From contig NZ_MLBG01000010.1 of NCBI RefSeq assembly GCF_001936595.1, positions 1-64,000 on the forward strand: a stretch of 64,000 nt of DNA, given 5' to 3'. Positions 1-64,000 of the stretch are shown piece after piece. Origin of the DNA: Desulfovibrio sp. DV. GTDB lineage: Bacteria > Desulfobacterota > Desulfovibrionia > Desulfovibrionales > Desulfovibrionaceae. Within the stretch, counting starts at the first letter, position 1. Every line of letters starts with the position of its first letter. The position numbers and the translations under genes are program-made. The notes under the pieces are model-generated. The model was given only the letters and a program-made list of their open reading frames with translations. It had not been told where the DNA came from and made no database searches.

Positions 1-15
1 CCGTCATTATATCGT

Positions 16-489
16 TTAATTGAATAGTTTCAATAAGTATATAGCAGCGACCTTGTCAATCACCTCTTCGGCCAGGGTCGCGTCTCCGGTCTTGTACCGC
101 ATGAAGACTTCGTTGACCTGCATGTGCAGTTCAGGGGAGAGCCACTTGGCATAGGCCAGGGCAATCTGCCAGTGGGCGAAGGTTCCGACGCCGTGCTTGA
201 CGTGGATGAGGGCCGTTTTTGGCCCTCCACTTTTGGCCGCAAGGTGATTGATGAAATCCCTCGGGCCGGCGCTCCGAATCCAGTTCTTGGGACGATCCTT
301 CAATTCACCTCCCGCCGCCTTCCACAAATCCGTCAGACTGATAAGCCCGTCAGCATTCGTGGCCACCAGCTTGTCGCCAATCAGGAACTTCGCCGGCAGG
401 GTCTTGAACGGGGCCTGTTCAACCGGCTGGACTTGGACCGGCTTACGAATGGCCGGAAGGTTGAAGATCGGTGCGGCAGGCTTCAGCAC
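16..489 (-). CDS. KilA-N domain protein
   Basis: The product is about 157 residues from a GTG start at 489. It has a KilA-N type core (KFLIGDKLVATNADGLISLT, then a W-R region, then GTFAHWQIALAYAKWLSPEL). KilA-N domains bind nucleic acid and are typical of phage and satellite regulators and anti-repressors; the target here cannot be told. The reading frame stays open upstream to position 582, directly behind the recombinase TGA, and that upstream part encodes a second, truncated copy of the domain's end (SAYAHWKAAVAYARRLGLEV). The gene may therefore be a shortened or rearranged version of a longer KilA-N protein. Expression probably depends on the recombinase transcript, because no gap remains for a promoter. 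Confidence 0.75.
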   Translation of the reverse strand: MLKPAAPIFNLPAIRKPVQVQPVEQAPFKTLPAKFLIGDKLVATNADGLISLTDLWKAAGGELKDRPKNWIRSAGPRDFINHLAAKSGGPKTALIHVKHGVGTFAHWQIALAYAKWLSPELHMQVNEVFMRYKTGDATLAEEVIDKVAAIYLLKLFN

Positions 490-582
490 GGCCGGATGGT
501 TGAAAGTAACGCTGACCTCAAGACCCAGACGCCGAGCATAGGCAACAGCAGCCTTCCAGTGGGCGTAGGCGGAGGTAGGACG

Positions 583-2223
583 TCATCCCTTTATTGCAAA
601 CCGAGACTCCTTCAAGTACGAGAGATCAACGCCGAAATCCAGCTTGAGCACATGCGGCATCAGCATAGCCGGATCAGTCGGCAACTTTGTATATCGTCCC
701 GCCGTCTCGCCTTGTGTCGCATGTCCGGTCAGCCAGTCAACAACTTGGACGGGAACTTCTTTGTGTATCAGATTGGTCGTAAACGTGTGACGAAAGCTGT
801 GAAACGACTTCGCACCAGCGATACCAACCCGCTTGACGTACTTGCCGAACCATGTTGACACCGAATGTCCATACTTGAAATTGACCCTATTCAATGCTGG
901 AAACACTCTAACAACTCCTGACCGCCTGACTCCATCAACGTAACGACTGAAGCCCAGGTCTTCATCAATAAACGGGTGAACCGGGACAATGCGTTTGCTT
1001 GTCGCCGTCTTAACCCTTTTATCCTCAGCGTTGTCATTGATGTCGATGACCAGCAAGCCGCCAATACGCTTAACGTCATCAACGTGTAGTTGTGACAGTT
1101 CTTCGATCCTAGCGCCCGTATAGAGTCCGAGCAATGGAATCCAAAACGGCCATGGCTCCTTCATCCTGTCCCCAGGATAGCCCTTACCGAACATGATGGC
1201 GAGGTCATCACTGGAAAACATGTCTCTCTCATCCCGTGCGCTGCGCTTTTCTGGCATAGATAACCGGTGAAACACGTTCTTATCAACGTAGCCATGCCGC
1301 TCGGCATAGTCGAACAACCCAGATGCAGCCTGGATCAAGTTGTTTATCGTCCTTGGAGACAGGTTCTTCCCTTTGCTGACATGGGCCAATAGCCGTTCCT
1401 TGTACGTCCTGGCGAACTCGTGATTCACCGCTGATATTTCGGCATCGCCCATCAATTCAGTCAATGTGGCTATTTTCCTCGGGTACTCCAACCGCGTCCG
1501 TTCGCCCCAGGCATCCGAAACAGTCTTTTCCTGGACATACAAAGCGATAACATCTGACAACTTGCGCCCATCAATAGAGACGACTGGGGCATCAACCTGT
1601 TGAACGACAGGGGCGGGGCTGGAAAATGGTTCGATATTGTACTCAATATCCCCGTCGCTCCTGCGTCGAATGACGTCCAGGGCAAGAGCCAGCCCTTGGG
1701 TGTAATTGTAGCAGGCCTCGCTGAACTCTGGTTCCCAGGGCGAAACATCGGCCTTGTTCTCTACCAGCAAGTCCCTAACGGGCTTAGACATGTGCGTCCA
1801 CCGCTTCTCTCTGACAAGCCCGTCCAGAATCATTTGCCCTTCGTCTGGATCATCGATTGGCACAAGCTCATCATACGGACCATCAGGCTTCGGGAGATCG
1901 ACGGTGAATTTATACGACCAGGGGTCTCGAATCCTGTTAAGTCTGTCCTGCTCAAGGATGCGGACCAGTTCCTTATGAACAAGCTCGTAAACGGCGTCAC
2001 TGCTCAACTCAGACATTTTTCCAGCCCTCAATTCGTTGACGAACGCAAACACGACGACAGCCAGGGCAAGGGCTTTAACCCTCGCTTCTCGCAGTCGTCC
2101 AGTCCCCAGAGACATTCGCAGTTCAGTGCGCCCAAGACGTGGGCGAAGATCAGCAGGAAGACAAAATCGGAAATGAACGGTGCCCGCACGGGACACCAGA
2201 TACGAGGGAGCGCGACCAGCCAC
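583..2223 (-). CDS. Tyrosine recombinase (integrase of element 2)
   Basis: A site-specific recombinase of about 546 residues. The C-terminal catalytic domain shows the expected residues: Arg in LYTGARIEELSQL, HxxR in HSFRHTFTTN, His in LTGHA and the likely nucleophilic Tyr in AGRY. The N-terminal part (PSYLVSRAGTVHFRFCLP) resembles the DUF6538-type start of many phage integrases. I chose GTG at 2223, preceded by AGGG, over an upstream ATG at 2319, because the first 32 residues of the longer form look non-coding. The gene starts about 150 bp from the att copy at 2373-2396, so it probably integrates at tRNA-Leu as its neighbour does. The in-frame stop is followed at once by KilA-N coding sequence. 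Confidence 0.9.
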   Translation of the reverse strand: MAGRAPSYLVSRAGTVHFRFCLPADLRPRLGRTELRMSLGTGRLREARVKALALAVVVFAFVNELRAGKMSELSSDAVYELVHKELVRILEQDRLNRIRDPWSYKFTVDLPKPDGPYDELVPIDDPDEGQMILDGLVREKRWTHMSKPVRDLLVENKADVSPWEPEFSEACYNYTQGLALALDVIRRRSDGDIEYNIEPFSSPAPVVQQVDAPVVSIDGRKLSDVIALYVQEKTVSDAWGERTRLEYPRKIATLTELMGDAEISAVNHEFARTYKERLLAHVSKGKNLSPRTINNLIQAASGLFDYAERHGYVDKNVFHRLSMPEKRSARDERDMFSSDDLAIMFGKGYPGDRMKEPWPFWIPLLGLYTGARIEELSQLHVDDVKRIGGLLVIDINDNAEDKRVKTATSKRIVPVHPFIDEDLGFSRYVDGVRRSGVVRVFPALNRVNFKYGHSVSTWFGKYVKRVGIAGAKSFHSFRHTFTTNLIHKEVPVQVVDWLTGHATQGETAGRYTKLPTDPAMLMPHVLKLDFGVDLSYLKESRFAIKG

Positions 2224-2338
2224 TGAAATACCCTGCCCTTGGTCCGTACCAGCGATTCGGACCAGCAGTTCGTACCAATCACCCAAATGACGGGTTGGCC
2301 GGTGAAAAGAACGAAACATCCCGAGAAAGAAAAAGAAA

Positions 2339-2363
2339 AAGGCCGGGACGTTATCCCAGCCTT
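2339..2363 (-). terminator. Rho-independent terminator after the left att copy
   Basis: The 9-bp arms 2339-2347 and 2355-2363 (one mismatch) form a GC-rich hairpin. On the minus strand it is followed by a T-rich run (TTTTTCTTTTTC). It lies 10 bp beyond the tRNA-like att copy, as the terminator at 15081-15112 lies beyond the intact tRNA, so it may be the terminator that once served a tRNA reconstituted at this junction. Confidence 0.7.
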
Positions 2364-2372
2364 TTCCAGATG

Positions 2373-2396
2373 TATGGTGCGAAGGGGGGACTCGAA
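2373..2396. repeat. Left attachment site copy of element 1
   Basis: The stretch repeats the 3' end of tRNA-Leu at 15163-15186. TATGGTGC and then GAAGGGGGGACTCGAA (16 bp) are identical, and one C is missing between the two blocks. Similarity stops directly afterwards, as expected for the att core of an element that integrates at a tRNA 3' end. The core is the TPsiC arm plus the acceptor stem of the tRNA. Confidence 0.85.
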
Positions 2397-2448
2397 ATTT
2401 AGCTCTATTGCTTAGTAATTACAGAGAAAGATAAATTATATTTTTTGC

Positions 2449-2467
2449 ATACCCCGAAATATACCCC
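2449..2467. promoter_or_regulatory. Putative integrase arm-type sites, left end
   Basis: ATACCCC occurs twice, 12 bp apart (2449-2455 and 2461-2467), with GAAAT between. The same motif pair (TACCCC, spacer GACAAA, TACCCC) occurs near the other end at 15032-15049, together with a single copy at 15003. A motif shared by both ends and placed 55-160 bp inside the att cores is what arm-type integrase sites look like. This is inferred from position and identity only. Confidence 0.5.
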
Positions 2468-2630
2468 CAAAATAATTCCCTGGACCGCTTCCCCTCCCCT
2501 ACCCATCGCCACCACCGTGTCTGATTTTCGTACACGGTGAGCAAGCCGCCGTCGCCCCGATCCAGGCCCGCGCCACGAGTTGACGATATTTCGGCAATTG
2601 GCACCCGGCCACCATGTCGATGCCCGGCCT

Positions 2631-2731
2631 TTTTTAGGTGTAGCACTCCCGTAGCACTTCCGGCGCTTTTTCAGGTGTCAGCCGATTGTCAGCCGCGCCA
2701 CCCTTTTTTATGTGTAAGTTTGGTGTAAGTT
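2631..2731. repeat. Array of three 36-bp units with doubled words
   Basis: Three units each begin with a C-T5 run (CTTTTTTA or CTTTTTCA), then a G/T-rich triplet, then an 8-bp word, three bases and the same word again, 11 bp from its first copy. The word differs between units: GTAGCACT (2640 and 2651), GTCAGCCG (2677 and 2688) and GTAAGTTY (2714 and 2725). The frame is conserved, the words are not, yet the two copies in each unit agree. I see no credible gene in 2400-2865. The function is unknown; see the findings. Confidence 0.75.
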
Positions 2732-2865
2732 CTGACGCCAGCCACCCCGGCCCACAGCCCCATATCCTTCCCAGGATCGACGCCAGCCCCAGCCATGACC
2801 TTTGCCCCATGCCGACCACCTGGGGGGCTACAGCATCGCTAAGGGCCTCGGCAGCACGGCCAGGA

Positions 2866-3375
2866 TTATAAACCTCGGGGCGCTTCTGAGGAAAGCTTGG
2901 CCTCTATCAGATGGGAGGGGAGGCGGCAGACGGGGTCATTGAGGAGGGCCAAAAGAGTAAGGCGGTACTCCTCCTGTGTGAGGATCGATTCCTCCAGCAT
3001 CCGGTCCAGTAACCAAAGGGTTCCATTGCACGGTATTTTTTCCCGTTCTGCAAATTTCCTCATCAACCCATCACCGGACAGAAGATGCCATTCACGCTTT
3101 GCCGCCAGGGCAAGGGCTACACAATCTGGACCACTCAATCCTTTGGCTTTCATCTGGAAAAATTCCGCAATCGCCATCTCGTCGGCATCCAAGCTTTCAA
3201 CTCGAAGCCCCCAGTCCAACAGATTGTCTTTGCTGCATGACGCCAATGTAATTAACTCATTTTCATACAATAGGTCAGGAATTACGATCTCATGTGGCAA
3301 TTTAAAAAGATGTTTAAGGATGTTATGTGCGTCAAACTCTATGAGGATTGAAGTGTCACTGACAAGTATAAGCAT
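2866..3375 (-). CDS. PIN-domain protein, putative toxin nuclease
   Basis: The product is about 169 residues. It starts LILVSDTSILIEFD, the first acidic strand of a PIN nuclease fold, with further acidic positions in the middle (SLDADEMAIAEF) and near SGPDCVALALAAKR and LLSGDGLMRKFA. PIN proteins are usually Mg-dependent ribonucleases and often act as toxins. I chose ATG at 3375, five bases after the stop of the upstream XRE-metallopeptidase gene; a longer reading would overlap that gene. Close coupling to a DNA-binding partner suggests a toxin-antitoxin or defence pair. No ribosome site is obvious, so translation may depend on coupling. Confidence 0.8.
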   Translation of the reverse strand: MLILVSDTSILIEFDAHNILKHLFKLPHEIVIPDLLYENELITLASCSKDNLLDWGLRVESLDADEMAIAEFFQMKAKGLSGPDCVALALAAKREWHLLSGDGLMRKFAEREKIPCNGTLWLLDRMLEESILTQEEYRLTLLALLNDPVCRLPSHLIEAKLSSEAPRGL

Positions 3376-3379
3376 TGTT

Positions 3380-4441
3380 TTATTCGGTACCAACCAGTTT
3401 GAGACGAACATCTTGTACCGACATACCAAGCAGCTCAGAAGCTTTTGAAAGTGAAATCATCTCTTCAGCGAGGGCGCGCAAGACCAGACGAAGAAATCTG
3501 TTGGGCTTTTCGTTACAGTCCTCACAGGCAAGCGGCTCCGGTTCAATTTTGCGCCATGAACGACCCTGCGGACTCATGCTAAACCTTTCGTATTCGTGTC
3601 CAGGGATGATTTTTAAGTCCTTGAGACGATAAACTAATGCCGATGCACTTATCCCGAGGAGCCGTTTTACAAGCATCAACTCTGCGAGTGCCAAGCAGCT
3701 GCGATCTTCCCCAAACTCTCGACGAACAGCTACCGCAGGTGCCAAGAATGCACCTGCAAATCGCTGACAGGCCTTTTCTTCTTTAATGTCCCCAGCAATG
3801 TCGAGGACAGCATGCCCTAACTCGTGAGCAAGAGTTAAACGGCGACGCTCAATCCCCTTGGACTTATTACATGCAACTGCCCTTACAGGCGAATAACCTT
3901 GCCGTTCTACCTCGCAGGTAATGCCATCGACAGAATCAGGAAGATCGCGGATCACAACCTTGATACCATGCTCCTCCATGAGTTCGACCATGTCTGGGAT
4001 AGGATCGTGGCCCAAATCCCAAGCCACGCGCAACTCTTCAGCCGCGTGCTCAGCGTCCTCCAGGGTCTCAACCCGGAGAGGGAATCCTTCGGGCAATTTC
4101 CACGCAGTCTCCGGAGCACCCACGATCTCCTCAATGATCAGGTACCGCTCTAGAACATCAAGGATTTCCGCTTGGACCGCAGCGCGTTCGCTCGCTTTAG
4201 TGATCGACTTTTTTCGAAAATCAAGACGGCCGAGACGAATGCCTGATGCCGACATCAGGAAGGAGGGGGCAACGTCTAGAGCTTTGGAAAGAGCAATTAG
4301 GATTTGGGAGCCGGGTCGGCTTCTGCCGGACTCGTAGTGTCCAATTCCTTGAGCAGAAACGATACCACCAGTCTTATCCGCCAGAGCCCGTAATGACAGC
4401 CCTACACGTTTTCGGGCTAGTTTTAGTCTCTCAGCATTCAT
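3380..4441 (-). CDS. XRE-family regulator fused to an ImmA/IrrE metallopeptidase
   Basis: The product is about 353 residues. Residues 1-60 form a helix-turn-helix (LARKRVGLSLRALADKTG, then GIGHYESGRSRPG). A DUF955 (ImmA/IrrE) zinc peptidase follows, with the HELGH motif near residue 205. The C-terminal part carries a Cys pair (CEDC) and a helical tail. In phages and integrative elements such proteins cleave repressors; in toxin-antitoxin-like pairs they act as the antitoxin or sensor. ATG at 4441 was chosen for the AGGGGG ribosome site just upstream. The next gene downstream, coding for a PIN nuclease, starts five bases after this stop. A promoter with a possible operator lies directly upstream. 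Confidence 0.88.
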   Translation of the reverse strand: MNAERLKLARKRVGLSLRALADKTGGIVSAQGIGHYESGRSRPGSQILIALSKALDVAPSFLMSASGIRLGRLDFRKKSITKASERAAVQAEILDVLERYLIIEEIVGAPETAWKLPEGFPLRVETLEDAEHAAEELRVAWDLGHDPIPDMVELMEEHGIKVVIRDLPDSVDGITCEVERQGYSPVRAVACNKSKGIERRRLTLAHELGHAVLDIAGDIKEEKACQRFAGAFLAPAVAVRREFGEDRSCLALAELMLVKRLLGISASALVYRLKDLKIIPGHEYERFSMSPQGRSWRKIEPEPLACEDCNEKPNRFLRLVLRALAEEMISLSKASELLGMSVQDVRLKLVGTE

Positions 4442-4460
4442 GCGTCCCCCTACTGTCTGC

Positions 4461-4495
4461 TTTACAAAATACTCCTGAAATGGGGAAAATGTAAA
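4461..4495 (-). promoter_or_regulatory. Promoter and possible operator of the XRE-metallopeptidase gene
   Basis: On the minus strand TTTACA (4490-4495) and TATTTT (4466-4471) are 18 bp apart, a good sigma-70 type pair 25 bp upstream of the start codon. TTTACA and TGTAAA also form an inverted pair (4461-4466 and 4490-4495) across the promoter, a plausible binding site for the gene's own helix-turn-helix domain. Confidence 0.5.
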
Positions 4496-4605
4496 CAAAG
4501 GATTTCAGTCCCAGGGCATCTTCAAACTCCCCATGAGGCGATATTACCAGCCCCGGCAGCCCGGCCAGGATGACAAGCCCGGCCTCGGCCTGCTACCAGC
4601 CCGAC

Positions 4606-4797
4606 ATGGCGAAACCGATGCTTACCATTCTCCCCGGCTGGGACATGTACGAGTTCCACCTCGCAGCCGTCGCCGCATTGCGAAAGGCTGGCCTTCTTGA
4701 CCAAGCCCGGGAGCTTCACCAGCGAGGGCTGGACGCGCCGTCATTTTACCACATGCGGGAACTGGTCTTGGAGTATGTGGCCTTACGGACGGGTTGA
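4606..4797 (+). CDS. Small hypothetical protein
   Basis: A 63-residue reading frame (an upstream ATG at 4570 would add 12 residues). The sequence looks protein-like and helical (LAAVAALRKAGLLDQARELH), reminiscent of a single TPR-like hairpin, and ends at TGA near 4797. It is the only plausible plus-strand gene in element 1. The ribosome site is weak for both starts, so it could be a chance frame. No function can be assigned. Confidence 0.35.
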   Translation: MAKPMLTILPGWDMYEFHLAAVAALRKAGLLDQARELHQRGLDAPSFYHMRELVLEYVALRTG

Positions 4798-4840
4798 CCC
4801 AGACCACCCCTTTTTCCCGGTCGAAAAAGTCCTGAAATCT

Positions 4841-4956
4841 TGTCCCACGCGTCCTATCCCCGTGGGACAGGTTTAACCCGCGCCAGTGCTTGGTTTGCGG
4901 GCTTTGTCCCACTGTCCCACGCTATAGGGTTGGGACAGTGGGACAGCGATGGGACA
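4841..4956. repeat. Iteron cluster A with a 15-bp inverted repeat (crr-like)
   Basis: TGTCCCA or its complement occurs at 4841, 4863, 4905, 4913, 4931, 4939 and 4950. Four of these form a perfect inverted repeat with arms TGTCCCACTGTCCCA (4905-4919) and its complement (4931-4945) around an 11-bp spacer. The same arms recur at 8807-8848 beside the primase-helicase gene. By analogy with P4, which needs two iteron regions (ori and crr), this may be a second replication site. Confidence 0.6.
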
Positions 4957-5021
4957 AGACAAAAAATATGCTCTCCAAGACCGAAGGCGGCAGCGGGAAT
5001 ATCCACTTCTCGCGCGGGGGA

Positions 5022-5591
5022 ATCCTGGTAACCATCCTGGTAACCACCAGCCGGTTGCCACCCCTCGCGTGAAAGATCACTGGCAACCCCCCTGGCAACT
5101 TGTCCCGGGAGGTGCGCACTCGCGCGCGAGGGGAATGCCGCGCACAAAACCGCGCAACATCGCACACCCGACGACGGGAAGCCTCGTCCTTCCTGGCTTC
5201 CAAGGGCATGGGCTTGCGCGGTTTGCTTTTCGCGGTGCGCACTCTCTCGCGAAGGAATTTCTGCGAACCAGGGCGTGAACTGCGAACCAGACAACAGGTT
5301 TTAAGAGGTTCCCGCACCATCGGCAGATCGGCTTTTTCTGACTATTGCTTACCCGCGGTCTGACCTCGGGGGAGGCGAAAGCGGGCGTGGCTATCTCAAT
5401 ATTTATCAATACGACGCCAGCGCCGGACACAAGTTTTCCCAAGTAGCCGGCCTGCCCACATGCGGCCGACTTCAGGTTTTTTCAGGTCCGACACCGTGGG
5501 CGGCAATGTGAGTTTTTGTGAGGTCCGACACCATGGCCGGCGACTGAACTTTTCTGAATCAGGCCACACCCGCCAACGTGAGTTTTCGTGA
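5022..5591. repeat. Non-coding stretch of doubled short words
   Basis: Successive word pairs occur here. ATCCTGGTAACC is tandem at 5022-5045. CTGGCAAC is at 5080 and 5092, CCGCGCA at 5138 and 5150, and CTGCGAACCAG at 5261 and 5280. A regular set follows: TTCAGGT at 5471 and 5481, TGTGAG at 5507 and 5517, CTGAA at 5544 and 5554, CGTGA at 5577 and 5587. In that set the copies are 10 bp apart, separated mainly by T, and the units repeat every 33-37 bp. GGTCCGACACC follows the first two units. I see no credible gene between 4800 and 5828. Confidence 0.7.
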
Positions 5592-5787
5592 CCACCTGGG
5601 CGAAGACCATACCCGTGCATCTGCTGCACCCGAACCACTTACAGAACCAGGAAGCGGCCCACCTCCAACCGGAGACAGGCCGCCTGTATATCGTATTTGT
5701 TTAATACACCTGTTCTTGCCTGGACCTCGACGGAATCTTCGCCGCAGGTTGATAGCCGTATTTGTCCGTATTTTTCGGGCCAACTGG

Positions 5788-5812
5788 ATGACACATCAAG
5801 TCACTGTGTCAT
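5788..5812. terminator. Hairpin after the early gene run
   Basis: The perfect 8-bp arms ATGACACA (5788-5795) and TGTGTCAT (5805-5812) with a 9-base loop lie 17 bp beyond the stop of the gene ending at 5829. No clear T-run follows, so it may be a weak terminator or a 3' stabilising hairpin, or a protein-binding palindrome. Confidence 0.35.
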
Positions 5813-5828
5813 GTTGTCGGTTCATTTC

Positions 5829-6188
5829 TTACGCGCACGCGCCCGCGCGCGTACATGTCCGTTTACTAACCGTGGCACTACCCAGCGCCTTGGCAACTTT
5901 CCTTCCGGCCGGCGTCAGATGCACCCCGGTATATGGCTTTCGTACCACCAGCCCTCGCGCCTCCAACCTTGTGATGGAGTTTGACAGAGCGACGGTTGCG
6001 GCCTTGTATTTCGGTCCCACATCCCCCGGGGAGAAGTAGTTCCGCAAGCACTCCCGGGTCCGGGGAAATCCATACACAAGCATGAGAATATCCCGGCGTC
6101 TGACACTGCCGCCCATTTTCAGGGCTAAGGCCAGGATGCTTTTTTGCAGCGAGGACAAGCGCGTGGTCGAGGGGCAATTTTCTTTCAC
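5829..6188 (-). CDS. Winged-helix DNA-binding protein
   Basis: The product is 119 residues. It reads as a winged helix: LSSLQKSILALALKMGG opens the first helices, VALSNSITRLEARGLVVRK is the recognition helix and GVHLTPAGRKVAKAL the wing and last helix, a MarR/PadR-like order. It probably regulates element genes. The start ATG at 6188 overlaps the stop of the upstream Cys-rich gene (ATGA), so the two are translationally coupled. It is the last gene of the run that begins at the AlpA gene. The C-terminal tail (KRTCTRAGACA) is unusual. Confidence 0.65.
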   Translation of the reverse strand: MKENCPSTTRLSSLQKSILALALKMGGSVRRRDILMLVYGFPRTRECLRNYFSPGDVGPKYKAATVALSNSITRLEARGLVVRKPYTGVHLTPAGRKVAKALGSATVSKRTCTRAGACA

Positions 6189-6658
6189 AACGCCTCGCCG
6201 GTTCCGACCGGCTGGGCCGAAGTATGGGTCGGGATGGTTTCGCTAAATCCTGGGGCACTATCGGCCTCCTGTGTGGCGCTACCGAACAGAGAAATAGCCC
6301 GCGCCCGTCGCTGTTCCCGGGTCTTGGCCGAGTAGTACGGCGACACACCCCGGCGGAAGGGCCAGACCGGGCACGGGGGCAAGGACAAATAGCATTTGCC
6401 AGCAGTGCAGCGGGGCACGTCGCCTTCGGGGGCGCAGGCTGCGCAATAGTCCTTGATGACCCGCAACAGCCGCCGGGATGCGCCGTCCGCGATGACTCCT
6501 GATCTGTAGGCGTAAAAGGCGCAATCCGAGGACGGGCATTCCGGCACCAGCGAAGGGCTACCGCCCATGCACTGAACGCAGAACATGCGGATGGATTCCA
6601 AGGCGGTCTTCCGGGGGCCGTCGTAACCAGGAACGGCTGGCGTTGATTTCTTGGGCAT
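6185..6658 (-). CDS. Cys-rich zinc-binding protein of the element
   Basis: The product is about 157 residues from ATG at 6658, chosen for GGAGGAAG six bases upstream. It contains many Cys in pairs: FCVQCMGG, ECPSSDC, YCAACAPEGDVPRC, KCYLSLPPC. These suggest one or two structural zinc sites. The N-terminal stretch (PRKTALESIRMFCVQCMGG) recalls small phage and island proteins next to replication genes. The role is unknown. It lies in the early gene run between the resolvase and the winged-helix gene and overlaps the latter by four bases. Confidence 0.6.
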   Translation of the reverse strand: MPKKSTPAVPGYDGPRKTALESIRMFCVQCMGGSPSLVPECPSSDCAFYAYRSGVIADGASRRLLRVIKDYCAACAPEGDVPRCTAGKCYLSLPPCPVWPFRRGVSPYYSAKTREQRRARAISLFGSATQEADSAPGFSETIPTHTSAQPVGTGEAL

Positions 6659-6801
6659 GGTGACTTCCTCCATGTGGAAATCAGAAAAAATTCTTGGAGC
6701 AGGTACTACAGCACAGGGGACCCATGCGCTTCATGGGGGGCATAGCCGGGGGGTTATCCCTTGCTCCCCTGTCCAAACTTATTGGACCCCACGGGGGGGG
6801 G

Positions 6802-7419
6802 CTACCCGCTTCCGATTCCCTGGCGTCTCGCCCACCATGCCAGAAGCAAAGCATCCGCACGGCCGTGATCCTTCTTCCGGCCGAGGGCAGCGTCGGGGAA
6901 CAACCGCCTTGCTGTTGCCAGCGATGCGGCCTTCGTGTCCTTGCCTGCCTTCTTGTCCACCAGACCACGTTGCCAGTCCTGGGGGCGAGGCGATACGTAG
7001 GGGATGGCGAGGGCAGCAAGGATGCCGTGCCATGTGCCGACGTTCTGGCCGAAGCTGAACATGGAGACGGTGCCTTGACCGGGCATGGCGTGGACCTTCT
7101 CCAGTGCAGCGAGGCGCACGTCGAACCGGGCAAGCCAGTCGGCCAGCCTGGGGACAACAAGCGCAGGGTCGCCGGGCCAGTCCATCAACTCGTGGCCGGC
7201 ATCATGGACCAAGGCAGCGCAGCCGGTAGCTCCGGGGTCAATGCCGATGAAGGCGACGGGGCGGCCTGTCTGCTTTCGCCCTGCATTATCAGGCACAGTA
7301 GCCCGGTCTTGCGATTTCTTGCGCTGCAACTTGCGGTCGAGGGCTTCCAGTTCGGCAATGGCCTGAGCCTCGACGGCGGCTTCGGGATCGGTCGGGATGA
7401 GGGGGAGACGCTTATTCAT
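6802..7419 (-). CDS. RuvC-like Holliday junction resolvase (phage type)
   Basis: The product is about 205 residues with an RNase H-like fold. FIGIDPGATGCAAL supplies the first catalytic Asp, LAALEKVHAMPGQG the Glu, and KKDHGRADALLLAWWAR the last acidic cluster. SMFSFGQNVGTWHGIL is typical of the phage RuvC-like group. Such enzymes cut branched DNA that forms in replication and recombination. I chose ATG at 7419 with AAGGTGG upstream. The frame overlaps the upstream zinc-ribbon gene by eight bases, in line with a co-transcribed replication module. Confidence 0.85.
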   Translation of the reverse strand: MNKRLPLIPTDPEAAVEAQAIAELEALDRKLQRKKSQDRATVPDNAGRKQTGRPVAFIGIDPGATGCAALVHDAGHELMDWPGDPALVVPRLADWLARFDVRLAALEKVHAMPGQGTVSMFSFGQNVGTWHGILAALAIPYVSPRPQDWQRGLVDKKAGKDTKAASLATARRLFPDAALGRKKDHGRADALLLAWWARRQGIGSG

Positions 7420-7732
7420 GGCGGCCACCTTCTTCACCAGCATGGTGCAAGGCCGCAGCCACGGAATTGGTCACGTCGTCGCTGCCGCCCACGCAATCGC
7501 ATGTGATGTACTGCCGGCCGCACCTTGGACATTGTTCGAGGTCGCAGCCAGGATGATGCAGGCCGCCACGTGCGACGCCGCACTCGGGGCAGCGGTCAAA
7601 CTCTTGCCAGCGGTCCCCATGCTCATGGCCGAATGTGATCCGGTCGAATGGCAGGCCGCCCACGAAGATGATCTTACCGCCGCAGCTATCAGCCGTCTTT
7701 TTTTCTTGCCCGCAGGCATGGCATATGCTCAT
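7412..7732 (-). CDS. Small zinc-ribbon protein
   Basis: The product is 106 residues with three Cys pairs: CHACGQ at the N-terminus, RCPECGVARGG in the middle and QCPRCGRQYITCDC near the end, so one or more zinc ribbons are likely. No enzymatic motif is visible. Its place between the resolvase and another small Cys-motif protein suggests a helper in DNA metabolism. It overlaps the resolvase gene and starts nine bases after its upstream neighbour. Confidence 0.6.
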   Translation of the reverse strand: MSICHACGQEKKTADSCGGKIIFVGGLPFDRITFGHEHGDRWQEFDRCPECGVARGGLHHPGCDLEQCPRCGRQYITCDCVGGSDDVTNSVAAALHHAGEEGGRHE

Positions 7733-7741
7733 TGCTCCCCC

Positions 7742-8161
7742 TCACTGCACCATGCTGATGTCGTCGCGTTGGTTCAAAGCATCCGGTCCCAACCAGCGTA
7801 GGGCCTTTTCTTGTGCCTCTTCCACGGATAGGCCCAAAACCTGGGCCACCGTCTCGATGGAGAAATACCTTTCGCCATTCGGGCCGTAGGCATCGGCCTT
7901 GACGCCAAAGGTCTTTTGGAAGGCCGACCGGATGGCCTCGCGCACGTCGTCAGATCCATTTTCGAGCACGTACTCAAAGGCCGCCACATGGAGCAGATTG
8001 CGGGCCTCGCTGTTTTTGATAGCCACATCGACGGCGTGATCTACGTCGCGGAACTCGTATTGCAGGGCATCGACCAAGCGGTGTTGGTCTTCTTCCGGCA
8101 GAGCGTCACAGATGCAGAGAACGGCGTCGCCGCCGCAGGCGGGACAGGGGAAACTTGTCAT
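7742..8161 (-). CDS. Hypothetical element protein with an N-terminal CxxC
   Basis: The product is 139 residues. The first 20 hold PCPACGGDAVLCIC, a likely zinc knuckle. The rest is acidic and helical, with RYFSIETVAQVLGLSVEEAQEKALRWLG near the end, which looks like a small helix-turn-helix or UBA-like bundle. The family is not recognised. The start overlaps the stop of the upstream gene (8158-8161), so both are in one translationally coupled run. Confidence 0.55.
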   Translation of the reverse strand: MTSFPCPACGGDAVLCICDALPEEDQHRLVDALQYEFRDVDHAVDVAIKNSEARNLLHVAAFEYVLENGSDDVREAIRSAFQKTFGVKADAYGPNGERYFSIETVAQVLGLSVEEAQEKALRWLGPDALNQRDDISMVQ

Positions 8162-8880
8162 TGGTCGATCTCCCTAAATTCGTCTCTGTCCAGGGCATCG
8201 CCGGCCGCAAACCAAAGAGTTTGAACCGTCGCCCGTTGCCCGGCGCTCCATTCCCGGGGATAAACCGGCCACCGGCTCCCACCGTCGCCTCGGCAAAACC
8301 GAAGCCTCTTGTGCGCCCGCATGATGTCCAAGACGATTTCCACGGCCTGGGCCTGGGTCAGGATTGGCAAGCGGTCCATGTTGGCGGAAAGGTAGTCCTG
8401 GGCTTCGGCCAAGAGTGATCCGGTATAGGCCACCAACTCCGGTTCCAGCGCCGGGGGATAGATGGCGAGGACGCGCTTGCCGACACGGACCACGCACACG
8501 CCGTAGAGGCGGCACACGTCGGCCAAGTCGAAGGCGGCCCACCTTGCGTCGAAGTCGGGGGCGGCATCATCGGCAGGCCAGACGATCCACTCCAAGCCGG
8601 TCGAAAAATCGGCCGGGACAGGGAGCGGGACAGCCCCGTTTTGCTGTCCCACGCCCTCCACCCCCGTGGGACACTTTTTCGGGCACTGTCCCACGGACTG
8701 TCCCAAGCACTGTCCCACTTTTGACCGTTGTAACACCCTGTTTGCCAAGGACTTTAAAGAGACTGTCCCACGTGCTGTCCCAGTGGGTGTCCCATTATTC
8801 TTTGACTGTCCCACTGTCCCACGCCCTAGTAGCTGGGACAGTGGGACACCTTGGGTCAAAGCGATTTCGGGCGTGCTCAT
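8158..8880 (-). CDS. Hypothetical protein whose 5' end contains the ori-like iterons
   Basis: The longest frame gives 240 residues from ATG at 8880, overlapping the primase-helicase stop (ATGA). Residues 1-75 are largely the translation of TGTCCCA iterons (VGQ and GTV repeats), so the true start may be later, for example GTG near 8652. The well-formed part begins around FSTGLEWIVWPADDAAPDFD and ends TLWFAAGDALDRDEFREIDQ, with a short acidic tail. The family is not recognised. Either the iterons lie inside a gene or the gene starts after the origin. Confidence 0.5.
   Translation of the reverse strand: MSTPEIALTQGVPLSQLLGRGTVGQSKNNGTPTGTARGTVSLKSLANRVLQRSKVGQCLGQSVGQCPKKCPTGVEGVGQQNGAVPLPVPADFSTGLEWIVWPADDAAPDFDARWAAFDLADVCRLYGVCVVRVGKRVLAIYPPALEPELVAYTGSLLAEAQDYLSANMDRLPILTQAQAVEIVLDIMRAHKRLRFCRGDGGSRWPVYPREWSAGQRATVQTLWFAAGDALDRDEFREIDQ
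8645..8848. repeat. Iteron cluster B, putative replication origin
   Basis: TGTCCCA occurs at 8645, 8687, 8699, 8711, 8764, 8776, 8788, 8807 and 8815, and its complement at 8667, 8834 and 8842. The last group forms a perfect inverted repeat (8807-8821 and 8834-8848, spacer 12 bp) with the same arms as at 4905-4945. The cluster lies within 250 bp of the end of the primase-helicase gene, as ori lies near the alpha gene in P4-like replicons. The origin role is inferred. Confidence 0.65.
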
Positions 8881-10769
8881 GACACACCCCCACCCAGCTT
8901 TTTGACCATCCGCTGGACCGTGCTTTTCGGGATGCCGGTTTCCTCGGCAATGTCCCGGATGGACATTTTTTCGGCATGGAGTTGACGCACCGTTTCAAGC
9001 TGCACGTCCTCGATGTCGCGGCAGGCCCAGGCCATGGCATCGCCATCTTGCATGAGCTTGGCCTCAAATGGCTTGGCGTCGTCTCCGATGATGCCCCGGG
9101 CTTTTTCGAGGTGGACCTCGAAACGCGCTCCTTCCTCGGGCCGGTAGTCCTGGGGCCGGCGCAAACTGATGACGGTATCGAGAACGTCCTCCCGGCTGGA
9201 CGTACCGCGTTGCCCGCCGCTCTTGTTGGCATGGTGAACCAGCAGTACCGATATGCCCCGGCGACGGAGTGCGAGAATCCACTCCTGAACCGGGAGCCAG
9301 CCCTCGGCCTCGTTCTCCCGGCCGGCGCGGCAGAGCGTGGCGAGATTATCCACGACAAGCAGCTCCACCCCCTCCAGGCAGGGAGCCAGGGCCGCCTGTC
9401 CTTCCGGCGTGGCGAGGTTTGGCATTGCCAGCGGTTGCGTGTCCGGCGTGATAATCTGCATGAATCCCGGCAGCGGTTCCTTTGCATAGCTGGCGACGAT
9501 TCCGGCCAGCCGTTCCTGCATCGCGTTCGCCGGCATTTCCCCGTCCAGGTACAGGACGCGCCGTGGAGTGACCGCTTGCCAACGGAAGACCATTTGCCCC
9601 GTTGCAACCGCGTAGGACAGATGCAACGCGAAGTGCGTCTTGCCGATGCCACGCATGGCATAGAGCATGACAAGCCCCTGGCACGGGATGACCGGCGATA
9701 TGACGTACTCGCGGGGCTTTATGTCCAAGGCCAGGAAATCGCGGATGTCGAAGATTACCAGCCCCGGCTTGTCGGTCTTTGCGTCGGTCGCCCCCGGGGC
9801 TTCGGCCGCCTCCAGTGCCGCCTTGACCGCCTCCAGGCCCGACGCCTGGGCCATGTCGTTGAAGTCAGTCCCGCCGGTCGGGTCCGTGAACCTGGGAACG
9901 GCCAATAGCGCTTTGACCGCGACGGCCGCCTCGGTCGCTTTCGACAGGCCGGGGTTGCCGGCGGTCTTGGCGTCGTCGTCGGCGCAGATGATGATTTCCC
10001 GATCCGGGTATTGCGCTCGGGCCATTTCCGCCACGGCCAAGAGGTTGCCGCAGTTGAACGCCACCAGCACGGCCGCCCCGGTCGCGGCGTGGATCGTCGC
10101 CCCGGTCGCGTAACCCTCGCAGACGTAAAGGCGGCCCTTTTTCTCTCCATTGGCGGCGAGGATGGGGGAATACCCACCTTTGAGCTTTCCGCCCGCGAGA
10201 AAGAGCTTATCGCCCTCCAAGCCGATGAATTGGAGCGACATAACCGCGCCCTTGGCGTCGAGGACCGGAACCACCAGCCGCCCGTCGTCGGCAATGCGGA
10301 TGTCCCCCACCGGGGCAACGCCCTTGCGGACCAGATATCCGTGGTCGCTGGGGGCCGGCATGGTCGCGGCCAGGATGCGCTTTGCTTCGACACGGGCCTC
10401 GCCCTGGCGCTTGGCTTCATCTTCCTGGCGGCGCTTTTTCTCGGCGGCATACCGGGCCTTGAGGCGGGCGCGTTCCTCGGTCGTCAACTCGCGGTCGCCC
10501 TTGGCGCAGAACTTGAAGCTCTCGCTGGTTCGCCAGTCGCCGTAGGCAGCGGACACCGGATCATCACCGTGTGCGATGTACCAGCCATTAAGGCCATGCG
10601 GTTTGTCAGCCGTACCACAGCGATGAATTCGGCCGTCGAGGACAACCTCGCCGGGAATGACGCCGTTGCCCTCCATGGCGGCGGTCAGGGATTCCACGGC
10701 TTTTTGCACGGATATGATAAGCGGCGGCATCGGCGTCTCCATTCGGGGGGAATGAGGGGCAGCGTCCAT
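8877..10769 (-). CDS. Toprim primase fused to a RepA-like helicase
   Basis: The product is about 630 residues. A Toprim primase domain is visible from KGRLYVCEGYATG (near residue 211) to IICADDD (near 261). A RecA-fold helicase follows, with Walker A in MRGIGKTHFALHL (near 376) and Walker B in ELLVVDNLATL (near 471). The last 40 residues form a helix-turn-helix (MSIRDIAEETGIPKSTVQRM) that could bind iterons. This layout matches replication proteins of P4-like satellites and mobilisable islands, though here the helicase is RepA-like rather than D5-like. ATG at 10769 was chosen because it has GGGAG upstream and lies just past the preceding stop; an upstream ATG would overlap that gene. Confidence 0.88.
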   Translation of the reverse strand: MDAAPHSPRMETPMPPLIISVQKAVESLTAAMEGNGVIPGEVVLDGRIHRCGTADKPHGLNGWYIAHGDDPVSAAYGDWRTSESFKFCAKGDRELTTEERARLKARYAAEKKRRQEDEAKRQGEARVEAKRILAATMPAPSDHGYLVRKGVAPVGDIRIADDGRLVVPVLDAKGAVMSLQFIGLEGDKLFLAGGKLKGGYSPILAANGEKKGRLYVCEGYATGATIHAATGAAVLVAFNCGNLLAVAEMARAQYPDREIIICADDDAKTAGNPGLSKATEAAVAVKALLAVPRFTDPTGGTDFNDMAQASGLEAVKAALEAAEAPGATDAKTDKPGLVIFDIRDFLALDIKPREYVISPVIPCQGLVMLYAMRGIGKTHFALHLSYAVATGQMVFRWQAVTPRRVLYLDGEMPANAMQERLAGIVASYAKEPLPGFMQIITPDTQPLAMPNLATPEGQAALAPCLEGVELLVVDNLATLCRAGRENEAEGWLPVQEWILALRRRGISVLLVHHANKSGGQRGTSSREDVLDTVISLRRPQDYRPEEGARFEVHLEKARGIIGDDAKPFEAKLMQDGDAMAWACRDIEDVQLETVRQLHAEKMSIRDIAEETGIPKSTVQRMVKKLGGGVS

Positions 10770-10770
10770 G

Positions 10771-11103
10771 CTATGCTCCCGCCTTTCCGCGATAGAGATA
10801 AAGTGCGACGCGATGCACGTTGCCTTCTGCCGTAACGTCGTCGGTCCAGACGGTATCAATCAGGTGGCCGCGATTGCGTAGCTCCTGCACGCGGGCGGCC
10901 GGGTGAAGGATGTCATATTCTCTACGGGCTTTGAGGGTGGAGACGGGGCCTTTGATGAGGGCGGCCAGCAGCCGGGACCGCTGGGCAGATGCGGAATTGT
11001 CGTTGCCATTTTCGGTAGGGCTGTGCAGGATGGGCTTGTCGTCGCAGACAATCCCTTTTTCCACGCCCTGGCTGGCTTCGGTTGGGGCTTTTCCGTTCTC
11101 CAT
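10771..11103 (-). CDS. Helix-turn-helix protein (HTH_39-like)
   Basis: The product is 110 residues. Residues 40-85 (SRLLAALIKGPVSTLKARRE, then ILHPAARVQELRNRGHLIDT) fit the small winged helix-turn-helix family often found beside phage replication genes. It probably binds element DNA as a regulator or origin accessory factor. The gene lies between alpA and the primase-helicase with almost no spacing, so it is in the same transcript. Confidence 0.7.
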   Translation of the reverse strand: MENGKAPTEASQGVEKGIVCDDKPILHSPTENGNDNSASAQRSRLLAALIKGPVSTLKARREYDILHPAARVQELRNRGHLIDTVWTDDVTAEGNVHRVALYLYRGKAGA

Positions 11104-11106
11104 GAC

Positions 11107-11316
11107 CTACGCCCCCTTGCCGGTCGCCAGCCGATCCACCAGTTCATCAACTACGCTTTCCGGCCACGCCACAGCACGTCCACCAGGAAGGCGGACAGGC
11201 GCGGGGAACACGCCTTGGCGCACGAGGTCGAGGAAACGGCTACGCTTGTAGGGGATGCGGTCTAAGACCTGCGGGAGACGGAGAAGACGCTCGGGTTTCT
11301 GATACTCGATTTGCAA
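11107..11316 (-). CDS. alpA: AlpA-family regulator / excisionase
   Basis: The product is 69 residues with the AlpA pattern: RLLRLPQVLDRIPYKRSRFL (MerR-like winged helix), VRQGVFPAPVRLPGGRAVAW and a C-terminal helix. AlpA-type proteins control integrase expression or excision in P4-like elements. The start is TTG at 11316, supported by GGAG eight bases upstream; the nearby ATG is out of frame. It is the first gene of the early run toward the primase-helicase. The palindrome at 11429-11444 upstream is a candidate operator. Confidence 0.85.
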   Translation of the reverse strand: MQIEYQKPERLLRLPQVLDRIPYKRSRFLDLVRQGVFPAPVRLPGGRAVAWPESVVDELVDRLATGKGA

Positions 11317-11612
11317 CTGGCATACTCCGGTTGGGAGTGAACCACCCTCGCGGCGAGACTTGCGGGCCGTGGGCGGGATGACCAGTAGAAACCAGAAAAT
11401 GCCGAAGGGGTGTTAGTACACTAGATCACGATACATTGGTATCGCTGACCAAGAGGAAGAGGGTCAGAAACGATTACCAACTGACTAGTCATTGGTCTTC
11501 TTTTTTCGACCGTCACCTTTTATGCTCAATACGTCACAGGCCTCTATGCAAGCCGCTGTCCGATGATACCAATTTCGATAGGTCCCTTTCTCGGTTTCTT
11601 GATAGCCTAACT
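11317..11612. promoter_or_regulatory. Control region between alpA and the cargo gene
   Basis: No gene is supported here. The perfect palindrome CGATAC-ATTG-GTATCG lies at 11429-11444, and GTGTTAGTACAC just before it. These are candidate operators for the alpA-to-replication transcript. A clear sigma-70 pair was not found. The half near 11500-11600 becomes AT-rich, like the cargo gene that follows. Confidence 0.4.
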
Positions 11613-12503
11613 TTACATAGTCAAACTTATCTTTAAATACTCTAATAGCTTCGGCATAGGCTTGTGGTGGTTTTTCTCTCCATATGTATTTTCAATATAG
11701 TCCCACAGCCAAATGCCTATTGCCCTTGGTGTATCGTCAACAGAAAAACCCCTTTTTTCTTTATCTTTGTAGTTTTTGTTGATTTTGTAGCATGCAACAT
11801 CATAGAAGGATTGGTTCCATATTGCTGAAACTTGCTCAAAATCGCTTGAAAGGTATTTTTTATAAGCATCATTGTCGTGATCATTATTTAGCTTTGCCTT
11901 TTCCATTGCTTCGTACATTAATATTGTTACTCTTCGTTCCCAATACACTAAAGTTATTTCTTTTGTGATTATGTCTATATCGAAGCTTGTGTCGATAGTG
12001 ACGACAGCATCCCTAAGCCCATTAGCCTTGGAAATTGGTGAACACACCTCGTTCGCCTCATGGGATATCGATTCATACCTGTCCGGAACATTATCCGAAA
12101 CGTTTAGGTGTTGTTTGTCAATTTTTCCATTTGTCAATATATCGTCAAGCATTTCTTCCGGTGACTTTGTAGATTTCAAGTCAAATTTGTATTTTAATTC
12201 GTCACGAACTATTACATCTTTACCAGTTTTTAAAAATAAATCACACTTATCCTTTCCTAGGATTCGTCGAAGGCCGTCCAACGTTTGTTGGCCACCTGCT
12301 AGAATTCTTTTTGTTCCACCAAGGCCATATATATTTAAATCGATTTGCCTTCTTAACTTATAAAAATCCATCCAGTTCTCTTTGTACATATCGAAGAATT
12401 CTTTTTCTCTGGCGACTTTGGCTATATAGTCTCTGTTTCTCAACGAATATTGTTGTTTCCAATAAAAATAATAGTTGGCAAATGAAATTTCTTTTTCTTC
12501 CAT
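11613..12503 (-). CDS. AT-rich cargo gene of unknown function
   Basis: The product is 296 residues, rich in Lys, Asn, Asp and Tyr. It begins FANYYFYWKQQYSLRNRDYI, and the last third holds PRAIGIWLWDYIENTYGEKN. The first part faintly recalls DUF6499-type regulator starts (an RNRDY element), but I do not recognise the family. Its base composition is far more AT-rich than the neighbouring genes, so it is a recent acquisition. It sits beside alpA, flanked by a hairpin and a control region, the kind of slot where P4-like elements carry exchangeable defence genes. A defence role is inference only. Confidence 0.75.
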   Translation of the reverse strand: MEEKEISFANYYFYWKQQYSLRNRDYIAKVAREKEFFDMYKENWMDFYKLRRQIDLNIYGLGGTKRILAGGQQTLDGLRRILGKDKCDLFLKTGKDVIVRDELKYKFDLKSTKSPEEMLDDILTNGKIDKQHLNVSDNVPDRYESISHEANEVCSPISKANGLRDAVVTIDTSFDIDIITKEITLVYWERRVTILMYEAMEKAKLNNDHDNDAYKKYLSSDFEQVSAIWNQSFYDVACYKINKNYKDKEKRGFSVDDTPRAIGIWLWDYIENTYGEKNHHKPMPKLLEYLKISLTM

Positions 12504-12539
12504 CTTCCAAGCCCCCTCGGCTCATCCCTATAGTGAAAT

Positions 12540-12592
12540 CCCCGCCCAGGCCGGTAGGGTTCCGGCTTTTTGGGAGCTACCCTAGGGCGGGG
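12540..12592. terminator. Long imperfect hairpin upstream of the cargo gene
   Basis: The outer arms CCCCGCCC (12540-12547) and GGGCGGGG (12585-12592) and the inner arms TAGGGT (12555-12560) and ACCCTA (12579-12584) give a stable hairpin between the gene at 12614 and the cargo gene. No T-run follows on the minus strand, so it may act as a terminator that insulates the cargo or as another structured element. Confidence 0.4.
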
Positions 12593-12613
12593 AAATGTCT
12601 ATGCGGTCGCCGG

Positions 12614-12814
12614 CTACGGCTGGGGAGCCTCGGCAGCTTCGCCCATGGCTTCACACAGGTTGATGGCCGTCTCAGCTTCGGCCGCCAAGTCTTCCACCAC
12701 ATCCACCAAACCGGGCAGGGCTTCCGTGCTTTGCAGATAGTCCTTCAAGAAAATGATCTTCGAGGAAATGCGGTAGAGATGGTCTTCAAGCGTTCTCGCG
12801 TTGGAGCTACACAT
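12614..12814 (-). CDS. Small helical hypothetical protein
   Basis: The product is 66 residues, mostly helical and acidic (LEDHLYRISSKIIFLKDYLQ, then LVDVVEDLAAEAETAINLCE). It overlaps the end of the upstream gene by eight bases, so the two are probably translated together and may interact. No family is recognised. Confidence 0.55.
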   Translation of the reverse strand: MCSSNARTLEDHLYRISSKIIFLKDYLQSTEALPGLVDVVEDLAAEAETAINLCEAMGEAAEAPQP

Positions 12815-13367
12815 GGGCGGCCTCCTTCGGCTCCCACTTCACGGCCAAGATGGTGCCGGTTGAGGCCCCGGGGTAGGTTGCCTGGGCGCGAACGAATCGG
12901 ACTCGCCCCACGTGCTTTTCAAAAGCATCGTCCACAGCGTCGATCTGGCTTTCGGCCTGCTTCAACAGAGATTCGATGATGGACCCCAAGCGCACAGGGT
13001 CTATCAGCGGATTTGCATCTCCAATTATGTCCATGTCGAGAAGCATATCCTTGAGTGACCAGAGGGGCAAAAGGGCCTCCTCCGCAATCCCGCTCACATG
13101 GTCGAAGTACGTCTTATCCTTGTGAGGTAAGCCCGGCTCCTCGACAGGCGGGGTAGATTTCTTGGCGTCCTCATCTTTGGCATGGACCAGCAAGGACACA
13201 TTGAACAGGCTCTTGGTCAAAGATTCAAAGATTCCCTCCCCGGCAAGGCGCGCATCATCGTCTGTCTGCACATCGTCAAGTTTGGCCTTGGCACCTTTCA
13301 ATGCGTCGGTTACGGTCTGGAGGCTGCCGAGCAACGCGTCCTTGAGTTCGTGGGTCTTGCTATCCAT
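12807..13367 (-). CDS. Hypothetical helical protein of the element
   Basis: The product is about 186 residues from ATG at 13367, chosen for GAGGTA upstream; a longer frame would run through the preceding gene. It is mostly alpha-helical with heptad-like stretches (SLQTVTDALKGAKAKLDDV, SIIESLLKQAESQIDAVDDA), and the C-terminus reads like a beta strand (TGTILAVKWEPKE). No catalytic motif is visible. It is coupled to the genes on both sides: its start lies four bases past the upstream stop and its end overlaps the next gene. The function is unknown. Confidence 0.55.
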   Translation of the reverse strand: MDSKTHELKDALLGSLQTVTDALKGAKAKLDDVQTDDDARLAGEGIFESLTKSLFNVSLLVHAKDEDAKKSTPPVEEPGLPHKDKTYFDHVSGIAEEALLPLWSLKDMLLDMDIIGDANPLIDPVRLGSIIESLLKQAESQIDAVDDAFEKHVGRVRFVRAQATYPGASTGTILAVKWEPKEAAHV

Positions 13368-13371
13368 GGCG

Positions 13372-13581
13372 CTATACCTCCACCTTGAAAGCAAAGTCGC
13401 CGCACCAGCTATCCGCCGGCACTTCGGGCCAGATGCCGACATGGCCGTTTCCGCCGGCCACCTGTCCCGCGACGATCAAAGGTGCCCGCTTGTGGCAGGC
13501 GTTGTCAAACTTCCATCGGCAGATGGCGCAGCGGGGCCGCTTGCTGGTCCTCTGTCCATGCTGTAAGGCCGTCTCAGTCAT
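13372..13581 (-). CDS. Small Cys/Trp metal-binding protein
   Basis: The product is 69 residues. It has CAICRWKFDNACHKRAP and then WPEVPADSWCGDFAF. Four Cys with the WP...ADSWCGDF ending occur in a family of short proteins in phages and Desulfovibrio-type genomes that probably bind zinc or an iron-sulfur cluster. AGGAGG lies just upstream of ATG. It opens the three-gene run behind the integrase. The role is unknown. Confidence 0.6.
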   Translation of the reverse strand: MTETALQHGQRTSKRPRCAICRWKFDNACHKRAPLIVAGQVAGGNGHVGIWPEVPADSWCGDFAFKVEV

Positions 13582-13695
13582 GGCCGTACCTCCTCTTCAG
13601 GTCGGTTGTGATAGGCCTCGGCCGGTGCTGGTACCACCGACCGGGGCCGCATTATAAGGTCCGCCCCTTTCAGGCGGGTTCCTCCATGGTGGTGG

Positions 13696-14949
13696 TCATT
13701 CTCCGGCGGTCGCGTGAAGCGGCGTAATCTTTGCGCCGGCCTTTAGCTGGTCCAGATAGTCGGAATATGCCTGCATCATTTTCCGGCGCTCGGGCAAATA
13801 TTCGGCCCGGTTGTAGGCGGCTCTGATGGAATTGCGCTCGGCGTGGGCAAGCTGCCGCTCGATAAGGTCACTGGACCACGAAAGCTCGTTCAAAAGCGTG
13901 GAAGCCATGGCTCGGAAGCCGTGAGCGCACATTTCCCCTTGTTCATAGCCCATGCGCCGAAGGGCGGCATTCATCGCCATGTTGGACATGCAGCGGCCGT
14001 TGGTACGGTTGCAGGGGAAGAGATAGCGGTCATGGCCGGTCAAAGAGTGCAAGTCCGTGATGATCTCCACCGCCTGCTTCGACAGCGGCACGACATGATC
14101 CCGGCGCATCTTCATCTTCTCGGCAGGAATGGACCAGCGGGGGCCATCGGCTGCGTCGAGGTCGATCTCCGACCACTCCGCTTGCCGCAGTTCACCAGGG
14201 CGCACAAATACCAGCGGGGCCAGCCGCAAGGCCGCCACCGTGACGGGGCTTCCCTGATAGCCGTCTATGGCCCGCAGCAGTTGCGCCACACCCTTGGGGT
14301 CAATGATGGCTGGCCGGTTTGTAGCTCGACAGGGAGCAAGCGCCCCACGTAGATCAGCGCCGACGTTTCTTTCGGCAATGCCCGTGGAAATGGCGAAGGT
14401 AAAAACCGCCTCGCAGTATTGCCGCAGGCGCTTGGCTGTCTCGTGATTGCCCTTGGCCTCGATCTCCCGAAGCGTGGGCAGAATGGCGGGAGCGCGTAGC
14501 GTGGAAATAGGGATGCTGCCGAAGGCAGGGAAAAGATGCTGTTCGATGCGCCCCAGGACTTTGGCGGCGTGCCCCTCGCTCCACACTTTCACCTGTTTGG
14601 CGTGCCAATCCCTGGCGACCACCTCAAAGGTATTCGTGTCTTCGGCGGCCTGGGCCTCGGCGTCGGTCCTGTCCTGCTTGCGCTTTTCGGACGGGTCCAC
14701 ACCTTGGGCAACCAGAGCGCGAGCTTCATCACGTCGCTGCCGGGCCATCTTCAAGCCCACGTCGGGCCACTTGCCCAGCGCTAGCAGCTTTTCCTTGCCG
14801 TCGAAGAGGTACTTGAACCGCCAGAGCTTGCCGCCGGTTGGGGTAACTTGGAGAAACAGCCCGGCCCCGTCGAACATCTTCACCGGCTTGTCGGCGGCCT
14901 TGGCGTTTCGGATGGCAACGTCCGTTAGGGGTATCGTCTTTTTCGGCAT
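13696..14949 (-). CDS. int: P4-type tyrosine integrase of element 1
   Basis: The product is about 417 residues. The N-terminal arm-binding domain (DUF4102 type) reads TIPLTDVAIRNAKAADKPVK, then DGAGLFLQVTPTGGKLWRFK. The catalytic domain has Arg in VFVRPGELRQ, HxxR in CAHGFRAMAST, His in LAHAERNS and the likely Tyr in RAAYNRAEYL. Such integrases recombine at tRNA 3' ends. ATG at 14949 was chosen for GAGGAAG upstream; the extra 34 residues of the longer frame look non-coding. The start is 215 bp from the tRNA, and TACCCC motifs around it may be its own arm sites. Confidence 0.95.
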   Translation of the reverse strand: MPKKTIPLTDVAIRNAKAADKPVKMFDGAGLFLQVTPTGGKLWRFKYLFDGKEKLLALGKWPDVGLKMARQRRDEARALVAQGVDPSEKRKQDRTDAEAQAAEDTNTFEVVARDWHAKQVKVWSEGHAAKVLGRIEQHLFPAFGSIPISTLRAPAILPTLREIEAKGNHETAKRLRQYCEAVFTFAISTGIAERNVGADLRGALAPCRATNRPAIIDPKGVAQLLRAIDGYQGSPVTVAALRLAPLVFVRPGELRQAEWSEIDLDAADGPRWSIPAEKMKMRRDHVVPLSKQAVEIITDLHSLTGHDRYLFPCNRTNGRCMSNMAMNAALRRMGYEQGEMCAHGFRAMASTLLNELSWSSDLIERQLAHAERNSIRAAYNRAEYLPERRKMMQAYSDYLDQLKAGAKITPLHATAGE

Positions 14950-15002
14950 GGGGTACTTCCTCACATCGAAATGTGATGTCGCCATGCGGGATTGAGGCAA
15001 AG

Positions 15003-15049
15003 TACCCCAACGATCTCCGCATCGGCTCGCGTACCCCGACAAATACCCC
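15003..15049. promoter_or_regulatory. Putative integrase arm-type sites, right end
   Basis: TACCCC occurs at 15003, 15032 and 15044, and its complement near 14951, between the integrase start and the att core. The pair at 15032 and 15044 matches the pair at 2450 and 2462 near the other end in word and spacing. The motif lies where the integrase promoter is expected, so binding could also regulate int. Confidence 0.5.
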
Positions 15050-15080
15050 ATAAAGAGTGGATGTCAACGGACGTAAAAAG

Positions 15081-15112
15081 ACTAAGCCGGACTATCTCTA
15101 GCCCGGCTTAGT
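15081..15112 (-). terminator. Rho-independent terminator after tRNA-Leu
   Basis: A perfect 10-bp stem (15081-15090 and 15103-15112) is followed on the minus strand by CTTTTTAC. It would end the transcript of the secG-tRNA-Leu operon before the integrase gene. It lies inside the element, so the element brings its own terminator for the host operon. Confidence 0.75.
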
Positions 15113-15162
15113 TAATGTTTCCAGGTGTTTTCGGCCTTTATTGGACCGTCCTGGACTGTGAT

Positions 15163-15186
15163 ATGGTGCCGAAGGGGGGACTCGAA
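15163..15186. repeat. Right attachment site copy within tRNA-Leu
   Basis: This is the 3' end of the tRNA-Leu gene. It shares ATGGTGC and the 16-bp block GAAGGGGGGACTCGAA with 2373-2396. The intact tRNA is kept on this side, so insertion reconstitutes the gene. Confidence 0.85.
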
Positions 15187-15249
15187 CCCCCACGAGCATA
15201 GCCCACCACCCCCTCAAGATGGCGTGTCTACCAGTTCCACCACTTCGGC
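15164..15249 (-). tRNA. tRNA-Leu (anticodon GAG)
   Basis: The 86-nt gene has a full acceptor stem (GCCGAAG pairing with CTTCGGC), an encoded CCA end at 15164-15166, a long variable arm typical of class II tRNAs, and an anticodon loop TTGAGGG giving GAG. It starts ten bases after the secG stop and is probably co-transcribed with it. It is the integration target of the island. Confidence 0.95.
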
Positions 15250-15259
15250 AAATATGAAC

Positions 15260-15652
15260 TTACTGCTTCGCTGCCCCACCGGCCGGAGCGTTCGCTCCCG
15301 GTGCCGGAACCTCTTCGAAGGTAACGCCCTTCTTGGGTTCCGCATCCTTGCCAGCGCCATCCGGAGTCGCCGGAATCTGAACCGGCACACCGCTCGCATC
15401 CATCATGACCGATTTGGCCTGACGCCGGTGCGAGCCGGAATAGACGTTAAAGGCAAGCGAAGTGATAAGAAAGATCGCTCCAAAAAGCGCCGTCAGCTTG
15501 ACCAGCAACCCGCCAGCACCTGTGCTGCCGAAGACGGATTGGCTGCCGCCGCCGAAGATCACCCCCATGCCTTCCTTGCCAGATTGAAGCAGGACCAGGA
15601 TGATGACCGCCACGCAGGCGAGTACATGTACAGTAATGATGAGAGTTGTCAA
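15260..15652 (-). CDS. secG: Protein translocase subunit SecG
   Basis: The product is 130 residues with two membrane segments (residues 2-22 and about 50-70) joined by the conserved QSGKEGMGVIFGGGSQSVFG loop, the SecG hallmark. It assists SecYE in protein export through the inner membrane. A Pro/Ala/Gly-rich tail of about 50 residues extends the protein beyond the usual 75-110. The gene follows tpiA by about 40 bp and precedes tRNA-Leu by ten. Confidence 0.95.
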   Translation of the reverse strand: MTTLIITVHVLACVAVIILVLLQSGKEGMGVIFGGGSQSVFGSTGAGGLLVKLTALFGAIFLITSLAFNVYSGSHRRQAKSVMMDASGVPVQIPATPDGAGKDAEPKKGVTFEEVPAPGANAPAGGAAKQ

Positions 15653-15694
15653 CTGTTTTTTCCCGTTATTTTCACGGACATGGCCGCGAGTTCT

Positions 15695-16450
15695 TTAAGC
15701 TGTCACAATCGCCGCAAAGCTCTCAGCGTCAAGGCTTGCGCCACCTACCAGCACTCCGTCGACATTGTCAATCCCTAAAATCTGACCGGCGTTGCCAGGC
15801 TTCACGCTGCCGCCATACAGGATGCGGATTTTCTCTCCCCCCGCCCCGAAACGCCGGACCAGAAACGCCCGCACCACTGCGTGCGCCCCAGCCACTTCCT
15901 CGGCACCGGCCGTAAGGCCCGTGCCAATGGCCCAGACCGGCTCATAGGCCACAGCCAGGGCCTCGGGTGCGACATCGGCCGAAACATCGGCCAGCCCGGC
16001 CGTGAGCTGGCGGGCCAGCACCGCCTCAAGCTCCCCGGCCTGGCGTTCCTCGACCTTCTCCCCGACGCACAGGATCATCGACAGCCCCGAGGCCAGCCCA
16101 AAGGCCACCTTGCGCCCGACCATGGCGTCGTCCTCGCCAAGGATATGGCGGCGTTCGGAGTGTCCGGCCAGGGCGTAACGGCAGCCGGCGTCGGTGAGCA
16201 TCTCCGGCGCGATCTCGCCGGTAAAGGCCCCCTGCTTCGACGGATAGAAGTTCTGCGCCCCGAGCGCAAAGCCCGTGGCCTGGGCAAGGGCCCCGCCCAC
16301 ACCGCAAAGCGCCGTGAAAGGCGGAATCACCAGCACCTCGCGGTCGGCCGGAAGCTTGCCGGACAACCGCGCGACCAGATCGGAAGCCGTTGCCGCCGCC
16401 TCGTCCCGAAGCTTGTACATCTTCCAGTTGGCAGCCATCAGCTTTTTCAT
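15695..16450 (-). CDS. tpiA: Triose-phosphate isomerase
   Basis: The product is 251 residues. It interconverts glyceraldehyde 3-phosphate and dihydroxyacetone phosphate. ANWKMYK carries the catalytic Lys, LAGHSERR the His and AYEPVWAIGTG the Glu; GGSVKPGN and VDGVLVGGASL bind phosphate. ATG at 16450 overlaps the pgk stop (ATGA) and has AAGGAG eight bases upstream; a GTG three codons earlier is less likely. It is the third gene of the rimI-pgk-tpiA-secG run. Confidence 0.97.
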   Translation of the reverse strand: MKKLMAANWKMYKLRDEAAATASDLVARLSGKLPADREVLVIPPFTALCGVGGALAQATGFALGAQNFYPSKQGAFTGEIAPEMLTDAGCRYALAGHSERRHILGEDDAMVGRKVAFGLASGLSMILCVGEKVEERQAGELEAVLARQLTAGLADVSADVAPEALAVAYEPVWAIGTGLTAGAEEVAGAHAVVRAFLVRRFGAGGEKIRILYGGSVKPGNAGQILGIDNVDGVLVGGASLDAESFAAIVTA

Positions 16451-17649
16451 GACTGGCACTCCTTGAGGGCTTTGAAGGCGGGCAGTTCCTTGCCTTCCAG
16501 AAATTCCAGGGACGCGCCGCCGCCGGTGGAAATAAAGGCCATCTTATCCGCCAGCCCGGCCTGATGCACCACCACGTCGGTGTCGCCGCCGCCAACGATG
16601 GAGAGGCCCCGCACCCCGGCCACAATGTGGGCCACGGTATAGGACCCCTGGGCAAAGGCGGGATTTTCAAACGCGCCCATAGGGCCGTTCCAGACCACGG
16701 TCTTGGCCGGATCCATGACCAGGGCGAACAGGCCGGCTGTTACTGGGCCGATGTCCAGGACCACGGCGTCCTCGGGAATGGCGGCAAAGGGCACCTGTCC
16801 GGCCGGCTGCATTTCGCTGATGGGTTTGCCGGCATCCTTGGAAATAATGAAGTCCACAGGCAGGTAAAAGCCCACGCCGCGTTTTTTTGCCTCATCCATG
16901 ATCTCCAGGGCCGCACCAAAAAGTTCCGGTTCAACCAGCGACTTGCCGATGCCATAGCCCATGGCCGCAAGAAACGTGTTGGCCATGGCCCCGCCAATGC
17001 ACATGGCATCGACTTTGGACAGGAGGTTTTTAAGCACCCCGAGCTTGGACGACACCTTGGCCCCGCCGGAAACGGCCACAAAGGGACGGGTGGGAGATTC
17101 CACGGCCTCGCCCAGAAACTGCCATTCCTTCATGAGCAGGAAGCCGGCGCAACATTTGGAAGCGACCTGGGCAAAGGCCACCATGGAGGCATGGGGCCGG
17201 TGGGCCGTGCCAAAGGCGTCGCAGACATAGATCTCGGCCATGGACATGACTTCCTTGGCAAAGTCCATGTCGCCGGCAGTCTCCCCGGGATGAAAGCGCA
17301 GATTCTCAAGCATGAGGATCTCGCCGGGTTTGAGCGCAGCAGCCATGGCCCGGGTGGCCTCACCCAGACAATCCGGGGCCATGCGCACCTCGCGCTCAAG
17401 CAGTTCCGAAAGGCGCTTGGCAGTCGGAGCCAGAGAGTACTTGGGATCGGGAACGCCCTTGGCCTTGCCGAGGTGGGAACACAAAATGAGTGAGCAGCCC
17501 TTGGACAGGGCGTATTCAATGGTCGGCAGGCTCGCCCGGATGCGCAGATCGTCGGTGATGACGTCGCCCTGAAGCGGCACGTTGTAATCCACGCGGATCA
17601 GCAGTTTTTTGCCGGCGATGTCGATCGTATCGATGCGGGTAAGGGCCAT
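16447..17649 (-). CDS. pgk: Phosphoglycerate kinase
   Basis: The product is 400 residues, the usual size. It transfers phosphate between 1,3-bisphosphoglycerate and ADP. The N-terminal domain has [14 protein letters not shown] and [10 protein letters not shown]; the C-terminal nucleotide site has [10 protein letters not shown] and [11 protein letters not shown], and GGGDTDVVV stands where the family has GGGDT. AAGGAG precedes the ATG. It is coupled to tpiA by a 4-bp overlap, so the two glycolytic steps are made together. Confidence 0.98.
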
Positions 17650-17670
17650 GGGTGCTCCTTGGCGCTTTCG

Positions 17671-18159
17671 TTACAGGGTTGGCGAACTGACGGCCTGCTC
17701 CTGTCCGGCTGTCCGGACCATGACCAGGGCGTCCTCCCCGGTGTCGGCATAATAGCGTTTTCGCACGCCAACCACGGCAAAGCCGTGGCGAAGATACAAT
17801 TTTTTGGCCGGGACATTGCCGGCGCGCACTTCCAGATACCCCTGATTCATGCCCGCTTTATCGGTATGTTGCAAGACATGGCCGAAAAGGCGTGAAGCCA
17901 GCCCCCTCCCACGCAGCCCGGGATCGGTCGCAATATTTATGACTTCGAATTCCTCGCCCAGAAAATGGAAGGTGGCGTAGGCGGCCAGCCCCCCCTCCCG
18001 GCGGATGCCGAAGGCGGCAAAAACCGGGCGGGCAAAGGCGGCGGCAAAGGCGGCCTCGTCCCAGGCATCGGGAAAAGTCATGGCTTCGAGTCCGGCCAAC
18101 AGGCCGGCGTCGGCCGGGCCAAGGCGCACCGGATCGGAAAGAGGCGGCAGCGGTTGCAT
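17671..18159 (-). CDS. rimI: Ribosomal protein S18-alanine N-acetyltransferase (RimI)
   Basis: The product is 162 residues with a GNAT fold. The acetyl-CoA loop reads ATDPGLRGRGLASRLFGHVL, followed by YLEVRAGNVPAKKLYLRHGF and VGVRKRYYADTGEDALVM, a good match to RimI. It acetylates the N-terminus of a ribosomal protein. It starts 47 bp from the divergent Nudix gene and precedes pgk by about 20 bp, so it heads the operon that runs to tRNA-Leu. Confidence 0.88.
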   Translation of the reverse strand: MQPLPPLSDPVRLGPADAGLLAGLEAMTFPDAWDEAAFAAAFARPVFAAFGIRREGGLAAYATFHFLGEEFEVINIATDPGLRGRGLASRLFGHVLQHTDKAGMNQGYLEVRAGNVPAKKLYLRHGFAVVGVRKRYYADTGEDALVMVRTAGQEQAVSSPTL

Positions 18160-18206
18160 TTCCTGTATCCCCTGGCAGTATGGCCGCTTGCAGGAGGTGG
18201 CGGCAT

Positions 18207-18743
18207 ATGGTGAAAAAGACCCAGACAGCGCCGCAGGTCGAGCTCGTGGATGTCGTTGACCACAACGACCGGCCGCTCATGGTCATGCCCCTGACCGAGG
18301 CCCATCGCCAAGGGCTTTTCCATCGCTCGGTCATGGTGCTGGTCTTTGATCCCGACGGGCGGCTCTATCTGCAAAAACGCGGGCACAATAAAAGCCTCTA
18401 CCCGGGACGGTTCGACCTCTCGGCCACCGGCCATGTCCGGGCCGGCGAAGCCCGCACCGAGGCTGCCGTCCGGGAACTGGCCGAGGAATTGGGGCTGGCC
18501 GCGCCCTCCCTGACCCTGCTCGACGCCGCCCCGGCCAGCCGGGAGACGGCCTATGAATTCGTCACGCTCTACAGCGCCGGACGCACAAGCGAACAACCCC
18601 GCCCCAATCCCGATGAGGTGGCCGGCGGCATGTTCGTGGATGCAGCTGAACTGGCCGCCCTGGTGCGGGACTACCGCGATTGGCTCACCCCGGCCGTTGT
18701 GCATTTCTATGAGAAACAGACGTTGTTCCCACATGCTTTGTAA
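18207..18743 (+). CDS. Nudix hydrolase
   Basis: The product is 178 residues. The Nudix box is complete: G at GHVRAGEARTEAAVRELAEE and then LGL (GX5EX7REUXEEXGU). VELVDVVDHNDRP and LHRS-like FHRSVMVLVFDPDG resemble the isopentenyl-diphosphate isomerase-like branch of Nudix proteins (YfcD type). The substrate is unknown, probably a nucleoside or prenyl diphosphate. ATG at 18207 has AGGAGG nine bases upstream. The gene diverges from rimI and ends in a repeat region. Confidence 0.88.
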   Translation: MVKKTQTAPQVELVDVVDHNDRPLMVMPLTEAHRQGLFHRSVMVLVFDPDGRLYLQKRGHNKSLYPGRFDLSATGHVRAGEARTEAAVRELAEELGLAAPSLTLLDAAPASRETAYEFVTLYSAGRTSEQPRPNPDEVAGGMFVDAAELAALVRDYRDWLTPAVVHFYEKQTLFPHAL

Positions 18744-18765
18744 CGGGAGGGGAAAGAGAAAAAAT

Positions 18766-18801
18766 GCCTCCGGCGTCCGGGGGGATGATCCCCCGGCCCC
18801 C
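18766..18801. repeat. Dispersed GC-rich intergenic repeat, copy 1
   Basis: The copy starts GCCTCCGGCGTCC and continues with a G6-ATGAT-C5 hairpin and a C-rich end. It is like the copies at 25957, 35353 and 63041. It lies between two convergent genes, Nudix and suhB, where a REP-like element could act as a terminator. Confidence 0.7.
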
Positions 18802-18871
18802 TACAAAGGGGAAAAGGGGGAAGGCGTGGCTGCGACGGTGGGAAGAGCGAAGAAACGGCTGGCGGGGAAAA

Positions 18872-19654
18872 TCAGTCCAGCAGGGCCAGCAGAGCCTCAT
18901 GCAGGACGCCGTTGCTGGCCAGGATGCGAAAATCCCCCAGGGCATAGGGTCCGGCCGGCCGATAGCTTCCCACCCGGCCGCCGGCTTCGGCCACCAGCAA
19001 CACCCCGGCGGCCACATCCCAGGGATTGAGCGCCAGTTCGTAAAAGGCATCAAAGCGCCCGGCCGCCACATAGGCCAAATCCAGGGCGGCCGATCCGGGA
19101 CGGCGAATGCCCTGGGTTGCGGCCAGCATCACCCGGACATCAGCCATGATCTCATCGAGATTTTCGACAATGGCGTAGGGAAACCCCGTGGCCACCAGGG
19201 CGGCTTCGGGGCTGTCCGTGTTGGAAACATGGATGGGCACGTCATTTAAAAAGGCCCCAAGGCCCTGTCCGGCCGTGAAGCACTGGCCAAGCATCGGGGC
19301 GTTGACGCAGCCGACAAGCGGGGTCTGGCCGTCGTAGAGGGCAACCGACGTGCAGACAAAGGGAAAACCGTGGGCGAAATTGGTGGTGCCGTCGAGAGGG
19401 TCGATGATCCAGGTTAGGCCGGACAGGACGGTTTTGGCGGCAGTTTCTTCGGCCAGAAAGGCTGCTTCGGGCAGGATGCGGCCAAGCGACTCCTTGAGCA
19501 GGTCTTCCACGGCCAGATCCGTGGCCGTGACCAGATCGATGCGGCCTTTATGGCGCACTTCCCGAGGCGAACCGAAATCGGCCCGGATGCGCTCTCCGGC
19601 CAGTTCGACGGCGGCCCGGGTCCGGTCCAAAAGCTCCTGTGTCGCCTGCGCCAT
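18872..19654 (-). CDS. suhB: Inositol monophosphatase family protein
   Basis: The product is 260 residues. The Mg-dependent phosphatase motifs are present: FLAEETAAK, WIIDPLDGTTNFAHGFPF and ELALNPWDVAAGVLLVAEAGG. It hydrolyses inositol phosphates or related sugar phosphates; in some bacteria the same protein also assists rRNA transcription. The gene follows mreB by 20 bp on the same strand and may be co-transcribed with it. The symbol rests on family similarity. Confidence 0.85.
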   Translation of the reverse strand: MAQATQELLDRTRAAVELAGERIRADFGSPREVRHKGRIDLVTATDLAVEDLLKESLGRILPEAAFLAEETAAKTVLSGLTWIIDPLDGTTNFAHGFPFVCTSVALYDGQTPLVGCVNAPMLGQCFTAGQGLGAFLNDVPIHVSNTDSPEAALVATGFPYAIVENLDEIMADVRVMLAATQGIRRPGSAALDLAYVAAGRFDAFYELALNPWDVAAGVLLVAEAGGRVGSYRPAGPYALGDFRILASNGVLHEALLALLD

Positions 19655-19674
19655 GATTCCCCCGGCCGGACCGG

Positions 19675-20700
19675 TCAGTTGATAAAGACATCCTTGAAGC
19701 GCACCCGGTCGCTCATGGCCCGGCCGGTGCCGCGCACGACCGTGGTCAGCGGATCGTCGTCAAGGAGCACGGACAGGTTGGTGTCCTGGCTTATGCGCTC
19801 GTCAAGGCCGGCCAAAAGCGCCCCGCCGCCGGCCAGCAGCAGGCCGTTTCGGGCAATGTCGGCCACCAGCTCGGGCGGCGTCTTTTCCAGGGCCTTCCTG
19901 ACGGCGCTGACAATGATGTTGACGGGTTCGCGGATGGCCTCGCGCACATGGGTGTCGGTGACGGTGACGGTGGTCGGCGTGCCGTCGATGAGCGACTTGC
20001 CGGCAACCTCCATGGTGCGCGGTTCGGGCAGGGGCATGGCCGAGCCGATGCGGATCTTGATCTCTTCGGCCATGTTCTCGCCGATGAGCACCTGAAATTC
20101 ATCCTGGACAAAGCGCTGGATGGTTTCGTTGAGCTCATCCCCGGCCACCCGCACGGATTCGGCATAGGCAATGGCCGAAAGGGAGATGACGGCCACTTCA
20201 GTGGTGCCGCCGCCGATGTCCACCACCATGTTGCCCGAAGGCCGGTCGATGGGCAGCCCGGCCCCGATGGCCGCAGCCATGGGTTCCTCCACGAGCTTGA
20301 CGTCGCGCGCCCCGGCCATCTGGGCCGACTCGATAACCGCGCGCTTTTCCACCTGGGTGATGCCGGTGGGCACGCAGATGACCATCTTGGGTTTGGCAAA
20401 GCGGAAGCCGGCCAGGACCTTGCGGACGAAAAAGGCGATCATGGCCCGGGTGACGTCGAAATCGGCGATGACGCCATCTTTCATGGGCCGAATCGCCCGG
20501 ATGCGTTCCGGGGTGCGGCCAAGGTATTCCTTGGCTTCGGTGCCGACGGCTATCAGTTCACCGCTGCGGGTGTCGATGGCCACCACCGACGGCTCGGCCA
20601 GGACGATGCCGTCGGCCGAGGTGTACAGCAAGGTATTAGCCGTACCGAGATCCATGGCCAGGTCTTTTCCGAGGAAACGAAAAAAGTTCTTGAAAAACAT
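19675..20700 (-). CDS. mreB: Rod-shape determining protein MreB
   Basis: The product is 341 residues, the family's usual size. It is an actin-like cytoskeletal protein that guides lateral wall synthesis. LAMDLGTANTLLY is phosphate-binding loop 1, MVVDIGGGTTEVAVISL loop 2 and LLAGGGALLAGLDERI the adenosine part. The N-terminal MFFKNFFRFLGKD is the amphipathic membrane anchor. ATG at 20700 was chosen; the longer frame translates the end of the upstream GAF gene in another frame. The stand-alone location here (no mreC next to it) is notable. Confidence 0.96.
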   Translation of the reverse strand: MFFKNFFRFLGKDLAMDLGTANTLLYTSADGIVLAEPSVVAIDTRSGELIAVGTEAKEYLGRTPERIRAIRPMKDGVIADFDVTRAMIAFFVRKVLAGFRFAKPKMVICVPTGITQVEKRAVIESAQMAGARDVKLVEEPMAAAIGAGLPIDRPSGNMVVDIGGGTTEVAVISLSAIAYAESVRVAGDELNETIQRFVQDEFQVLIGENMAEEIKIRIGSAMPLPEPRTMEVAGKSLIDGTPTTVTVTDTHVREAIREPVNIIVSAVRKALEKTPPELVADIARNGLLLAGGGALLAGLDERISQDTNLSVLLDDDPLTTVVRGTGRAMSDRVRFKDVFIN

Positions 20701-20733
20701 GCCCACACCCGCGTTGGCGTTCGATACCCAAGG

Positions 20734-20767
20734 ACCATGGCCCAGTTCCCGACAATTGGGCCATGGT
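20734..20767. promoter_or_regulatory. Perfect inverted repeat upstream of mreB
   Basis: The arms ACCATGGCCCA (20734-20744) and TGGGCCATGGT (20757-20767) are perfect over 11 bp around a 12-base loop. It sits between the GAF gene stop and the mreB start, 34 bp before the latter. No T-run follows, so an mRNA hairpin or protein site affecting mreB is more likely than a terminator. Confidence 0.5.
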
Positions 20768-20788
20768 AGATGGCTGCAGTGAAAAAGT

Positions 20789-21769
20789 CTACGCCGAAGG
20801 GCTGCCGAGACGGGTGCGCAGATGCAGGTTTTCCAGAAAAAGGGCCAGGCTTTCCGACACCATGCCGACAAAGGCCTTGAGTTCCTCGCTGATGGGAAGC
20901 GGCCTGGGGTCGGCCAGGGTGAGCACACCCCGGGTCTTTTTGGAAAAATGAATGGGCAGGCAGATGACACTTTTGCAATCGATGGTGGGCACATCGAGCC
21001 CGAAAAGCGGCAGCCGGCTGGCTTCGTCCTTCTCCCCGGTGTAGACCGGGGTCTGGTTTTTAAACACCCAGCCAACCAGCCCCTGGCCGACGGAAAATCG
21101 CGTCGGCGCCTCCCGGCCGCCGTTAAAGGGGCTTTCGTTGGCCCCTTCCAGAAAATACGATCGACCCGATTCGTCGCGCACGGTCAGGATGGCATGGCGA
21201 AAGCCGGTGGCTTCGGACAAAAGCGTCAGCAGGCCGGAGCGGAAGGCCGCCCACTTGGGAAAGGTCTTGTGCAGGGTGGCGATGCGGCGCTGGGCCTGAT
21301 AAAAGCCGTGTTCGACCAGGCTTTGGGCCACTTCCCGGGACCGGGCCAGATGGTTTCCGGCCAGTTCGGCAAACTGGGACAGGATTTTGAGGTCCTTTTC
21401 CCCGAAGGTGTAGGTCTTGCGGCTGTCCAGGCAAAGCGCCCCGCCGGTTGCCGCCACGGGATAGCCCATGAAGGCCCGGATGCGCTCTTCCTCGCCGCCC
21501 CGGTAATAGCCGAGGACGCCGCGGTGCTGGTCGAAATTGCTGATGAGAAGCGGCTTGTTCTCCCGGATGATCCAGCCGACCAGCCCCTGGCCCGGAGCAA
21601 TGGCGGCTTCGCGGTTGAGCGCGTCGCCGAGGCTGAAGGCCGCCGCTGCCCGGCAGACCTCGGAGTCGGCCTCGGGCAGGAAAAGCACCGCTGAATAAGC
21701 ATCGAAAACATTGCCGACAATGGCCAGCAACTGTTCGTAAAAAGGGGTATCGGGCATCTGGGTCAGCAT
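20789..21769 (-). CDS. Protein with two GAF domains
   Basis: The product is 326 residues. Two GAF-like halves are visible: one with VFDAYSAVLFLPEADSEV and GQGLVGWIIRENKPLLISN, the other with EATGFRHAILTVRDESG and VGQGLVGWVFKNQTPVYTGE. GAF domains bind small ligands or haem. There is no output domain (no kinase, GGDEF or HTH), so it probably signals by interaction. The gene lies directly upstream of mreB on the same strand, 88 bp apart with a hairpin between, which suggests a link to cell-shape control. The ribosome site is weak. Confidence 0.8.
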   Translation of the reverse strand: MLTQMPDTPFYEQLLAIVGNVFDAYSAVLFLPEADSEVCRAAAAFSLGDALNREAAIAPGQGLVGWIIRENKPLLISNFDQHRGVLGYYRGGEEERIRAFMGYPVAATGGALCLDSRKTYTFGEKDLKILSQFAELAGNHLARSREVAQSLVEHGFYQAQRRIATLHKTFPKWAAFRSGLLTLLSEATGFRHAILTVRDESGRSYFLEGANESPFNGGREAPTRFSVGQGLVGWVFKNQTPVYTGEKDEASRLPLFGLDVPTIDCKSVICLPIHFSKKTRGVLTLADPRPLPISEELKAFVGMVSESLALFLENLHLRTRLGSPSA

Positions 21770-22010
21770 GTCCGGCCCAAGGTGGCGTCGTTTGCCAGGC
21801 TTTGCCGACCGCCGGGCACGGCCACACGGACCGGGGGCGGGACGACGCGCTCCCTGTGAAGGAGGCCTGTCGGACAGGCGTGATCCATGGTCTTCTCCCT
21901 GTATCGATGACGGCTTTGAAACTGCGGCCCATCTTACGAGGCAAGGCCTCTGCCGTCAAACCGGCCCGGCAGACGAAAAGGACCGGTGGGCGGGAAGAGC
22001 CCGGGAGGGC

Positions 22011-22039
22011 TTTATCATAAATTGATATTAGGCTATAGA
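22011..22039 (+). promoter_or_regulatory. Candidate promoter of the 585-residue protein gene
   Basis: TTTATC (22011-22016) and TATAGA (22034-22039) lie 17 bp apart in an AT-rich patch 64 bp before the ATG. The rest of the 21770-22102 gap shows no gene. Confidence 0.4.
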
Positions 22040-22102
22040 GTGATTTTTGGCAGTGGAAGTTGCCGCCCGGCCCGCGACCCGCAACCCGCCCATGGAGCGG
22101 CC

Positions 22103-23860
22103 ATGACGTTTGACTGGACGACCGCTTTTTCCCAGGTTCCCGAAGCCGCATTCCTCCAGGGCGAACACCGCCCCCGGGAAGGCGAGATTCTGCGCGTCCA
22201 GACCCTGCCCGATCTGCGCCGTTTCCTCGACTGGGTCCATATCAAACAGTGCCTGCTCAAGCCCTATTTCGAACACGCCAACTACCCGCTGGTGGATTTC
22301 CGCGAACTGTTGCCGTCCTTTGAGGCCGACGCTTACGAATACAAGGAACTCCCCGGGTTTTCCATGGTGGCCGTGGCCAGGCCGCTCAAGTACTTCCAGG
22401 AAATTTTCCAGTACGACATCCTGCACTGCCTGCTCGACTACACCGATGAGACCTACCGCGACCAGTGCCCTCTGGAAACCTCCATATTCGGCCAGAACAT
22501 GCGCACGTTTTGCGCCCGTCTGGCCAAGTCCAGCCAGGATGCCTTCCGGCATGAGTTTTCCGAGACCGACGTCACGAGCCTGGAAAACTACGCCGCGCTT
22601 TTGCCCACCATCCTCCAAATGGACCGGGCCCATGTGCTGTCCATGGACAGCCAGAACGACTTCTACCTTTCCGGCGTCTACTGCTCGTTCCCATCCTATC
22701 TCGACACCGAACTCAAGCGGTTCGGCCTCAATATCAAGAAATTCGCCGTGGGCGACGACCGCCGCTACGAACGCCACCGGGGCTTTGTCTACCAGTTCCT
22801 GATGGAACTCTACGGCTTCCCCATCGTATCCGAGCGGCGCACCTCCTCGGCCCTTTTTGCCCGGCGGCTGTTTCGCATGGGCGAACGCTTCCTGGTGCGC
22901 GTGCTCGGCCAGACCGACCGCACCATCACCACGCTCTACTCCCATCCCGAAGCGCGCTTTTATCCGCGCGTGGAAAAAATCGCCCTGGTGGCCGTGGACA
23001 AGACCCATACCGAAGCCCTCAAGGCGCTTCGCGAAGGCGGGTACTTCGTCGATCCCGAGCGACGGGTGGTCATTACCCGGGTGGTCTACCGCCAACACAA
23101 GTTCGATCCCAACAACGTGCGCCAGGACCGGGCCTTGTCGGTGGCCTCCCAGGAAGTCATCCACCCGGTCACGGGCAAGAGTTTTTACCGGCTCAATCTG
23201 GTCAAGGACACCTACAGCCTGTTTCTGCGCTTAAACGACATCGTGCGCGGCGAATATTCCGGCCGTATCGTCTACAAGCGCAACGAGATCGTGGAAAACA
23301 CCGACACCCACGAGAAAAAGCTCAAATTCCTCTACGCCTGGCTGTCCAAGCACCAGCGCCGCATCATCGGTTATTCCGACGAGTTCTACTCCAATGTCGT
23401 CAAGGTGCTCGACAACTATCTGCTCTCCGCCGACCACTACGACGACTTCAGCAACATGCGCGACATCTATCAGGAAGTCTGGAGCAAATACAGTTACATC
23501 CAGCAGGCCCGCAAGGTGAAGCTGCTCGAAGACCTGCAGGATCGCAACTACAAGGGCGAACGGCTGTCCTACCTTCGGATGCTGACGCTTTTTACCGAGA
23601 TTTTAAACGACCTCAAATTCGAGATCGTCAACTACTTTGACGCCCTGGTGGAACGCGTCCTGTCCCTTGGCGACATGATTCTAAACGACAGCTATCTGCT
23701 TCGCCATTACATCCGCAAAAAGGATCTGGACCTGTCCCCCTACGGTCTGTCCGTGAAAAAAACCTACAGCCGGCTCGTGGCCCTGCTCGACGAGTTCCGG
23801 TCCATCCGCAAGGCCAAAAAGGAACAGGGCATCGTCCTGCCGCTGGTGGCGCAAAGCTGA
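22103..23860 (+). CDS. Large conserved protein of unknown function
   Basis: The product is 585 residues from ATG at 22103, with GGAG upstream. It is soluble, with no signal peptide or membrane span, and is rich in aromatic and charged residues. No known catalytic motif is apparent. The middle (VEKIALVAVDKTHTEALKAL, then DPERRVVITRVVYRQHKFDP) and the end (KKDLDLSPYGLSVKKTYSRL) look like well-conserved globular segments. I do not recognise the family. It precedes gcvT by about 75 bp on the same strand and could be in the same transcript. Confidence 0.75.
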   Translation: MTFDWTTAFSQVPEAAFLQGEHRPREGEILRVQTLPDLRRFLDWVHIKQCLLKPYFEHANYPLVDFRELLPSFEADAYEYKELPGFSMVAVARPLKYFQEIFQYDILHCLLDYTDETYRDQCPLETSIFGQNMRTFCARLAKSSQDAFRHEFSETDVTSLENYAALLPTILQMDRAHVLSMDSQNDFYLSGVYCSFPSYLDTELKRFGLNIKKFAVGDDRRYERHRGFVYQFLMELYGFPIVSERRTSSALFARRLFRMGERFLVRVLGQTDRTITTLYSHPEARFYPRVEKIALVAVDKTHTEALKALREGGYFVDPERRVVITRVVYRQHKFDPNNVRQDRALSVASQEVIHPVTGKSFYRLNLVKDTYSLFLRLNDIVRGEYSGRIVYKRNEIVENTDTHEKKLKFLYAWLSKHQRRIIGYSDEFYSNVVKVLDNYLLSADHYDDFSNMRDIYQEVWSKYSYIQQARKVKLLEDLQDRNYKGERLSYLRMLTLFTEILNDLKFEIVNYFDALVERVLSLGDMILNDSYLLRHYIRKKDLDLSPYGLSVKKTYSRLVALLDEFRSIRKAKKEQGIVLPLVAQS

Positions 23861-23937
23861 CCCGACGGCCGGGCGCATCGCCGCCGTACCACCCCTGACA
23901 TCGGAAGCACCCTTCCGACTACCCGGAGCATGTGACC

Positions 23938-25026
23938 GTGGAAAACCCCACCCCCACTCCCCTTACCGATTGGAACCGCAGCCACGGAGCCAAGATGGTT
24001 CCCTTCGCCGGCTTCGACATGCCGGTGCAATACGCCTCCATCCTGGCCGAGCACGAGCAGACCCGGACCAAGGCCGCCATTTTCGACATCTGCCATATGG
24101 GCGAGTTCCTTTTGGCCGGCGCCGGCGCAGCCGAGGCGCTGGGCACGGCCGTGACCCACGATCTGGCCACCCTGGCCCCGGGCAAATGCCGCTACGGCTT
24201 CCTGTTAAACGAGGCCGGCGGGGTCATCGACGACCTCATCATCTATTGCCTGGGCGTGGACGAGTACATGCTGGTGGTCAACGGTTCGCGCATCGCCATT
24301 GATTTCGAGACGATCAAAAGCCGCCTGCCGGCCGGGACGGATTTCAGGGACGTCTCGCCCCAGACCGCAAAAATCGACCTGCAGGGACCGCTCGCCTTTG
24401 AGGTGTTGCGCGACCGGGTGCCGGGCGATTTTGCCGGACTCAAATATTTCAACTTCATCTGGACCGAATTCCAGGGGGCAAAGCTCATGGTCAGCCGCAC
24501 CGGTTACACCGGCGAGCTTGGCTATGAACTGTTCCTGCCGGCCGGACAGGCCGTGGCCCTGTGGGAGGCCCTGGCCGCCGATCCGCGCGTGGCCCCGGCC
24601 GGCCTTGGCGCGCGCGACACCATCCGCCTGGAAATGGGCTATCCCCTCTACGGCCAGGACCTCGACGAGGAACACACCCCGGCCGAGGCCGGCTACGGCT
24701 GGCTGCTGACTTCTCCGGCCGAGTACGTCGGCAAGGGCAAGGCGGCCGGCCTTCGCCAGAAGCTGATCGGCCTGGAGATTCCCGGCCGGCGCAGCGCCCG
24801 GCATGGCGACGTGGTGCTGGACCGTTCCGGCAAGACCGTCGGCGTGGTCACCAGCGCGTCCTTCGCCCCGAGCCTGGGCCATGCCGTGGCCCTGGCCTAT
24901 GTTGACGCCGCCGCAGCCGAGGCCAAGGACTTTGTGGTCAAAGCCGCCCGCACCGAGCTGCCGGCCAGCAAACGCGCCCTGCCCTTCTACAAAAACGGCA
25001 CGGCCAGAAAGCCCGTGGCCGGCTAA
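23938..25026 (+). CDS. gcvT: Aminomethyltransferase (glycine cleavage T protein)
   Basis: The product is about 362 residues, the usual size. It transfers the methylene group from the lipoyl-bound aminomethyl to tetrahydrofolate. GAKMVPFAGFDMPVQY opens the folate-binding domain; IFDICHMGEF, DLQGPLAFEVL and RTGYTGELGYELF are typical, and LGARDTIRLEMGYPLYG carries the conserved Arg. GTG at 23938 is favoured, since CCGGAG is nine bases upstream; GTG at 23932 is too close. The H and P genes are not in the window. Confidence 0.95.
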   Translation: MENPTPTPLTDWNRSHGAKMVPFAGFDMPVQYASILAEHEQTRTKAAIFDICHMGEFLLAGAGAAEALGTAVTHDLATLAPGKCRYGFLLNEAGGVIDDLIIYCLGVDEYMLVVNGSRIAIDFETIKSRLPAGTDFRDVSPQTAKIDLQGPLAFEVLRDRVPGDFAGLKYFNFIWTEFQGAKLMVSRTGYTGELGYELFLPAGQAVALWEALAADPRVAPAGLGARDTIRLEMGYPLYGQDLDEEHTPAEAGYGWLLTSPAEYVGKGKAAGLRQKLIGLEIPGRRSARHGDVVLDRSGKTVGVVTSASFAPSLGHAVALAYVDAAAAEAKDFVVKAARTELPASKRALPFYKNGTARKPVAG

Positions 25027-25129
25027 ACGCCGCGCAGCGATCAAAGGCCGGGGGGATGGCACGTCCTCCCGGCTTTTTTCCTGCTCCCGGGGCACACCCC
25101 CAACCGCCACACCAGACCAAGGACCGATC

Positions 25130-25846
25130 ATGGGCCGACCCGACGCTTTTTTCCTCCCGCCAGAGGCCTTTGCCCCGCCCTTTGCCCTGACCGGCGGCGA
25201 GGCCAACCACTGCGCCAAGGTGCTGCGAAAGCGGCCCGGCGAGGTGGTGCGCGCCTTTGACGGACAGGGACGCGACGGGCTTTTCACCATCACGGCCCTC
25301 TCCCGCAGCCGGGTGGATCTCGAACCGATTTCCCTTGACGCCACCCCCCTGCCAGCGCGCCGCCTGCATCTGGCCGCCGGGTTTTCCCGCTCGGCCCGGC
25401 GCGATTTTTTCCTGGAAAAGGCCGTGGAACTCGGTGCCGCCGGCATCCTCTTCTGGCAGGCCGAACACTCCCAGGGCACAATGCCGGACGCCCCCAAGGA
25501 GGCCTGGACCGCCACCCTCATTGCCGCAGCCAAGCAGTGCGGCGCGGCCCGGCTGCCGACGATCTCCCTGGTTCCGGGGGGAGCTGCCGGGCTGGCGGCC
25601 ACGGCCCATGACCGGGGTTTTCTGCTCTGGGAAGACCCGGCAGTCGGCCGGGCGCTGACCCCGGCCGATCTGGCCGAACCCGGCGACACGGTGTGCGTGA
25701 TCGGTCCCGAAGGCGGCCTCACCGATACCGAGGCCCGCCTTTTTACCGATGCCGGCTTTGCGCCGGTGACGCTCGGAAGCCGCGTGCTGCGTTGGGAAAC
25801 CGCCGCCCTGGCCGTGCTGGTCCTGGGACTGGCCGCTGACTGTTGA
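25130..25846 (+). CDS. rsmE: 16S rRNA m3U1498 methyltransferase RsmE
   Basis: The product is 238 residues. It has an N-terminal PUA-like part (FALTGGEANHCAKVLRKRPG) and a SPOUT C-terminal knot: VCVIGPEGGLTDTEARLFTD, then VTLGSRVLRWETAALAVL, the SAM-binding knot of RsmE. It methylates U1498 of 16S rRNA. AAGGA lies upstream of ATG at 25130. It follows gcvT after about 100 bp. Confidence 0.95.
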   Translation: MGRPDAFFLPPEAFAPPFALTGGEANHCAKVLRKRPGEVVRAFDGQGRDGLFTITALSRSRVDLEPISLDATPLPARRLHLAAGFSRSARRDFFLEKAVELGAAGILFWQAEHSQGTMPDAPKEAWTATLIAAAKQCGAARLPTISLVPGGAAGLAATAHDRGFLLWEDPAVGRALTPADLAEPGDTVCVIGPEGGLTDTEARLFTDAGFAPVTLGSRVLRWETAALAVLVLGLAADC

Positions 25847-25956
25847 GGATCGGGTGTTGGCCGCACACTCTTTCTTTTTAAATTACCCCGGTCTTCGCTT
25901 CGAACCGAAATGAGGGCAATCCTTACGGGACCAAGCCCCGCACATTGAACCAGAGA

Positions 25957-25997
25957 GGGATTCCAAAGGGCCAGCAAACCCTTTGGCCGCTGGAGGC
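25957..25997. repeat. Dispersed GC-rich intergenic repeat, copy 2
   Basis: This is the reverse-complement orientation of the element. It ends GGCCGCTGGAGGC and contains the hairpin CCAAAGGG-CCAGCAAA-CCCTTTGG. It lies between rsmE and rarA. Confidence 0.7.
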
Positions 25998-26026
25998 TTC
26001 CCCTCCCTACCCCCAAGGAACGTCGC

Positions 26027-27253
26027 ATGGATTTGCTCGGAAACGAAAAACGCCCCCTGGCCGAGCGCATCCGGCCGGCCACGCTCGACGAGTTCGTGGG
26101 CCAGGCCCACGTTATCTCGCGCCTCAACACCATGCTGGCCGGCCCGCGGCTGCCGAGCCTGCTGCTCTTTGGCCCGCCGGGCTGCGGCAAATCCACCCTG
26201 GCGCTGATCCTGGCCCGGACCAAGGGACGGCCCTATGTGCGGGTGAGCGCCCCGGAAGCCGGGCTGGCCGCCCTGCGCGAACTCATAAAAGGCAAGGAAA
26301 TCCTCATCCTTGACGAACTGCACCGATTTTCCAAGGCGCAGCAGGATTTTTTCCTGCCCATCCTGGAAACCGGCGAGATCGTGCTTTTGGCCACCACCAC
26401 GGAAAACCCGTCCTTTTCCATCACCCGCCAACTCCTGTCCCGGCTCCATGTCCTGCGCCTGGGGCCGCTGACCCACCCGCAACTCATGGTCCTGGCCGAA
26501 CGCGGGGCCAGGGAAGCCGGCATGGAACTGCCCCGGGAGAGCCTGGAATCCATTGCCATGCTGTCGTCCGGGGACGGGCGCACGCTTTTAAATCTGGTGG
26601 AATTCACCGCCGCCCTGCCCGAAGACAAGCGCGCCCCGGACGAATTGCGCAAACACCTGCCCGAAGCCATGGCCCGGGGCGACCGGGACGGCGATTCCCA
26701 CTATGAGCTGGCCTCGGCCATGATCAAATCCATCCGGGGCAGCGACCCGGACGCGGCCCTTTACTATCTGGCCTGTATGCTGGAATCCGGCGAGGACCCG
26801 CGTTTTTGCTGCCGCCGGCTGATGATCTCGGCCTCGGAGGACATCGGCCTGGCCGATCCCATGGCCCTGCCCCTGGCCGTCTCGGCGGCCGAGGCCGTGG
26901 AACGCATCGGCATGCCCGAGGGCTTTATTCCCCTGGCCCAGACCGTCGTCTATCTGGCGCTCGCTCCCAAGAGCAACACCACTTATGCCGCCTATCTGGC
27001 CGCCAAGAAAGCAATCATGCTGTCCGGGGTCAAGCCCGTGCCGCTGCATCTGCGCAACCCCTCCACCCGGATGCAGAAGGAATGGGGCTTCGGCAAAGGG
27101 TACAAGTATCCCCACGCCTACCCCGACGCCTGGGTGGAGCAGGATTATCTGCCCGAGGAACTGGCCGGCCGCCAGTTCTACACGGCCAAGGACCAGGGGA
27201 TGGAACCCCGGCTGGCCGCCAGGCTGGCCCGGTTGCGGCGACGCCAGTCCTGA
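26027..27253 (+). CDS. rarA: Replication-associated recombination protein RarA (MgsA)
   Basis: The product is 408 residues. It is an AAA+ ATPase acting at stalled forks: Walker A in FGPPGCGKSTLAL (near residue 54), Walker B in ILILDELHRFSK (near 93) and sensor 1 in LLATTTENPSFS. The C-terminal tetramerisation part is recognisable by RGSDPDAALYYLACMLESGE and KSNTTYAAYLAAKKA. The gene stands alone, with a dispersed repeat before it and a promoter region after it. Confidence 0.95.
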   Translation: MDLLGNEKRPLAERIRPATLDEFVGQAHVISRLNTMLAGPRLPSLLLFGPPGCGKSTLALILARTKGRPYVRVSAPEAGLAALRELIKGKEILILDELHRFSKAQQDFFLPILETGEIVLLATTTENPSFSITRQLLSRLHVLRLGPLTHPQLMVLAERGAREAGMELPRESLESIAMLSSGDGRTLLNLVEFTAALPEDKRAPDELRKHLPEAMARGDRDGDSHYELASAMIKSIRGSDPDAALYYLACMLESGEDPRFCCRRLMISASEDIGLADPMALPLAVSAAEAVERIGMPEGFIPLAQTVVYLALAPKSNTTYAAYLAAKKAIMLSGVKPVPLHLRNPSTRMQKEWGFGKGYKYPHAYPDAWVEQDYLPEELAGRQFYTAKDQGMEPRLAARLARLRRRQS

Positions 27254-27356
27254 TCGCTGCCCGGATAGGCCTCCCGAATCGGCCCATTTCCCCACAAAGG
27301 GAACATCTGGGACACAAAAGGCCCCCTGACAGGTCAAAAGTCGCCACTGCCCGCGC

Positions 27357-27386
27357 TTGTCCCGATTGCCAAAAAAAATCTATTGT
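27357..27386 (+). promoter_or_regulatory. Candidate promoter of the nad operon
   Basis: TTGTCC (27357-27362) and TATTGT (27381-27386) lie 18 bp apart with an A-run in the spacer, about 140 bp before the nadC start. The rest of the rarA-nadC gap shows no gene. Confidence 0.5.
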
Positions 27387-27526
27387 TTTCGCGGCGGCAC
27401 GGTTCAACAACCGGCCAACGCTCCCGGAAAGGCCGACAGCGCACAAGCGCGACGCCGGCCCTTCCCCCACCCGGCCAAGGCAGCGGCCCCCGCCGCCCGG
27501 CCCCTACCAGACGGAGACGGTGGTCC

Positions 27527-28423
27527 ATGCCCGATCCACGTTTCGAGCGCTTCTTTACCGGCAAAGCCCGGGACTTTCTCATCCGGGCCATTGATCTGGC
27601 CCTGGAAGAGGATGGCCCGGACCTGACTTCCATGGCCGTTTTCGCCCCGACCGATAGGCTCACCGCCTCCATCGTGGCCAAGGAAGAGGGCATCGTGGCG
27701 GCCGGACTGCCCATCGCCCCGCTTGTCATCGAGCGTATGGGACAGACAACCGACTGCGACATCACGTTTTTTGCCGCCGACGGCGATCGCATCCCCGACC
27801 GCATGGTGGTGGCCAGCCTGGTCGGCCCGGCCATCACCCTCCTTAAGGCCGAACGCGTCATCCTCAATTTCCTGTGCCACCTCTCGGGCATCGCCACCAA
27901 GACGGCCACGGCTGTAGCCGCCCTGGCCGGCAGCAAAACCCGGCTGCTCGACACCCGAAAAACCCTGCCGGGCCTGCGCTATCCGGAAAAATACGCGGTC
28001 CTGTGCGGCGGCGGCGTCAACCACCGCATCGATCTGGCCGAGATGCTCATGTTCAAGGACAACCACATCGACCGGGCCGGCGGCATTCCGCAAGCCATGG
28101 CCGCCTTGCGCAAAGCATACCATGGCCGTATGGAAACCATGCCGCCCGTTGAAATCGAATGCCGCACCCTGGCCGAAGTAGCCCAGGCTGTTGCCGAGTC
28201 GCCCAAGCGCCTCATGCTCGACAACATGGACCGGGAAACCATGCGCCAGGCCCTGGCCCTGGTGCCGGCGGGCATCGAAACGGAAGTCAGCGGGGGCGTG
28301 GACCTGGACGCATTGGCCGGCATAGGCGCGCTTGGCCCGGATTTCGTATCTGTGGGCCGCATCACCCATTCCGCCAAAAGCGCCGACTTCAGCCTGTTGC
28401 TCAAGGAGACGGTGGCCCCATGA
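27527..28423 (+). CDS. nadC: Nicotinate-nucleotide pyrophosphorylase (NadC)
   Basis: The product is 298 residues. It joins quinolinate and PRPP to nicotinate mononucleotide with loss of CO2. Typical motifs are FLCHLSGIATKTA, LLDTRKTLPGLRYPEKYAV, GGGVNHRIDL and MFKDNHI, with EVSGGVDLDALA near the end. ATG at 27527 has GGAG upstream; the longer frame is non-coding. It overlaps nadA by four bases (ATGA) and heads the operon nadC-nadA-nadB. Confidence 0.97.
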   Translation: MPDPRFERFFTGKARDFLIRAIDLALEEDGPDLTSMAVFAPTDRLTASIVAKEEGIVAAGLPIAPLVIERMGQTTDCDITFFAADGDRIPDRMVVASLVGPAITLLKAERVILNFLCHLSGIATKTATAVAALAGSKTRLLDTRKTLPGLRYPEKYAVLCGGGVNHRIDLAEMLMFKDNHIDRAGGIPQAMAALRKAYHGRMETMPPVEIECRTLAEVAQAVAESPKRLMLDNMDRETMRQALALVPAGIETEVSGGVDLDALAGIGALGPDFVSVGRITHSAKSADFSLLLKETVAP

Positions 28424-29451
28424 ATCCTTCTTTTTCGCAAAAAATCACGGCGATACGGCAAGAGCGCGGCAGCAATCTGGCCATCCTGGCCCATCACTAC
28501 CAGTGCGACGACGTGGTCGGCCATGCCGACATCCTGGGCGACTCCCTGGAACTGTCGCGCAAGATTGCCGCCCTCGACGCCAGGGACATCATGTTTTGCG
28601 GCGTGTTTTTCATGGCCGAGACGGCGGCCATGTTGGCCGCACCGGGCCAGCGCATCCATATCCCGGTGCGCGAGGCCGCCTGCGTGATGTCCGAAATGGC
28701 CCCGGCCCCGCTCCTGTCCACGGTTCTGGCCCGACTGCGGGAAGCCGGCCGCGACGTGTTGCCGCTGACCTACGTCAATTCCTCGGCAGCCATAAAAGCC
28801 GTGGTCGGCGCCTGCGGCGGGGCGGTGTGCACTTCGGCCAACGCCCCTAAGATGCTGCGCTGGGCCATCGACCAGGGCCGCGGCGTCCTTTTCCTGCCGG
28901 ACAAGATGCTCGGCCAAAATACCTGCAACACCCTTGGCGTTCCCGACGCCGCCCGCCATATCCTGGATATCCGGGCCGGCGGCACGCGCCTTGACCTGGA
29001 GGCCGCCGGCAAGGCCGAAGTGCTCTTCTGGCCTGGCCAGTGCGTCATCCACGCCCGGTTCAAGGCAGCCGACATCGCGGCCCTTCGGGCCAAGTCCCCG
29101 GGCGTGCGGGTGGTGGTCCATCCCGAGTGTTCACCCGAGACCGTGGCCGCAGCCGATGCTGCCGGGTCCACCTCGTTTATCATCAAGTACGTGGCCGAGG
29201 CCCCGGCCGGGGCGGATATCGTCATCGGCACGGAGATCAATCTGGTCAACCGGCTGGCCAATCAGTACCAGGGCCAAAAGACCATCCGGCCGCTGTGCCA
29301 AAGCGCCTGTTCCAATATGGCCAAGGGCACCGAGGCCAATCTGCTGGCCGCCCTGGAGGCCCTGGACACGGCCGAGCCGGTGACCGTGCCTGAAGACGTG
29401 CGCGCCCCGGCCACCGCCGCCGTGGTGCGGATGCTCGAAGTTTCCGCCTGA
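28420..29451 (+). CDS. nadA: Quinolinate synthase (NadA)
   Basis: The product is 343 residues. It condenses iminoaspartate with dihydroxyacetone phosphate using a [4Fe-4S] cluster. Motifs are ILAHHYQCDDVVGHADILGD, CGVFFMAETAAML, YVNSSAAIKA and VHPECSPE; the three cluster Cys are most likely in CTSANAPK or a nearby Cys, HPECSP and SACSNMAKG. It overlaps nadC and precedes nadB by 75 bp. Confidence 0.97.
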   Translation: MNPSFSQKITAIRQERGSNLAILAHHYQCDDVVGHADILGDSLELSRKIAALDARDIMFCGVFFMAETAAMLAAPGQRIHIPVREAACVMSEMAPAPLLSTVLARLREAGRDVLPLTYVNSSAAIKAVVGACGGAVCTSANAPKMLRWAIDQGRGVLFLPDKMLGQNTCNTLGVPDAARHILDIRAGGTRLDLEAAGKAEVLFWPGQCVIHARFKAADIAALRAKSPGVRVVVHPECSPETVAAADAAGSTSFIIKYVAEAPAGADIVIGTEINLVNRLANQYQGQKTIRPLCQSACSNMAKGTEANLLAALEALDTAEPVTVPEDVRAPATAAVVRMLEVSA

Positions 29452-29525
29452 CCGCTGCGGCCGGGCCATTTCGCTTGCGCTGCGACGCCCGGAGGCCGTG
29501 GCCGGCGACAAGGAGGGAGAAGATC

Positions 29526-31106
29526 ATGGTCTACCGTATGCACGCCAATGCCCTGGTCATCGGTTCCGGGCTGGCCGGTCTGACCGCCGCCCTGTCCATG
29601 GCCGACGCCGGTCTTGAAGTGATCGTTCTGACCTCGGGCGAAGACCTCGATGACGGCAACAGCGCCCTGGCCCAGGGCGGCATCGTCTATCGCGGCCCGG
29701 ACGACTCGCCCCAACTGCTGGAGCGCGACATCCTGACCTGCGGCTGGCGGCACAATTCCGTCCGGGCGGTCAAATATCTGGCCCGGCGCGGCCCGCAGAC
29801 GGTCAAGGAAGTGCTTATCGACCGGCTGGGCCTGCCCTTTGACCACAAAGGCGACAGCGCCGACTACCACCTCGGCAAGGAAGGCGGCCACAGCGTGGCC
29901 CGCATCCTCCATATGGCCGACCGCACCGGCCGGGCCATCATGGAAGGGCTCATGGCCGCGGTCAAAGCCAATCCCAATATCAAAATACTCACCCGCCGCA
30001 CGGCCGTCGATCTACTGACCTCCAACCACCATGCCACGCTCCTGGAATTCAAATACCAGTTGCTGGGCCAATGCCTGGGGGCCTACGTCTTAAACGAAGT
30101 GTCGGGACAGGTGGAAACCATCCTGGCCGATTTCACCGTGCTGGCCACGGGCGGTTGCGGCCGGCTGTTCCTGCACACCTCCAACACCCGCTCCTCCATT
30201 GGTTCGGCCCTGGCCATGGCCTCACGCGCCTTTGCCAAGGTCATGAACGTGGAATACGTCCAGTTCCACCCGACCACGCTGTTTCACCGGGCCGAGCGCC
30301 GTTTGCTGGTCACCGAGGCCCTTCGCGGCGAAGGGGCGCGGCTGGTCAACGCCACCGGCGAACCCTTCATGCAGCGCTACGATCCCCGGGCCGATTTGGC
30401 CCCGCGCGACATCGTCACCCGGGCCATCCTGGCCGAGATGCTCAAGACCGACCAGGACTGCGTCTATCTCGACGTTGCCAACTACGTCAAAGACCTGGAG
30501 AAACACTTTCCGACCGTCTACACCGGCTGCCTGCAGCTTGGCATCGACGTCACCAAGCAGCCCATTCCGGTCGTGCCGGCCGCCCACTATTTCTGCGGCG
30601 GCGTGTTGACCGACAATACCGGCCGCACCACCCTCGAACGCCTCTACGCCGCCGGCGAATGCGCCTGCACCGGCCTTCACGGGGCCAACCGTCTGGCCAG
30701 CACCTCGCTGCTCGAATGTCTGGTCTGGGGCTGGAGCGCCGGCCAGGACATCGGCAAGCGGGCCGGGTCCAAGGCGGCCATCGGCCGACGGCTCCTCGAC
30801 AGTATCCCGGACTGGGTCAGCCCCGGATCGAACCGCAACGAGGACCCGGCCCTAATAGCCCAGGACTGGGCCACCATCCGCAATACCATGTGGAACTACG
30901 TGGGCATCAACCGGTCGAGTTCGCGGCTCAAGCGGGCTTTTGAGGACCTGCGCGAACTCAACAAGCACATCCACGACTTCTACCGCGAAACGCCTCTCAG
31001 CAAGGCCATTGTGGATCTCTTCCATGGCTGTCAGGCTGCCTACACCATTACCATCGGGGCCATGCAAAACCGGCGGTCGCTTGGCTGCCACTATCGGGTG
31101 GACTAG
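29526..31106 (+). CDS. nadB: L-aspartate oxidase (NadB)
   Basis: The product is 526 residues. It oxidises L-aspartate to iminoaspartate with FAD. The N-terminal dinucleotide fold is ALVIGSGLAGLTAALSMADA, then NSALAQGGIVY; later motifs are FVQFHPTT-like YVQFHPTTLFH, GARLVNATGEPFM, PAAHYFCGGVLTD and GANRLASTSLLECLVWG. AAGGAGGG lies upstream of ATG at 29526. Operon position and motifs favour NadB over a fumarate reductase flavoprotein. In anaerobes the electron acceptor is probably fumarate or a quinone. Confidence 0.95.
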   Translation: MVYRMHANALVIGSGLAGLTAALSMADAGLEVIVLTSGEDLDDGNSALAQGGIVYRGPDDSPQLLERDILTCGWRHNSVRAVKYLARRGPQTVKEVLIDRLGLPFDHKGDSADYHLGKEGGHSVARILHMADRTGRAIMEGLMAAVKANPNIKILTRRTAVDLLTSNHHATLLEFKYQLLGQCLGAYVLNEVSGQVETILADFTVLATGGCGRLFLHTSNTRSSIGSALAMASRAFAKVMNVEYVQFHPTTLFHRAERRLLVTEALRGEGARLVNATGEPFMQRYDPRADLAPRDIVTRAILAEMLKTDQDCVYLDVANYVKDLEKHFPTVYTGCLQLGIDVTKQPIPVVPAAHYFCGGVLTDNTGRTTLERLYAAGECACTGLHGANRLASTSLLECLVWGWSAGQDIGKRAGSKAAIGRRLLDSIPDWVSPGSNRNEDPALIAQDWATIRNTMWNYVGINRSSSRLKRAFEDLRELNKHIHDFYRETPLSKAIVDLFHGCQAAYTITIGAMQNRRSLGCHYRVD

Positions 31107-31234
31107 CGTCGTGTTTGCCTCTCTCCAGGATGCCTGCCCCAAAAGCCGCAGACTCGACCTCTTCTTTCTATGCTCAAAAAGAAGACCTGTTTTTTTGAAA
31201 ATACAAGCGAGCCGCCGGTAAGGCCACAAAAAAA

Positions 31235-31260
31235 CAAAGGGCCGCTTTCGCGGCCCTTTG
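31235..31260. terminator. Bidirectional terminator between nadB and the secreted-protein gene
   Basis: A perfect 11-bp stem (31235-31245 and 31250-31260) has a 4-base loop. On the minus strand it is followed by TTTTTTTG, so it ends the secreted-protein transcript. It may also stop nadB readthrough. Confidence 0.85.
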
Positions 31261-31280
31261 TCAGAGGATACAGCAGCTGG

Positions 31281-31637
31281 TCAGCTGCCGCCGCCCTGTT
31301 GCTGCTGGCACACGGAATAGCCGATATTGCAGTTGTTGACGCAGTTGCCAACGCCGGCACACATCATGACGCAGCGCTGGTAGCTCTGGACGCAGGAATT
31401 GTTGCCGCCCTGCTGGCCCTGGGGCATTCCGCCCTGCTGCTGTTGCGGCTGGCCGCCCTGCTGCTGGCCCTGACGCTGCCCACCTTGTTGCTGGCCGCCC
31501 TGCTGCTGGCCGCCTTGCGGGAACTGGGCCACCTGCCAGCTCTCGCCGGCAGCCTCGGCCGACGAACCCACCCACAAGGAGCAGGTCAGCAACGAACCAA
31601 ACGCGAGGGCGCAAATCCATAATTTTCCGTAACGCAT
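31281..31637 (-). CDS. Secreted Gln/Gly-rich protein with a Cys-rich end
   Basis: The product is about 118 residues from ATG at 31637, which has GGAGGAGG upstream. A signal peptide (GKLWICALAFGSLLTCSLWV, likely cut after SAEA) is followed by (GGQQQ)-type repeats and then six Cys in CVQSYQRCVMMCAGVGNCVN and CNIGYSVC, which could form disulfides. The function is unknown. The composition suggests an extracellular or periplasmic structural or metal-binding role. It has its own terminator and about 150 bp of upstream sequence, so it is a single-gene unit. Confidence 0.75.
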   Translation of the reverse strand: MRYGKLWICALAFGSLLTCSLWVGSSAEAAGESWQVAQFPQGGQQQGGQQQGGQRQGQQQGGQPQQQQGGMPQGQQGGNNSCVQSYQRCVMMCAGVGNCVNNCNIGYSVCQQQQGGGS

Positions 31638-31788
31638 AGGAGACCTCCTCCTGGAACTGTTTTTCCCACCTTCACACCAAAGCACGCACAAGCGCCCCAG
31701 TCAAGAAGGTTCTTCCGGACCGGGACGCACCGTTTCCCCTGGAGAGCTCCGCTGCCTGCCCTCTTGGGATGCAGCCTGAACGGGAGAA

Positions 31789-32424
31789 TCAGTCGAGAGG
31801 GGTTTTGGCCGAGGGGTCGAGCTTTTTCACCTGTAGGAAATCCTCCCGGGCCTTGTCCGCCTCGCCCAGGGCCTCGTAGACCTTGCCGCGATTGAGAAAC
31901 AGGTCGGGGTCGTCGGGGGCCGCTTCGATGGCCATGGAATAGTTGGCCATGGAGCTTTGCAGGTTGCCTTTTTTAAACCAGGCGGCTCCGCGATTGTTAA
32001 GCACCCGGGCGTCTTTCACATCGATCTCAAGCGCCTTGGAATAGTCGCCGATGGCCAGGTCGTAATGGCGCAGGGCGAAATAGGCATTGCCCCGGTTGAA
32101 CAGGGCCGCGACATAGCCGGTGTCTTTTTCCAGGGCCTTGGAATAGTCCTCGATGGCTGCGTTGTAGTCGCCAAGCGCGGCCTTGGCATAGCCCCGGGCA
32201 GCCAGAAACAGGTGGGCCTGTTCGCCGGGCAGCTCGTTGGAATCCATGGCCTCGGTCAACTGGGTCACGGCATTCTGGTAATCCTGGGCAGACAGGGCCG
32301 TCAGAGCGGCCTTGGCCTGATCGAGGCCGCCAGCGGCCGCGTGGCCGGGACCGGCAATGCCGCACAGGGTCGCCAGGACGGCAAGCCCCCCCACAGTCCG
32401 GGCCAGACAGCGAAACATCCTCAA
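31789..32424 (-). CDS. Periplasmic TPR-repeat protein
   Basis: The product is 211 residues. A signal peptide (LARTVGGLAVLATLCGIAG) ends near GHA. Four or five TPR repeats follow, for example YNAAIEDYSKALEKDTGYVA, HYDLAIGDYSKALEIDVKDA and LQSSMANYSMAIEAAPDDPD. TPR domains bind other proteins, so it is likely an assembly or scaffold factor in the periplasm. The start overlaps the stop of the upstream PilZ gene (ATGA), so they are co-translated and may work together. Confidence 0.85.
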   Translation of the reverse strand: MRMFRCLARTVGGLAVLATLCGIAGPGHAAAGGLDQAKAALTALSAQDYQNAVTQLTEAMDSNELPGEQAHLFLAARGYAKAALGDYNAAIEDYSKALEKDTGYVAALFNRGNAYFALRHYDLAIGDYSKALEIDVKDARVLNNRGAAWFKKGNLQSSMANYSMAIEAAPDDPDLFLNRGKVYEALGEADKAREDFLQVKKLDPSAKTPLD

Positions 32425-32798
32425 GACGCGCCCCCCTCAGGGTCCAGATCAAAGGCCGGCACCTGCAATTCCTTGTCGATGCGATCGGCGTCCTGGGAGG
32501 AATAGCGCACCATGTTGCGCAAATGGAAAAAGGCGCTCTCGTCCATGCTGTCAAAATCAATGGCCACGCCTTCGTCGCTGGAACGGACAATGGTGGCCTT
32601 AAGGCGCACCTTGATGTCCTTGGCCAACCCGAACACCAGGGTGCAGTCCCGGCCGGCGGCCAACCGCGGCTCGGGGCAGAAAAACGCCCCCTTGAGACTG
32701 ATATTCTGGGTGCTGACCGGTATCTTTTCACCGTCGATGTACACATAGGCGTCGAACTGGGCGCATACCCGGCTGCGACGACGTTTTTCCGCTCCCAT
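32421..32798 (-). CDS. PilZ-domain protein (c-di-GMP receptor)
   Basis: The product is about 125 residues. The c-di-GMP signature RxxxR is in EKRRRSRVCAQF and D/NxSxxG in TQNISLKGAFF, followed by VFGLAKDIKVRLKATIVRSS and GVAIDFDSMD. Both motifs are intact, so it should bind c-di-GMP. ATG at 32798 was chosen for GAGGA upstream. Translational coupling with a periplasmic TPR protein suggests a signalling output at the envelope. Confidence 0.85.
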   Translation of the reverse strand: MGAEKRRRSRVCAQFDAYVYIDGEKIPVSTQNISLKGAFFCPEPRLAAGRDCTLVFGLAKDIKVRLKATIVRSSDEGVAIDFDSMDESAFFHLRNMVRYSSQDADRIDKELQVPAFDLDPEGGAS

Positions 32799-32912
32799 GC
32801 CAATTCCTCGCTTCACCAGACCGCGTCTTGCGTCCGGCATCTTCCTCGATACCTGCCCAAACAGTCTGCGTATAGCCGCTTCCCGGACATTTATAAAGCG
32901 GCAAAAAGTCCG

Positions 32913-34103
32913 TCAGGCTACAGGGGCGGAAACGGACATGGGCACCAGCGGACCGCACACCCCGACCCGGCCGTCGGGGAGTCGGACAAATTCCCGCATC
33001 TCGCCGTCCTGGGACACCACCACGGCCACCGCGCCCGGCAACCGGGCGCAGAATCGGGCTGCCGAGCGATGGCGCGTGCCGAAAGCGGCCATGTCCACCA
33101 CGCCCGTGACCGTCGGTTCGGAGGCCTCGGGCGAGAGCGCCACGCATACCGGCAGGGCGTCCTCGTCGCGGGCCAGCAGTTCCACCCGAAATCCGAGCAC
33201 GGATAGGGCCGCATCCAGGATGACCGCACCGTCCACGCAGGAGGCATGGGCCGTCACCCGGGTGGCCGTATCCCACTGTTCCAGGTGCACGGCCTGATTG
33301 CCCCCGGCCGCGGCCAGATTCTGGGCCACCCGGCCGAGGTTGGGCCAGGCAACCCCCACTCCCGGGGAGAGCAGCCCGTCCGTTCCGCAGGCCCCATGGG
33401 GACCGGGCGGCAAAAAGACGAACATGCCGCCATGCCCGGCAGCCACGGCCAGGGAAAAGACCCGGGCCAGGGTGGCCTTGACCAGGCTCGGCAGCGCCCC
33501 GGCATCGTCCTCGCCGTGGGACAGGATCGTGGCCGCCTGGCGGCAAAGGGGCAAAAAGACCGGTGAAAAGGCGTTGTCGTGGCAGGTTTTGAGCTGGCCT
33601 TCCCGCAGTTCCAGATAGACCGCCGGACCGTCCCTGGACAACAGCACCGCCCGCAGCCGGGCCGGGGCGGAAACATGCAGGGAAAGGCCCGGAAACAGGG
33701 TGCCGCCATGGTAGTCGATACGGCCGCGCAGCGCGCCAAAGCCGGAATATTCCACCCGGGCCACGCCCTCGGTGCGCAGCCCATCCGGCCCTTCCTTGAC
33801 CACAAAGGCGTAGGGGCCGGGAGGGATGCCGGGGCTTAAGCGGTGCAGGGTACTCAGGCAATACGGCTGGGGCGGGGAAAACCGCAGGTCGAGCACCGGT
33901 TCCGGGCCGCCGGCCAGGGGGGAAAAAAGCTGAAACGACGGGTAGCGCCCCTCCTCCCGCTTGAGGCTGGCCCGATAGGCGGTCTCGACCAGCACGGCCA
34001 GACCCGACTCGGAAAGCATGGTGGGATTGGGCGAAAGTCGGGCCGCCAGATCATGGGGACCGGCGTGCCCCGGCTCTTGCGGGGGGACTGTGGATGCCTG
34101 CAT
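32913..34103 (-). CDS. DAC-fold (DisA_N-like / DACNV) protein
   Basis: The product is about 396 residues from ATG at 34103. The C-terminal part carries both hallmarks of diadenylate cyclase domains: DGAVILDA near residue 291 and GTRHRSAARF near 342, then AVAVVVSQDGEMREF. The N-terminal 280 residues contain ETAYRASLKREEGRYPSFQL, which recalls the DACNV sensor family. So it is either a c-di-AMP synthase or a nucleotide-binding sensor of the same fold; the motifs alone do not decide. It diverges from the glycerophosphodiesterase gene. Confidence 0.65.
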   Translation of the reverse strand: MQASTVPPQEPGHAGPHDLAARLSPNPTMLSESGLAVLVETAYRASLKREEGRYPSFQLFSPLAGGPEPVLDLRFSPPQPYCLSTLHRLSPGIPPGPYAFVVKEGPDGLRTEGVARVEYSGFGALRGRIDYHGGTLFPGLSLHVSAPARLRAVLLSRDGPAVYLELREGQLKTCHDNAFSPVFLPLCRQAATILSHGEDDAGALPSLVKATLARVFSLAVAAGHGGMFVFLPPGPHGACGTDGLLSPGVGVAWPNLGRVAQNLAAAGGNQAVHLEQWDTATRVTAHASCVDGAVILDAALSVLGFRVELLARDEDALPVCVALSPEASEPTVTGVVDMAAFGTRHRSAARFCARLPGAVAVVVSQDGEMREFVRLPDGRVGVCGPLVPMSVSAPVA

Positions 34104-34258
34104 TTGGGCCTTGTAGGGCCGCTGCCGGCAGCTGTCAAACCCGGCCGGGGCAGCGTCCTGACAATCGTCGCCCAAATGTCGCCAACCGGATATGGTGGGG
34201 CCGGGGACGTGGGGCATGTTCCCGGCACCATACCCACCTGCCCTGAAAGGAGTCTGCC

Positions 34259-35326
34259 ATGCCCGCCACACTGTCATACTTCGCTGCCGCCGTCCTGGCC
34301 CTGGCCGTCCTTGGCGGCTTGGCCGGAGAGGCCCTGGCCCAGGCCCGGCCCGCCGCCCCCCTCGTCATCGGCCACCGGGGAGCCTGCGGCCATCGGCCCG
34401 AACACACCCTGGCCTCCTATGAACTGGCCATCGACCTGGGCGCTGATTTTATCGAGCCGGATCTGGTCGCCACCAAGGACGGCGCCCTTGTCGCCCGCCA
34501 CGAAAACGACATTTCCGGCACCACCGACGTGGCCGCCAAATTCCCGGAGCGCAAGGCCAAAAAGACCATTGACGGCACGGAAATCGAGGGCTTTTTCACC
34601 GAAGACTTCACCCTGGCCGAGATCAAGACCCTGCGGGCCAAGGAACGGCTTGATTTCCGCGATCACAGCTATGACGGCCAATTCGCCATCCCCACCTTCG
34701 AAGAAATCATCGCCCTGGTCAAACGCAAGGAGACCGAGACCGGCCGTATCGTCGGCATCTATCCCGAGACCAAGCACCCCACCTACTTTCGCGGCATCGG
34801 CCTGCCCCTGGAAGGCCGGCTGGTGGAAATCCTCAACGCAAACGGCTACGACAAGGCCGACTCGCCGGTGTTCATCCAGTCCTTCGAAATCCAGAATCTC
34901 AAGGACCTGCGCCAGATGACCAAGGTCCGTCTGGTCTTTCTCTACGACGAACCAGACATGCGGCCCTATGATTTCATCGTGTCCGGCGACAAACGGACCT
35001 TCGCCGACCTGCTCGCACCCGAGGCTCTGGCCGAAATCGCCGGCTTCGCCCAGGGCATCGGTCCCTGGAAGCGGCTTATCATCAAGGAAAACCCGGACAA
35101 GAGCCTTAATGCCCCCAATACGGTTGTGGCCGACGCCCATGCCGCCGGACTGACCGTCCACCCCTACACCTTCCGCAATGACCCCCGGTATCTGGCCCCG
35201 GACTATGCCGGCGATCCCATCCAGGAATACGTGCAGTTTTTCAAACTCGGCGTGGACGGAGTCTTCTCCGATTTCCCGGATACTGCCGTGGCTGCCCGCG
35301 AAGTGTTCTTAAGCGGCAACAAGTAA
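34259..35326 (+). CDS. glpQ: Periplasmic glycerophosphodiester phosphodiesterase
   Basis: The product is 355 residues with a signal peptide (LSYFAAAVLALAVLGGLAGE, likely cut after ALA). The GDPD catalytic set is present: LVIGHRGACGHRPEHTLASY, DFIEPDLVATKDGALVARHE and then GTTDV, with the phosphate and Ca sites at GHRG, EPD and H-E-N. It hydrolyses deacylated phospholipids to glycerol 3-phosphate and an alcohol. AAAGGAG is upstream. The GlpQ subtype is suggested by the long insertion KTIDGTEIEGFFTEDFTLAE. Confidence 0.93.
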   Translation: MPATLSYFAAAVLALAVLGGLAGEALAQARPAAPLVIGHRGACGHRPEHTLASYELAIDLGADFIEPDLVATKDGALVARHENDISGTTDVAAKFPERKAKKTIDGTEIEGFFTEDFTLAEIKTLRAKERLDFRDHSYDGQFAIPTFEEIIALVKRKETETGRIVGIYPETKHPTYFRGIGLPLEGRLVEILNANGYDKADSPVFIQSFEIQNLKDLRQMTKVRLVFLYDEPDMRPYDFIVSGDKRTFADLLAPEALAEIAGFAQGIGPWKRLIIKENPDKSLNAPNTVVADAHAAGLTVHPYTFRNDPRYLAPDYAGDPIQEYVQFFKLGVDGVFSDFPDTAVAAREVFLSGNK

Positions 35327-35352
35327 CTCGCCGACAGCCGTGAACAAAGATA

Positions 35353-35394
35353 GCCTCCGGCGGCCAAAGGGACTGAGTCCCTTTGGAATCCCCT
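35353..35394. repeat. Dispersed GC-rich intergenic repeat, copy 3
   Basis: It starts GCCTCCGGCGGCC, then the hairpin AAAGGGACTGAGTCCCTTT and GGAATCCCC. It lies between two convergent genes (glpQ and the lipoprotein gene), where it could act as a terminator. Confidence 0.75.
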
Positions 35395-35539
35395 CCTGGG
35401 GGGAGTTGGCTTTGACTGGGGGCGTTGCCGAGCCGGTGAGTGGCCGTTGCGCAGGAAAAGAGGCGAGGGGATCGTGGCCGTTGGTGCTTGGGCTTGACGG
35501 GAACCACCGTTGCTGCGGCTCCCCGGGTGGCCGGGCCAA

Positions 35540-36361
35540 TCAGCGGACGTCGCCAGCCTCGGCAGGGCCGGGGGAACCCTCGCCCGGCCCGTTGCCGGCC
35601 TCCCGGGGCAGGGCCGCAGCCACGGCGGCCGCAGTCGGCCCATGGCGTACCATCAGCCGGGCCGCACCGCCCAGGCGGCCTTCCAAAACCATCTCGACCG
35701 CACCGGCCTGCCACAGGCAGGTCTTTTGCCCGGCACTCTCCCGGCAATGCGGCGGCCCGAAGTCCCTGGTCAGCCGTGCATCCAACCCCGAAGCACCGGC
35801 CCCATCCTCCACAGCGGCATTCAGGGAGAAAAACCGGCCCTGGTAAAAGGCCAGGACCGGTTCGGCCAGGACCACGTCCCAAAGGGTCTCCCGCCGGCCT
35901 GGAGCGATGAAATAGGTCAGCGTTTCGGACACGGCGTCCGGCAACGGCACGGCTTGGCGCACCAGATCGGCCGAGGGGCCGTCGCCAAAGGCCAGCCCGA
36001 AATACCGGCCCGGCAGCTCGGCCGGCCCGGAGCAGGCGGCCAGCACCAGCAGGCCGGCAGCCAGCACCAGGATGAGACGGGCCAGAGGCCGTCCCGACCG
36101 GGGCAGCGCGTCGGGGCGCACAGGGGCAAATGGGACCGGGGCCGGTCCGAGGCGGATGTTTGCACCGGGCGAACCAAGGCAGCCGGGCCGGACAGGCGGA
36201 CCGGCCGGGCCAGACGAGCAATGCGGCCCAAGTGGGCCGGCCGGGCCGGGCAGGGCAAACGAACCGAGCGCACCGGGCGGGCCAGAGGGATTGGACAGAC
36301 GGTGTGAACCGGACAGGCCGGGCTGGCCGGCAGGATTTTCAGGGGGGCGGGGGGCTGCCAT
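35540..36361 (-). CDS. Putative lipoprotein with a Pro/Gly-rich N-terminal extension
   Basis: The frame from ATG at 36361 (GGAG upstream) gives 273 residues. Residues 1-95 are low-complexity Pro/Gly/Ala/Ser. A hydrophobic stretch LARLILVLAAGLLVLAACSG ends in a lipobox (LAAC), and a mature domain of about 150 residues follows (FAPGRR-like IAPGRRETLWDVVLAEP and FYQGRFFSLNAAVEDG). A start closer to the lipobox, such as the GTG before RPDALPRSG, would make an ordinary lipoprotein but lacks a ribosome site. The mature domain is not recognised; its C-terminus is Ala/Gly/Pro-rich. Confidence 0.6.
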   Translation of the reverse strand: MAAPRPPENPAGQPGLSGSHRLSNPSGPPGALGSFALPGPAGPLGPHCSSGPAGPPVRPGCLGSPGANIRLGPAPVPFAPVRPDALPRSGRPLARLILVLAAGLLVLAACSGPAELPGRYFGLAFGDGPSADLVRQAVPLPDAVSETLTYFIAPGRRETLWDVVLAEPVLAFYQGRFFSLNAAVEDGAGASGLDARLTRDFGPPHCRESAGQKTCLWQAGAVEMVLEGRLGGAARLMVRHGPTAAAVAAALPREAGNGPGEGSPGPAEAGDVR

Positions 36362-36860
36362 GGGCGCTCTCCAAGGGACCGGGGCGCGTTGCCGGCAGAA
36401 CAGTCCGCCAGCACGCCGCTGCGTTGTCGCCGGGAGAGTCTCGCAGAAACAAGAAACAAACAACAGTATCCTTCTCAAAAATGTCACTGATTTTACGTTC
36501 GATACGGTCAACAGAAAACAATACAATACAAACACGCAATATGATTTATCCACTCACTATTCACAAAATGCAGAAGGCGTCAGGCCGTTTACACCGCAAA
36601 AAGCATGCGTCGAGACAGGCTTGACCCATTCTATAAAAATGCTACCCTGACCAAATAAACAATGTAGCGGCAGTGTTTTTCATACTTCCGTTTCGCTACA
36701 TGAATTTTTTTCATTTCCTGTTTACCACCACGCCCGCCGCAGGTTGTAAAAGCCGCCTAAGCCTGTCCCGAAGCTGCCGGCAGACTTGGCCGGATTACAC
36801 GCACCGGCCGGCCACACCGCAAGCCCAACCGTCAACGCCAACGACCCGGAAGGACCGTTC
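36362..36860. other. AT-rich intergenic region without a supported gene
   Basis: About 36440-36760 is much more AT-rich than the flanks. It holds only out-of-context frames with no credible composition. It would contain the promoters of the lipoprotein gene (minus) and the M23 peptidase gene (plus). It could also be the remnant of a lost gene. Confidence 0.5.
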
Positions 36861-38273
36861 ATGCCCTATCCGCCGCTGCGAAACCCAGGCCGTCCGCTTT
36901 TTTTCAAACCCAGACGCCGTCCCTGGCGGGCCGCCCTGGTCCTGCTCGTGCTGGCCGCCGCAGCCGCGGCCGTCCTGACCCTGCTCCCGCGCGTCCCTTC
37001 CCAGGCCGTCCTTGTGGGGCCGCCAGACCCCCTGGCCCTGGCTCCGACCCTGCCGGCCGAACAATTCACTCCGGCCAACCTGTTTGCCCGCATGGCCGAC
37101 ACTTCCACCCAGAGGCCGCACAACGGACAGGACACGAACAGCCCGTTGCCACCGGGCGAAACCGTCTCCGGCCAGATCCTCCCCGGCCAGACCCTGGCCG
37201 CCATCCTCGGCGAGCATCTCACCGCCGACAAACTGGCCACCCTGGAGGACCCCGAGGATTTTTCCTTTTCCGAACTGCGCTCGGGCCAGTCCTACCGGCT
37301 CACCCTGCGCGACCGGGAACTCGTCTCTTTTGAATACGACATCAGCCCCAGCGAACTGCTGGTCATCGACGAGACCGACGGCGAACTGGCCGCCCGGGTG
37401 GAGACCCGCCAGTGCGAGGTGCGCCCGAAGCTTTTGCGGGCCACGATCCGCTCCTCGCTCTCCGAGGCCGTGGCCGAGGCCGGCGGCGATCTGGCAACGG
37501 CCCTGGCCCTGGCCGACATCTTTGCCTCGGACCTCGATTGCAGCCGGGATCTCCAGCCCGGGGACACGTTTGAAGCCGTGGTGGAAGAGCGGTATGTGGA
37601 AAACCAGCTGGCCGGCCTCGGCCGGGTGCTGGCCGCCCGCTACGTGGGCGACGGGCGCACTCTGGAGGGCTTTGGCCTCCTTGGCGACACGGGAAAGCTC
37701 GACTATTACGATGCCGGGGGCCAGCCCCTTCGCAAGGCGTTTTTGCGGGCGCCGCTGTCGTTTCTGCGCGTCACCTCAGGCTTCACCGGCTCCCGGCTGC
37801 ACCCCATCCTCAAGGTGCGAAAAGCGCACTACGGCGTGGACTACGCCGCTCCGACCGGCACTCCGGTCTGGACCGTTGGCGACGGCGAGGTCATTGAACG
37901 CGGCCGCAATCACGCCGCCGGCAACTACGTCACCGTGCGCCACGGCAAGACCTACGTCACCCGCTACAACCATTTAAGCCGCTTCGCCAAAGGCCTCGCC
38001 CCCGGGACCAGGGTGGTCCAGGGACAGGTCATCGGCTATGTCGGCGCAACCGGCTACGCCACAGGACCGCATCTGGATTTTCGGATGTATGCCAATGGCC
38101 GGCCGGTCAACACCCTGGCCGACAACGAGGCCATGGCCGAGGCCCTGCCGCCCGCCCGGTTGGCGGAGTTGCGTGAGGATATCCTGATCCTGGCCGCCGT
38201 TCTTGACGGGCACAAGCCGCCGACCGCCCTGGCCGACAACCTGCCCCCGGCCGCCCCGGCCAGGAATCAATAG
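36861..38273 (+). CDS. M23-family murein endopeptidase (MepM-like)
   Basis: The product is 470 residues. One N-terminal membrane anchor (RAALVLLVLAAAAAAVLTLL) is followed by a LysM/OapA-like region (SGQILPGQTLAAILGEHLTA) and a LytM/M23 domain with HYGVDYAAPTGTPV (zinc ligands His and Asp) and ATGPHLDFRMY. The usual HLH motif is HLD here, so the last zinc ligand would be Asp. It probably cuts peptidoglycan cross-links in the periplasm. ATG at 36861 has AAGGA upstream. Its end overlaps hemW by seven bases (convergent). Confidence 0.88.
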   Translation: MPYPPLRNPGRPLFFKPRRRPWRAALVLLVLAAAAAAVLTLLPRVPSQAVLVGPPDPLALAPTLPAEQFTPANLFARMADTSTQRPHNGQDTNSPLPPGETVSGQILPGQTLAAILGEHLTADKLATLEDPEDFSFSELRSGQSYRLTLRDRELVSFEYDISPSELLVIDETDGELAARVETRQCEVRPKLLRATIRSSLSEAVAEAGGDLATALALADIFASDLDCSRDLQPGDTFEAVVEERYVENQLAGLGRVLAARYVGDGRTLEGFGLLGDTGKLDYYDAGGQPLRKAFLRAPLSFLRVTSGFTGSRLHPILKVRKAHYGVDYAAPTGTPVWTVGDGEVIERGRNHAAGNYVTVRHGKTYVTRYNHLSRFAKGLAPGTRVVQGQVIGYVGATGYATGPHLDFRMYANGRPVNTLADNEAMAEALPPARLAELREDILILAAVLDGHKPPTALADNLPPAAPARNQ

Positions 38274-39394
38274 CGCAGACGTTCGAGGATGAGATTGCTG
38301 ACCAGAAAGCCGTTCTTGGTCAGCCGCAGATGGCCGGCGCTGATGCGGATCAGCTCGTTTTGGCGCAGGGCTGTGATGAGCCCCTCGTTGTCCTTGAGAA
38401 AATCAAGCCCGGTCAACCGCCGGTACAGCGAAAGGCGCAGGCCCTTGGCCGTTCGCAGCGAGAGCATGACAAATTCGCGCACCCGTTCCTCGCGGGTCAG
38501 GGCCACGCCCCCGGCTCCGCACCGCCCGGCCCTGGCCAGGGCAGCCCACTCCCGCACGTCGCGGGGATTTTCATGGCGCACGCCGCCGATTGTCGACACC
38601 GCCCCCGGCCCAAGCCCAAGATAGTCCCGGCCTTCCCAATAGCCGCTGTTGTGGCGGCTTTGAAAGCCCATGCGGGCGTAGCTCGAAATCTCGTATTGCA
38701 GGTAGCCCTGCTCCTCCAGATACTCGGCCCCATGCACGTACATGCGGCCCTGCTCGATTTCCGGGGGAAGGGCGAGTTCCCCGGCCTCGGCCAGGGCGGC
38801 CAGCGGCGTGTCCGGCTCGATGGTCAGGCCGTAGCAGGACAGGTGTTCCGGACGCAGGCGCACCGCTGTCTTGAGGTTTTCAAGCCAGGTGGCTTCGCGC
38901 TGCCCGGGCAGGCCCCAGATGAAATCCAGGCTGATATTGGCAAAGCCCGCCTGCCGGGCTGCGCCAAACGCGGCCATGGCGGCCTTGGCGTTGTGCGGAC
39001 GGCCGAGAAACTGCAGGTCGGGGTCGGCAAAGCTCTGCACGCCAAGGCTCAGGCGGTTGACCCCGTAGCCGATCAGGGCGCGCAGATAGCCCAGGTCCAG
39101 GGCGGAATCGGGATTGACCTCAAAGGTCCACTCCACGGCCGGGTGCAGGTCGAAATGCTTGACGAGCTCCGGGATGATGCGGCTCAAGGCCCAGGCTGGC
39201 AGCAGGCTCGGGGTGCCGCCGCCGAAATAGACCGTCTCGACCTTGGGCCGGCCGAGTTTCTTGCCGAAAGCCCGGATCTCCAGGGGCAGGGCCGTGGCAT
39301 AGACCTCCATCTCGGCCATGTCGAGGGGCCTGGAGACGAAAGCGCAGTACCGGCATTTGCTCCGGCAAAAGGGCACGTGGATATAAAGCAGCAT
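38267..39394 (-). CDS. hemW: Radical SAM haem chaperone HemW
   Basis: The product is 375 residues. The cluster motif CRSKCRYC (Cys at 10, 14 and 17) is the CxxxCxxC of radical SAM proteins, preceded by YIHVPF. Further HemW features are VYFGGGTPSLLP, VNRLSLGVQSFAD, LDFIWGLPGQ and HNSGYWEGRDYLGLGPGAVS. HemW hands haem to target proteins; older annotation as oxygen-independent coproporphyrinogen III oxidase (HemN) is less likely because the N-terminus is short. Confidence 0.93.
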   Translation of the reverse strand: MLLYIHVPFCRSKCRYCAFVSRPLDMAEMEVYATALPLEIRAFGKKLGRPKVETVYFGGGTPSLLPAWALSRIIPELVKHFDLHPAVEWTFEVNPDSALDLGYLRALIGYGVNRLSLGVQSFADPDLQFLGRPHNAKAAMAAFGAARQAGFANISLDFIWGLPGQREATWLENLKTAVRLRPEHLSCYGLTIEPDTPLAALAEAGELALPPEIEQGRMYVHGAEYLEEQGYLQYEISSYARMGFQSRHNSGYWEGRDYLGLGPGAVSTIGGVRHENPRDVREWAALARAGRCGAGGVALTREERVREFVMLSLRTAKGLRLSLYRRLTGLDFLKDNEGLITALRQNELIRISAGHLRLTKNGFLVSNLILERLRY

Positions 39395-39508
39395 GGGGTG
39401 GTCGCGCGGTTACACGGTTGCCGGCCGGCTGGCCGACAACGGTCTTTAGGCCCAAACGCCGCCTCCGGCAAGTCCGGGGCTGCGGCGCTCGGGCTGGGCC
39501 GCCCTGCC

Positions 39509-40960
39509 TCAGGCCAGCCGGGAGAAGAGGAAGAAGAGCCCGGCCCCAAGCAACATGGCCGCCGGCAGGGTGAACACCCAGGCCATGGCGATGGACCGCA
39601 GGGTGCGCATCTGGAGTCCGCTTTTATGGGCAGCCATGGTGCCGGCCACGCCGGAGGACAGGACGTGGGTGGTGGACACCGGCAACCCCAGGCCGTCGGC
39701 CAGACCGATGGTGACCATGGCCACGATCTGGGCCGAGGCTCCCTGGGCGTAGCTCAGCCGGGTCTTGCCGATTTTTTCGCCGATGGTGACCACGATACGC
39801 TTCCAGCCGACCATGGTGCCGATGCCAAGGGCCAGGGACACGGCCATGATCACCCAGTCCGGGGCGTATTCCGTGGGCCGGCGCAAGGTCCGGCGCAGCT
39901 CCCCGATATTGAGCTGGCCGGTGCTGCCATCGGGCAACCCTTCCATGATGCGGGCTGCGTCATCGAGGCACAGGATGTCGGTGCGCAGATTCCAGCGCTC
40001 GGCCGGCGGTACGGCCGCAATGGAATCGTACAGGGCCAGACGCTGCTGGATGGCTTCCGAGGCAGCCACGGCCCCGCGCACATCGCAGGACACGGCCGAA
40101 GCCTTCTGGGGCATCTCCTGGATGTCGCCCGCGCGGTAGGCCTTTTCGATCTCCAGGCGATGGGCGTCGAAATAATCGGTGAATCTGGCCGCAGCCTGGC
40201 GCACGGCGGCAATTTCCGCAGCCGGGGTGTCCACATCCAGGGCATAGACCCCGGGCAGAATGCCGATCAAAATGAGCATGACCAGGCCCACGCCCTTCTG
40301 GCCGTCGTTGGAGCCATGGGCCAGACTGACGCCAAGGCCGGACACAATCAGCGCCGCCCGCATCCCCGGCGGCGGCGGCGCGTCGCCCACCGGCGGCTGG
40401 TGCAGGGCCGGATTTTTAAGCATCCGCTGCAAAACAAGCAGCAGCCCGCCGGCCAGGACAAAGCCGATGACCGGGGAAATAAACAGCGACAGCCCGACCT
40501 CGAAAGCCTTGTGCCAGTTGACGCCGGCCCCGGCCGGCAGCCCCTCGCGCACGGCATTGGCCACCCCGACCCCGAGGATGGACCCGATCAGCGTATGGGA
40601 GCTTGAGGCCGGCAGCCCCAGGTACCAGGTGCCGAAATTCCATAGGATGGCCGAAACGAGCAGGGAAAAGACCATGGCCAGCCCAAGGTTGGTGTTGACC
40701 GACACAAGCAGGTCAACCGGCAGCAGATGGACGATGGCATAGGCCACGGCGATGCCGCCAAGCGACACCCCGAAGAAATTGCAGATGCCGGACAAGACCA
40801 CGGCCGTGCGGGCGCTTAAGGATTTCGTGTAAATAACCGTGGCCACGGCATTGGCCGTATCATGAAAGCCATTGACGAATTCAAAGGTCAGGGCGATACC
40901 CAGCGACACCACCAGAAGCAGCAGTGTATGGTTGTCAACACTGGAGAATATTTCAAACAT
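39509..40960 (-). CDS. pit: PiT-family inorganic phosphate transporter
   Basis: The product is 483 residues with about ten membrane segments. The two PiT signatures are present: GFHDTANAVATVIYTKSLSA at the N-terminal repeat and GSNDGQKGVGLVMLI in the second, with WYLGLPASSSHTLIGSILGV and GLPVSTTHVLSSGVAG. It imports phosphate (with H+ or Na+). A soluble loop of about 130 residues in the middle is longer than in some relatives. It diverges from nothing nearby; the Nif11-like gene lies upstream on the same strand and the GAK operon beyond. Confidence 0.93.
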   Translation of the reverse strand: MFEIFSSVDNHTLLLLVVSLGIALTFEFVNGFHDTANAVATVIYTKSLSARTAVVLSGICNFFGVSLGGIAVAYAIVHLLPVDLLVSVNTNLGLAMVFSLLVSAILWNFGTWYLGLPASSSHTLIGSILGVGVANAVREGLPAGAGVNWHKAFEVGLSLFISPVIGFVLAGGLLLVLQRMLKNPALHQPPVGDAPPPPGMRAALIVSGLGVSLAHGSNDGQKGVGLVMLILIGILPGVYALDVDTPAAEIAAVRQAAARFTDYFDAHRLEIEKAYRAGDIQEMPQKASAVSCDVRGAVAASEAIQQRLALYDSIAAVPPAERWNLRTDILCLDDAARIMEGLPDGSTGQLNIGELRRTLRRPTEYAPDWVIMAVSLALGIGTMVGWKRIVVTIGEKIGKTRLSYAQGASAQIVAMVTIGLADGLGLPVSTTHVLSSGVAGTMAAHKSGLQMRTLRSIAMAWVFTLPAAMLLGAGLFFLFSRLA

Positions 40961-41042
40961 GCTCTATCACGTTTCCTTCATGAAAAAAGCTGCATCACAA
41001 ATACAGAACACTTCAATGACGTCATAGAAATAAAAGTAAAAG

Positions 41043-41225
41043 CTACGTTCCTTCGACAAGATGCACCAAAGCCTGTCTGGCCTTGAGTTCCTCGACAGTG
41101 AAAACGAATCCCTGGGCAGCGGCATGGGCCACCAGTTCATCTACCGGCATCCCGCCGACCAAAAGCAGGCGGTCTTTGTCTGCCTGCAACCACGACAGAA
41201 AACGATCAATGGCATCCTGGCTCAT
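41043..41225 (-). CDS. Nif11-like small protein
   Basis: The product is 60 residues from ATG at 41225 (GGAGGG five bases upstream). QDAIDRFLSWLQADKDRLLL and VDELVAHAAAQGFVFTVEEL match the Nif11 domain (helices ending in GFxFxxEEL). There is no Gly-Gly cleavage motif or core peptide, so it is not an obvious RiPP precursor. Nif11 proteins of this short kind have no known function. It lies between the PiT transporter and the GAK operon. Confidence 0.65.
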   Translation of the reverse strand: MSQDAIDRFLSWLQADKDRLLLVGGMPVDELVAHAAAQGFVFTVEELKARQALVHLVEGT

Positions 41226-41456
41226 ACGGCCCTCCATGAAACGAGCCTAGCCCATTGTCCCGGCTCGGTACAGGCGCTGTCCGTGAAGTTTGCGTCAATG
41301 CCGGATGACAAACCGGTGATGCCGGCCGCGCCTGGACGAGTTTGCCAAACGATGTCAAAAATAGCTGCCCGAGCTTAACCTCTTCTTCATAATCGAATGG
41401 TAGAGGCTTTGTCGCGGCCCCGGGTATTGCGCCGGGGCCATCCAAGGAGGACGCGC

Positions 41457-41732
41457 GTGAACAAGCTTTTCAAATATGACGGATTGCAGCAGCCCGACAC
41501 CATTGCCGCCTATCTCGAGGCGGTGCGTGACGGCTTTGCGACCGGTGAGATCACCCTGACCCAGGGCGAGGACGTGCTGACTCTGGCCCCCAAGGGACTG
41601 GTGGCGGTCACTGTCGAGGGCAAGCTCAAGGGTGAGGACCGCAAGCTCAAGCTGACCTTTCGCTGGAAGGAACGCGAGCAGGAATGCAATGCCCCCCTGC
41701 TCATCACGGCCCGGGACGACGGCGATGCATGA
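41457..41732 (+). CDS. Amphi-Trp domain protein (GAK system)
   Basis: The product is 91 residues from GTG at 41457, with AAGGAGG six bases upstream. FKYDGLQQPDTIAAYLEAV, then DGFATGEITLTQGEDVLTLA and LKGEDRKLKLTFRWKEREQE fit the amphi-Trp family, whose conserved Trp ends an amphipathic strand. The function of the family is unknown; it typically lies in an operon with an ATP-grasp enzyme and an HprK-like kinase, as here. It overlaps the next gene by eight bases. Confidence 0.75.
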   Translation: MNKLFKYDGLQQPDTIAAYLEAVRDGFATGEITLTQGEDVLTLAPKGLVAVTVEGKLKGEDRKLKLTFRWKEREQECNAPLLITARDDGDA

Positions 41733-43356
41733 GATCGAACGCAACTTCAAATTCCTGCTTGTCGAGATCGAACGCCAGATCGAGGGCACGATTGCCGTTT
41801 TGGAGCATCGCGACGAAAAGGCCATCGCCAAAATCGAGGCCCGCGACGACTATATCGACAACTTGAAAAGCGTCATCGAGAATGCCTGTTTTGCCACGCT
41901 GCACGGCGAGACCCGGCCCAGTGCCCCGGAAGTCGCCCGTATCCGGGCCTTTCACATCATCGGCAGCAACCTTGAACGGGTGGGCGACCATGCCGTCAAC
42001 GTGGTGCGTCAGACCCGCCACTACGACGACCCGGAATGCGTCAAACGCTATGCCTACAAGCCGTTTTTCCAGGAAATACGCAACGCCCTGGCCTGGATGC
42101 CCAAGGCCGTGCTTGAACGGGACATGGCGACGGCCCTTAAAATCTGCCGCTGCGAGCTGCACCTCGACCGTCTGTACAAGCAGGAGTTCGACCGCATCCG
42201 CGACGAACTGCGCTCGGGGTTCGGCACCGGCGATCTGCTGACCACGCTTTTTATCTTCCGCTATCTGGAACGCATGGGCGACGCCCTGTTAAATGTCGGC
42301 GAGGCCGCCATCTTCGGCATCACCGGCGACAAGTTCAAAATCCGCCAGTTCACGGCCCTAAGCGACATCCTGGCCGAGTCCGGCCACGAAAACCCGCTGT
42401 CCGACCTGGAATTCGAGTCCATCTGGGGGACGCGCTCGGGCTGCCGCATCGGCCGGGTGCTGGAACGCGGCGGCGAGGACGACTGCCACAAGGAAGTGAT
42501 CTTCAAGGACGGCGACAGCGCCAAGCTGCGCCAGGAAGCGGACAACTTCGCCCGCTGGGAAGCCCTCATGCCCGGCCTTGCCCCGCGGCTGGAAGCCTTT
42601 CGCGAAGGCAAAAAAACCAGCTCCATGCTGATCGAACTGCTGCCCGGCCAGACCATCCAGGACCTGGCCCTGTCAAGCGACCTCGATCTCCTGGGCCGGG
42701 CCCTGGCCGCCCAGTGCCGCACGGCCAAGGCCCTGTGGGACAAAACCCTGACCGCGACCCCGGTGGCTGCCGGCTCCATCAGGCAACTGCGCGCCCGCCT
42801 GCCCGAGGTGCTCACCGTCCATCCCGGCTTTCGCCTCAAGCGCCGGACCATCGGCTCGTTTGTGCTGCCGTCTCTGGATGAGCTGCTCACCGCGGCAGCG
42901 GCTGCCGAGAAACCCCTGGCCGCGCCCTACTCGGTGCTTATTCACGGCGACTACAACACCAACAATATCCTTTACGACCAGACCGAAGACCGCATCCACT
43001 ACATCGACCTGCACCGCTCGACCGAAACCGATCTGGTCCAGGACGTGTCGGTCTACATGGTCTCCAACTTCCGCCTGCCGGTCTTCGACAAGGCCCGGCG
43101 GCGGGTTCTGAGCAGCGTCATCCTGGAATTCTACCGCTTTGCCGCGGCCTATGCCGCAGAAAACGGCGATACGACCTTTGACATCCGTCTGGCCCTTGGC
43201 CTTGGGCGGTCGCTTATCACGTCAACGCGCTTTGAACTGAGCGAACGCTTTTCCAAACTGATGTTTCATCGCGGCATCTTTCTGCTCGAACGCGTGGTCG
43301 GCCATACCGGCGATCCGGCCGCCTTCCGGCTGCCGCTGTCCGCGCTTTGCTACTAG
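41725..43356 (+). CDS. PhoU-like domain fused to an APH-type kinase
   Basis: The product is 543 residues. The N-terminal 230 form two PhoU-like helical bundles, each with the metal-site pattern (NLERVGDHAVNVV near residue 82 and RYLERMGDALLNVG near 180). A phosphotransferase domain follows with VLIHGDYNTNNILYDQ near 406 (catalytic HGD...N) and YIDLHRS near 425 (metal Asp). So it couples a phosphate-regulator fold to a small-molecule or protein kinase. The substrate is unknown. It is coupled to the amphi-Trp gene and followed after 30 bp by the ATP-grasp gene. Confidence 0.8.
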   Translation: MHEIERNFKFLLVEIERQIEGTIAVLEHRDEKAIAKIEARDDYIDNLKSVIENACFATLHGETRPSAPEVARIRAFHIIGSNLERVGDHAVNVVRQTRHYDDPECVKRYAYKPFFQEIRNALAWMPKAVLERDMATALKICRCELHLDRLYKQEFDRIRDELRSGFGTGDLLTTLFIFRYLERMGDALLNVGEAAIFGITGDKFKIRQFTALSDILAESGHENPLSDLEFESIWGTRSGCRIGRVLERGGEDDCHKEVIFKDGDSAKLRQEADNFARWEALMPGLAPRLEAFREGKKTSSMLIELLPGQTIQDLALSSDLDLLGRALAAQCRTAKALWDKTLTATPVAAGSIRQLRARLPEVLTVHPGFRLKRRTIGSFVLPSLDELLTAAAAAEKPLAAPYSVLIHGDYNTNNILYDQTEDRIHYIDLHRSTETDLVQDVSVYMVSNFRLPVFDKARRRVLSSVILEFYRFAAAYAAENGDTTFDIRLALGLGRSLITSTRFELSERFSKLMFHRGIFLLERVVGHTGDPAAFRLPLSALCY

Positions 43357-43386
43357 ACATCCGCGCAACGCACCATGGAGGATTAA

Positions 43387-44271
43387 ATGAAAAAGATAGG
43401 CGTGGTGGGCATTCCCGGCGGCTGGTCCACCTTACGGCTCCTGGACGCCCTGGAATCCCGCACAGGGTATCGCCTGTGCATCGACATGGCCGAGGTGCGC
43501 CTCGATCTGGAAACGGGCAAGGCCTTTTACCAGGGCACGGACCTGACCAGCCTCGATGGGCTGATCGTCAAGAAAATCGCCCCATCCTACACCCCCGACG
43601 CCCTGGACCGCATGGAGATCCTGCGGTTCCTGCGTTCCGGCGGGCTGCCGGTCTTTTCCGATCCCGACAGCATGTTTCGCCTGATTGACCGCTTAAGCGG
43701 CACGGCCGTCCTTCGCCGGGGCGGCATCCCCATGCCGCCGACGGAAATCACCGAGGATGTCGACGAGGCCGCCGCCGTGGTGGCCCGCTTCGGCCGGGCC
43801 GTGTTCAAGCCGCTCTACAGCTCCAAGGCCCGGGGCATGACCGTCATCGAGGACGGCCCGGAAGCCCATGAGGAGATTGCCGACTATCAGGCGGCCGGCA
43901 ACCGGGTCATGTACATCCAGAAGATGGTCTCCCATGCCGGCGGGCATCTGGATCTGGGCGTGTCGTTTCTCGGCGGCGAATATCTGGCCACCTACGCCCG
44001 GCAAGGCAGCGGCAACTCCTGGGACACCACCACCCGTACCGGCGGACGCTACGTGCCCCATACCCCGTCCACGGAAATCATCGATCTGGCCCACAAGGCC
44101 CAAAGCCTCTTTCCGGGCATGGCCTTTACCTGCGTCGATGTCGTGGAAACGCCCTCCGGCGCAGCCATCTACGAAGTCTCGGCCTTTGGCGGCTTCCGCG
44201 GCCTGCTCGATGCCTGCGGCATTGACGCTGCCGCCGTCTATGCCGATTACGTCCTGGAGAACATCCGATGA
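43387..44271 (+). CDS. GAK-system ATP-grasp enzyme
   Basis: The product is 294 residues. The ATP-grasp fold, RimK-like, is supported by RAVFKPLYSSKARGMTVIED (ATP Lys and loop), VMYIQKMVSH and DVVETPSGAAIYEVSAFGGF with the metal-binding acidic and Asn/Ser positions. It would ligate a carboxylate to an amine or thiol, probably on a peptide or protein. The symbol is not known. ATG overlaps nothing upstream; its stop overlaps the next gene (ATGA). Confidence 0.8.
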   Translation: MKKIGVVGIPGGWSTLRLLDALESRTGYRLCIDMAEVRLDLETGKAFYQGTDLTSLDGLIVKKIAPSYTPDALDRMEILRFLRSGGLPVFSDPDSMFRLIDRLSGTAVLRRGGIPMPPTEITEDVDEAAAVVARFGRAVFKPLYSSKARGMTVIEDGPEAHEEIADYQAAGNRVMYIQKMVSHAGGHLDLGVSFLGGEYLATYARQGSGNSWDTTTRTGGRYVPHTPSTEIIDLAHKAQSLFPGMAFTCVDVVETPSGAAIYEVSAFGGFRGLLDACGIDAAAVYADYVLENIR

Positions 44272-45350
44272 GCAGTCCCACCATTGCCGGACTCATGGCC
44301 CCGATTCTTGCCGAGGCCCCTCTTGCCCACCGCCTGGAAGTGACCTTTGCCGACGTCACGGTCGCCCTCGCCACCAATTCCCAGGCCCTGACCGACAAGC
44401 TTGGCCACTACTACCGCGACTTCCTCGGCAGCGGCGGGACCACCACCATCGAGGTCACGGCCATCGAGGCCGGGCCGCCGGACTTCGACCTGCCGCTCAG
44501 TGTTCATGCCCGGGAACCCGGCAAGACCAAGCTCAAGGAAGCCTCCGTCGACCTGCCTGACGGACGCGTGGTGCGAAAACTCACCACCGGATTGGTGTTT
44601 CTGTTTGGCCAGGGCAAAAACTACGCTGTCGGGCCGTGCATCGAAAACGACAACCAGATCGTCAACTTCATCAACAACCGCTTCATCGAATGGCGGCTGA
44701 AGCATGGCGCCCTGCTCTTCCACGCCGCCGGCATTGCCCAGGCCGGCGCAGGGCTGGCCATTGCCGGGTTTTCCGGAGCCGGAAAATCCACGCTCGCCCT
44801 TGAAATCATGCGCCACGGCACGGATTTCATCAGCAACGACCGGGTGATGGTATCTCGTGAGGCAAGCTCCCTGACCATGGCCGGGGTGGCCAAGATGCCC
44901 CGGGTCAACCCCGGCACGGTGCTCAACAACCCCAATCTGGCCTCGGTCATGAACGCCGGGGACAGGGCCCGCTTTGCCGCCCTGCCCCAGGCCGAATTGT
45001 GGGATCTCGAACACAAGTACGATGCCTTTATCGACGAATGCTTCGGCCCGGGCCGGTTCAAGCTGGCCTGCCCCATGGCCGGGCTGGTCATCCTGCGCTG
45101 GAAGCGAGACGCCTCGCCGCTTACGGCTTCCCGGGTCGATCTGAACCAGCGCCGCGACCTCATGCCGGCCTTTATGAAGGACGTGGGCCTTTTTTACGAA
45201 TTCGAAGACCCGTCCGAGCCGTCCATGGCCAGCCAGAACGCCTACCTCGAGTTGCTTGGCGATCTGCCGGTCCTGGAAATCGACGGCGGCGTGGATTTCC
45301 ACAAGGCGGCCCGGGAATGCCTGACGTTTCTGGAGTCTGTGCGCCGTTAG
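44268..45350 (+). CDS. HprK-related kinase B (GAK system)
   Basis: The product is 360 residues. The P-loop GFSGAGKSTLALEIMRHG near residue 168 is HPr-kinase-like, followed by DFISNDRVMVSR. An N-terminal domain of about 150 residues precedes it. It probably phosphorylates a protein, perhaps a partner encoded in this operon. The start overlaps the ATP-grasp stop by four bases, so the two are co-translated. It ends 54 bp before the P-type ATPase gene. Confidence 0.8.
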   Translation: MSSPTIAGLMAPILAEAPLAHRLEVTFADVTVALATNSQALTDKLGHYYRDFLGSGGTTTIEVTAIEAGPPDFDLPLSVHAREPGKTKLKEASVDLPDGRVVRKLTTGLVFLFGQGKNYAVGPCIENDNQIVNFINNRFIEWRLKHGALLFHAAGIAQAGAGLAIAGFSGAGKSTLALEIMRHGTDFISNDRVMVSREASSLTMAGVAKMPRVNPGTVLNNPNLASVMNAGDRARFAALPQAELWDLEHKYDAFIDECFGPGRFKLACPMAGLVILRWKRDASPLTASRVDLNQRRDLMPAFMKDVGLFYEFEDPSEPSMASQNAYLELLGDLPVLEIDGGVDFHKAARECLTFLESVRR

Positions 45351-45404
45351 AGGCTGCGCTGGCCGGATGCCCTGGACCAAAAGTCCGTACGTGACGGAGT
45401 AGCC

Positions 45405-48182
45405 ATGACCGATCCGACGCAACAGGCAGCCCTCAAGGCTGCCCGGCATCCGGCCGCCTCCCTGGAACATGAGGCTGCTGCCCTCGCTCCGGAGGAGGAA
45501 TTTCTCAAGCACCTCGAACATTTCGCCCAGAAAGCCAATGTATTTGCCACCTTGGCAGCCAAGAACAAGGTTGCTCCCTACGAGGCGTTTGCCCATCTGC
45601 ATACGCTTTGGGCCGAGGTGGAGCGCACCGGAGCCCGTCTGTCCGAACCGGTCCCCCTGGCCAAACCGGCCGTGGCCGGCCTGACCACTGCCGAGGCCCG
45701 GGAGCGCCTTCGCCAGTACGGGCTTAACCAGGCCGGAACGTCCAAGCGCGTCACCCTGGCCAGCCGCATCGTCGATGCCCTGAAAAATCCCCTGGTGATC
45801 CTGCTCTTTGTCCTGGGCGGCATCTCCTACGCCACGGACGACGTGCGCTCGGCCGTGGTCATCATCGGCATGGCCGTGCTCGGCGTGACCCTCAAAGTCA
45901 TCCAGGAGGCCAAGGCCGACACCGCTGCCGAGCAGCTTAAAAAGATGGTCCACACCACGGCCACGGTGCTGCGCGACGGCGGGCAGCTGGAAATCCCCAT
46001 GACCGAGGTGGTTCCCGGCGACATGGTCCTGCTGGCGGCCGGCGACATGGTCCCGGCCGATGTCCAGCTCGTACGGGCCAAGGATCTCCACGTCAACCAG
46101 GCCATGCTGACCGGCGAAGCCCTGCCGGTGGAAAAAGTCGCCCGCGCCCCGGGGCAGCCCCCGGCCGAAGGGGAGACGGGCCTGGGCGATCTGGCCATGT
46201 GCTTCATGGGCACCAACGTGGTCTCAGGCTCGGCCACAGCCCTGGTCATGGCCACCGGCACGCGGACCTATTTCGGCGGGATTGCGGCCAAGCTCTCGGA
46301 AAAGCGGGCCGAGACGGATTTCGACAAGGGCATCAAAAAGTTCACCATGCTCATGCTGCGCTTCATGATCGTCATGGTGCCCTTTGTGTTTGTCATAAAT
46401 GGCTTCACCACCGGCGACTGGATGGGCGCGTTCATGTTCGCCCTGGCCGTGGCTGTGGGGCTCACCCCGGAAATGCTGCCCATGGTGGTGACGGTGTGCC
46501 TGTCCAAGGGCGCTTTGGCCATGGCCAAACACAAGGTCATCGTCAAACGCTTGGACGCCATCCAGAACTTCGGGGCCATCGACATCCTGTGTACGGACAA
46601 GACCGGAACCCTCACCCAGGACAAGATCATCCTGGAAAAATACCTCGACGTCACCGGCGAGGAGGACAATTCGGTCCTGGAATACGCCTACGTCAACAGT
46701 ACGCTGCAAACCGGCCTGCGAAACGCCCTGGACCTGGCGGTCATCTGTTCCGGCGACGGGGTCGGAACCCACATCGACCCTTCCCGCTATGAACTGCTTG
46801 ACGAAATCCCCTTCGATTTCATGCGCCGCCGCTTGAGCGTCATTGTCAGGGATACCCACACCGGCAAGGCGATCCTTATCTGCAAGGGCGCAGCCGAAGA
46901 GGTCTTTGCCCAATGCTGCGACTGCCTCCACGACGGTGTCATCTCGCCCCTTGACGCCGTGCACCGCGAAACCATGCAGGAGCTGGTTCACGAGCTCAAC
47001 GACGACGGCTTCCGGGTGGTGGCCCTGGCCTTTGCCGAAGTGGATGGTTCGCGCCACGACTTTGCCGTGGCCGACGAGTGCAACCTGACCCTCATGGGCT
47101 ACCTCGCCTTCCTCGATCCGCCCAAGGATACGGCGGCCGACGCCCTGGCCGCCATGCTGGCCCTTGGCATCCAGCCCAAAATCCTCACCGGCGACAACGC
47201 GGTCATTACCGCCAAAATCTGCCGCGAGGTTCGGTTCGACGCCGGCGACCACCTGATCACCGGCGAGGCCGTGGCCGCCATGTCCGAGGCCGAACTGGCC
47301 GAGGCCGTGGAAATCTGCCACGTGTTCGCCAAGCTCGACCCCATGCAAAAGGAAGCCATCGTCAAGGCCCTGCGGGCGCGCGGCCATGTGGTGGGATTCA
47401 TGGGTGACGGCATCAACGACGCCCCGGCCCTGCGGGCGGCCGACATCGGCATTTCCGTGGATTCGGCCGTGGACGTGGCCAAGGAATCGGCCGACATCAT
47501 CCTGCTGGAAAAGAGCCTGGCCGTCCTCGAGCACGGCGTGGCCGAAGGCCGCAAGATCTTTTTCAACATCACCAAGTACATCCGCATGGGAGCCAGCTCG
47601 AATTTCGGCAACATGTTCAGCGTGCTCGGGGCCAGTGCCTTCCTGCCCTTCCTGCCCATGCTGCCCATCCAGATTCTGGTCAACAACCTCATGTACGACT
47701 TCTCCCAGACGGCCATCCCAACCGACAACGTGGACACCGACATCGTCAAGCAGCCCAGGCGCTGGCGCATCGACGATATCCGGCGCTACATCCTGTATCT
47801 TGGCCCGGTCAGTTCGCTGTTTGACTACGTCACCTTCTTTATCCTGCTCCATGTCTTCGGAGCCTGGGACAATGCGGCCTTGTTTCAGACCGGCTGGTTC
47901 ATCGAGTCGTTGCTGTCCCAGACGCTCATTGTCCATGTCATCCGCACGGACAAGATACCCTTCCTGCAAAGCCGTTCCAGTTTCATGCTCGGCCTGACCA
48001 CCCTGGCCATCTGCGCCGTTGGCGTGTGGCTGCCGTTTTCCCCTCTGGCCGGCTATTTCGGCCTGGTGGTCCCGCCGTCGGGCTACTGGGGCCTCATTGC
48101 CCTGGTCATCTTCTGCTACATGTGCCTGGCCCAGATCGTCAAAACCTGGGTGGTCAGGCGCATCGCATCCTGCGCCAACTAA
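45405..48182 (+). CDS. mgtA: MgtA-type P-type ATPase (Mg2+ import)
   Basis: The product is 925 residues. The phosphorylated Asp is in LCTDKTGTLTQDKIIL (near residue 398), the actuator motif in AMLTGEALPVEK (near 236) and the hinge in GFMGDGINDAPALRAADIG (near 666). QILVNNLMYDFSQTAIPTDN is the late MgtA segment before the last helices. It imports Mg2+ into the cytoplasm. A 90-residue N-terminal extension (helical, soluble) is longer than in many relatives. There is only a short gap after the HprK-like kinase, so co-transcription is likely; no M-box is visible in that space. Confidence 0.85.
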   Translation: MTDPTQQAALKAARHPAASLEHEAAALAPEEEFLKHLEHFAQKANVFATLAAKNKVAPYEAFAHLHTLWAEVERTGARLSEPVPLAKPAVAGLTTAEARERLRQYGLNQAGTSKRVTLASRIVDALKNPLVILLFVLGGISYATDDVRSAVVIIGMAVLGVTLKVIQEAKADTAAEQLKKMVHTTATVLRDGGQLEIPMTEVVPGDMVLLAAGDMVPADVQLVRAKDLHVNQAMLTGEALPVEKVARAPGQPPAEGETGLGDLAMCFMGTNVVSGSATALVMATGTRTYFGGIAAKLSEKRAETDFDKGIKKFTMLMLRFMIVMVPFVFVINGFTTGDWMGAFMFALAVAVGLTPEMLPMVVTVCLSKGALAMAKHKVIVKRLDAIQNFGAIDILCTDKTGTLTQDKIILEKYLDVTGEEDNSVLEYAYVNSTLQTGLRNALDLAVICSGDGVGTHIDPSRYELLDEIPFDFMRRRLSVIVRDTHTGKAILICKGAAEEVFAQCCDCLHDGVISPLDAVHRETMQELVHELNDDGFRVVALAFAEVDGSRHDFAVADECNLTLMGYLAFLDPPKDTAADALAAMLALGIQPKILTGDNAVITAKICREVRFDAGDHLITGEAVAAMSEAELAEAVEICHVFAKLDPMQKEAIVKALRARGHVVGFMGDGINDAPALRAADIGISVDSAVDVAKESADIILLEKSLAVLEHGVAEGRKIFFNITKYIRMGASSNFGNMFSVLGASAFLPFLPMLPIQILVNNLMYDFSQTAIPTDNVDTDIVKQPRRWRIDDIRRYILYLGPVSSLFDYVTFFILLHVFGAWDNAALFQTGWFIESLLSQTLIVHVIRTDKIPFLQSRSSFMLGLTTLAICAVGVWLPFSPLAGYFGLVVPPSGYWGLIALVIFCYMCLAQIVKTWVVRRIASCAN

Positions 48183-48220
48183 AGCGCGCACGCGAAGCCT
48201 GACGCGAGTTGGCGACAGGC

Positions 48221-48264
48221 AAAACGCCGGGGAAGTCCGCCCGATGGGCTTTCCCGGCGTTTTT
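48221..48264 (+). terminator. Terminator after mgtA
   Basis: The arms AAAACGCCGGGGAAG and CTTTCCCGGCGTTTT form a strong hairpin 39 bp after the mgtA stop, followed by a short T-run. Confidence 0.8.
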
Positions 48265-48639
48265 GCGTGTCCTGCAACGCTTCCGCAGCCCAAGCCGTAA
48301 GGCCTTCTCCCGCGAGGCTGGGTGGCAGGACAGTGCAAGGCGTGCTCCCAGACCGACCAGACCGTTCTGTAAGACAAGGACGCTGGCCCAAGCCTCCAGA
48401 TACGTGGCAAACCAAGCCTCTCCCCCAGAACATTCGCGGCCAACTCCCGGCTCCTCCCCGGACCGCCGGTCCAGGGAACGTCAGCCCACAGAAGGGTGCC
48501 TCCCGCCAACGACGGACGGCATAGTGGGCAAGTCAGAACCATCGGGGCCGGTTGCCGGGGTTGCGGCGCAGCGTGTGCCCCGGACACAGGATGTTGTACC
48601 GTGGTGGATGCGGGCCCGTGCCCACCCTCGGCCATAAAA
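48265..48639. other. Intergenic region between mgtA and qrcD
   Basis: About 375 bp without a supported gene lies between two terminators. The overlapping frames in both directions have unconvincing composition. No RNA gene or repeat was recognised. Confidence 0.5.
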
Positions 48640-48667
48640 AAGCCCGGCCGCTTGCGCGGCCGGGCTT
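48640..48667 (-). terminator. Terminator of the qrc operon
   Basis: A perfect 12-bp stem (48640-48651 and 48656-48667, loop of four) is followed on the minus strand by TTTTTT. It lies 24 bp beyond the qrcD stop. Confidence 0.9.
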
Positions 48668-48691
48668 GGTCGTTTCGGGGGGAAACGGGTC

Positions 48692-49936
48692 CTACTTCTT
48701 GTTGAGGCCAACTTCCTGGGGGAAGATCGGCAGGTAGCGGTAGGACAGGCTCATGATGATGAAACCGTAGGCAATGACCATCAGCGAGGTGGCCCACTCT
48801 GCCCAGTTGGGAGTGTAGATCTCCCACTTGGTGAACGGCAGCACCGGCTGGGCCAGGGCCTGGACGGTGAAGACGTAACGGTTGATCACCACGCCGGCGC
48901 AGGCCAGGATGGCTCCCGAGTACATGAAGAACGGCTTCTTGCGCAGGGGAGTCAGCAGGAAGATCACCGGCACGAGCAGGCACAGGACCAGTTCGGTGAA
49001 GAACAGCCAGCGGCCGTAGACCAGCCCGTAGAACATCTGGTCAAAGGTCAGGCCGGCCCGGGGCAGGATGTCGTTGATCCAGGCCCAGGTGTCGAGATAC
49101 TTAAACACCATGTAGATCAGCAGCATGGTGCCGCCGATTTTGCACATGAGGGACTTGATGCGGTAGGTGGTGAGCTTGCGGCCGGTCACTTTTTCCATGA
49201 AGCCGCAGATCAGCACCGTCATGCACGGGCCGGAGGCAATGGCCGACAGGACGAACAGGAAGAACGTCCAGGGCCAGATGAAAAACCCGTCGCGGAAGGC
49301 ATACGGGCGGGCGAACATGACGCCGTACATGCCGCCGAGCGATCCCTGGTGGAAGGTCGACAGGAATGCGCCGATACCGGCAAACAGCGGCATGACCACG
49401 TGCATCTGGTGGGCCAGGTTGTGCAGGAACGGGATCTTGTTGATCTGCTTCTGCTCAAGGATCAGCGGCACGTATTCGATGATGAGCACCAGCAGGTAGC
49501 AGGTGATGCAGAAGATAACTTCTGTCAGCATCGAGTGGACGTTGGGGTGCCAGTAGCCGAACCATGACCGGATGGGCTGGCCGACGTCCAGGGACAGGAT
49601 GAGCATGGCCCCGGAGTAGCAGATGAAGCCCTTGATGACGGTCAGGTTGATGATGTTCTTGAGTTCGTCAATGCGGATGATGTAGCGCAGAAGCCCGGTA
49701 AAAAAGGCTCCGGCACCCAGGGCAATGACGGCGAGGTCGAAGGTGATCCACAGGCCGAACCCGAAGTAGTTGTCAAGGCCGGTGACACCCAGGCCGTATG
49801 CAAAGCACACGAGCATGGCGAAGAAACCGTAGGCAGCGACAACGCCCAAAACGGCCAGCCACTTCATGAATTTCCCGATGGAGCAACGCTCCACACCCTC
49901 GGGATACCAGGTTTTTTCGATTTCAGTAAAGCTCAT
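48692..49936 (-). CDS. qrcD: Qrc complex membrane subunit QrcD (NrfD-like)
   Basis: The product is 414 residues with about ten membrane segments, NrfD/PsrC type. It binds menaquinone in the inner membrane and passes electrons from the periplasmic subunits into the quinone pool. Features are GVVAAYGFFAMLVCFAYGLG, DVGQPIRSWFGYWHPNVHSM and LFAGIGAFLSTFHQGSLGGM, typical of the family. The gene is last in the operon qrcA-B-C-D, 14 bp after qrcC, and is followed by a terminator. Confidence 0.92.
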   Translation of the reverse strand: MSFTEIEKTWYPEGVERCSIGKFMKWLAVLGVVAAYGFFAMLVCFAYGLGVTGLDNYFGFGLWITFDLAVIALGAGAFFTGLLRYIIRIDELKNIINLTVIKGFICYSGAMLILSLDVGQPIRSWFGYWHPNVHSMLTEVIFCITCYLLVLIIEYVPLILEQKQINKIPFLHNLAHQMHVVMPLFAGIGAFLSTFHQGSLGGMYGVMFARPYAFRDGFFIWPWTFFLFVLSAIASGPCMTVLICGFMEKVTGRKLTTYRIKSLMCKIGGTMLLIYMVFKYLDTWAWINDILPRAGLTFDQMFYGLVYGRWLFFTELVLCLLVPVIFLLTPLRKKPFFMYSGAILACAGVVINRYVFTVQALAQPVLPFTKWEIYTPNWAEWATSLMVIAYGFIIMSLSYRYLPIFPQEVGLNKK

Positions 49937-49950
49937 TGCATCCCCCCCGA

Positions 49951-50709
49951 TTACTCGCTTTTAAGGTAGTTGTCGCCGAGCTTGCGCACCCATTCCCGCC
50001 GGCTGATGTAATAGACCTGGGTGTCGGTGCCCAGGCGTTCGAGCAGGCGGTAGGCGTAGGGGCTTTTGATCAGCTCATGCACCTTATGCTTGGGGTTTTT
50101 CAGGTCCCCGAAAGCGAGGGCCCCGGAAGGGCAATTCTGGACGCAAGAGGTGACGTAGGCCCCATCGTCGAGGTCCTCGGGATCCTTGCCGGCGGCGCGG
50201 GCAGCGTCCTTGGCCAGGGTCCAACGGTGGTGGCAAAACGAGCATTTTTCGACAACGCCGCGCGGCCGCACCGAGGTCAGGGGCGACAGGGTCTTTTCCA
50301 TGCCTTCGGGCCAGACCGGGTCGAACCAGCCGAAGTACCGGACGTGGTAGGGGCAGGCGGCCACACAATACCGGCATCCGATGCAACGGGGGTAGACCTG
50401 GCTGACGATCCCGCCGTTCTCGTTTTTCTCCGTGGCAATGACCGGGCACACGGACACACAGGGCGGATTGCCGCACTGCTGGCAGGGCCGGGGCAGATAG
50501 GCAATGTCGTGGTCCGGGTAGGCCTTGTCGTTGGTCAGCTCATAGACGGTCATCCACGAGGTGGCCCGGAGCTTGTTGGAGGCTTCGCGTTGCGGTTCGA
50601 CGTTGTTTTCCGTCTGGCAAGAGGCCATGCAGGCCCCGCAGCCGGTGCATTTGTCAATGTCGATCACCATGCCCCAGGTGATCGGGAATTCCTTTTTCTG
50701 TCCGGACAT
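49951..50709 (-). CDS. qrcC: Qrc complex iron-sulfur subunit QrcC
   Basis: The product is 252 residues with four ferredoxin-type Cys groups: CTGCGACMASC, PCQQCGNPPCVSVCP, RCIGCRYCVAACPY and CSFCHH with CVQNCPSG. These give four FeS clusters (one may be [3Fe-4S]) that carry electrons between the QrcA/QrcB side and QrcD. No signal peptide is seen, so it is probably exported with the Tat-carrying QrcB. It lies 22 bp after qrcB. Confidence 0.93.
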   Translation of the reverse strand: MSGQKKEFPITWGMVIDIDKCTGCGACMASCQTENNVEPQREASNKLRATSWMTVYELTNDKAYPDHDIAYLPRPCQQCGNPPCVSVCPVIATEKNENGGIVSQVYPRCIGCRYCVAACPYHVRYFGWFDPVWPEGMEKTLSPLTSVRPRGVVEKCSFCHHRWTLAKDAARAAGKDPEDLDDGAYVTSCVQNCPSGALAFGDLKNPKHKVHELIKSPYAYRLLERLGTDTQVYYISRREWVRKLGDNYLKSE

Positions 50710-50731
50710 GACGGCTTCCCTTTACCTTGCG

Positions 50732-52882
50732 TTAGGCGATTTTGACTTCCGAAGCGATCCACGTGGACATGCCGGAGCCCGGCTCCTCGGCCACGGCCAT
50801 GAGGGAGAGGTAGTTGGCTCCCTTGCCCTGGCTGAAGTAGTCAAAGGCTGTGTGGCCAAAGCCCAGGGGGGCCGAGACCATGCCGGTCATGACGCTTTCG
50901 AAGATGTGGACCTTGGCCTGGCAGTCGACGCCGGCAGCGGAGAGCTTGACCATCTGGCCTTTTTTGAGGCCGAGGGTTTTGGCTGTTTCGCTGTTGAGGC
51001 GCACCAGGGTGGTCTCGCCGAGCAACTCGGTATCAGGCACGGTGGTCAGATCCTGGCAGGGAATACCCGTGGCCGGGGTGCCGGTGCGCAACTGGGCGTA
51101 GGGAGCCAGGGTGGCGCCTGCCGCAGGCTTGCCGGCCTTGACGGCCTTGGCCACCACTTCGGAGGCAAACCCCATGCCGGTCTGGGCCACCTGTCCGACC
51201 ATGGTCCAGGCGTACCCGGCTTCCAGGGCCTTCCAGAGATCGCCGCCGACCAGGGCCGGGGCGGGCTTGCCGGCAGCCACCTGCCAGGGCATGACATCCT
51301 TGGCCACAAAACCGCCGCTGGCCTTGGACAGGCTGGCGACTTTTTCCTTGAGCACCTGCTGGAAATTATCGAACTTGAGATCGATACTCAGCTTGCGGGC
51401 CAGGGCCAACAGGACGTCGGCCGAGGTCTTGGTGTCGTAGATGGGCTTCTGGATGGGCCGCACCAGGCTGTAGAGGCAAAAGCCGGAACCGTAGGGCGTG
51501 ACCACGTCGTCATAGCGCTCAAGGGGCAGCGAGTTGGGCAGCACCAGATCGCAAAGGGCCGCGGTCTCGTCCATGAAGGAGGAGAAGCTGACCTTAAACG
51601 GAATCTTTTCCAGGGCTTTGGCCATGGTCGCCGCTTCGGGCAGGCCGTAGGCCGGGTTGGCATCGTAGACAAGCAGGGCCTTGGGAGCCGGGGTCTTGCC
51701 GGACTCGACGCCCTTGAGGAAGGCCGGCAGGTCGCCGTCGAGCATGGCCGCACGGGACAGCGCGCCCGGAACCACCGAAGCCAGTTCCGGCAGCATGAAG
51801 ACGCCGCCGGGCTTGTTGACGCGGCCAAGGAGCATATTGAGCGACATGCCGGCGATAACCGGCGCAGCGCCCATGCCCTGGCCAAACGGGGAACCGGTGA
51901 CCACCAGGGAGGCCTTGGAGGCCATCAGGGTCTTGGCAATGCCGGCCAGGACGTCGCCGCCGATGCCAGTGGCGCGCTTGACGTCTTCGGGACCGTAGCC
52001 GCCGTTGACCACAGCCTTGAAGGTGTCAAAGCCCGGGGCGGTGCTGGTTGCACCGGCCTTGAGCAGATGCCAGGCGATGCCCAGGGCCACCACGCCGAGG
52101 TCGGCGGCGGAGGCGGGAATCCACTGGTCGCACACGGCCGCGGTATTGTTGCGGGTGGGTCCGACGTAGATGTAATTGGAAGCGGGCTTGGTCCCGGCGG
52201 GACGGGTCGCGCCGAAGGCCTTGCGATTTCTGGTGGACGTGCCCCAGGTCTCGAAGATGTCGGCCCCGAGCACGAGCACGGTGTCGGCATTTTCGAAGTC
52301 GTAGCCGGCCTGGCCCTGGGCACCCATCAGTTTGAGCGCCTTGGCGGCCGAAGTGGCTTCGCCGGGCATCATGAAGGTACCGGCGCTGCCGAGCTTGCCG
52401 ACGAGGGCGGTGAGCACCTCGTTGACGGTGCCGGTGGCATCGCCGGAGATGCTGGCTACCGAGCCTTTGGCCGCACCGAGCTTTTCAGCCATCTCGATAA
52501 GCGCCTGCTCCCAGGTGATGGGGGCAAAGGTCTTGCCGTTGCGCTTCATCGGCGATTTGATGCGGGCCGGGCTGTAGAGCATGTAGACTTCGGACCGGGC
52601 CAGGGCGGACACGCCGCCGCGGGACAACGGATGGTCCGGATTGCCGCCGGCGCTCACGGGATTGCCGGCCACGCGCATGATCTTAAGGCCCTCACCGGCC
52701 GGGCACAACTTGCTGGTCGTGGTCACATAGTCGATCTGGCCCTTGGGCACCTTGGGAATCCAAGGCCAGTTCTGCGTCCAGATGGAAGCGTCATCAATTA
52801 ATTTCCACGGAACGGGGGTGAACATGATGCCCACGGTGCCACCCGCCACAAGCCCGAGGAAAGCTCTGCGATCAAGTCCCAT
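50732..52882 (-). CDS. qrcB: Qrc complex molybdopterin-family subunit QrcB
   Basis: The product is 716 residues of the molybdopterin oxidoreductase superfamily. A Tat signal begins GLDRRAFLGLVAGGTVG (RRAFL core). In the known complex this subunit carries no molybdenum cofactor and serves as a structural part. Family stretches include GSVASISGDATGTVNEVLTA and LVLPNSLPLERYDDVVTPYG. ATG at 52882 was chosen for GGGGGGAG upstream over an earlier ATG inside qrcA. It starts 10 bp after the qrcA stop. Confidence 0.93.
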   Translation of the reverse strand: MGLDRRAFLGLVAGGTVGIMFTPVPWKLIDDASIWTQNWPWIPKVPKGQIDYVTTTSKLCPAGEGLKIMRVAGNPVSAGGNPDHPLSRGGVSALARSEVYMLYSPARIKSPMKRNGKTFAPITWEQALIEMAEKLGAAKGSVASISGDATGTVNEVLTALVGKLGSAGTFMMPGEATSAAKALKLMGAQGQAGYDFENADTVLVLGADIFETWGTSTRNRKAFGATRPAGTKPASNYIYVGPTRNNTAAVCDQWIPASAADLGVVALGIAWHLLKAGATSTAPGFDTFKAVVNGGYGPEDVKRATGIGGDVLAGIAKTLMASKASLVVTGSPFGQGMGAAPVIAGMSLNMLLGRVNKPGGVFMLPELASVVPGALSRAAMLDGDLPAFLKGVESGKTPAPKALLVYDANPAYGLPEAATMAKALEKIPFKVSFSSFMDETAALCDLVLPNSLPLERYDDVVTPYGSGFCLYSLVRPIQKPIYDTKTSADVLLALARKLSIDLKFDNFQQVLKEKVASLSKASGGFVAKDVMPWQVAAGKPAPALVGGDLWKALEAGYAWTMVGQVAQTGMGFASEVVAKAVKAGKPAAGATLAPYAQLRTGTPATGIPCQDLTTVPDTELLGETTLVRLNSETAKTLGLKKGQMVKLSAAGVDCQAKVHIFESVMTGMVSAPLGFGHTAFDYFSQGKGANYLSLMAVAEEPGSGMSTWIASEVKIA

Positions 52883-52892
52883 TTCTCCCCCC

Positions 52893-53462
52893 TTATTTAT
52901 GACAGACGTAGCAGGCGTTGCTGGTGCCCATAGAGGCATGGCAGCGTTCGCACTCCCACATCTTCATCGTGTCTTTGCTGTAGCCGCTCAAACGGTTCTC
53001 ATAGTACGCCGGCGGATTGTCCATCTTGGCCACATCGAGATGGCACTTGGTGCACTCGAAACCACGGTGGGCGGCGTGCGAGAAAAACACATTGTCGGGC
53101 TGGTACTGGTACACGAGCCAGGGGACCTGAACGCCAGTCTTGACATAATCCTTGATGAACTTGTCGATTTCCTTGCCATTGGCCGAGGTATCGCCGGTTT
53201 CTTCGCCATGGCATTCGGCACAGGACTCGGTCGAGGGCAGGCCGGCGAATCGGCCGTCCGGACCCAGATGGTGGCATTGCTCACAGTCAATGCCAAGCTG
53301 TGTGTGGACAGTGTGACTGAAACGAATGGGTTGTGTCTTTTCGCTGTAGAGCATCTTCGGAAAGATGACCCATCCCACCACGAGGGCGCCGACGAAGCCG
53401 ATCAGGGTGCAAAGCACCAAGCCGCCCACGCCGCCGGCCGAATTCGATCTCTTCTCCTCCAT
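52893..53462 (-). CDS. qrcA: Qrc complex multihaem cytochrome c QrcA
   Basis: The product is about 189 residues with an N-terminal membrane anchor (GGLVLCTLIGFVGALVVGWV). Five CXXCH haem motifs are visible: CEQCH, CAECH, CTKCH, CERCH and CYVCH. It takes electrons from periplasmic tetrahaem cytochrome c3 fed by hydrogenase and formate dehydrogenase. The family is described as hexahaem; I see no sixth canonical motif here. ATG at 53462 has AGGGGAAG upstream. It is first in the operon. Confidence 0.92.
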   Translation of the reverse strand: MEEKRSNSAGGVGGLVLCTLIGFVGALVVGWVIFPKMLYSEKTQPIRFSHTVHTQLGIDCEQCHHLGPDGRFAGLPSTESCAECHGEETGDTSANGKEIDKFIKDYVKTGVQVPWLVYQYQPDNVFFSHAAHRGFECTKCHLDVAKMDNPPAYYENRLSGYSKDTMKMWECERCHASMGTSNACYVCHK

Positions 53463-53670
53463 ACTTCCCCTGCCCATGCCGTTGCTGGTTGTCCACCGCG
53501 CGCAATGGCACACGGCGGCCGCTTTTCCCTGTGGAAAAGACGGATAATATAAAGACGTGTCTCCACGTCGCGAGTCCTTCCGGGGGTTTGTCCCCTCACC
53601 CCGGCGCAGATTGTCGCACCGCGCTTTTTATCCAAGCTGCAACTGTCGTGTCAAGGTCTTATGAAAATTT

Positions 53671-55131
53671 TCACGAATCCCCGACACCTGGCTGACTCTT
53701 TCCCGGCACCTTGCCCTCGCGTCCGTAGATGTCGTCGAAACGCACGATATCGTCTTCTTCAAGATACGGTCCGGACTGGATTTCTATGATTTCAACCGGC
53801 ACTTTTCCGGGGTTGGACAACCGGTGCAGGCTGGTCTTCGGGATGTCCACGGACTGGTTGTCGGAAAGAAGAATTTCTTTTTCGCCGACCTGGACCAGGG
53901 CCGTGCCGGACACGACAACCCAGTGTTCGGCCCGATGGTGGTGCATCTGCAGCGACAGGCGCGCCCCGGGCAGCACCACGATCCGTTTGATTTTAAACCC
54001 CGGCCCGTCCTCAAGCACGGTATAACTGCCCCAGGGACGGCGCACCGTCACGTGGGCTTCCACCAGCTTGCTGCCCTGGGACTTGAGCGCCCCCACCACG
54101 TCCTTGACCCGCTGGGCTTCGGACACCGGGCACACCAGGGTGGCGTCGCGGGTCTGGATGACGATGAGGTCTTTGACCCCGGCCGCGGCCAGGGTGCTCC
54201 CTTGTGAAAAAAAGAGCGAATTCGAGCAATCCAGGGCCAGCACGTCGCCCTTGATCACGCAGCCGTTGGCGTCACGCTTGCCCAGGCGGTATAGGGCCTC
54301 CCAGCTGCCCAGGTCGTCCCAGTCAAAGCCCGCCTCGACCATGGCGATGCGGTCGAGCTTTTCCACCACGCCGTAGTCCACGGAAACATCCGGGATGCCG
54401 GCATAGCCCGCAGCCAGGGGCCGTTCGCCCCGCGCCTGCCACCAATCGTACAGGGCCGGGGCATGGGCGGCCACCGCCTCGAGAAACATATCGGCCCGAA
54501 ACACGAACATGCCGCTGTTCCAGAAATAGTGCCCGCTGGCCAGGAGCTTCTCGGCCGTTGCCAGATCGGGTTTCTCGGTAAAGCCAAGCACGGCGTAGCT
54601 GCCGGTTCCCAACGCATCGCCCCGATGGATGTAGCCGTAGCCCGTCTCCGGGGCCTGGGGCGGGATGCCGAAGGTGACGAACCAGCCCTGGCGGGCCAGA
54701 TCGGTCGCCTGGTCCATGGCCCGGACCCACGAAGCGGCATCGTCAATGCGGTGGTCGGCCGGGAACACTCCGACCACGGCCTGGGGATCGGTCGCGACAA
54801 TGCGCTCCAGGCCAAGCAAAATGGCCGGCAGGGTGTTTCTGCCCACCGGTTCGGCCAGGACCGCCCCGGCCACGTCGGGAAGCAGGCCGCGCAACTGGGC
54901 GCGCACCTCGAAAACATGTTCCTCGTTGGTCACCACGGCGATCCGGGTCGGGGCAAAGGCCCGGGCCACCCGATGCACCGTGGTCTGCAGCAACGTCTCG
55001 TCGCCGCCAAGGGCCAAGAGTTGTTTGGGCAGCAAGGTCCGCGACAGCGGCCACAGCCGTGTGCCGGAGCCCCCGGCCAGAATGAGGGCGTGGCGGCTGC
55101 TCTCGGCCGCCACGGAATCGGTGCTGGTCAT
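53671..55131 (-). CDS. manC: Mannose-1-phosphate guanylyltransferase / mannose-6-phosphate isomerase
   Basis: The product is 486 residues, bifunctional. The N-terminal part has the nucleotidyltransferase start LILAGGSGTRLWPLSRTLLP and VGVFPADHRI; the C-terminal cupin has SLQMHHHRAEHWVVVSGTAL and IPKTSLHRLSNPG, the type II isomerase metal site. It makes GDP-mannose for surface polysaccharides. It overlaps a 12-bp palindrome (53662-53673) at its stop and follows rfbC on the same strand by 24 bp, suggesting one surface-sugar operon. Confidence 0.95.
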   Translation of the reverse strand: MTSTDSVAAESSRHALILAGGSGTRLWPLSRTLLPKQLLALGGDETLLQTTVHRVARAFAPTRIAVVTNEEHVFEVRAQLRGLLPDVAGAVLAEPVGRNTLPAILLGLERIVATDPQAVVGVFPADHRIDDAASWVRAMDQATDLARQGWFVTFGIPPQAPETGYGYIHRGDALGTGSYAVLGFTEKPDLATAEKLLASGHYFWNSGMFVFRADMFLEAVAAHAPALYDWWQARGERPLAAGYAGIPDVSVDYGVVEKLDRIAMVEAGFDWDDLGSWEALYRLGKRDANGCVIKGDVLALDCSNSLFFSQGSTLAAAGVKDLIVIQTRDATLVCPVSEAQRVKDVVGALKSQGSKLVEAHVTVRRPWGSYTVLEDGPGFKIKRIVVLPGARLSLQMHHHRAEHWVVVSGTALVQVGEKEILLSDNQSVDIPKTSLHRLSNPGKVPVEIIEIQSGPYLEEDDIVRFDDIYGREGKVPGKSQPGVGDS

Positions 55132-55155
55132 GCCGTCTCCTTGTCCCGACTGCGA

Positions 55156-55713
55156 TCAGGGAGCATAGGTGAAGGGAGAACCGACGTCGGCCAGACGGGG
55201 TTGGACAGCATCTTTTTCAGACAGGATGGGGTCCGTTACCGGCCAGGACACGCCGATTTCAGGATCGTTCCAGGCAATGCCGGCATCCTGGGCCGGGGTG
55301 TAGGGTGCATCCACCTTGTACATGAATTCCGCATCTTCCGTCAGGGTGACATAGCCGTGAGCAAAGCCCCGGGGAACCATGAGCCGCAAAAAATTGTCCG
55401 CCGACAACTCAATGCCGTACCACTTCCCGTACGTCGGCGAGCCCACCCGCAAGTCAACCACCGCATCAAAGACAGCGCCCCGCGTTACCCAGACAAGCTT
55501 GGCCTGGGTGGCCGGCGGCAACTGGAAATGCAACCCGCGCAGCACCCCTTTGGGACCGGAACGGGCGTGGTTGTCCTGAACAAAATCATAGTCCAACCCA
55601 GCCCGGGCATAGGCCTCGCGGCTGTACGTCTCCAGAAAAAAACCCCGATGATCGCCGAAAACTCTGGGTTTGACGACGACGAGCCCCGGGATGCCAGTCT
55701 GCGACACCTCCAC
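55156..55713 (-). CDS. rfbC: dTDP-4-dehydrorhamnose 3,5-epimerase
   Basis: The product is 185 residues, RmlC type. FFLETYSREAYARAGLDYDF, then QDNHARSGPKGVLRGLHFQL and DLRVGSPTYGKW supply the active-site His and Asp, and VPRGFAHGYVTLTEDAEFMY the cupin end. It converts dTDP-4-keto-6-deoxyglucose on the way to dTDP-rhamnose. The other rml genes are not in the window. It lies upstream of manC on the same strand. Confidence 0.95.
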   Translation of the reverse strand: MEVSQTGIPGLVVVKPRVFGDHRGFFLETYSREAYARAGLDYDFVQDNHARSGPKGVLRGLHFQLPPATQAKLVWVTRGAVFDAVVDLRVGSPTYGKWYGIELSADNFLRLMVPRGFAHGYVTLTEDAEFMYKVDAPYTPAQDAGIAWNDPEIGVSWPVTDPILSEKDAVQPRLADVGSPFTYAP

Positions 55714-55926
55714 GCGGGACCTCCTTTTCCTTCATTGCTGACTGGTTCGTCCGTGCAGCCGGATGCCGCACTCCCTATCGTATTTCACGCCCTTGGACAA
55801 CAACTGTCATCGCGGCAGGCCTCTGTAGCGTTCACAGTACAGCGGTGTGTCGCTGCCGGCCGGTACTGCGTGACACCACCCGGATGCAATTTGCCACTCA
55901 AGGGCCTACGCCGCCGCCCGGCCCGG

Positions 55927-57357
55927 TCATTCTGTCCGGCGCGGCTGGCGTTTCGTTGTTTTCTTCGCTTTTTTCCGGGCCGGACCGGCCGTTTTTGTCC
56001 CGGCCCCTCCCGGTCGGGACCGCCCGCCGGCGGCCTCGCGGCCGGCAGCGTCGCCGCCGGGCCGGGAGGGTTTGCCGGTCCCCCGGGGCCGGGCCGACGG
56101 AAGCCGTCTGGCCGGCGCGCCGGCATTTTCCTGCCGTGCCGGTTGGGGCTTGGCCGGGGCCGGCGCATCCGGGTCAACCGGCAGCATGACCCGGGGCGCA
56201 CCGCTTTTGCCGTCGAGGGGAGCGTTGGCCGGGATGTCCACGGCCAGGAGGTCGCCGGGAAATGGCGGCCGGCGATCCGGGGCCACCAGCACGGCCAGAC
56301 CGCTCTGGCAACAGCCATAGACGGCGCTGCCCGGGACATCGGCCAGGGCAAAGGCCCCGGAAACGACCCGGACCGCCCGGGATTCCACGCTCGGCCGGCT
56401 CTTTCGGGCCAGCAGGAACGACAGGCTGAGCCGCTCTTTGCCAAGGTTGGCCCGCTCGGAAAAGGTCGTCAGCCACTTGGGCGCGCCCTTGGACGACATG
56501 TTGAAATGGCACCAGGCCCGGGTGCGGCCCCCGACCAGCACGCACTCCTCCCGGTGGGGACAGGGCGCGGAGATGTCCATATCCAGCTCGATAAAGGCCT
56601 CGCGCATCCCAAGCAGGCAGCGCCAGCCAAGCCGGGTTCCGGGTTCGACGACCAAGGCCCGTCCGCCCGGGGCCAGGGCGTCGGTCAACTGGGCCGCCAC
56701 CCGCTCCATGCGCGAATCCAGGGGGTCGCGGCTGGTGCCGGCCAGTTCGTTGGCCACGTTGACCATGGCGATCAGGTCTGCGCCCCCGGTCAGGCCCTGC
56801 CAGTATTCGCCCCGGGTCACCCGGATGTTCCACGGCGCGTCCGGGGCGGTCGGATCGAAGCCGGCCAGTTCGGTAAAAAGCCCAAGCCCCAGGTCCAGGG
56901 CCCGTTTGGAACGGTCCAGGCAGGCAATGCGCAGTTTTTTGCGGCGCAGGTCCGGCCGCGACAGCCACAAGGCCTGGACAAAGGTCAACGGGCCGCTGCC
57001 CAGGTCGCACACCAGGCCGCCGTCCGGGAGGTTGAGGTCGAGTCCGGGCAGCAGGCGCGACAGGCGCATGAGGTTCCAGGGCAGATAGTACCAGGCATAG
57101 GCCGAAAGCGTGCGCGGTTCGCTTAAATATCCAGGCCTTGGGCCGCCTTCGCGTTCGGCCGTCAGGGACATGGACAGCTCGCGCACCAGACGCGGCAACT
57201 CCCGGATCATGGCCGGACGCAGCGGCAGCACCCGGCGCAGCATCTCCGGGTAGGCCGACAGCCGGGCCGAAACCTCCGGGGGGATGGCCGCAAACAGGTG
57301 GCGGGCGGCTCCAATCGGGCCGGAGCGGGGCAATGAATCAGCAGCATCACGGGACAT
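55927..57357 (-). CDS. Rsm22-like methyltransferase
   Basis: The product is about 476 residues. The SAM-binding start GLVCDLGSGPLTFVQALWLS and IACLDRSKRALDLGL fit a Rossmann methyltransferase; MVNVANELAGTS and RALVVEPGTRLGWRCLLGMR, then CPHREECVLV with Cys residues, resemble the Rsm22 family of ribosomal small-subunit proteins. The last 90 residues are Pro/Arg/Lys/Gly-rich and probably bind RNA. ATG at 57357 was chosen; the longer frame overlaps the RACo-like gene. Overlap of 11 bases with that gene suggests one transcript. Confidence 0.75.
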   Translation of the reverse strand: MSRDAADSLPRSGPIGAARHLFAAIPPEVSARLSAYPEMLRRVLPLRPAMIRELPRLVRELSMSLTAEREGGPRPGYLSEPRTLSAYAWYYLPWNLMRLSRLLPGLDLNLPDGGLVCDLGSGPLTFVQALWLSRPDLRRKKLRIACLDRSKRALDLGLGLFTELAGFDPTAPDAPWNIRVTRGEYWQGLTGGADLIAMVNVANELAGTSRDPLDSRMERVAAQLTDALAPGGRALVVEPGTRLGWRCLLGMREAFIELDMDISAPCPHREECVLVGGRTRAWCHFNMSSKGAPKWLTTFSERANLGKERLSLSFLLARKSRPSVESRAVRVVSGAFALADVPGSAVYGCCQSGLAVLVAPDRRPPFPGDLLAVDIPANAPLDGKSGAPRVMLPVDPDAPAPAKPQPARQENAGAPARRLPSARPRGTGKPSRPGGDAAGREAAGGRSRPGGAGTKTAGPARKKAKKTTKRQPRRTE

Positions 57358-58912
57358 AGGAAAAAACCATCCTTTGGATGAAGGCGTAACCGGCATCGTC
57401 GGCAGCGACCAGGGGGACCACGGCGGTCTTGGCGGCCAGGGCTGCGACCTGCTCGCGGCTGGCCGGATCGGTGAGAAAAAGTGCGGCGCCTTCCAGGGAA
57501 AGATTGCCGGCGACATGGGTTCTGCCGGCCAGTCCCGGCGGGAAAAAGCCGAGGGTTTCCAGATCCCCGGGCGAGACGGCCGTGCCGAACGCCCCGGCCA
57601 GATGGACCGAGGCGAGCTGGGCCGTGGTCAGGGCGCCGGCGGCAAGCAGGCTCGAAAAGGCCAGATTGCAGGCGGCCTTGACCTTGAGCAGCTCCTCGAC
57701 GTCGGAGGCCGGCAGCCGGCAGCCGGCCGTCACGAAAGACGGTTCGCCATGCCTGTTGCCGATCCCGGCCGCCAGTCGCCGGCCAAGCGGGGTCGCGGCC
57801 GGGGTTGTAGCGAATCGCCCGTCCACGTCAAGGACCCCCTGCTCCCGCAACCGGGCGGCCAGGGACAGATAGCCCGGTCCGGCAATGCCCTTTGGCACCG
57901 CCGGAGCCGGCCCACCCCCGAAGAAAACCGGGACCAGTCCCCCAGGCGTCAGGTCAAAGGCCACCGCCACACCCGGCCCGGCCATGGCTCCCTGGGACAG
58001 CCCCACGCCTTCCAGGGCCGGCCCAAGCGGGGCGCTGGCGGCCAGGAAACGGTCCGGCCCAAGGGCCAGGACCATTTCGGCATTGGTGCCAAGATCGACG
58101 AGCATGAACGGATAGGCCGGGGCCTGCCGGGTCAGCACGGCCAGTCCGGCGGCAATGTCGGCTCCGACAAAAGGGCCGAAAAATGGCGGCACATAGGCCG
58201 GGGGCAGGCCGCTCCCCAGATCGACGGTCTCGCCGGCCCGCCAGGCCAGGCCATACGGGGCGCGGGCCAGACCGGCCAGGGGTTTGTCGCATAAAATCGA
58301 CAGCATGGCCGGGTTGCCGGCCACACACAGGGCAGAAAGCTGCGGTCCGGCCAGGGCGGCCATACGGAGCAGCTCGTCGATGACCAGCCGGCGCAAATAG
58401 GCCCCGCCGCCCGGCTCCAGGGCAAAGGCCAGCCGGGAAACCACCTCGGTCCCGGCCCCGAGTTGGGGATTGACCCCGCGGCCCTCGGCCGCAACCCTGC
58501 CGTCGGCCAGGGACACCACCCGCCAGGCCAGCCCGGTGGTGCCGCAATCGACAGCCAGCCCCACCGGCCCGGCCACGGAAACAGGGGCGGGGCCAGCCAG
58601 CCGGTCGTAGGCCGGAGCCGGGCCGGTGTCGGCCAGGGCGAGAGCCTCGCCGCCACGGGCCGGATGCAGGCAGGCCAGCCGCCAGCCGTCTGCCAGAGCC
58701 CCCCCGGACAGGCGGCGGCGTTCAGCCGGCAAAGGCAAAGGTGCATCCCGCAGAAACCGGACCTGGCAACGGCCGCAACGGCCAAGGCCGGCGCAAAGCG
58801 GCACACCAACGAAGAAACCTGCCCGGAAAAGCGCCCGGGCCAGGGTGTCGCCCGGAGCGGCCGGCACGCGGCCTTTCCCCCGGGCTGTCGTTGCAGAAAA
58901 AATGATCGCCAT
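57347..58912 (-). CDS. RACo-like ASKHA activator with a [2Fe-2S] domain
   Basis: The product is 521 residues. The N-terminal ferredoxin domain has PLCAGLGRCGRCQVRF and ACLHP, four Cys for a [2Fe-2S] cluster. The rest is an ASKHA ATPase (DUF4445 type): GLAVDCGTTGLAWRVVSLAD, MLVDLGTNAEMVLALGPDRF and SVHLAGAFGTAVSP. RACo proteins use ATP to reduce corrinoid proteins to Co(I). The target here is unknown because no corrinoid methyltransferase is in the window. Confidence 0.85.
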   Translation of the reverse strand: MAIIFSATTARGKGRVPAAPGDTLARALFRAGFFVGVPLCAGLGRCGRCQVRFLRDAPLPLPAERRRLSGGALADGWRLACLHPARGGEALALADTGPAPAYDRLAGPAPVSVAGPVGLAVDCGTTGLAWRVVSLADGRVAAEGRGVNPQLGAGTEVVSRLAFALEPGGGAYLRRLVIDELLRMAALAGPQLSALCVAGNPAMLSILCDKPLAGLARAPYGLAWRAGETVDLGSGLPPAYVPPFFGPFVGADIAAGLAVLTRQAPAYPFMLVDLGTNAEMVLALGPDRFLAASAPLGPALEGVGLSQGAMAGPGVAVAFDLTPGGLVPVFFGGGPAPAVPKGIAGPGYLSLAARLREQGVLDVDGRFATTPAATPLGRRLAAGIGNRHGEPSFVTAGCRLPASDVEELLKVKAACNLAFSSLLAAGALTTAQLASVHLAGAFGTAVSPGDLETLGFFPPGLAGRTHVAGNLSLEGAALFLTDPASREQVAALAAKTAVVPLVAADDAGYAFIQRMVFSYVP

Positions 58913-59003
58913 TTCCGCTGATTGTTCCCCATTTTCGCCCCCCGGACAAGGGTTGGAGCGTTGCCTGGAGGAGATTTCAATTTATTAAATTCTCAAAATA
59001 TCC

Positions 59004-59032
59004 TTGACGGGGATTTTTGAAGCTTTTAAACA
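59004..59032 (+). promoter_or_regulatory. Candidate promoter of the NlpC/P60 gene
   Basis: TTGACG (59004-59009) and TAAACA (59027-59032) lie 17 bp apart in an AT-rich patch, about 145 bp before the TTG start. Confidence 0.5.
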
Positions 59033-59177
59033 AAGCCTACCTTTTGAAGAAATGTATCCGGCGATTGCGACAAGATTCATCGCGCCTGCAAGCGATGAAC
59101 GCCCCCACGGTATCGATTGGATTGGACGGATACGTGGATGCGGCCCCGGCCGGCAACTCCAGCAAGGAGAAAAAGTT

Positions 59178-59876
59178 TTGACCGACGCGCACGCACACGC
59201 CAACGCCCTACGCAAGCTCAAACCGTTCGCCATCATGGCAATCCTGGCCTTCGCCCTGGCCGGGTGTTCTTCAAAACCCAAATCCTACTCCTACCAGTTT
59301 GAAGACTACCAAGGCTTTAACGCCCGCAACAACTTCATTGACGGCAACGTCCCCGAGGCCCGGCTGATCGCCACCGCCGAAAACAATCTCATTTCAGGCA
59401 ATCTTTTCGACCAGGGCCACCCATCGGCCCCCAAGCAGACGGCTGCTTCGCCTGACAAGCTCATCAGCGACAATCTTTTCGAAGTGGCTGCGGTCCAGCG
59501 CAAGGGCGGCGTCTATGACCGCATCCTGCGCACCGCTTCCACCCAGCTCGGCACCCGCTACCGCTCAGGCGGCTGCGATCCCAACACCGGGTTTGACTGC
59601 TCGGGATTTACCACCTGGGTGTTTAACCGCTACGGCGTCAATCTGCCCCGCTCTTCCCGCGAACAGTACCAGGTGGGCAAGGAAGTCGCCAAAAACAGCC
59701 TGCGCAAAGGCGATCTCGTCTTTTTCCGCTCCAAACGGGGCATCAATCACGTCGGTATTTATCTGGAAAACGGCAAGTTCATCCACAGCGCAACCTACGG
59801 CAAGAACGTGACCATCTCACACCTCGAAGAAGATTACTGGAGAACGCATTATGCCGGAGGCCGCCGGGTCTTCTAG
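59178..59876 (+). CDS. NlpC/P60 lipoprotein peptidase
   Basis: The product is about 232 residues from TTG at 59178, with AAGGAG eight bases upstream. A lipoprotein signal ends FAIMAILAFALAGCSSK. The C-terminal NlpC/P60 domain has TGFDCSGFTTWVFNRYGVNL (catalytic Cys) and GINHVGIYLENGKFIHSATY (His). It cuts the stem peptide of peptidoglycan at the outer or inner membrane face. Its end overlaps the next gene (59851). Confidence 0.88.
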   Translation: MTDAHAHANALRKLKPFAIMAILAFALAGCSSKPKSYSYQFEDYQGFNARNNFIDGNVPEARLIATAENNLISGNLFDQGHPSAPKQTAASPDKLISDNLFEVAAVQRKGGVYDRILRTASTQLGTRYRSGGCDPNTGFDCSGFTTWVFNRYGVNLPRSSREQYQVGKEVAKNSLRKGDLVFFRSKRGINHVGIYLENGKFIHSATYGKNVTISHLEEDYWRTHYAGGRRVF

Positions 59877-60900
59877 CGTCGCTTCGTGCACGCCGCGCCA
59901 CATGGCCAGCCAAGCGGGTTTCCCTCGGTCGGGAGGCCCGCTTTTTCGTCCTGCCCTGGCCACAGTCTGCCTCCTCGCCCTGGGCCTCTCCCTGGCTGCC
60001 GGGCTGCCCGGTTGCCCGGAAGCTGCCCAGGCCGCCAAAACCAGACAGGAACCCTCCGGGGCGGCAACTGCCGCTGTCAATGGCCATGGATTTGCCCAGT
60101 CCGAAATGGCCCAGGTGGCCAACCCCGCCTTGCGCCAGGAACTGGTTCAGGTCAGCCAGGAATTTGCCGCCACAGTCACCACAAAGACCCTGGCCCGTCT
60201 CGGTTCCAAGGGCGGCCAGCACCGCCTCGACCTGTTGACGACCCCGGCCAATGCCTACCGCGACGCCGTGCGCACCGACGCCCTGGCCCGGCTCAAGGCC
60301 GCCGGAGCCGATCTGTCCGTGAGCCAGTATTTCGTCTACGCCGACCGCAATCCATCCACCCAGCTTATCATTCTGGCTTTCTTCGACGCCGAGGGGCAGC
60401 ATGTGGTCCTGCTCGGAGCCGATTTTATTTCCTCCGGCAAACTGCGCCCCGGGGAGGACTCGTTTATCACCCCGGTCGGCGTCTTTGAGCACCTGCCGGA
60501 AAACTGGGGCTACCGGGCCGAAGGGACCAAGAACAGCAAAGGCTGGCGCGGCCTTGGTGCACGCGGCAGCCGGGTCTGGGATTTCGGCTACCAGCAGGCC
60601 CCGCGCCAGTTCCGCCAGGGGGTCTACGACAGCCAGATGCGCCTTTTAATGCACGCCACCGACCCCGACCAGGGCGAACCCCGCCTGGGCGGCCCGGACT
60701 CCAAGGGCTGCGTGCGGGTCTCGGCAGCGGCCAATGCCTTTCTCGACCAGCATTCCATCCTCGACCGGCACTACGAGTCCATTGCCTCGACCGATAAAGA
60801 GCGCGACCTGTGGCTGTTGCGCCGGGATCGACGTCCGGTGTCGCGGCCCGGCAGCTACCTCGTGGTCGGCGACTCGGCCATGGGCAGCGCCTCACGCTGA
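59851..60900 (+). CDS. L,D-transpeptidase (YkuD family)
   Basis: The product is 349 residues. A membrane or signal segment FRPALATVCLLALGLSLAAG is followed by a long linker and a YkuD domain: ITPVGVFEHL and then MHATD...GPDSKGCVRVS, where His and Cys are the conserved pair. The family motif usually has SHGC; here it is SKGC. It forms or edits 3-3 peptidoglycan links or attaches lipoproteins. ATG at 59851 lies inside the NlpC/P60 gene, so the two are coupled. Confidence 0.82.
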   Translation: MPEAAGSSSVASCTPRHMASQAGFPRSGGPLFRPALATVCLLALGLSLAAGLPGCPEAAQAAKTRQEPSGAATAAVNGHGFAQSEMAQVANPALRQELVQVSQEFAATVTTKTLARLGSKGGQHRLDLLTTPANAYRDAVRTDALARLKAAGADLSVSQYFVYADRNPSTQLIILAFFDAEGQHVVLLGADFISSGKLRPGEDSFITPVGVFEHLPENWGYRAEGTKNSKGWRGLGARGSRVWDFGYQQAPRQFRQGVYDSQMRLLMHATDPDQGEPRLGGPDSKGCVRVSAAANAFLDQHSILDRHYESIASTDKERDLWLLRRDRRPVSRPGSYLVVGDSAMGSASR

Positions 60901-61005
60901 GAGCCGTGCGGCGTTTCACGCCTGCAGACCGCTTCGCTTGGGTGCCGGCCCGTCGAAAAAGCACGGCAGGCCGACAGCCAATGCTGTCCTGACACGTCCC
61001 CGGGG

Positions 61006-61782
61006 CTAGGCCTCAAAGACCTCGCCCGGCTCCGGCAGAAAAGCCCGGATCGACGCCCCGGCCAGGGTCCGGCGAATCGCCTCGCCCCGCTCCCGGCGCA
61101 GCTCCCGGCGCACATGCACCACGGCCAGGGCGTTGGCCCAGGCCGACTCGGCCGTTTCCACCGCCTCGGCAACCGACCCATGCCCGGCAACGCCCGGCGA
61201 AATCCCATAGCCTTCCTGGACCACCAGGGTGCAACCCGAGGCCAAATCCCGGCAGGCCGGCGTCGGCGCGCCGTCCCCGCCATAATACAGCACCCCGAAC
61301 CGGGTCTCCAGACGCAGACCCAGACACGGCGCGCCATGCCCGGTCACAGCCGCCCGGGCGGCAAATCCGGCCATCACCAACGGCACCTCCGGCCGGGCCT
61401 CAAGACACACCAGCTCGAAATCAAGCCTGGCCCGCAAATTCGGATAGGCCAGATCGACAACCTGCCCTGCCCGCGTCGCCAGGCCCTCGCCGCCATGAAG
61501 AAACAGCGGCCGCACCCGCCCCTGCTCCTGCATCCGGGCCAGCAGATACGGCAGGCCGAAAAAATGGTCGCCATGAAAATGGGAAATCCACACCGCGTCA
61601 GGCCCGTCGCGGCGGTCGGAATCAGACAGGCCGGGACAGCCGAAAAAGGCCGCCGCAGCCGTGAAGCCGCAGTCCAAAAGCACTGTGCGGCGCGACTCGC
61701 CGGCCATGCCGGCCACAAACAGACTGGTATTGGGCAAACATTCGTCAAACGCCTCGCCAACTCCCACAAACGTCACCCGCAT
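61006..61782 (-). CDS. MBL-fold metal-dependent hydrolase (RNase Z-like)
   Basis: The product is 258 residues from ATG at 61782 (GGGAGGG upstream). The metal site HFHGDHFFGLPYLL is intact, with DCGFTAAAAFFG before it, YYGGDGAPTPAC in the middle and AVVHVRRELRR at the end. The core resembles RNase Z or arylsulfatase-type enzymes. The substrate is unknown. Confidence 0.8.
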   Translation of the reverse strand: MRVTFVGVGEAFDECLPNTSLFVAGMAGESRRTVLLDCGFTAAAAFFGCPGLSDSDRRDGPDAVWISHFHGDHFFGLPYLLARMQEQGRVRPLFLHGGEGLATRAGQVVDLAYPNLRARLDFELVCLEARPEVPLVMAGFAARAAVTGHGAPCLGLRLETRFGVLYYGGDGAPTPACRDLASGCTLVVQEGYGISPGVAGHGSVAEAVETAESAWANALAVVHVRRELRRERGEAIRRTLAGASIRAFLPEPGEVFEA

Positions 61783-61910
61783 GACCGATTTCCCTCCCAA
61801 ACCTTGCAATATGCCCGGCTTTTCGCCACAACGGGAGCATTCCTGCGGCCAAAGGCGCACCCCATGCCGCCCGCGTCCGGCTCCACCCCCAACCGACCAA
61901 AGGAATCCCC

Positions 61911-63008
61911 ATGCAGCGCCGCGTCACCCAGATCGAAAGCATCCGGGTCCTGGCCATGTTCGGCATCTTCTTCTACCACCTCTGGACCGTGCTGCCCGCC
62001 GGTGGCGCGCAAAATCCCTTTGGCCCCATCCTCGGCGACATCATGAGCCAGGGCTACCTCGGCGTGGTGGTCTTTAACGCCATCACCGGCTTCGTGCTCA
62101 CCTTGCCCCACGCCAATCCCGGCGGCAAGCCGCCCCTGGCCTACTTCGACTTTTTCCGCCGCCGCTTCGGCCGCATCACCCCGCAATACTATCTCTCCCT
62201 GGCCCTGTGGAGCGTGGTGGCGCTACTCGCCGGAGCCATGCCCCTGGCTGCCCTGGGAGCCTGCGTGGCCGAAAAACTCTTTTTCGTGCAAACCTTCGAC
62301 CCGACGCGGTTTTTCTGCCTCGAACCGGCCTTGTGGTGGATGGGGCTTTTGGCCCAGTTCTACCTGACCTTCCCGCTGCTGCTGCGCCTTTTCACCAAGT
62401 TCGGCCCGGCCCGAGCCACCGCCGGCTGCCTCGCCTTCGGCTGGGGCCTGTGGATCGTCCTGTCGCTTTTGGCCAAAGTCAGCACAACCGCCGCCCTGCT
62501 GGACTACATGCTCTACTTCAACCTGCCCTACCGGCTGCCCGAATTCGCCCTGGGCATGGCCTTCGCCCTGGCCTGGAAAGCCCGCGCCGCCAATCCCCGC
62601 CAGGGGGATCCGGTAAGCGGCATCCCAACCTCCTGGCTGGTCGGCTTCCTGGCCGCAACCTACTTCGGCCTGCCCCTGGCCATCGTGTACAAGGCCCATC
62701 TGCCCGCCACACTGGCCCATATCCTGCTCACCATCACCTGCCTGGGACTCGGCGGCACACTCTTCTCCTGGCCGGCCATGGCCCGACTCGGGGCCAAACC
62801 CGCCGTCTCCCTGGCCGCCGCCACCTCCTACAGCTTCTACCTGCTCCACCAGCCCATCCTCGGCTACGGCGCAAACCTGCTGCAAAGCCTGCACCCCTTC
62901 GCCGCCATGTGCCTGCTGGCCGCAGTCAGCCTGCCGGCCTCCTACGCCCTGTCACGCTGGCAGGACCGCATCGTGGCCAAGTTCGAAGCGAGAGGGAAAG
63001 GGAAATAA
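61911..63008 (+). CDS. Acyltransferase family 3 membrane protein
   Basis: The product is 365 residues with about ten membrane segments. The start QIESIRVLAMFGIFFYHLWT has the conserved Arg and His of OafA/YrhL-type acyltransferases. FRRRFGRITPQYYLSLALWS follows. It transfers acetyl or other acyl groups to surface sugars. GGAATCCCC lies before ATG. The gene diverges from the MBL gene. Confidence 0.88.
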   Translation: MQRRVTQIESIRVLAMFGIFFYHLWTVLPAGGAQNPFGPILGDIMSQGYLGVVVFNAITGFVLTLPHANPGGKPPLAYFDFFRRRFGRITPQYYLSLALWSVVALLAGAMPLAALGACVAEKLFFVQTFDPTRFFCLEPALWWMGLLAQFYLTFPLLLRLFTKFGPARATAGCLAFGWGLWIVLSLLAKVSTTAALLDYMLYFNLPYRLPEFALGMAFALAWKARAANPRQGDPVSGIPTSWLVGFLAATYFGLPLAIVYKAHLPATLAHILLTITCLGLGGTLFSWPAMARLGAKPAVSLAAATSYSFYLLHQPILGYGANLLQSLHPFAAMCLLAAVSLPASYALSRWQDRIVAKFEARGKGK

Positions 63009-63040
63009 TCGAGAGAAGAGAAGATACGAGACGAGAAGAT

Positions 63041-63077
63041 GCCTCCGGCGGCCGGGGGGATGATCCCCCCGGACCCC
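63041..63077. repeat. Dispersed GC-rich intergenic repeat, copy 4
   Basis: GCCTCCGGCGGCC, then G6-ATGAT-C6 and GGACCCC. It lies between convergent acyltransferase and YibQ-type genes. Confidence 0.75.
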
Positions 63078-63140
63078 TGCTAACGGGGAGGCGGTGCAGG
63101 GCGCTGCCCTGCACTGCCTCCCCCACCCGTTACAACCGGC

Positions 63141-64000
63141 TCAGAATTCAGGGCCGAGTTCGGTGAGCGTTACGACGGCAACGCCTAGTTCGCGTTCTTT
63201 GGCCCAAATTTTCAGGGCTTCCAGGGTTTCGCCGTAGGGATGGCCGATGGCAATGGCCCGGCCGTTTTTGATGGCGTTTCGTTCGGCGGTTTTGAGTTGT
63301 CCGAGGATGGTGCGGACGTTTCGGACGTTGTCGAGGAACACGGCGCGGCGATAAAACGGCACGCCGTGTTTTCGGGCGGCTTCGGGGCCGGCGCTGACGG
63401 CAGAGGTGACGGAATCGAGGAAGAACAGGCCCTTTTCCTTGAGCACGGCCATGACTGCGTCCATGCCTTCGGGATCGCTGGTAAACGCAGAGCCCATGTG
63501 GTTGTTGATGCCTTTGACATGGGGCAGCTGGGCGAGGTTGTCGGCCACGATGCTTTTGACGCGCTGGGCGTCCATATCGGTAAAAAGCGCACCAGGGCCG
63601 GGGTTGACGCGGGGGTAGCTGCCGGGCTGCATGGGCTGGTGCAAAATGATCTCAATGCCCTGGGCTGCAGCCATGGCTTCGACGGAACTGGTTCTGGGCC
63701 GGCTGGGCAGGATGGCCAGGGTGACCGGAAACGGCAGTTCCGTCAGGTTTTTGGCCATGACCGGATGGTCGCCGATATCGTCGATGACCACGACCATGCG
63801 GGGCCCCTTGCCCGCATCCCGGGCCACGGGATGGGTCTGGGGCTCGGGCGGAGCCGGAGCCGACGGGGCCGTCGGGCTTGGCGGCTCGACGCTGGCGCGT
63901 ATTTCGTGGCTCCCATTGCCGTTTTCAGGCTGGCCGGCCTGGGGCGGCAGATGCTCTTCGTAATGGACGGCGGCCTGCTTTGCCGGTTGGGTCTGGGCCT
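63141..64000 (-). CDS. Divergent polysaccharide deacetylase (YibQ family), 5' end missing
   Basis: The frame is open to the window edge, so the N-terminus is not seen. The visible 286 residues comprise a Pro/Ala/Glu-rich linker and a deacetylase domain: MVVVIDDIGDHPVMAKNLTE, VTLAILPSRPRTSSVEAMAA, GIEIILHQPMQPGSYPRVNP and GINNHMGSAFTSD. It belongs to the DUF610 group of secreted polysaccharide deacetylases. The substrate is unknown. GTG at 63827 is only an internal codon. Confidence 0.88.
   Translation of the reverse strand, partial: AQTQPAKQAAVHYEEHLPPQAGQPENGNGSHEIRASVEPPSPTAPSAPAPPEPQTHPVARDAGKGPRMVVVIDDIGDHPVMAKNLTELPFPVTLAILPSRPRTSSVEAMAAAQGIEIILHQPMQPGSYPRVNPGPGALFTDMDAQRVKSIVADNLAQLPHVKGINNHMGSAFTSDPEGMDAVMAVLKEKGLFFLDSVTSAVSAGPEAARKHGVPFYRRAVFLDNVRNVRTILGQLKTAERNAIKNGRAIAIGHPYGETLEALKIWAKERELGVAVVTLTELGPEF

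Follow-up and report, generated by a model that had tools for sequence, protein, structure and literature searches.

The GAK system is known as a set of five protein families named in NCBIfam (TIGR04354–TIGR04358): an amphi-Trp protein, an HprK-related kinase B, an ATP-grasp ligase, a CofD-like protein and an XXXCH protein. The initial annotation of the 64,000-nucleotide stretch analysed here (the window) described the system as one without a known function. This is borne out within the literature searched, which yielded no published GAK function and no mention of ‘GAK system’ or ‘amphi-Trp’; ‘XXXCH domain’ appeared there only in an unrelated phage study. A search of the same literature for transposon-fitness data found nothing, and no GAK gene was recognised in Table 1 of a study with phosphate fitness data for D. 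alaskensis (PMC5193443). The characterised systems that come closest are the Pho regulon (PhoR/PhoB, PstSCAB and PhoU), amino-acid ligation to protein C-termini by LysX/LysW and RimK, and YvcK/GlmR, a UDP-GlcNAc-binding regulator.

Gene content and layout of the GAK loci

Four genes at 41457–45350 form one tight operon (see table). The families assigned to these genes from the letters alone all score above their profile cut-offs, the genes overlap or lie close together, and three of the four belong to the NCBIfam GAK set, in agreement with the earlier assignment. The grasp_GAK and HprK_rel_B genes overlap by 4 bases, while a gap of 30 bases separates PhoU::APH from grasp_GAK. The PhoU::APH reading frame is open from an ATG at 41689; family alignment and sequence make an alternative in-frame ATG, at 41725, the likelier start, and from there the gene still overlaps the 3' end of the amphi-Trp gene. 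The identical four-gene order is found in all nine window-type loci compared, the window locus counted, so this arrangement is not due to chance. PitA and MgtA flank the operon in eight of the nine; the Nif11-like gene occurs in the same eight and was seen only in the window's genus. Across 199 genomes, MgtA adjoins GAK genes for 11 of its 46 copies, in two genera.

Features of the GAK operon and its surroundings in the window (cut-offs in brackets)
Feature	Position	Strand	Description
PitA-type phosphate transporter	39509..40960	-	divergent; Pfam PHO4 295.5 bits; NCBIfam PitA 514.5, under strict cut-off (800)
Nif11-like protein	41043..41237	-	64 aa; between PitA and operon, on PitA strand
Upstream element TCTTCATAATCG	41384..41395	+	precedes amphi-Trp; aligned core nearly invariant in 9/9 window-type upstream regions
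Amphi-Trp protein	41457..41732	+	91 aa, GTG start; TIGR04354 65.3 bits (31); Pfam Amphi-Trp 35 (27)
PhoU::APH fusion	41725..43356	+	two PhoU repeats, then APH-fold kinase; Pfam PhoU 77.7 (23.5), APH 36.2 (23.2)
grasp_GAK, ATP-grasp ligase	43387..44271	+	TIGR04356 423.9 bits (300)
HprK_rel_B, HprK-related kinase B	44268..45350	+	TIGR04355 556.6 bits (200)
MgtA-type Mg2+-translocating P-type ATPase	45405..48182	+	TIGR01524 1099.3 bits (610.75); 54 bases past HprK_rel_B

The CofD-like and XXXCH members, correctly noted before as absent from the window (contig C10), are found elsewhere in the same genome. CofD_rel_GAK (TIGR04357) lies at C1:64881–65984 with 530.4 bits (cut-off 340), and XXXCH genes (TIGR04358, cut-off 40) lie on C65 (99.4 bits) and C104 (89.9 bits). 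Amphi-Trp, PhoU::APH and HprK_B are duplicated in this genome, the second HprK_B being on a contig other than C10. In the window's genus GAK is split over three loci, of which the one in the window is a reduced form with four genes. In many genomes the CofD-like gene is kept without other GAK members (172 against 98 of 199 above cut-off); in genus g3, where the grasp gene was found in 0 of 45, CofD lies close to DUF47-Pit. An unnamed conserved protein of ~390 residues is a further core member of GAK. It keeps the motif order HWHPE/QHN/GxExDC/PHPE/GDDxH in 65 of 68 members, which by our own reading agrees with PHP phosphoesterases; Pfam gave no PHP match at E 1 (11 members), the hhalign probability was 0.4%, and the structural model is of low confidence (pLDDT 59).

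Both GAK kinases look active by their sequences. The kinase motif HGDxNxNN is present in 96 of 99 members of the PhoU::APH family, and the PhoU helix motif ER.GD...N in 89; the Walker motif GxxGxGKST and NDR are present in all 102 HprK_B proteins. Of 106 ligases, 105 have E-[VI]-S as their end motif where E-x-N is usual; the closest solved relatives of the window's ligase are of LysX/RimK type. Since the kinase motifs are intact and the ligase falls in the RimK/LysX group, the earlier suggestion that ATP-grasp and kinases together carry out a modification is reasonable for a protein, peptide or amino-acid-like acceptor. The fusion matches PhoU at the level of the domain only (80.5 against a cut-off of 130.25 for stand-alone PhoU, TIGR02135), and HprK_rel_B scores 32.5 against HPr kinase (TIGR00679, cut-off 240). 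Aminoglycoside resistance by the APH half was rejected (APH(3') NF033068, 30.9 against a cut-off of 205).

The amphi-Trp model (pLDDT 85) is predicted to consist of one helix and four strands, and the best VIA match in a fold search (GnsA, Z 3.1, 5.7 A over 53 residues) was taken as no match. The N-terminal half of XXXCH is amphi-Trp-like (hhalign probability about 90%) and the length of its C-terminal tail is fixed in 76 of 79 proteins, so XXXCH appears to be as good a substrate candidate as amphi-Trp. The tail is also kept in genomes that lack the ligase, and is therefore no proof of ligation onto it. The CofD-like member matches Pfam CofD at 121.3 bits and YvcK (TIGR01826) at 104, under the cut-off of 196; it is nearest to YvcK, solved YvcK-type relatives included.

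Phosphate genes and Pho boxes at GAK loci

Of 131 GAK loci, 25 have PstB, PstC/A, PhoU, PhoR or Pit nearby. They belong to 11 of 49 genera, or to 9 once four loci fetched for their phosphate neighbour (L132, L146, L147 and L148) are left out. In the flanks fetched for the other 106 loci no phosphate gene appears, which counts against a phosphate reading. With the same four loci excluded, PstB was found near GAK in six genera and PstA and PstC in three each; 168 control genes gave a mean of 0.20 genera, and just one of them reached at least three. Weight is placed on PstB, PstA and PstC because some of the matches to the PhoU seeds (5 and 7 genera) may be to PhoU::APH. No phosphate gene was found in 20 shifted control regions.

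In three genomes (G195, G035 and G128), PhoR-PstB-PhoU or PstB-PhoU stands immediately 5' of XXXCH on the same strand, at 130–417 bases. The order PstB-PhoU-HprK_B-CofD, with distances of 55–65 bases, is present in all four genomes checked of the window's genus; in G148, HprK_B and PstA are 332 bases apart, and an outgroup GAK locus (G285) has PstB-PhoU with PstC/A alongside. Among the 150 matches listed for each of Pit, PstB and CofD, all of which were used (for HprK, XXXCH and grasp a selection was made), Pit lies at most 10 kb from CofD in 14 of 129 same-genome pairs, against 0.74 expected; 12 of the 14 are in one genus.

Upstream regions of XXXCH-led operons were thinned by shared 9-mers from 69 to 61, the duplicates L030 and L031 being dropped. 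Scored with a Pho-box consensus, the 61 starts gave a mean best score of 10.09, against 9.56 ± 0.15 for the permuted consensus, which did not reach that level in any of 400 permutations. A cross-validated motif scored 7.31 forward and 5.93 in reverse at these starts, and 6.01 at other GAK starts. The motif learned solely from XXXCH-led operons resembles the D. vulgaris PhoB box as described in PMC3333781, and in 20 test regions its best site fell 5' of pst/pho/pit genes in 11, with 0.80 expected and none of 200 permuted motifs as good. Spacing at XXXCH starts peaks clearly at 5 bases, against the 4 given for the D. vulgaris box (PMC3333781). With up to two mismatches, the simple published box occurs at 27 of 61 XXXCH starts, barely above other GAK starts (17/48), and with one mismatch at 15/61 against 7/48. 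The reverse count at one mismatch (14/61) is close to the forward one; GTNAC is palindromic, so this test is not independent.

The XXXCH-led operon of this genome (C65) has a Pho box of 12.5 out of about 16.0 by the Pho-box consensus, which is also the top learned-motif site in a 20-kb stretch, though the site was in the training set. From these boxes, the main, XXXCH-led GAK operons are probably members of the Pho regulon. No Pho-box signal was seen at CofD-led or amphi-Trp-led starts. The best forward score 5' of the window operon was 3.4, and a reverse site towards PitA, scoring 10.1, is kept in the two closest relatives only.

A proposed role in phosphate homeostasis

The gene set, the intact motifs, the conserved operon, its neighbourhood and the Pho-box signal were observed directly. 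A phosphate function for GAK is considered highly probable because a PhoU domain is part of the operon, phosphate genes are neighbours across genera and Pho boxes precede XXXCH-led operons. GAK is therefore read as a phosphate-homeostasis system of the Desulfovibrionales and their relatives; for this reading, with its mechanism taken as a whole, we estimate a probability of roughly 0.6. When phosphate is low, PhoB would switch on the XXXCH-led operon. The PhoU half of PhoU::APH may sense phosphate or metal state, perhaps via PstB/PhoR-type partners, and would gate the APH-fold kinase, which together with HprK_B would phosphorylate the GAK substrate. The ligase may act on a carboxylate, to which it would couple an amino-acid-like group; the small amphi-Trp and XXXCH proteins are the best candidates. 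The YvcK/CofD-like protein may bind a substrate or signal linked to a nucleotide, and the PHP-like ~390-residue protein would take off phosphate. The chemistry in this detail is less likely than not to be right, and phosphate-controlled protein tagging of a new kind is an equally doubtful prospect. A phosphate transporter on one side of the window operon and a magnesium pump on the other suggest that this part of GAK tunes the joint uptake of Mg2+ and phosphate.

It is unlikely that GAK instead makes a cofactor-like small compound, with the CofD-like and MptN/CofF-like enzymes building a glutamate-bearing side chain, the kinases activating a precursor and the phosphate neighbours merely reflecting the phosphate content of the product. 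The Pfam CofD match fits such a role, and so does MptN, which comes second among the ligase's NCBIfam matches; at 121.5 bits, however, the MptN match is well below its cut-off of 350. The CofD-like member is closer to YvcK, no F420 CofD model matched it at E 0.01, and it is kept in many genomes without the rest. A PhoU domain and two small non-enzymatic proteins fit a cofactor pathway poorly. An F420-type pathway is unsupported, the CofD-like member being nearer YvcK.

Diphosphorylated glucose has reportedly been obtained from granules of Desulfovibrio gigas. It or polyphosphate could be a phosphate store that GAK makes or mobilises, PitA and MgtA supplying Mg2+-phosphate. The two flanking transporters, the two kinases and the PHP-like putative phosphoesterase agree with this, and polyphosphate granules of sulfate reducers are described as disappearing under phosphate shortage (PMC5193443). 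The set has no known polyphosphate or sugar-kinase family, however, and the ligase and small proteins are left unexplained, which makes a store decidedly improbable.

The initial annotation had suggested a phosphorylation-controlled modification of a peptide or protein, with amphi-Trp as a possible substrate or carrier. Its GAK set has stood, and the gene set and intact catalytic motifs speak for such a modification; it missed the phosphate context, the additional core protein and the division of the system in this genus. That amphi-Trp is modified in this way with no special tie to phosphate is very unlikely: the PhoU domain, the Pho boxes and the 11 genera in which phosphate genes lie near GAK count against it. 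A peptide natural-product cluster, in which the Nif11-like protein beside the operon would be the precursor for the ATP-grasp and HprK-type enzymes, was rejected as extremely improbable: both Nif11 scores are under cut-off (TIGR03798 20.4 against 32.3; Pfam Nif11 22.7 against 23.8), the protein stops at the domain end with no core peptide seen, and it was found only in the window's genus.

The proposed link of GAK to phosphate homeostasis is new and gives a first concrete condition under which to seek the GAK product. It comes with a further core protein and an explanation for the PhoU-kinase fusion. If it is true, sulfate-reducing bacteria would control phosphate and magnesium at one level more than PhoR/PhoB and PhoU provide.

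Comparison with known systems

The Pho regulon resembles GAK in its recurrent proximity, in the PhoU domain and in the Pho boxes before XXXCH-led operons. The GAK PhoU differs in being fused to an APH-fold kinase and accompanied by a ligase and a second kinase, and no convincing Pho box precedes the window operon. With LysX/LysW and RimK, GAK shares the ligase fold group, the small partner proteins and, in XXXCH, a fixed tail; grasp_GAK has E-[VI]-S in place of E-x-N. Among characterised proteins, YvcK/GlmR come nearest to the CofD-like member, whose score below the YvcK cut-off sets it apart as a separate family. As in the NCBIfam definition of GAK, all five named families are present in this genome, each above cut-off. 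Here, in contrast, they are spread over three loci with amphi-Trp, PhoU::APH and HprK_B duplicated, and the PhoU::APH fusion and the unnamed ~390-residue protein are constant partners from outside the named set.

GAK gene set and its proteins

The 199 genomes sampled from the class gave 98 matches over the cut-off for the ATP-grasp ligase grasp_GAK, 92 for the kinase HprK_B, 172 for CofD, 118 for XXXCH and 119 for amphi-Trp. The ligase was found in 21 of 297 genomes of the wider phylum and in none of 45 sampled genomes of one genus, g3, where CofD is retained. All 57 fetched class loci with both the ligase and PhoU::APH (PhoU repeats fused to an APH-fold kinase) also carry an amphi-Trp gene; HprK_B is present in 50 of them, an unnamed protein of about 390 residues in 49, XXXCH in 46 and CofD in 41. 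The eight loci without the unnamed protein are L040 and seven window-type loci, which share the window's four genes and their order. Outside the window's family, this protein occurs in 13 of 17 ligase loci, the remaining four being broken off by nearby contig ends. By this distribution it is a core member of the GAK system. It has no family name in Pfam or NCBIfam. Its motif order (HWHPE, QHN, GxExDC, PHPE, GDDxH; 65/68) reads like that of a PHP metallo-phosphoesterase, and no profile test supported PHP membership.

Motifs are well kept in the other members, in counts that include near-copies: HGDxNxNN is intact in 96/99 PhoU::APH proteins, and GxxGxGKST and NDR are present in 102/102 HprK_B proteins. 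The ligase is of RimK/LysX type, but in 105/106 copies it has E-[VI]-S where the end motif is usually E-x-N. YvcK is the nearest relative of the CofD-like member. The N-terminal half of XXXCH is amphi-Trp-like (hhalign about 90%; 1.3% in a control with the other half), while the other half is a helical domain whose CH falls exactly four residues short of the C-terminus in 76/79 long forms. Two variants are tabulated; the short form is conserved throughout its genus and matches Hpt weakly (E 0.011).

Window operon and the remaining GAK loci of the genome

The four-gene operon proposed in the initial annotation is real, with overlaps or short gaps between its genes, and CofD-like and XXXCH genes are indeed missing from the window, both being sited on other contigs of the same genome. 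The nearest named relatives belong to Solidesulfovibrio (ligase identity of 85% with S. alcoholivorans). One S. alcoholivorans contig holds two stretches of 20,879 bases (L028, L031), identical at every base, in opposite orientation about 25 kb apart and each with a window-type operon; either a long segment has been duplicated in inverted orientation or the assembly is at fault. Two frames judged by eye on the window's left side suggest an integrated element at 8877-15051.

Coordinates of features in the window and in compared loci
Feature	Position	Remarks
amphi-Trp, PhoU::APH, grasp_GAK, HprK_rel_B	window 41457-45350	in this order
Nif11-like gene		64 aa; left of operon, divergent
PitA-type phosphate transporter		left of operon, divergent
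MgtA-type magnesium pump	window 45405-48182	right of operon, 54 bases on; N-terminal extension matching DUF7219 weakly (21.3 bits, cut-off 27)
Weak Pho-box-like site	window 41290-41313	score 10.1; faces Nif11-like gene and PitA; kept in two closest relatives only
Primase/helicase-like frame	window 8877-10859 (-)	by eye
Integrase-like frame	window 13696-15051 (-)	by eye
XXXCH with Ala for the Cys of CH	L127:5493-6179	end …EAHKRFA
Short stand-alone XXXCH	L096:8511-8801 and similar	about 96 aa; tail CHRTFRD; no amphi-Trp-like half
PHP-like/glycosyltransferase protein	L094:1787-4399	also L100, L103, L113, L070, L053, L072, L043, L034, L048, L087, L040
GGDEF/EAL-like regulator frame	L094:4550-7024	same genome; directly before PstB-PhoU-HprK_B-CofD; by eye

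Elsewhere in the genome, contig C65 carries XXXCH, the unnamed protein, amphi-Trp and a second PhoU::APH, in that order, and contig C1 carries PstB, PhoU, a second HprK_B and CofD_rel_GAK. A further XXXCH gene lies on C104, and the four additional amphi-Trp genes are on C65, C29, C31 and C16. With genes on the window contig (C10) and at C65-type and C1-type loci, the system is therefore in three pieces in the window's genus. In a PhoU::APH tree of 72 rows, the nine window-type rows form a single clade (100/100) whose stem is long (0.96), while the C65-type copies of this genus group elsewhere, with L107, L052, L059 and L064. The window operon is thus a lineage of its own and did not arise recently as a copy of the C65 operon. 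The GGDEF/EAL-like frame in L094 is a possible tie to cyclic-di-GMP.

Phosphate neighbours and Pho boxes

Most simply, GAK would be a phosphate-homeostasis device with its XXXCH-led operons in the Pho regulon; our best guess is that the ligase and kinases tag amphi-Trp and XXXCH proteins. The families were already named, and what we rate as new is the form found here, split, reduced and accompanied by PitA and MgtA, together with the functional placement of the whole system. No published function or phosphate link was found in the open-access literature searched. A study of D. alaskensis under phosphate limitation reports that polyphosphate granules vanish, that Pst genes and PhoR matter, and that a 'phoU homolog', Dde_2835, is linked to a fitness gain after long starvation (PMC5193443).

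A phosphate gene lies near GAK genes in 25/131 loci and 11/49 genera (21 loci and 9 genera without four loci fetched for such a neighbour), whereas none of 20 control regions, taken some 400 kb away within those genomes, contains one. Among 168 control genes, one, an ABC ATPase, was near GAK in at least three genera (four), as against six genera for PstB. XXXCH is immediately preceded by PhoR-PstB-PhoU or PstB-PhoU in G195, G035 and G128; the window's genus has PstB-PhoU-HprK_B-CofD; HprK_B adjoins PstA/PstC in G148, and PstC-PstA-PstB-PhoU adjoins an outgroup GAK operon in G285. Pit is near GAK genes in G086 and G128, and in g3 it follows CofD, with rluA and DUF47 in between. By whole-genome positions, among the matches listed, 14/129 Pit-CofD pairs lie within 10 kb (0.74 expected), 12 of them from g3, as do 5/129 PstB-CofD pairs from three genera (0.74 expected). 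MgtA adjoins GAK genes in 11/46 copies from two genera, possibly a single event. At 12 loci in six genera, GAK genes have a neighbour that encodes a protein of about 820-870 residues, with a PHP-like N-terminal part joined to a group-1 glycosyltransferase. This neighbour is divergent at most of the loci and is 53 bases upstream in L040; a role in making glycolipids under phosphate stress is possible.

The upstream regions of XXXCH-led operons, thinned to 61, averaged 10.09 when scored with a Pho-box consensus, against 9.56 ± 0.15 with permutations of that consensus (0/400 as high). Sites scoring at least 11 were 15 forward and 1 reverse, many of them 90-124 bases before the domain start. By the same comparison no signal was found at CofD-, HprK- or amphi-Trp-led starts, and PHP-like-led starts were weakly raised (25/400). 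The window operon has no convincing Pho box upstream.

The motif learned from the XXXCH-led regions, TTTGTCAyAAAACTGTAACA, held up in two-fold cross-validation, scoring 7.31 compared with 5.93 in reverse, 6.01 at other GAK starts and 5.19 when permuted. In 20 unseen regions around Pst or Pit genes, its single best site fell within 1 kb upstream of a phosphate gene on the same strand in 11, where 0.80 were expected by area and 0.94 with permuted motifs (maximum 6; 0/200 as good). Upstream of the C1 locus, outside the training set, the best site in 20 kb is such a box, common to relatives. The learned motif resembles the D. vulgaris PhoB box, a repeated (c/t)GT(n)AC (PMC3333781).
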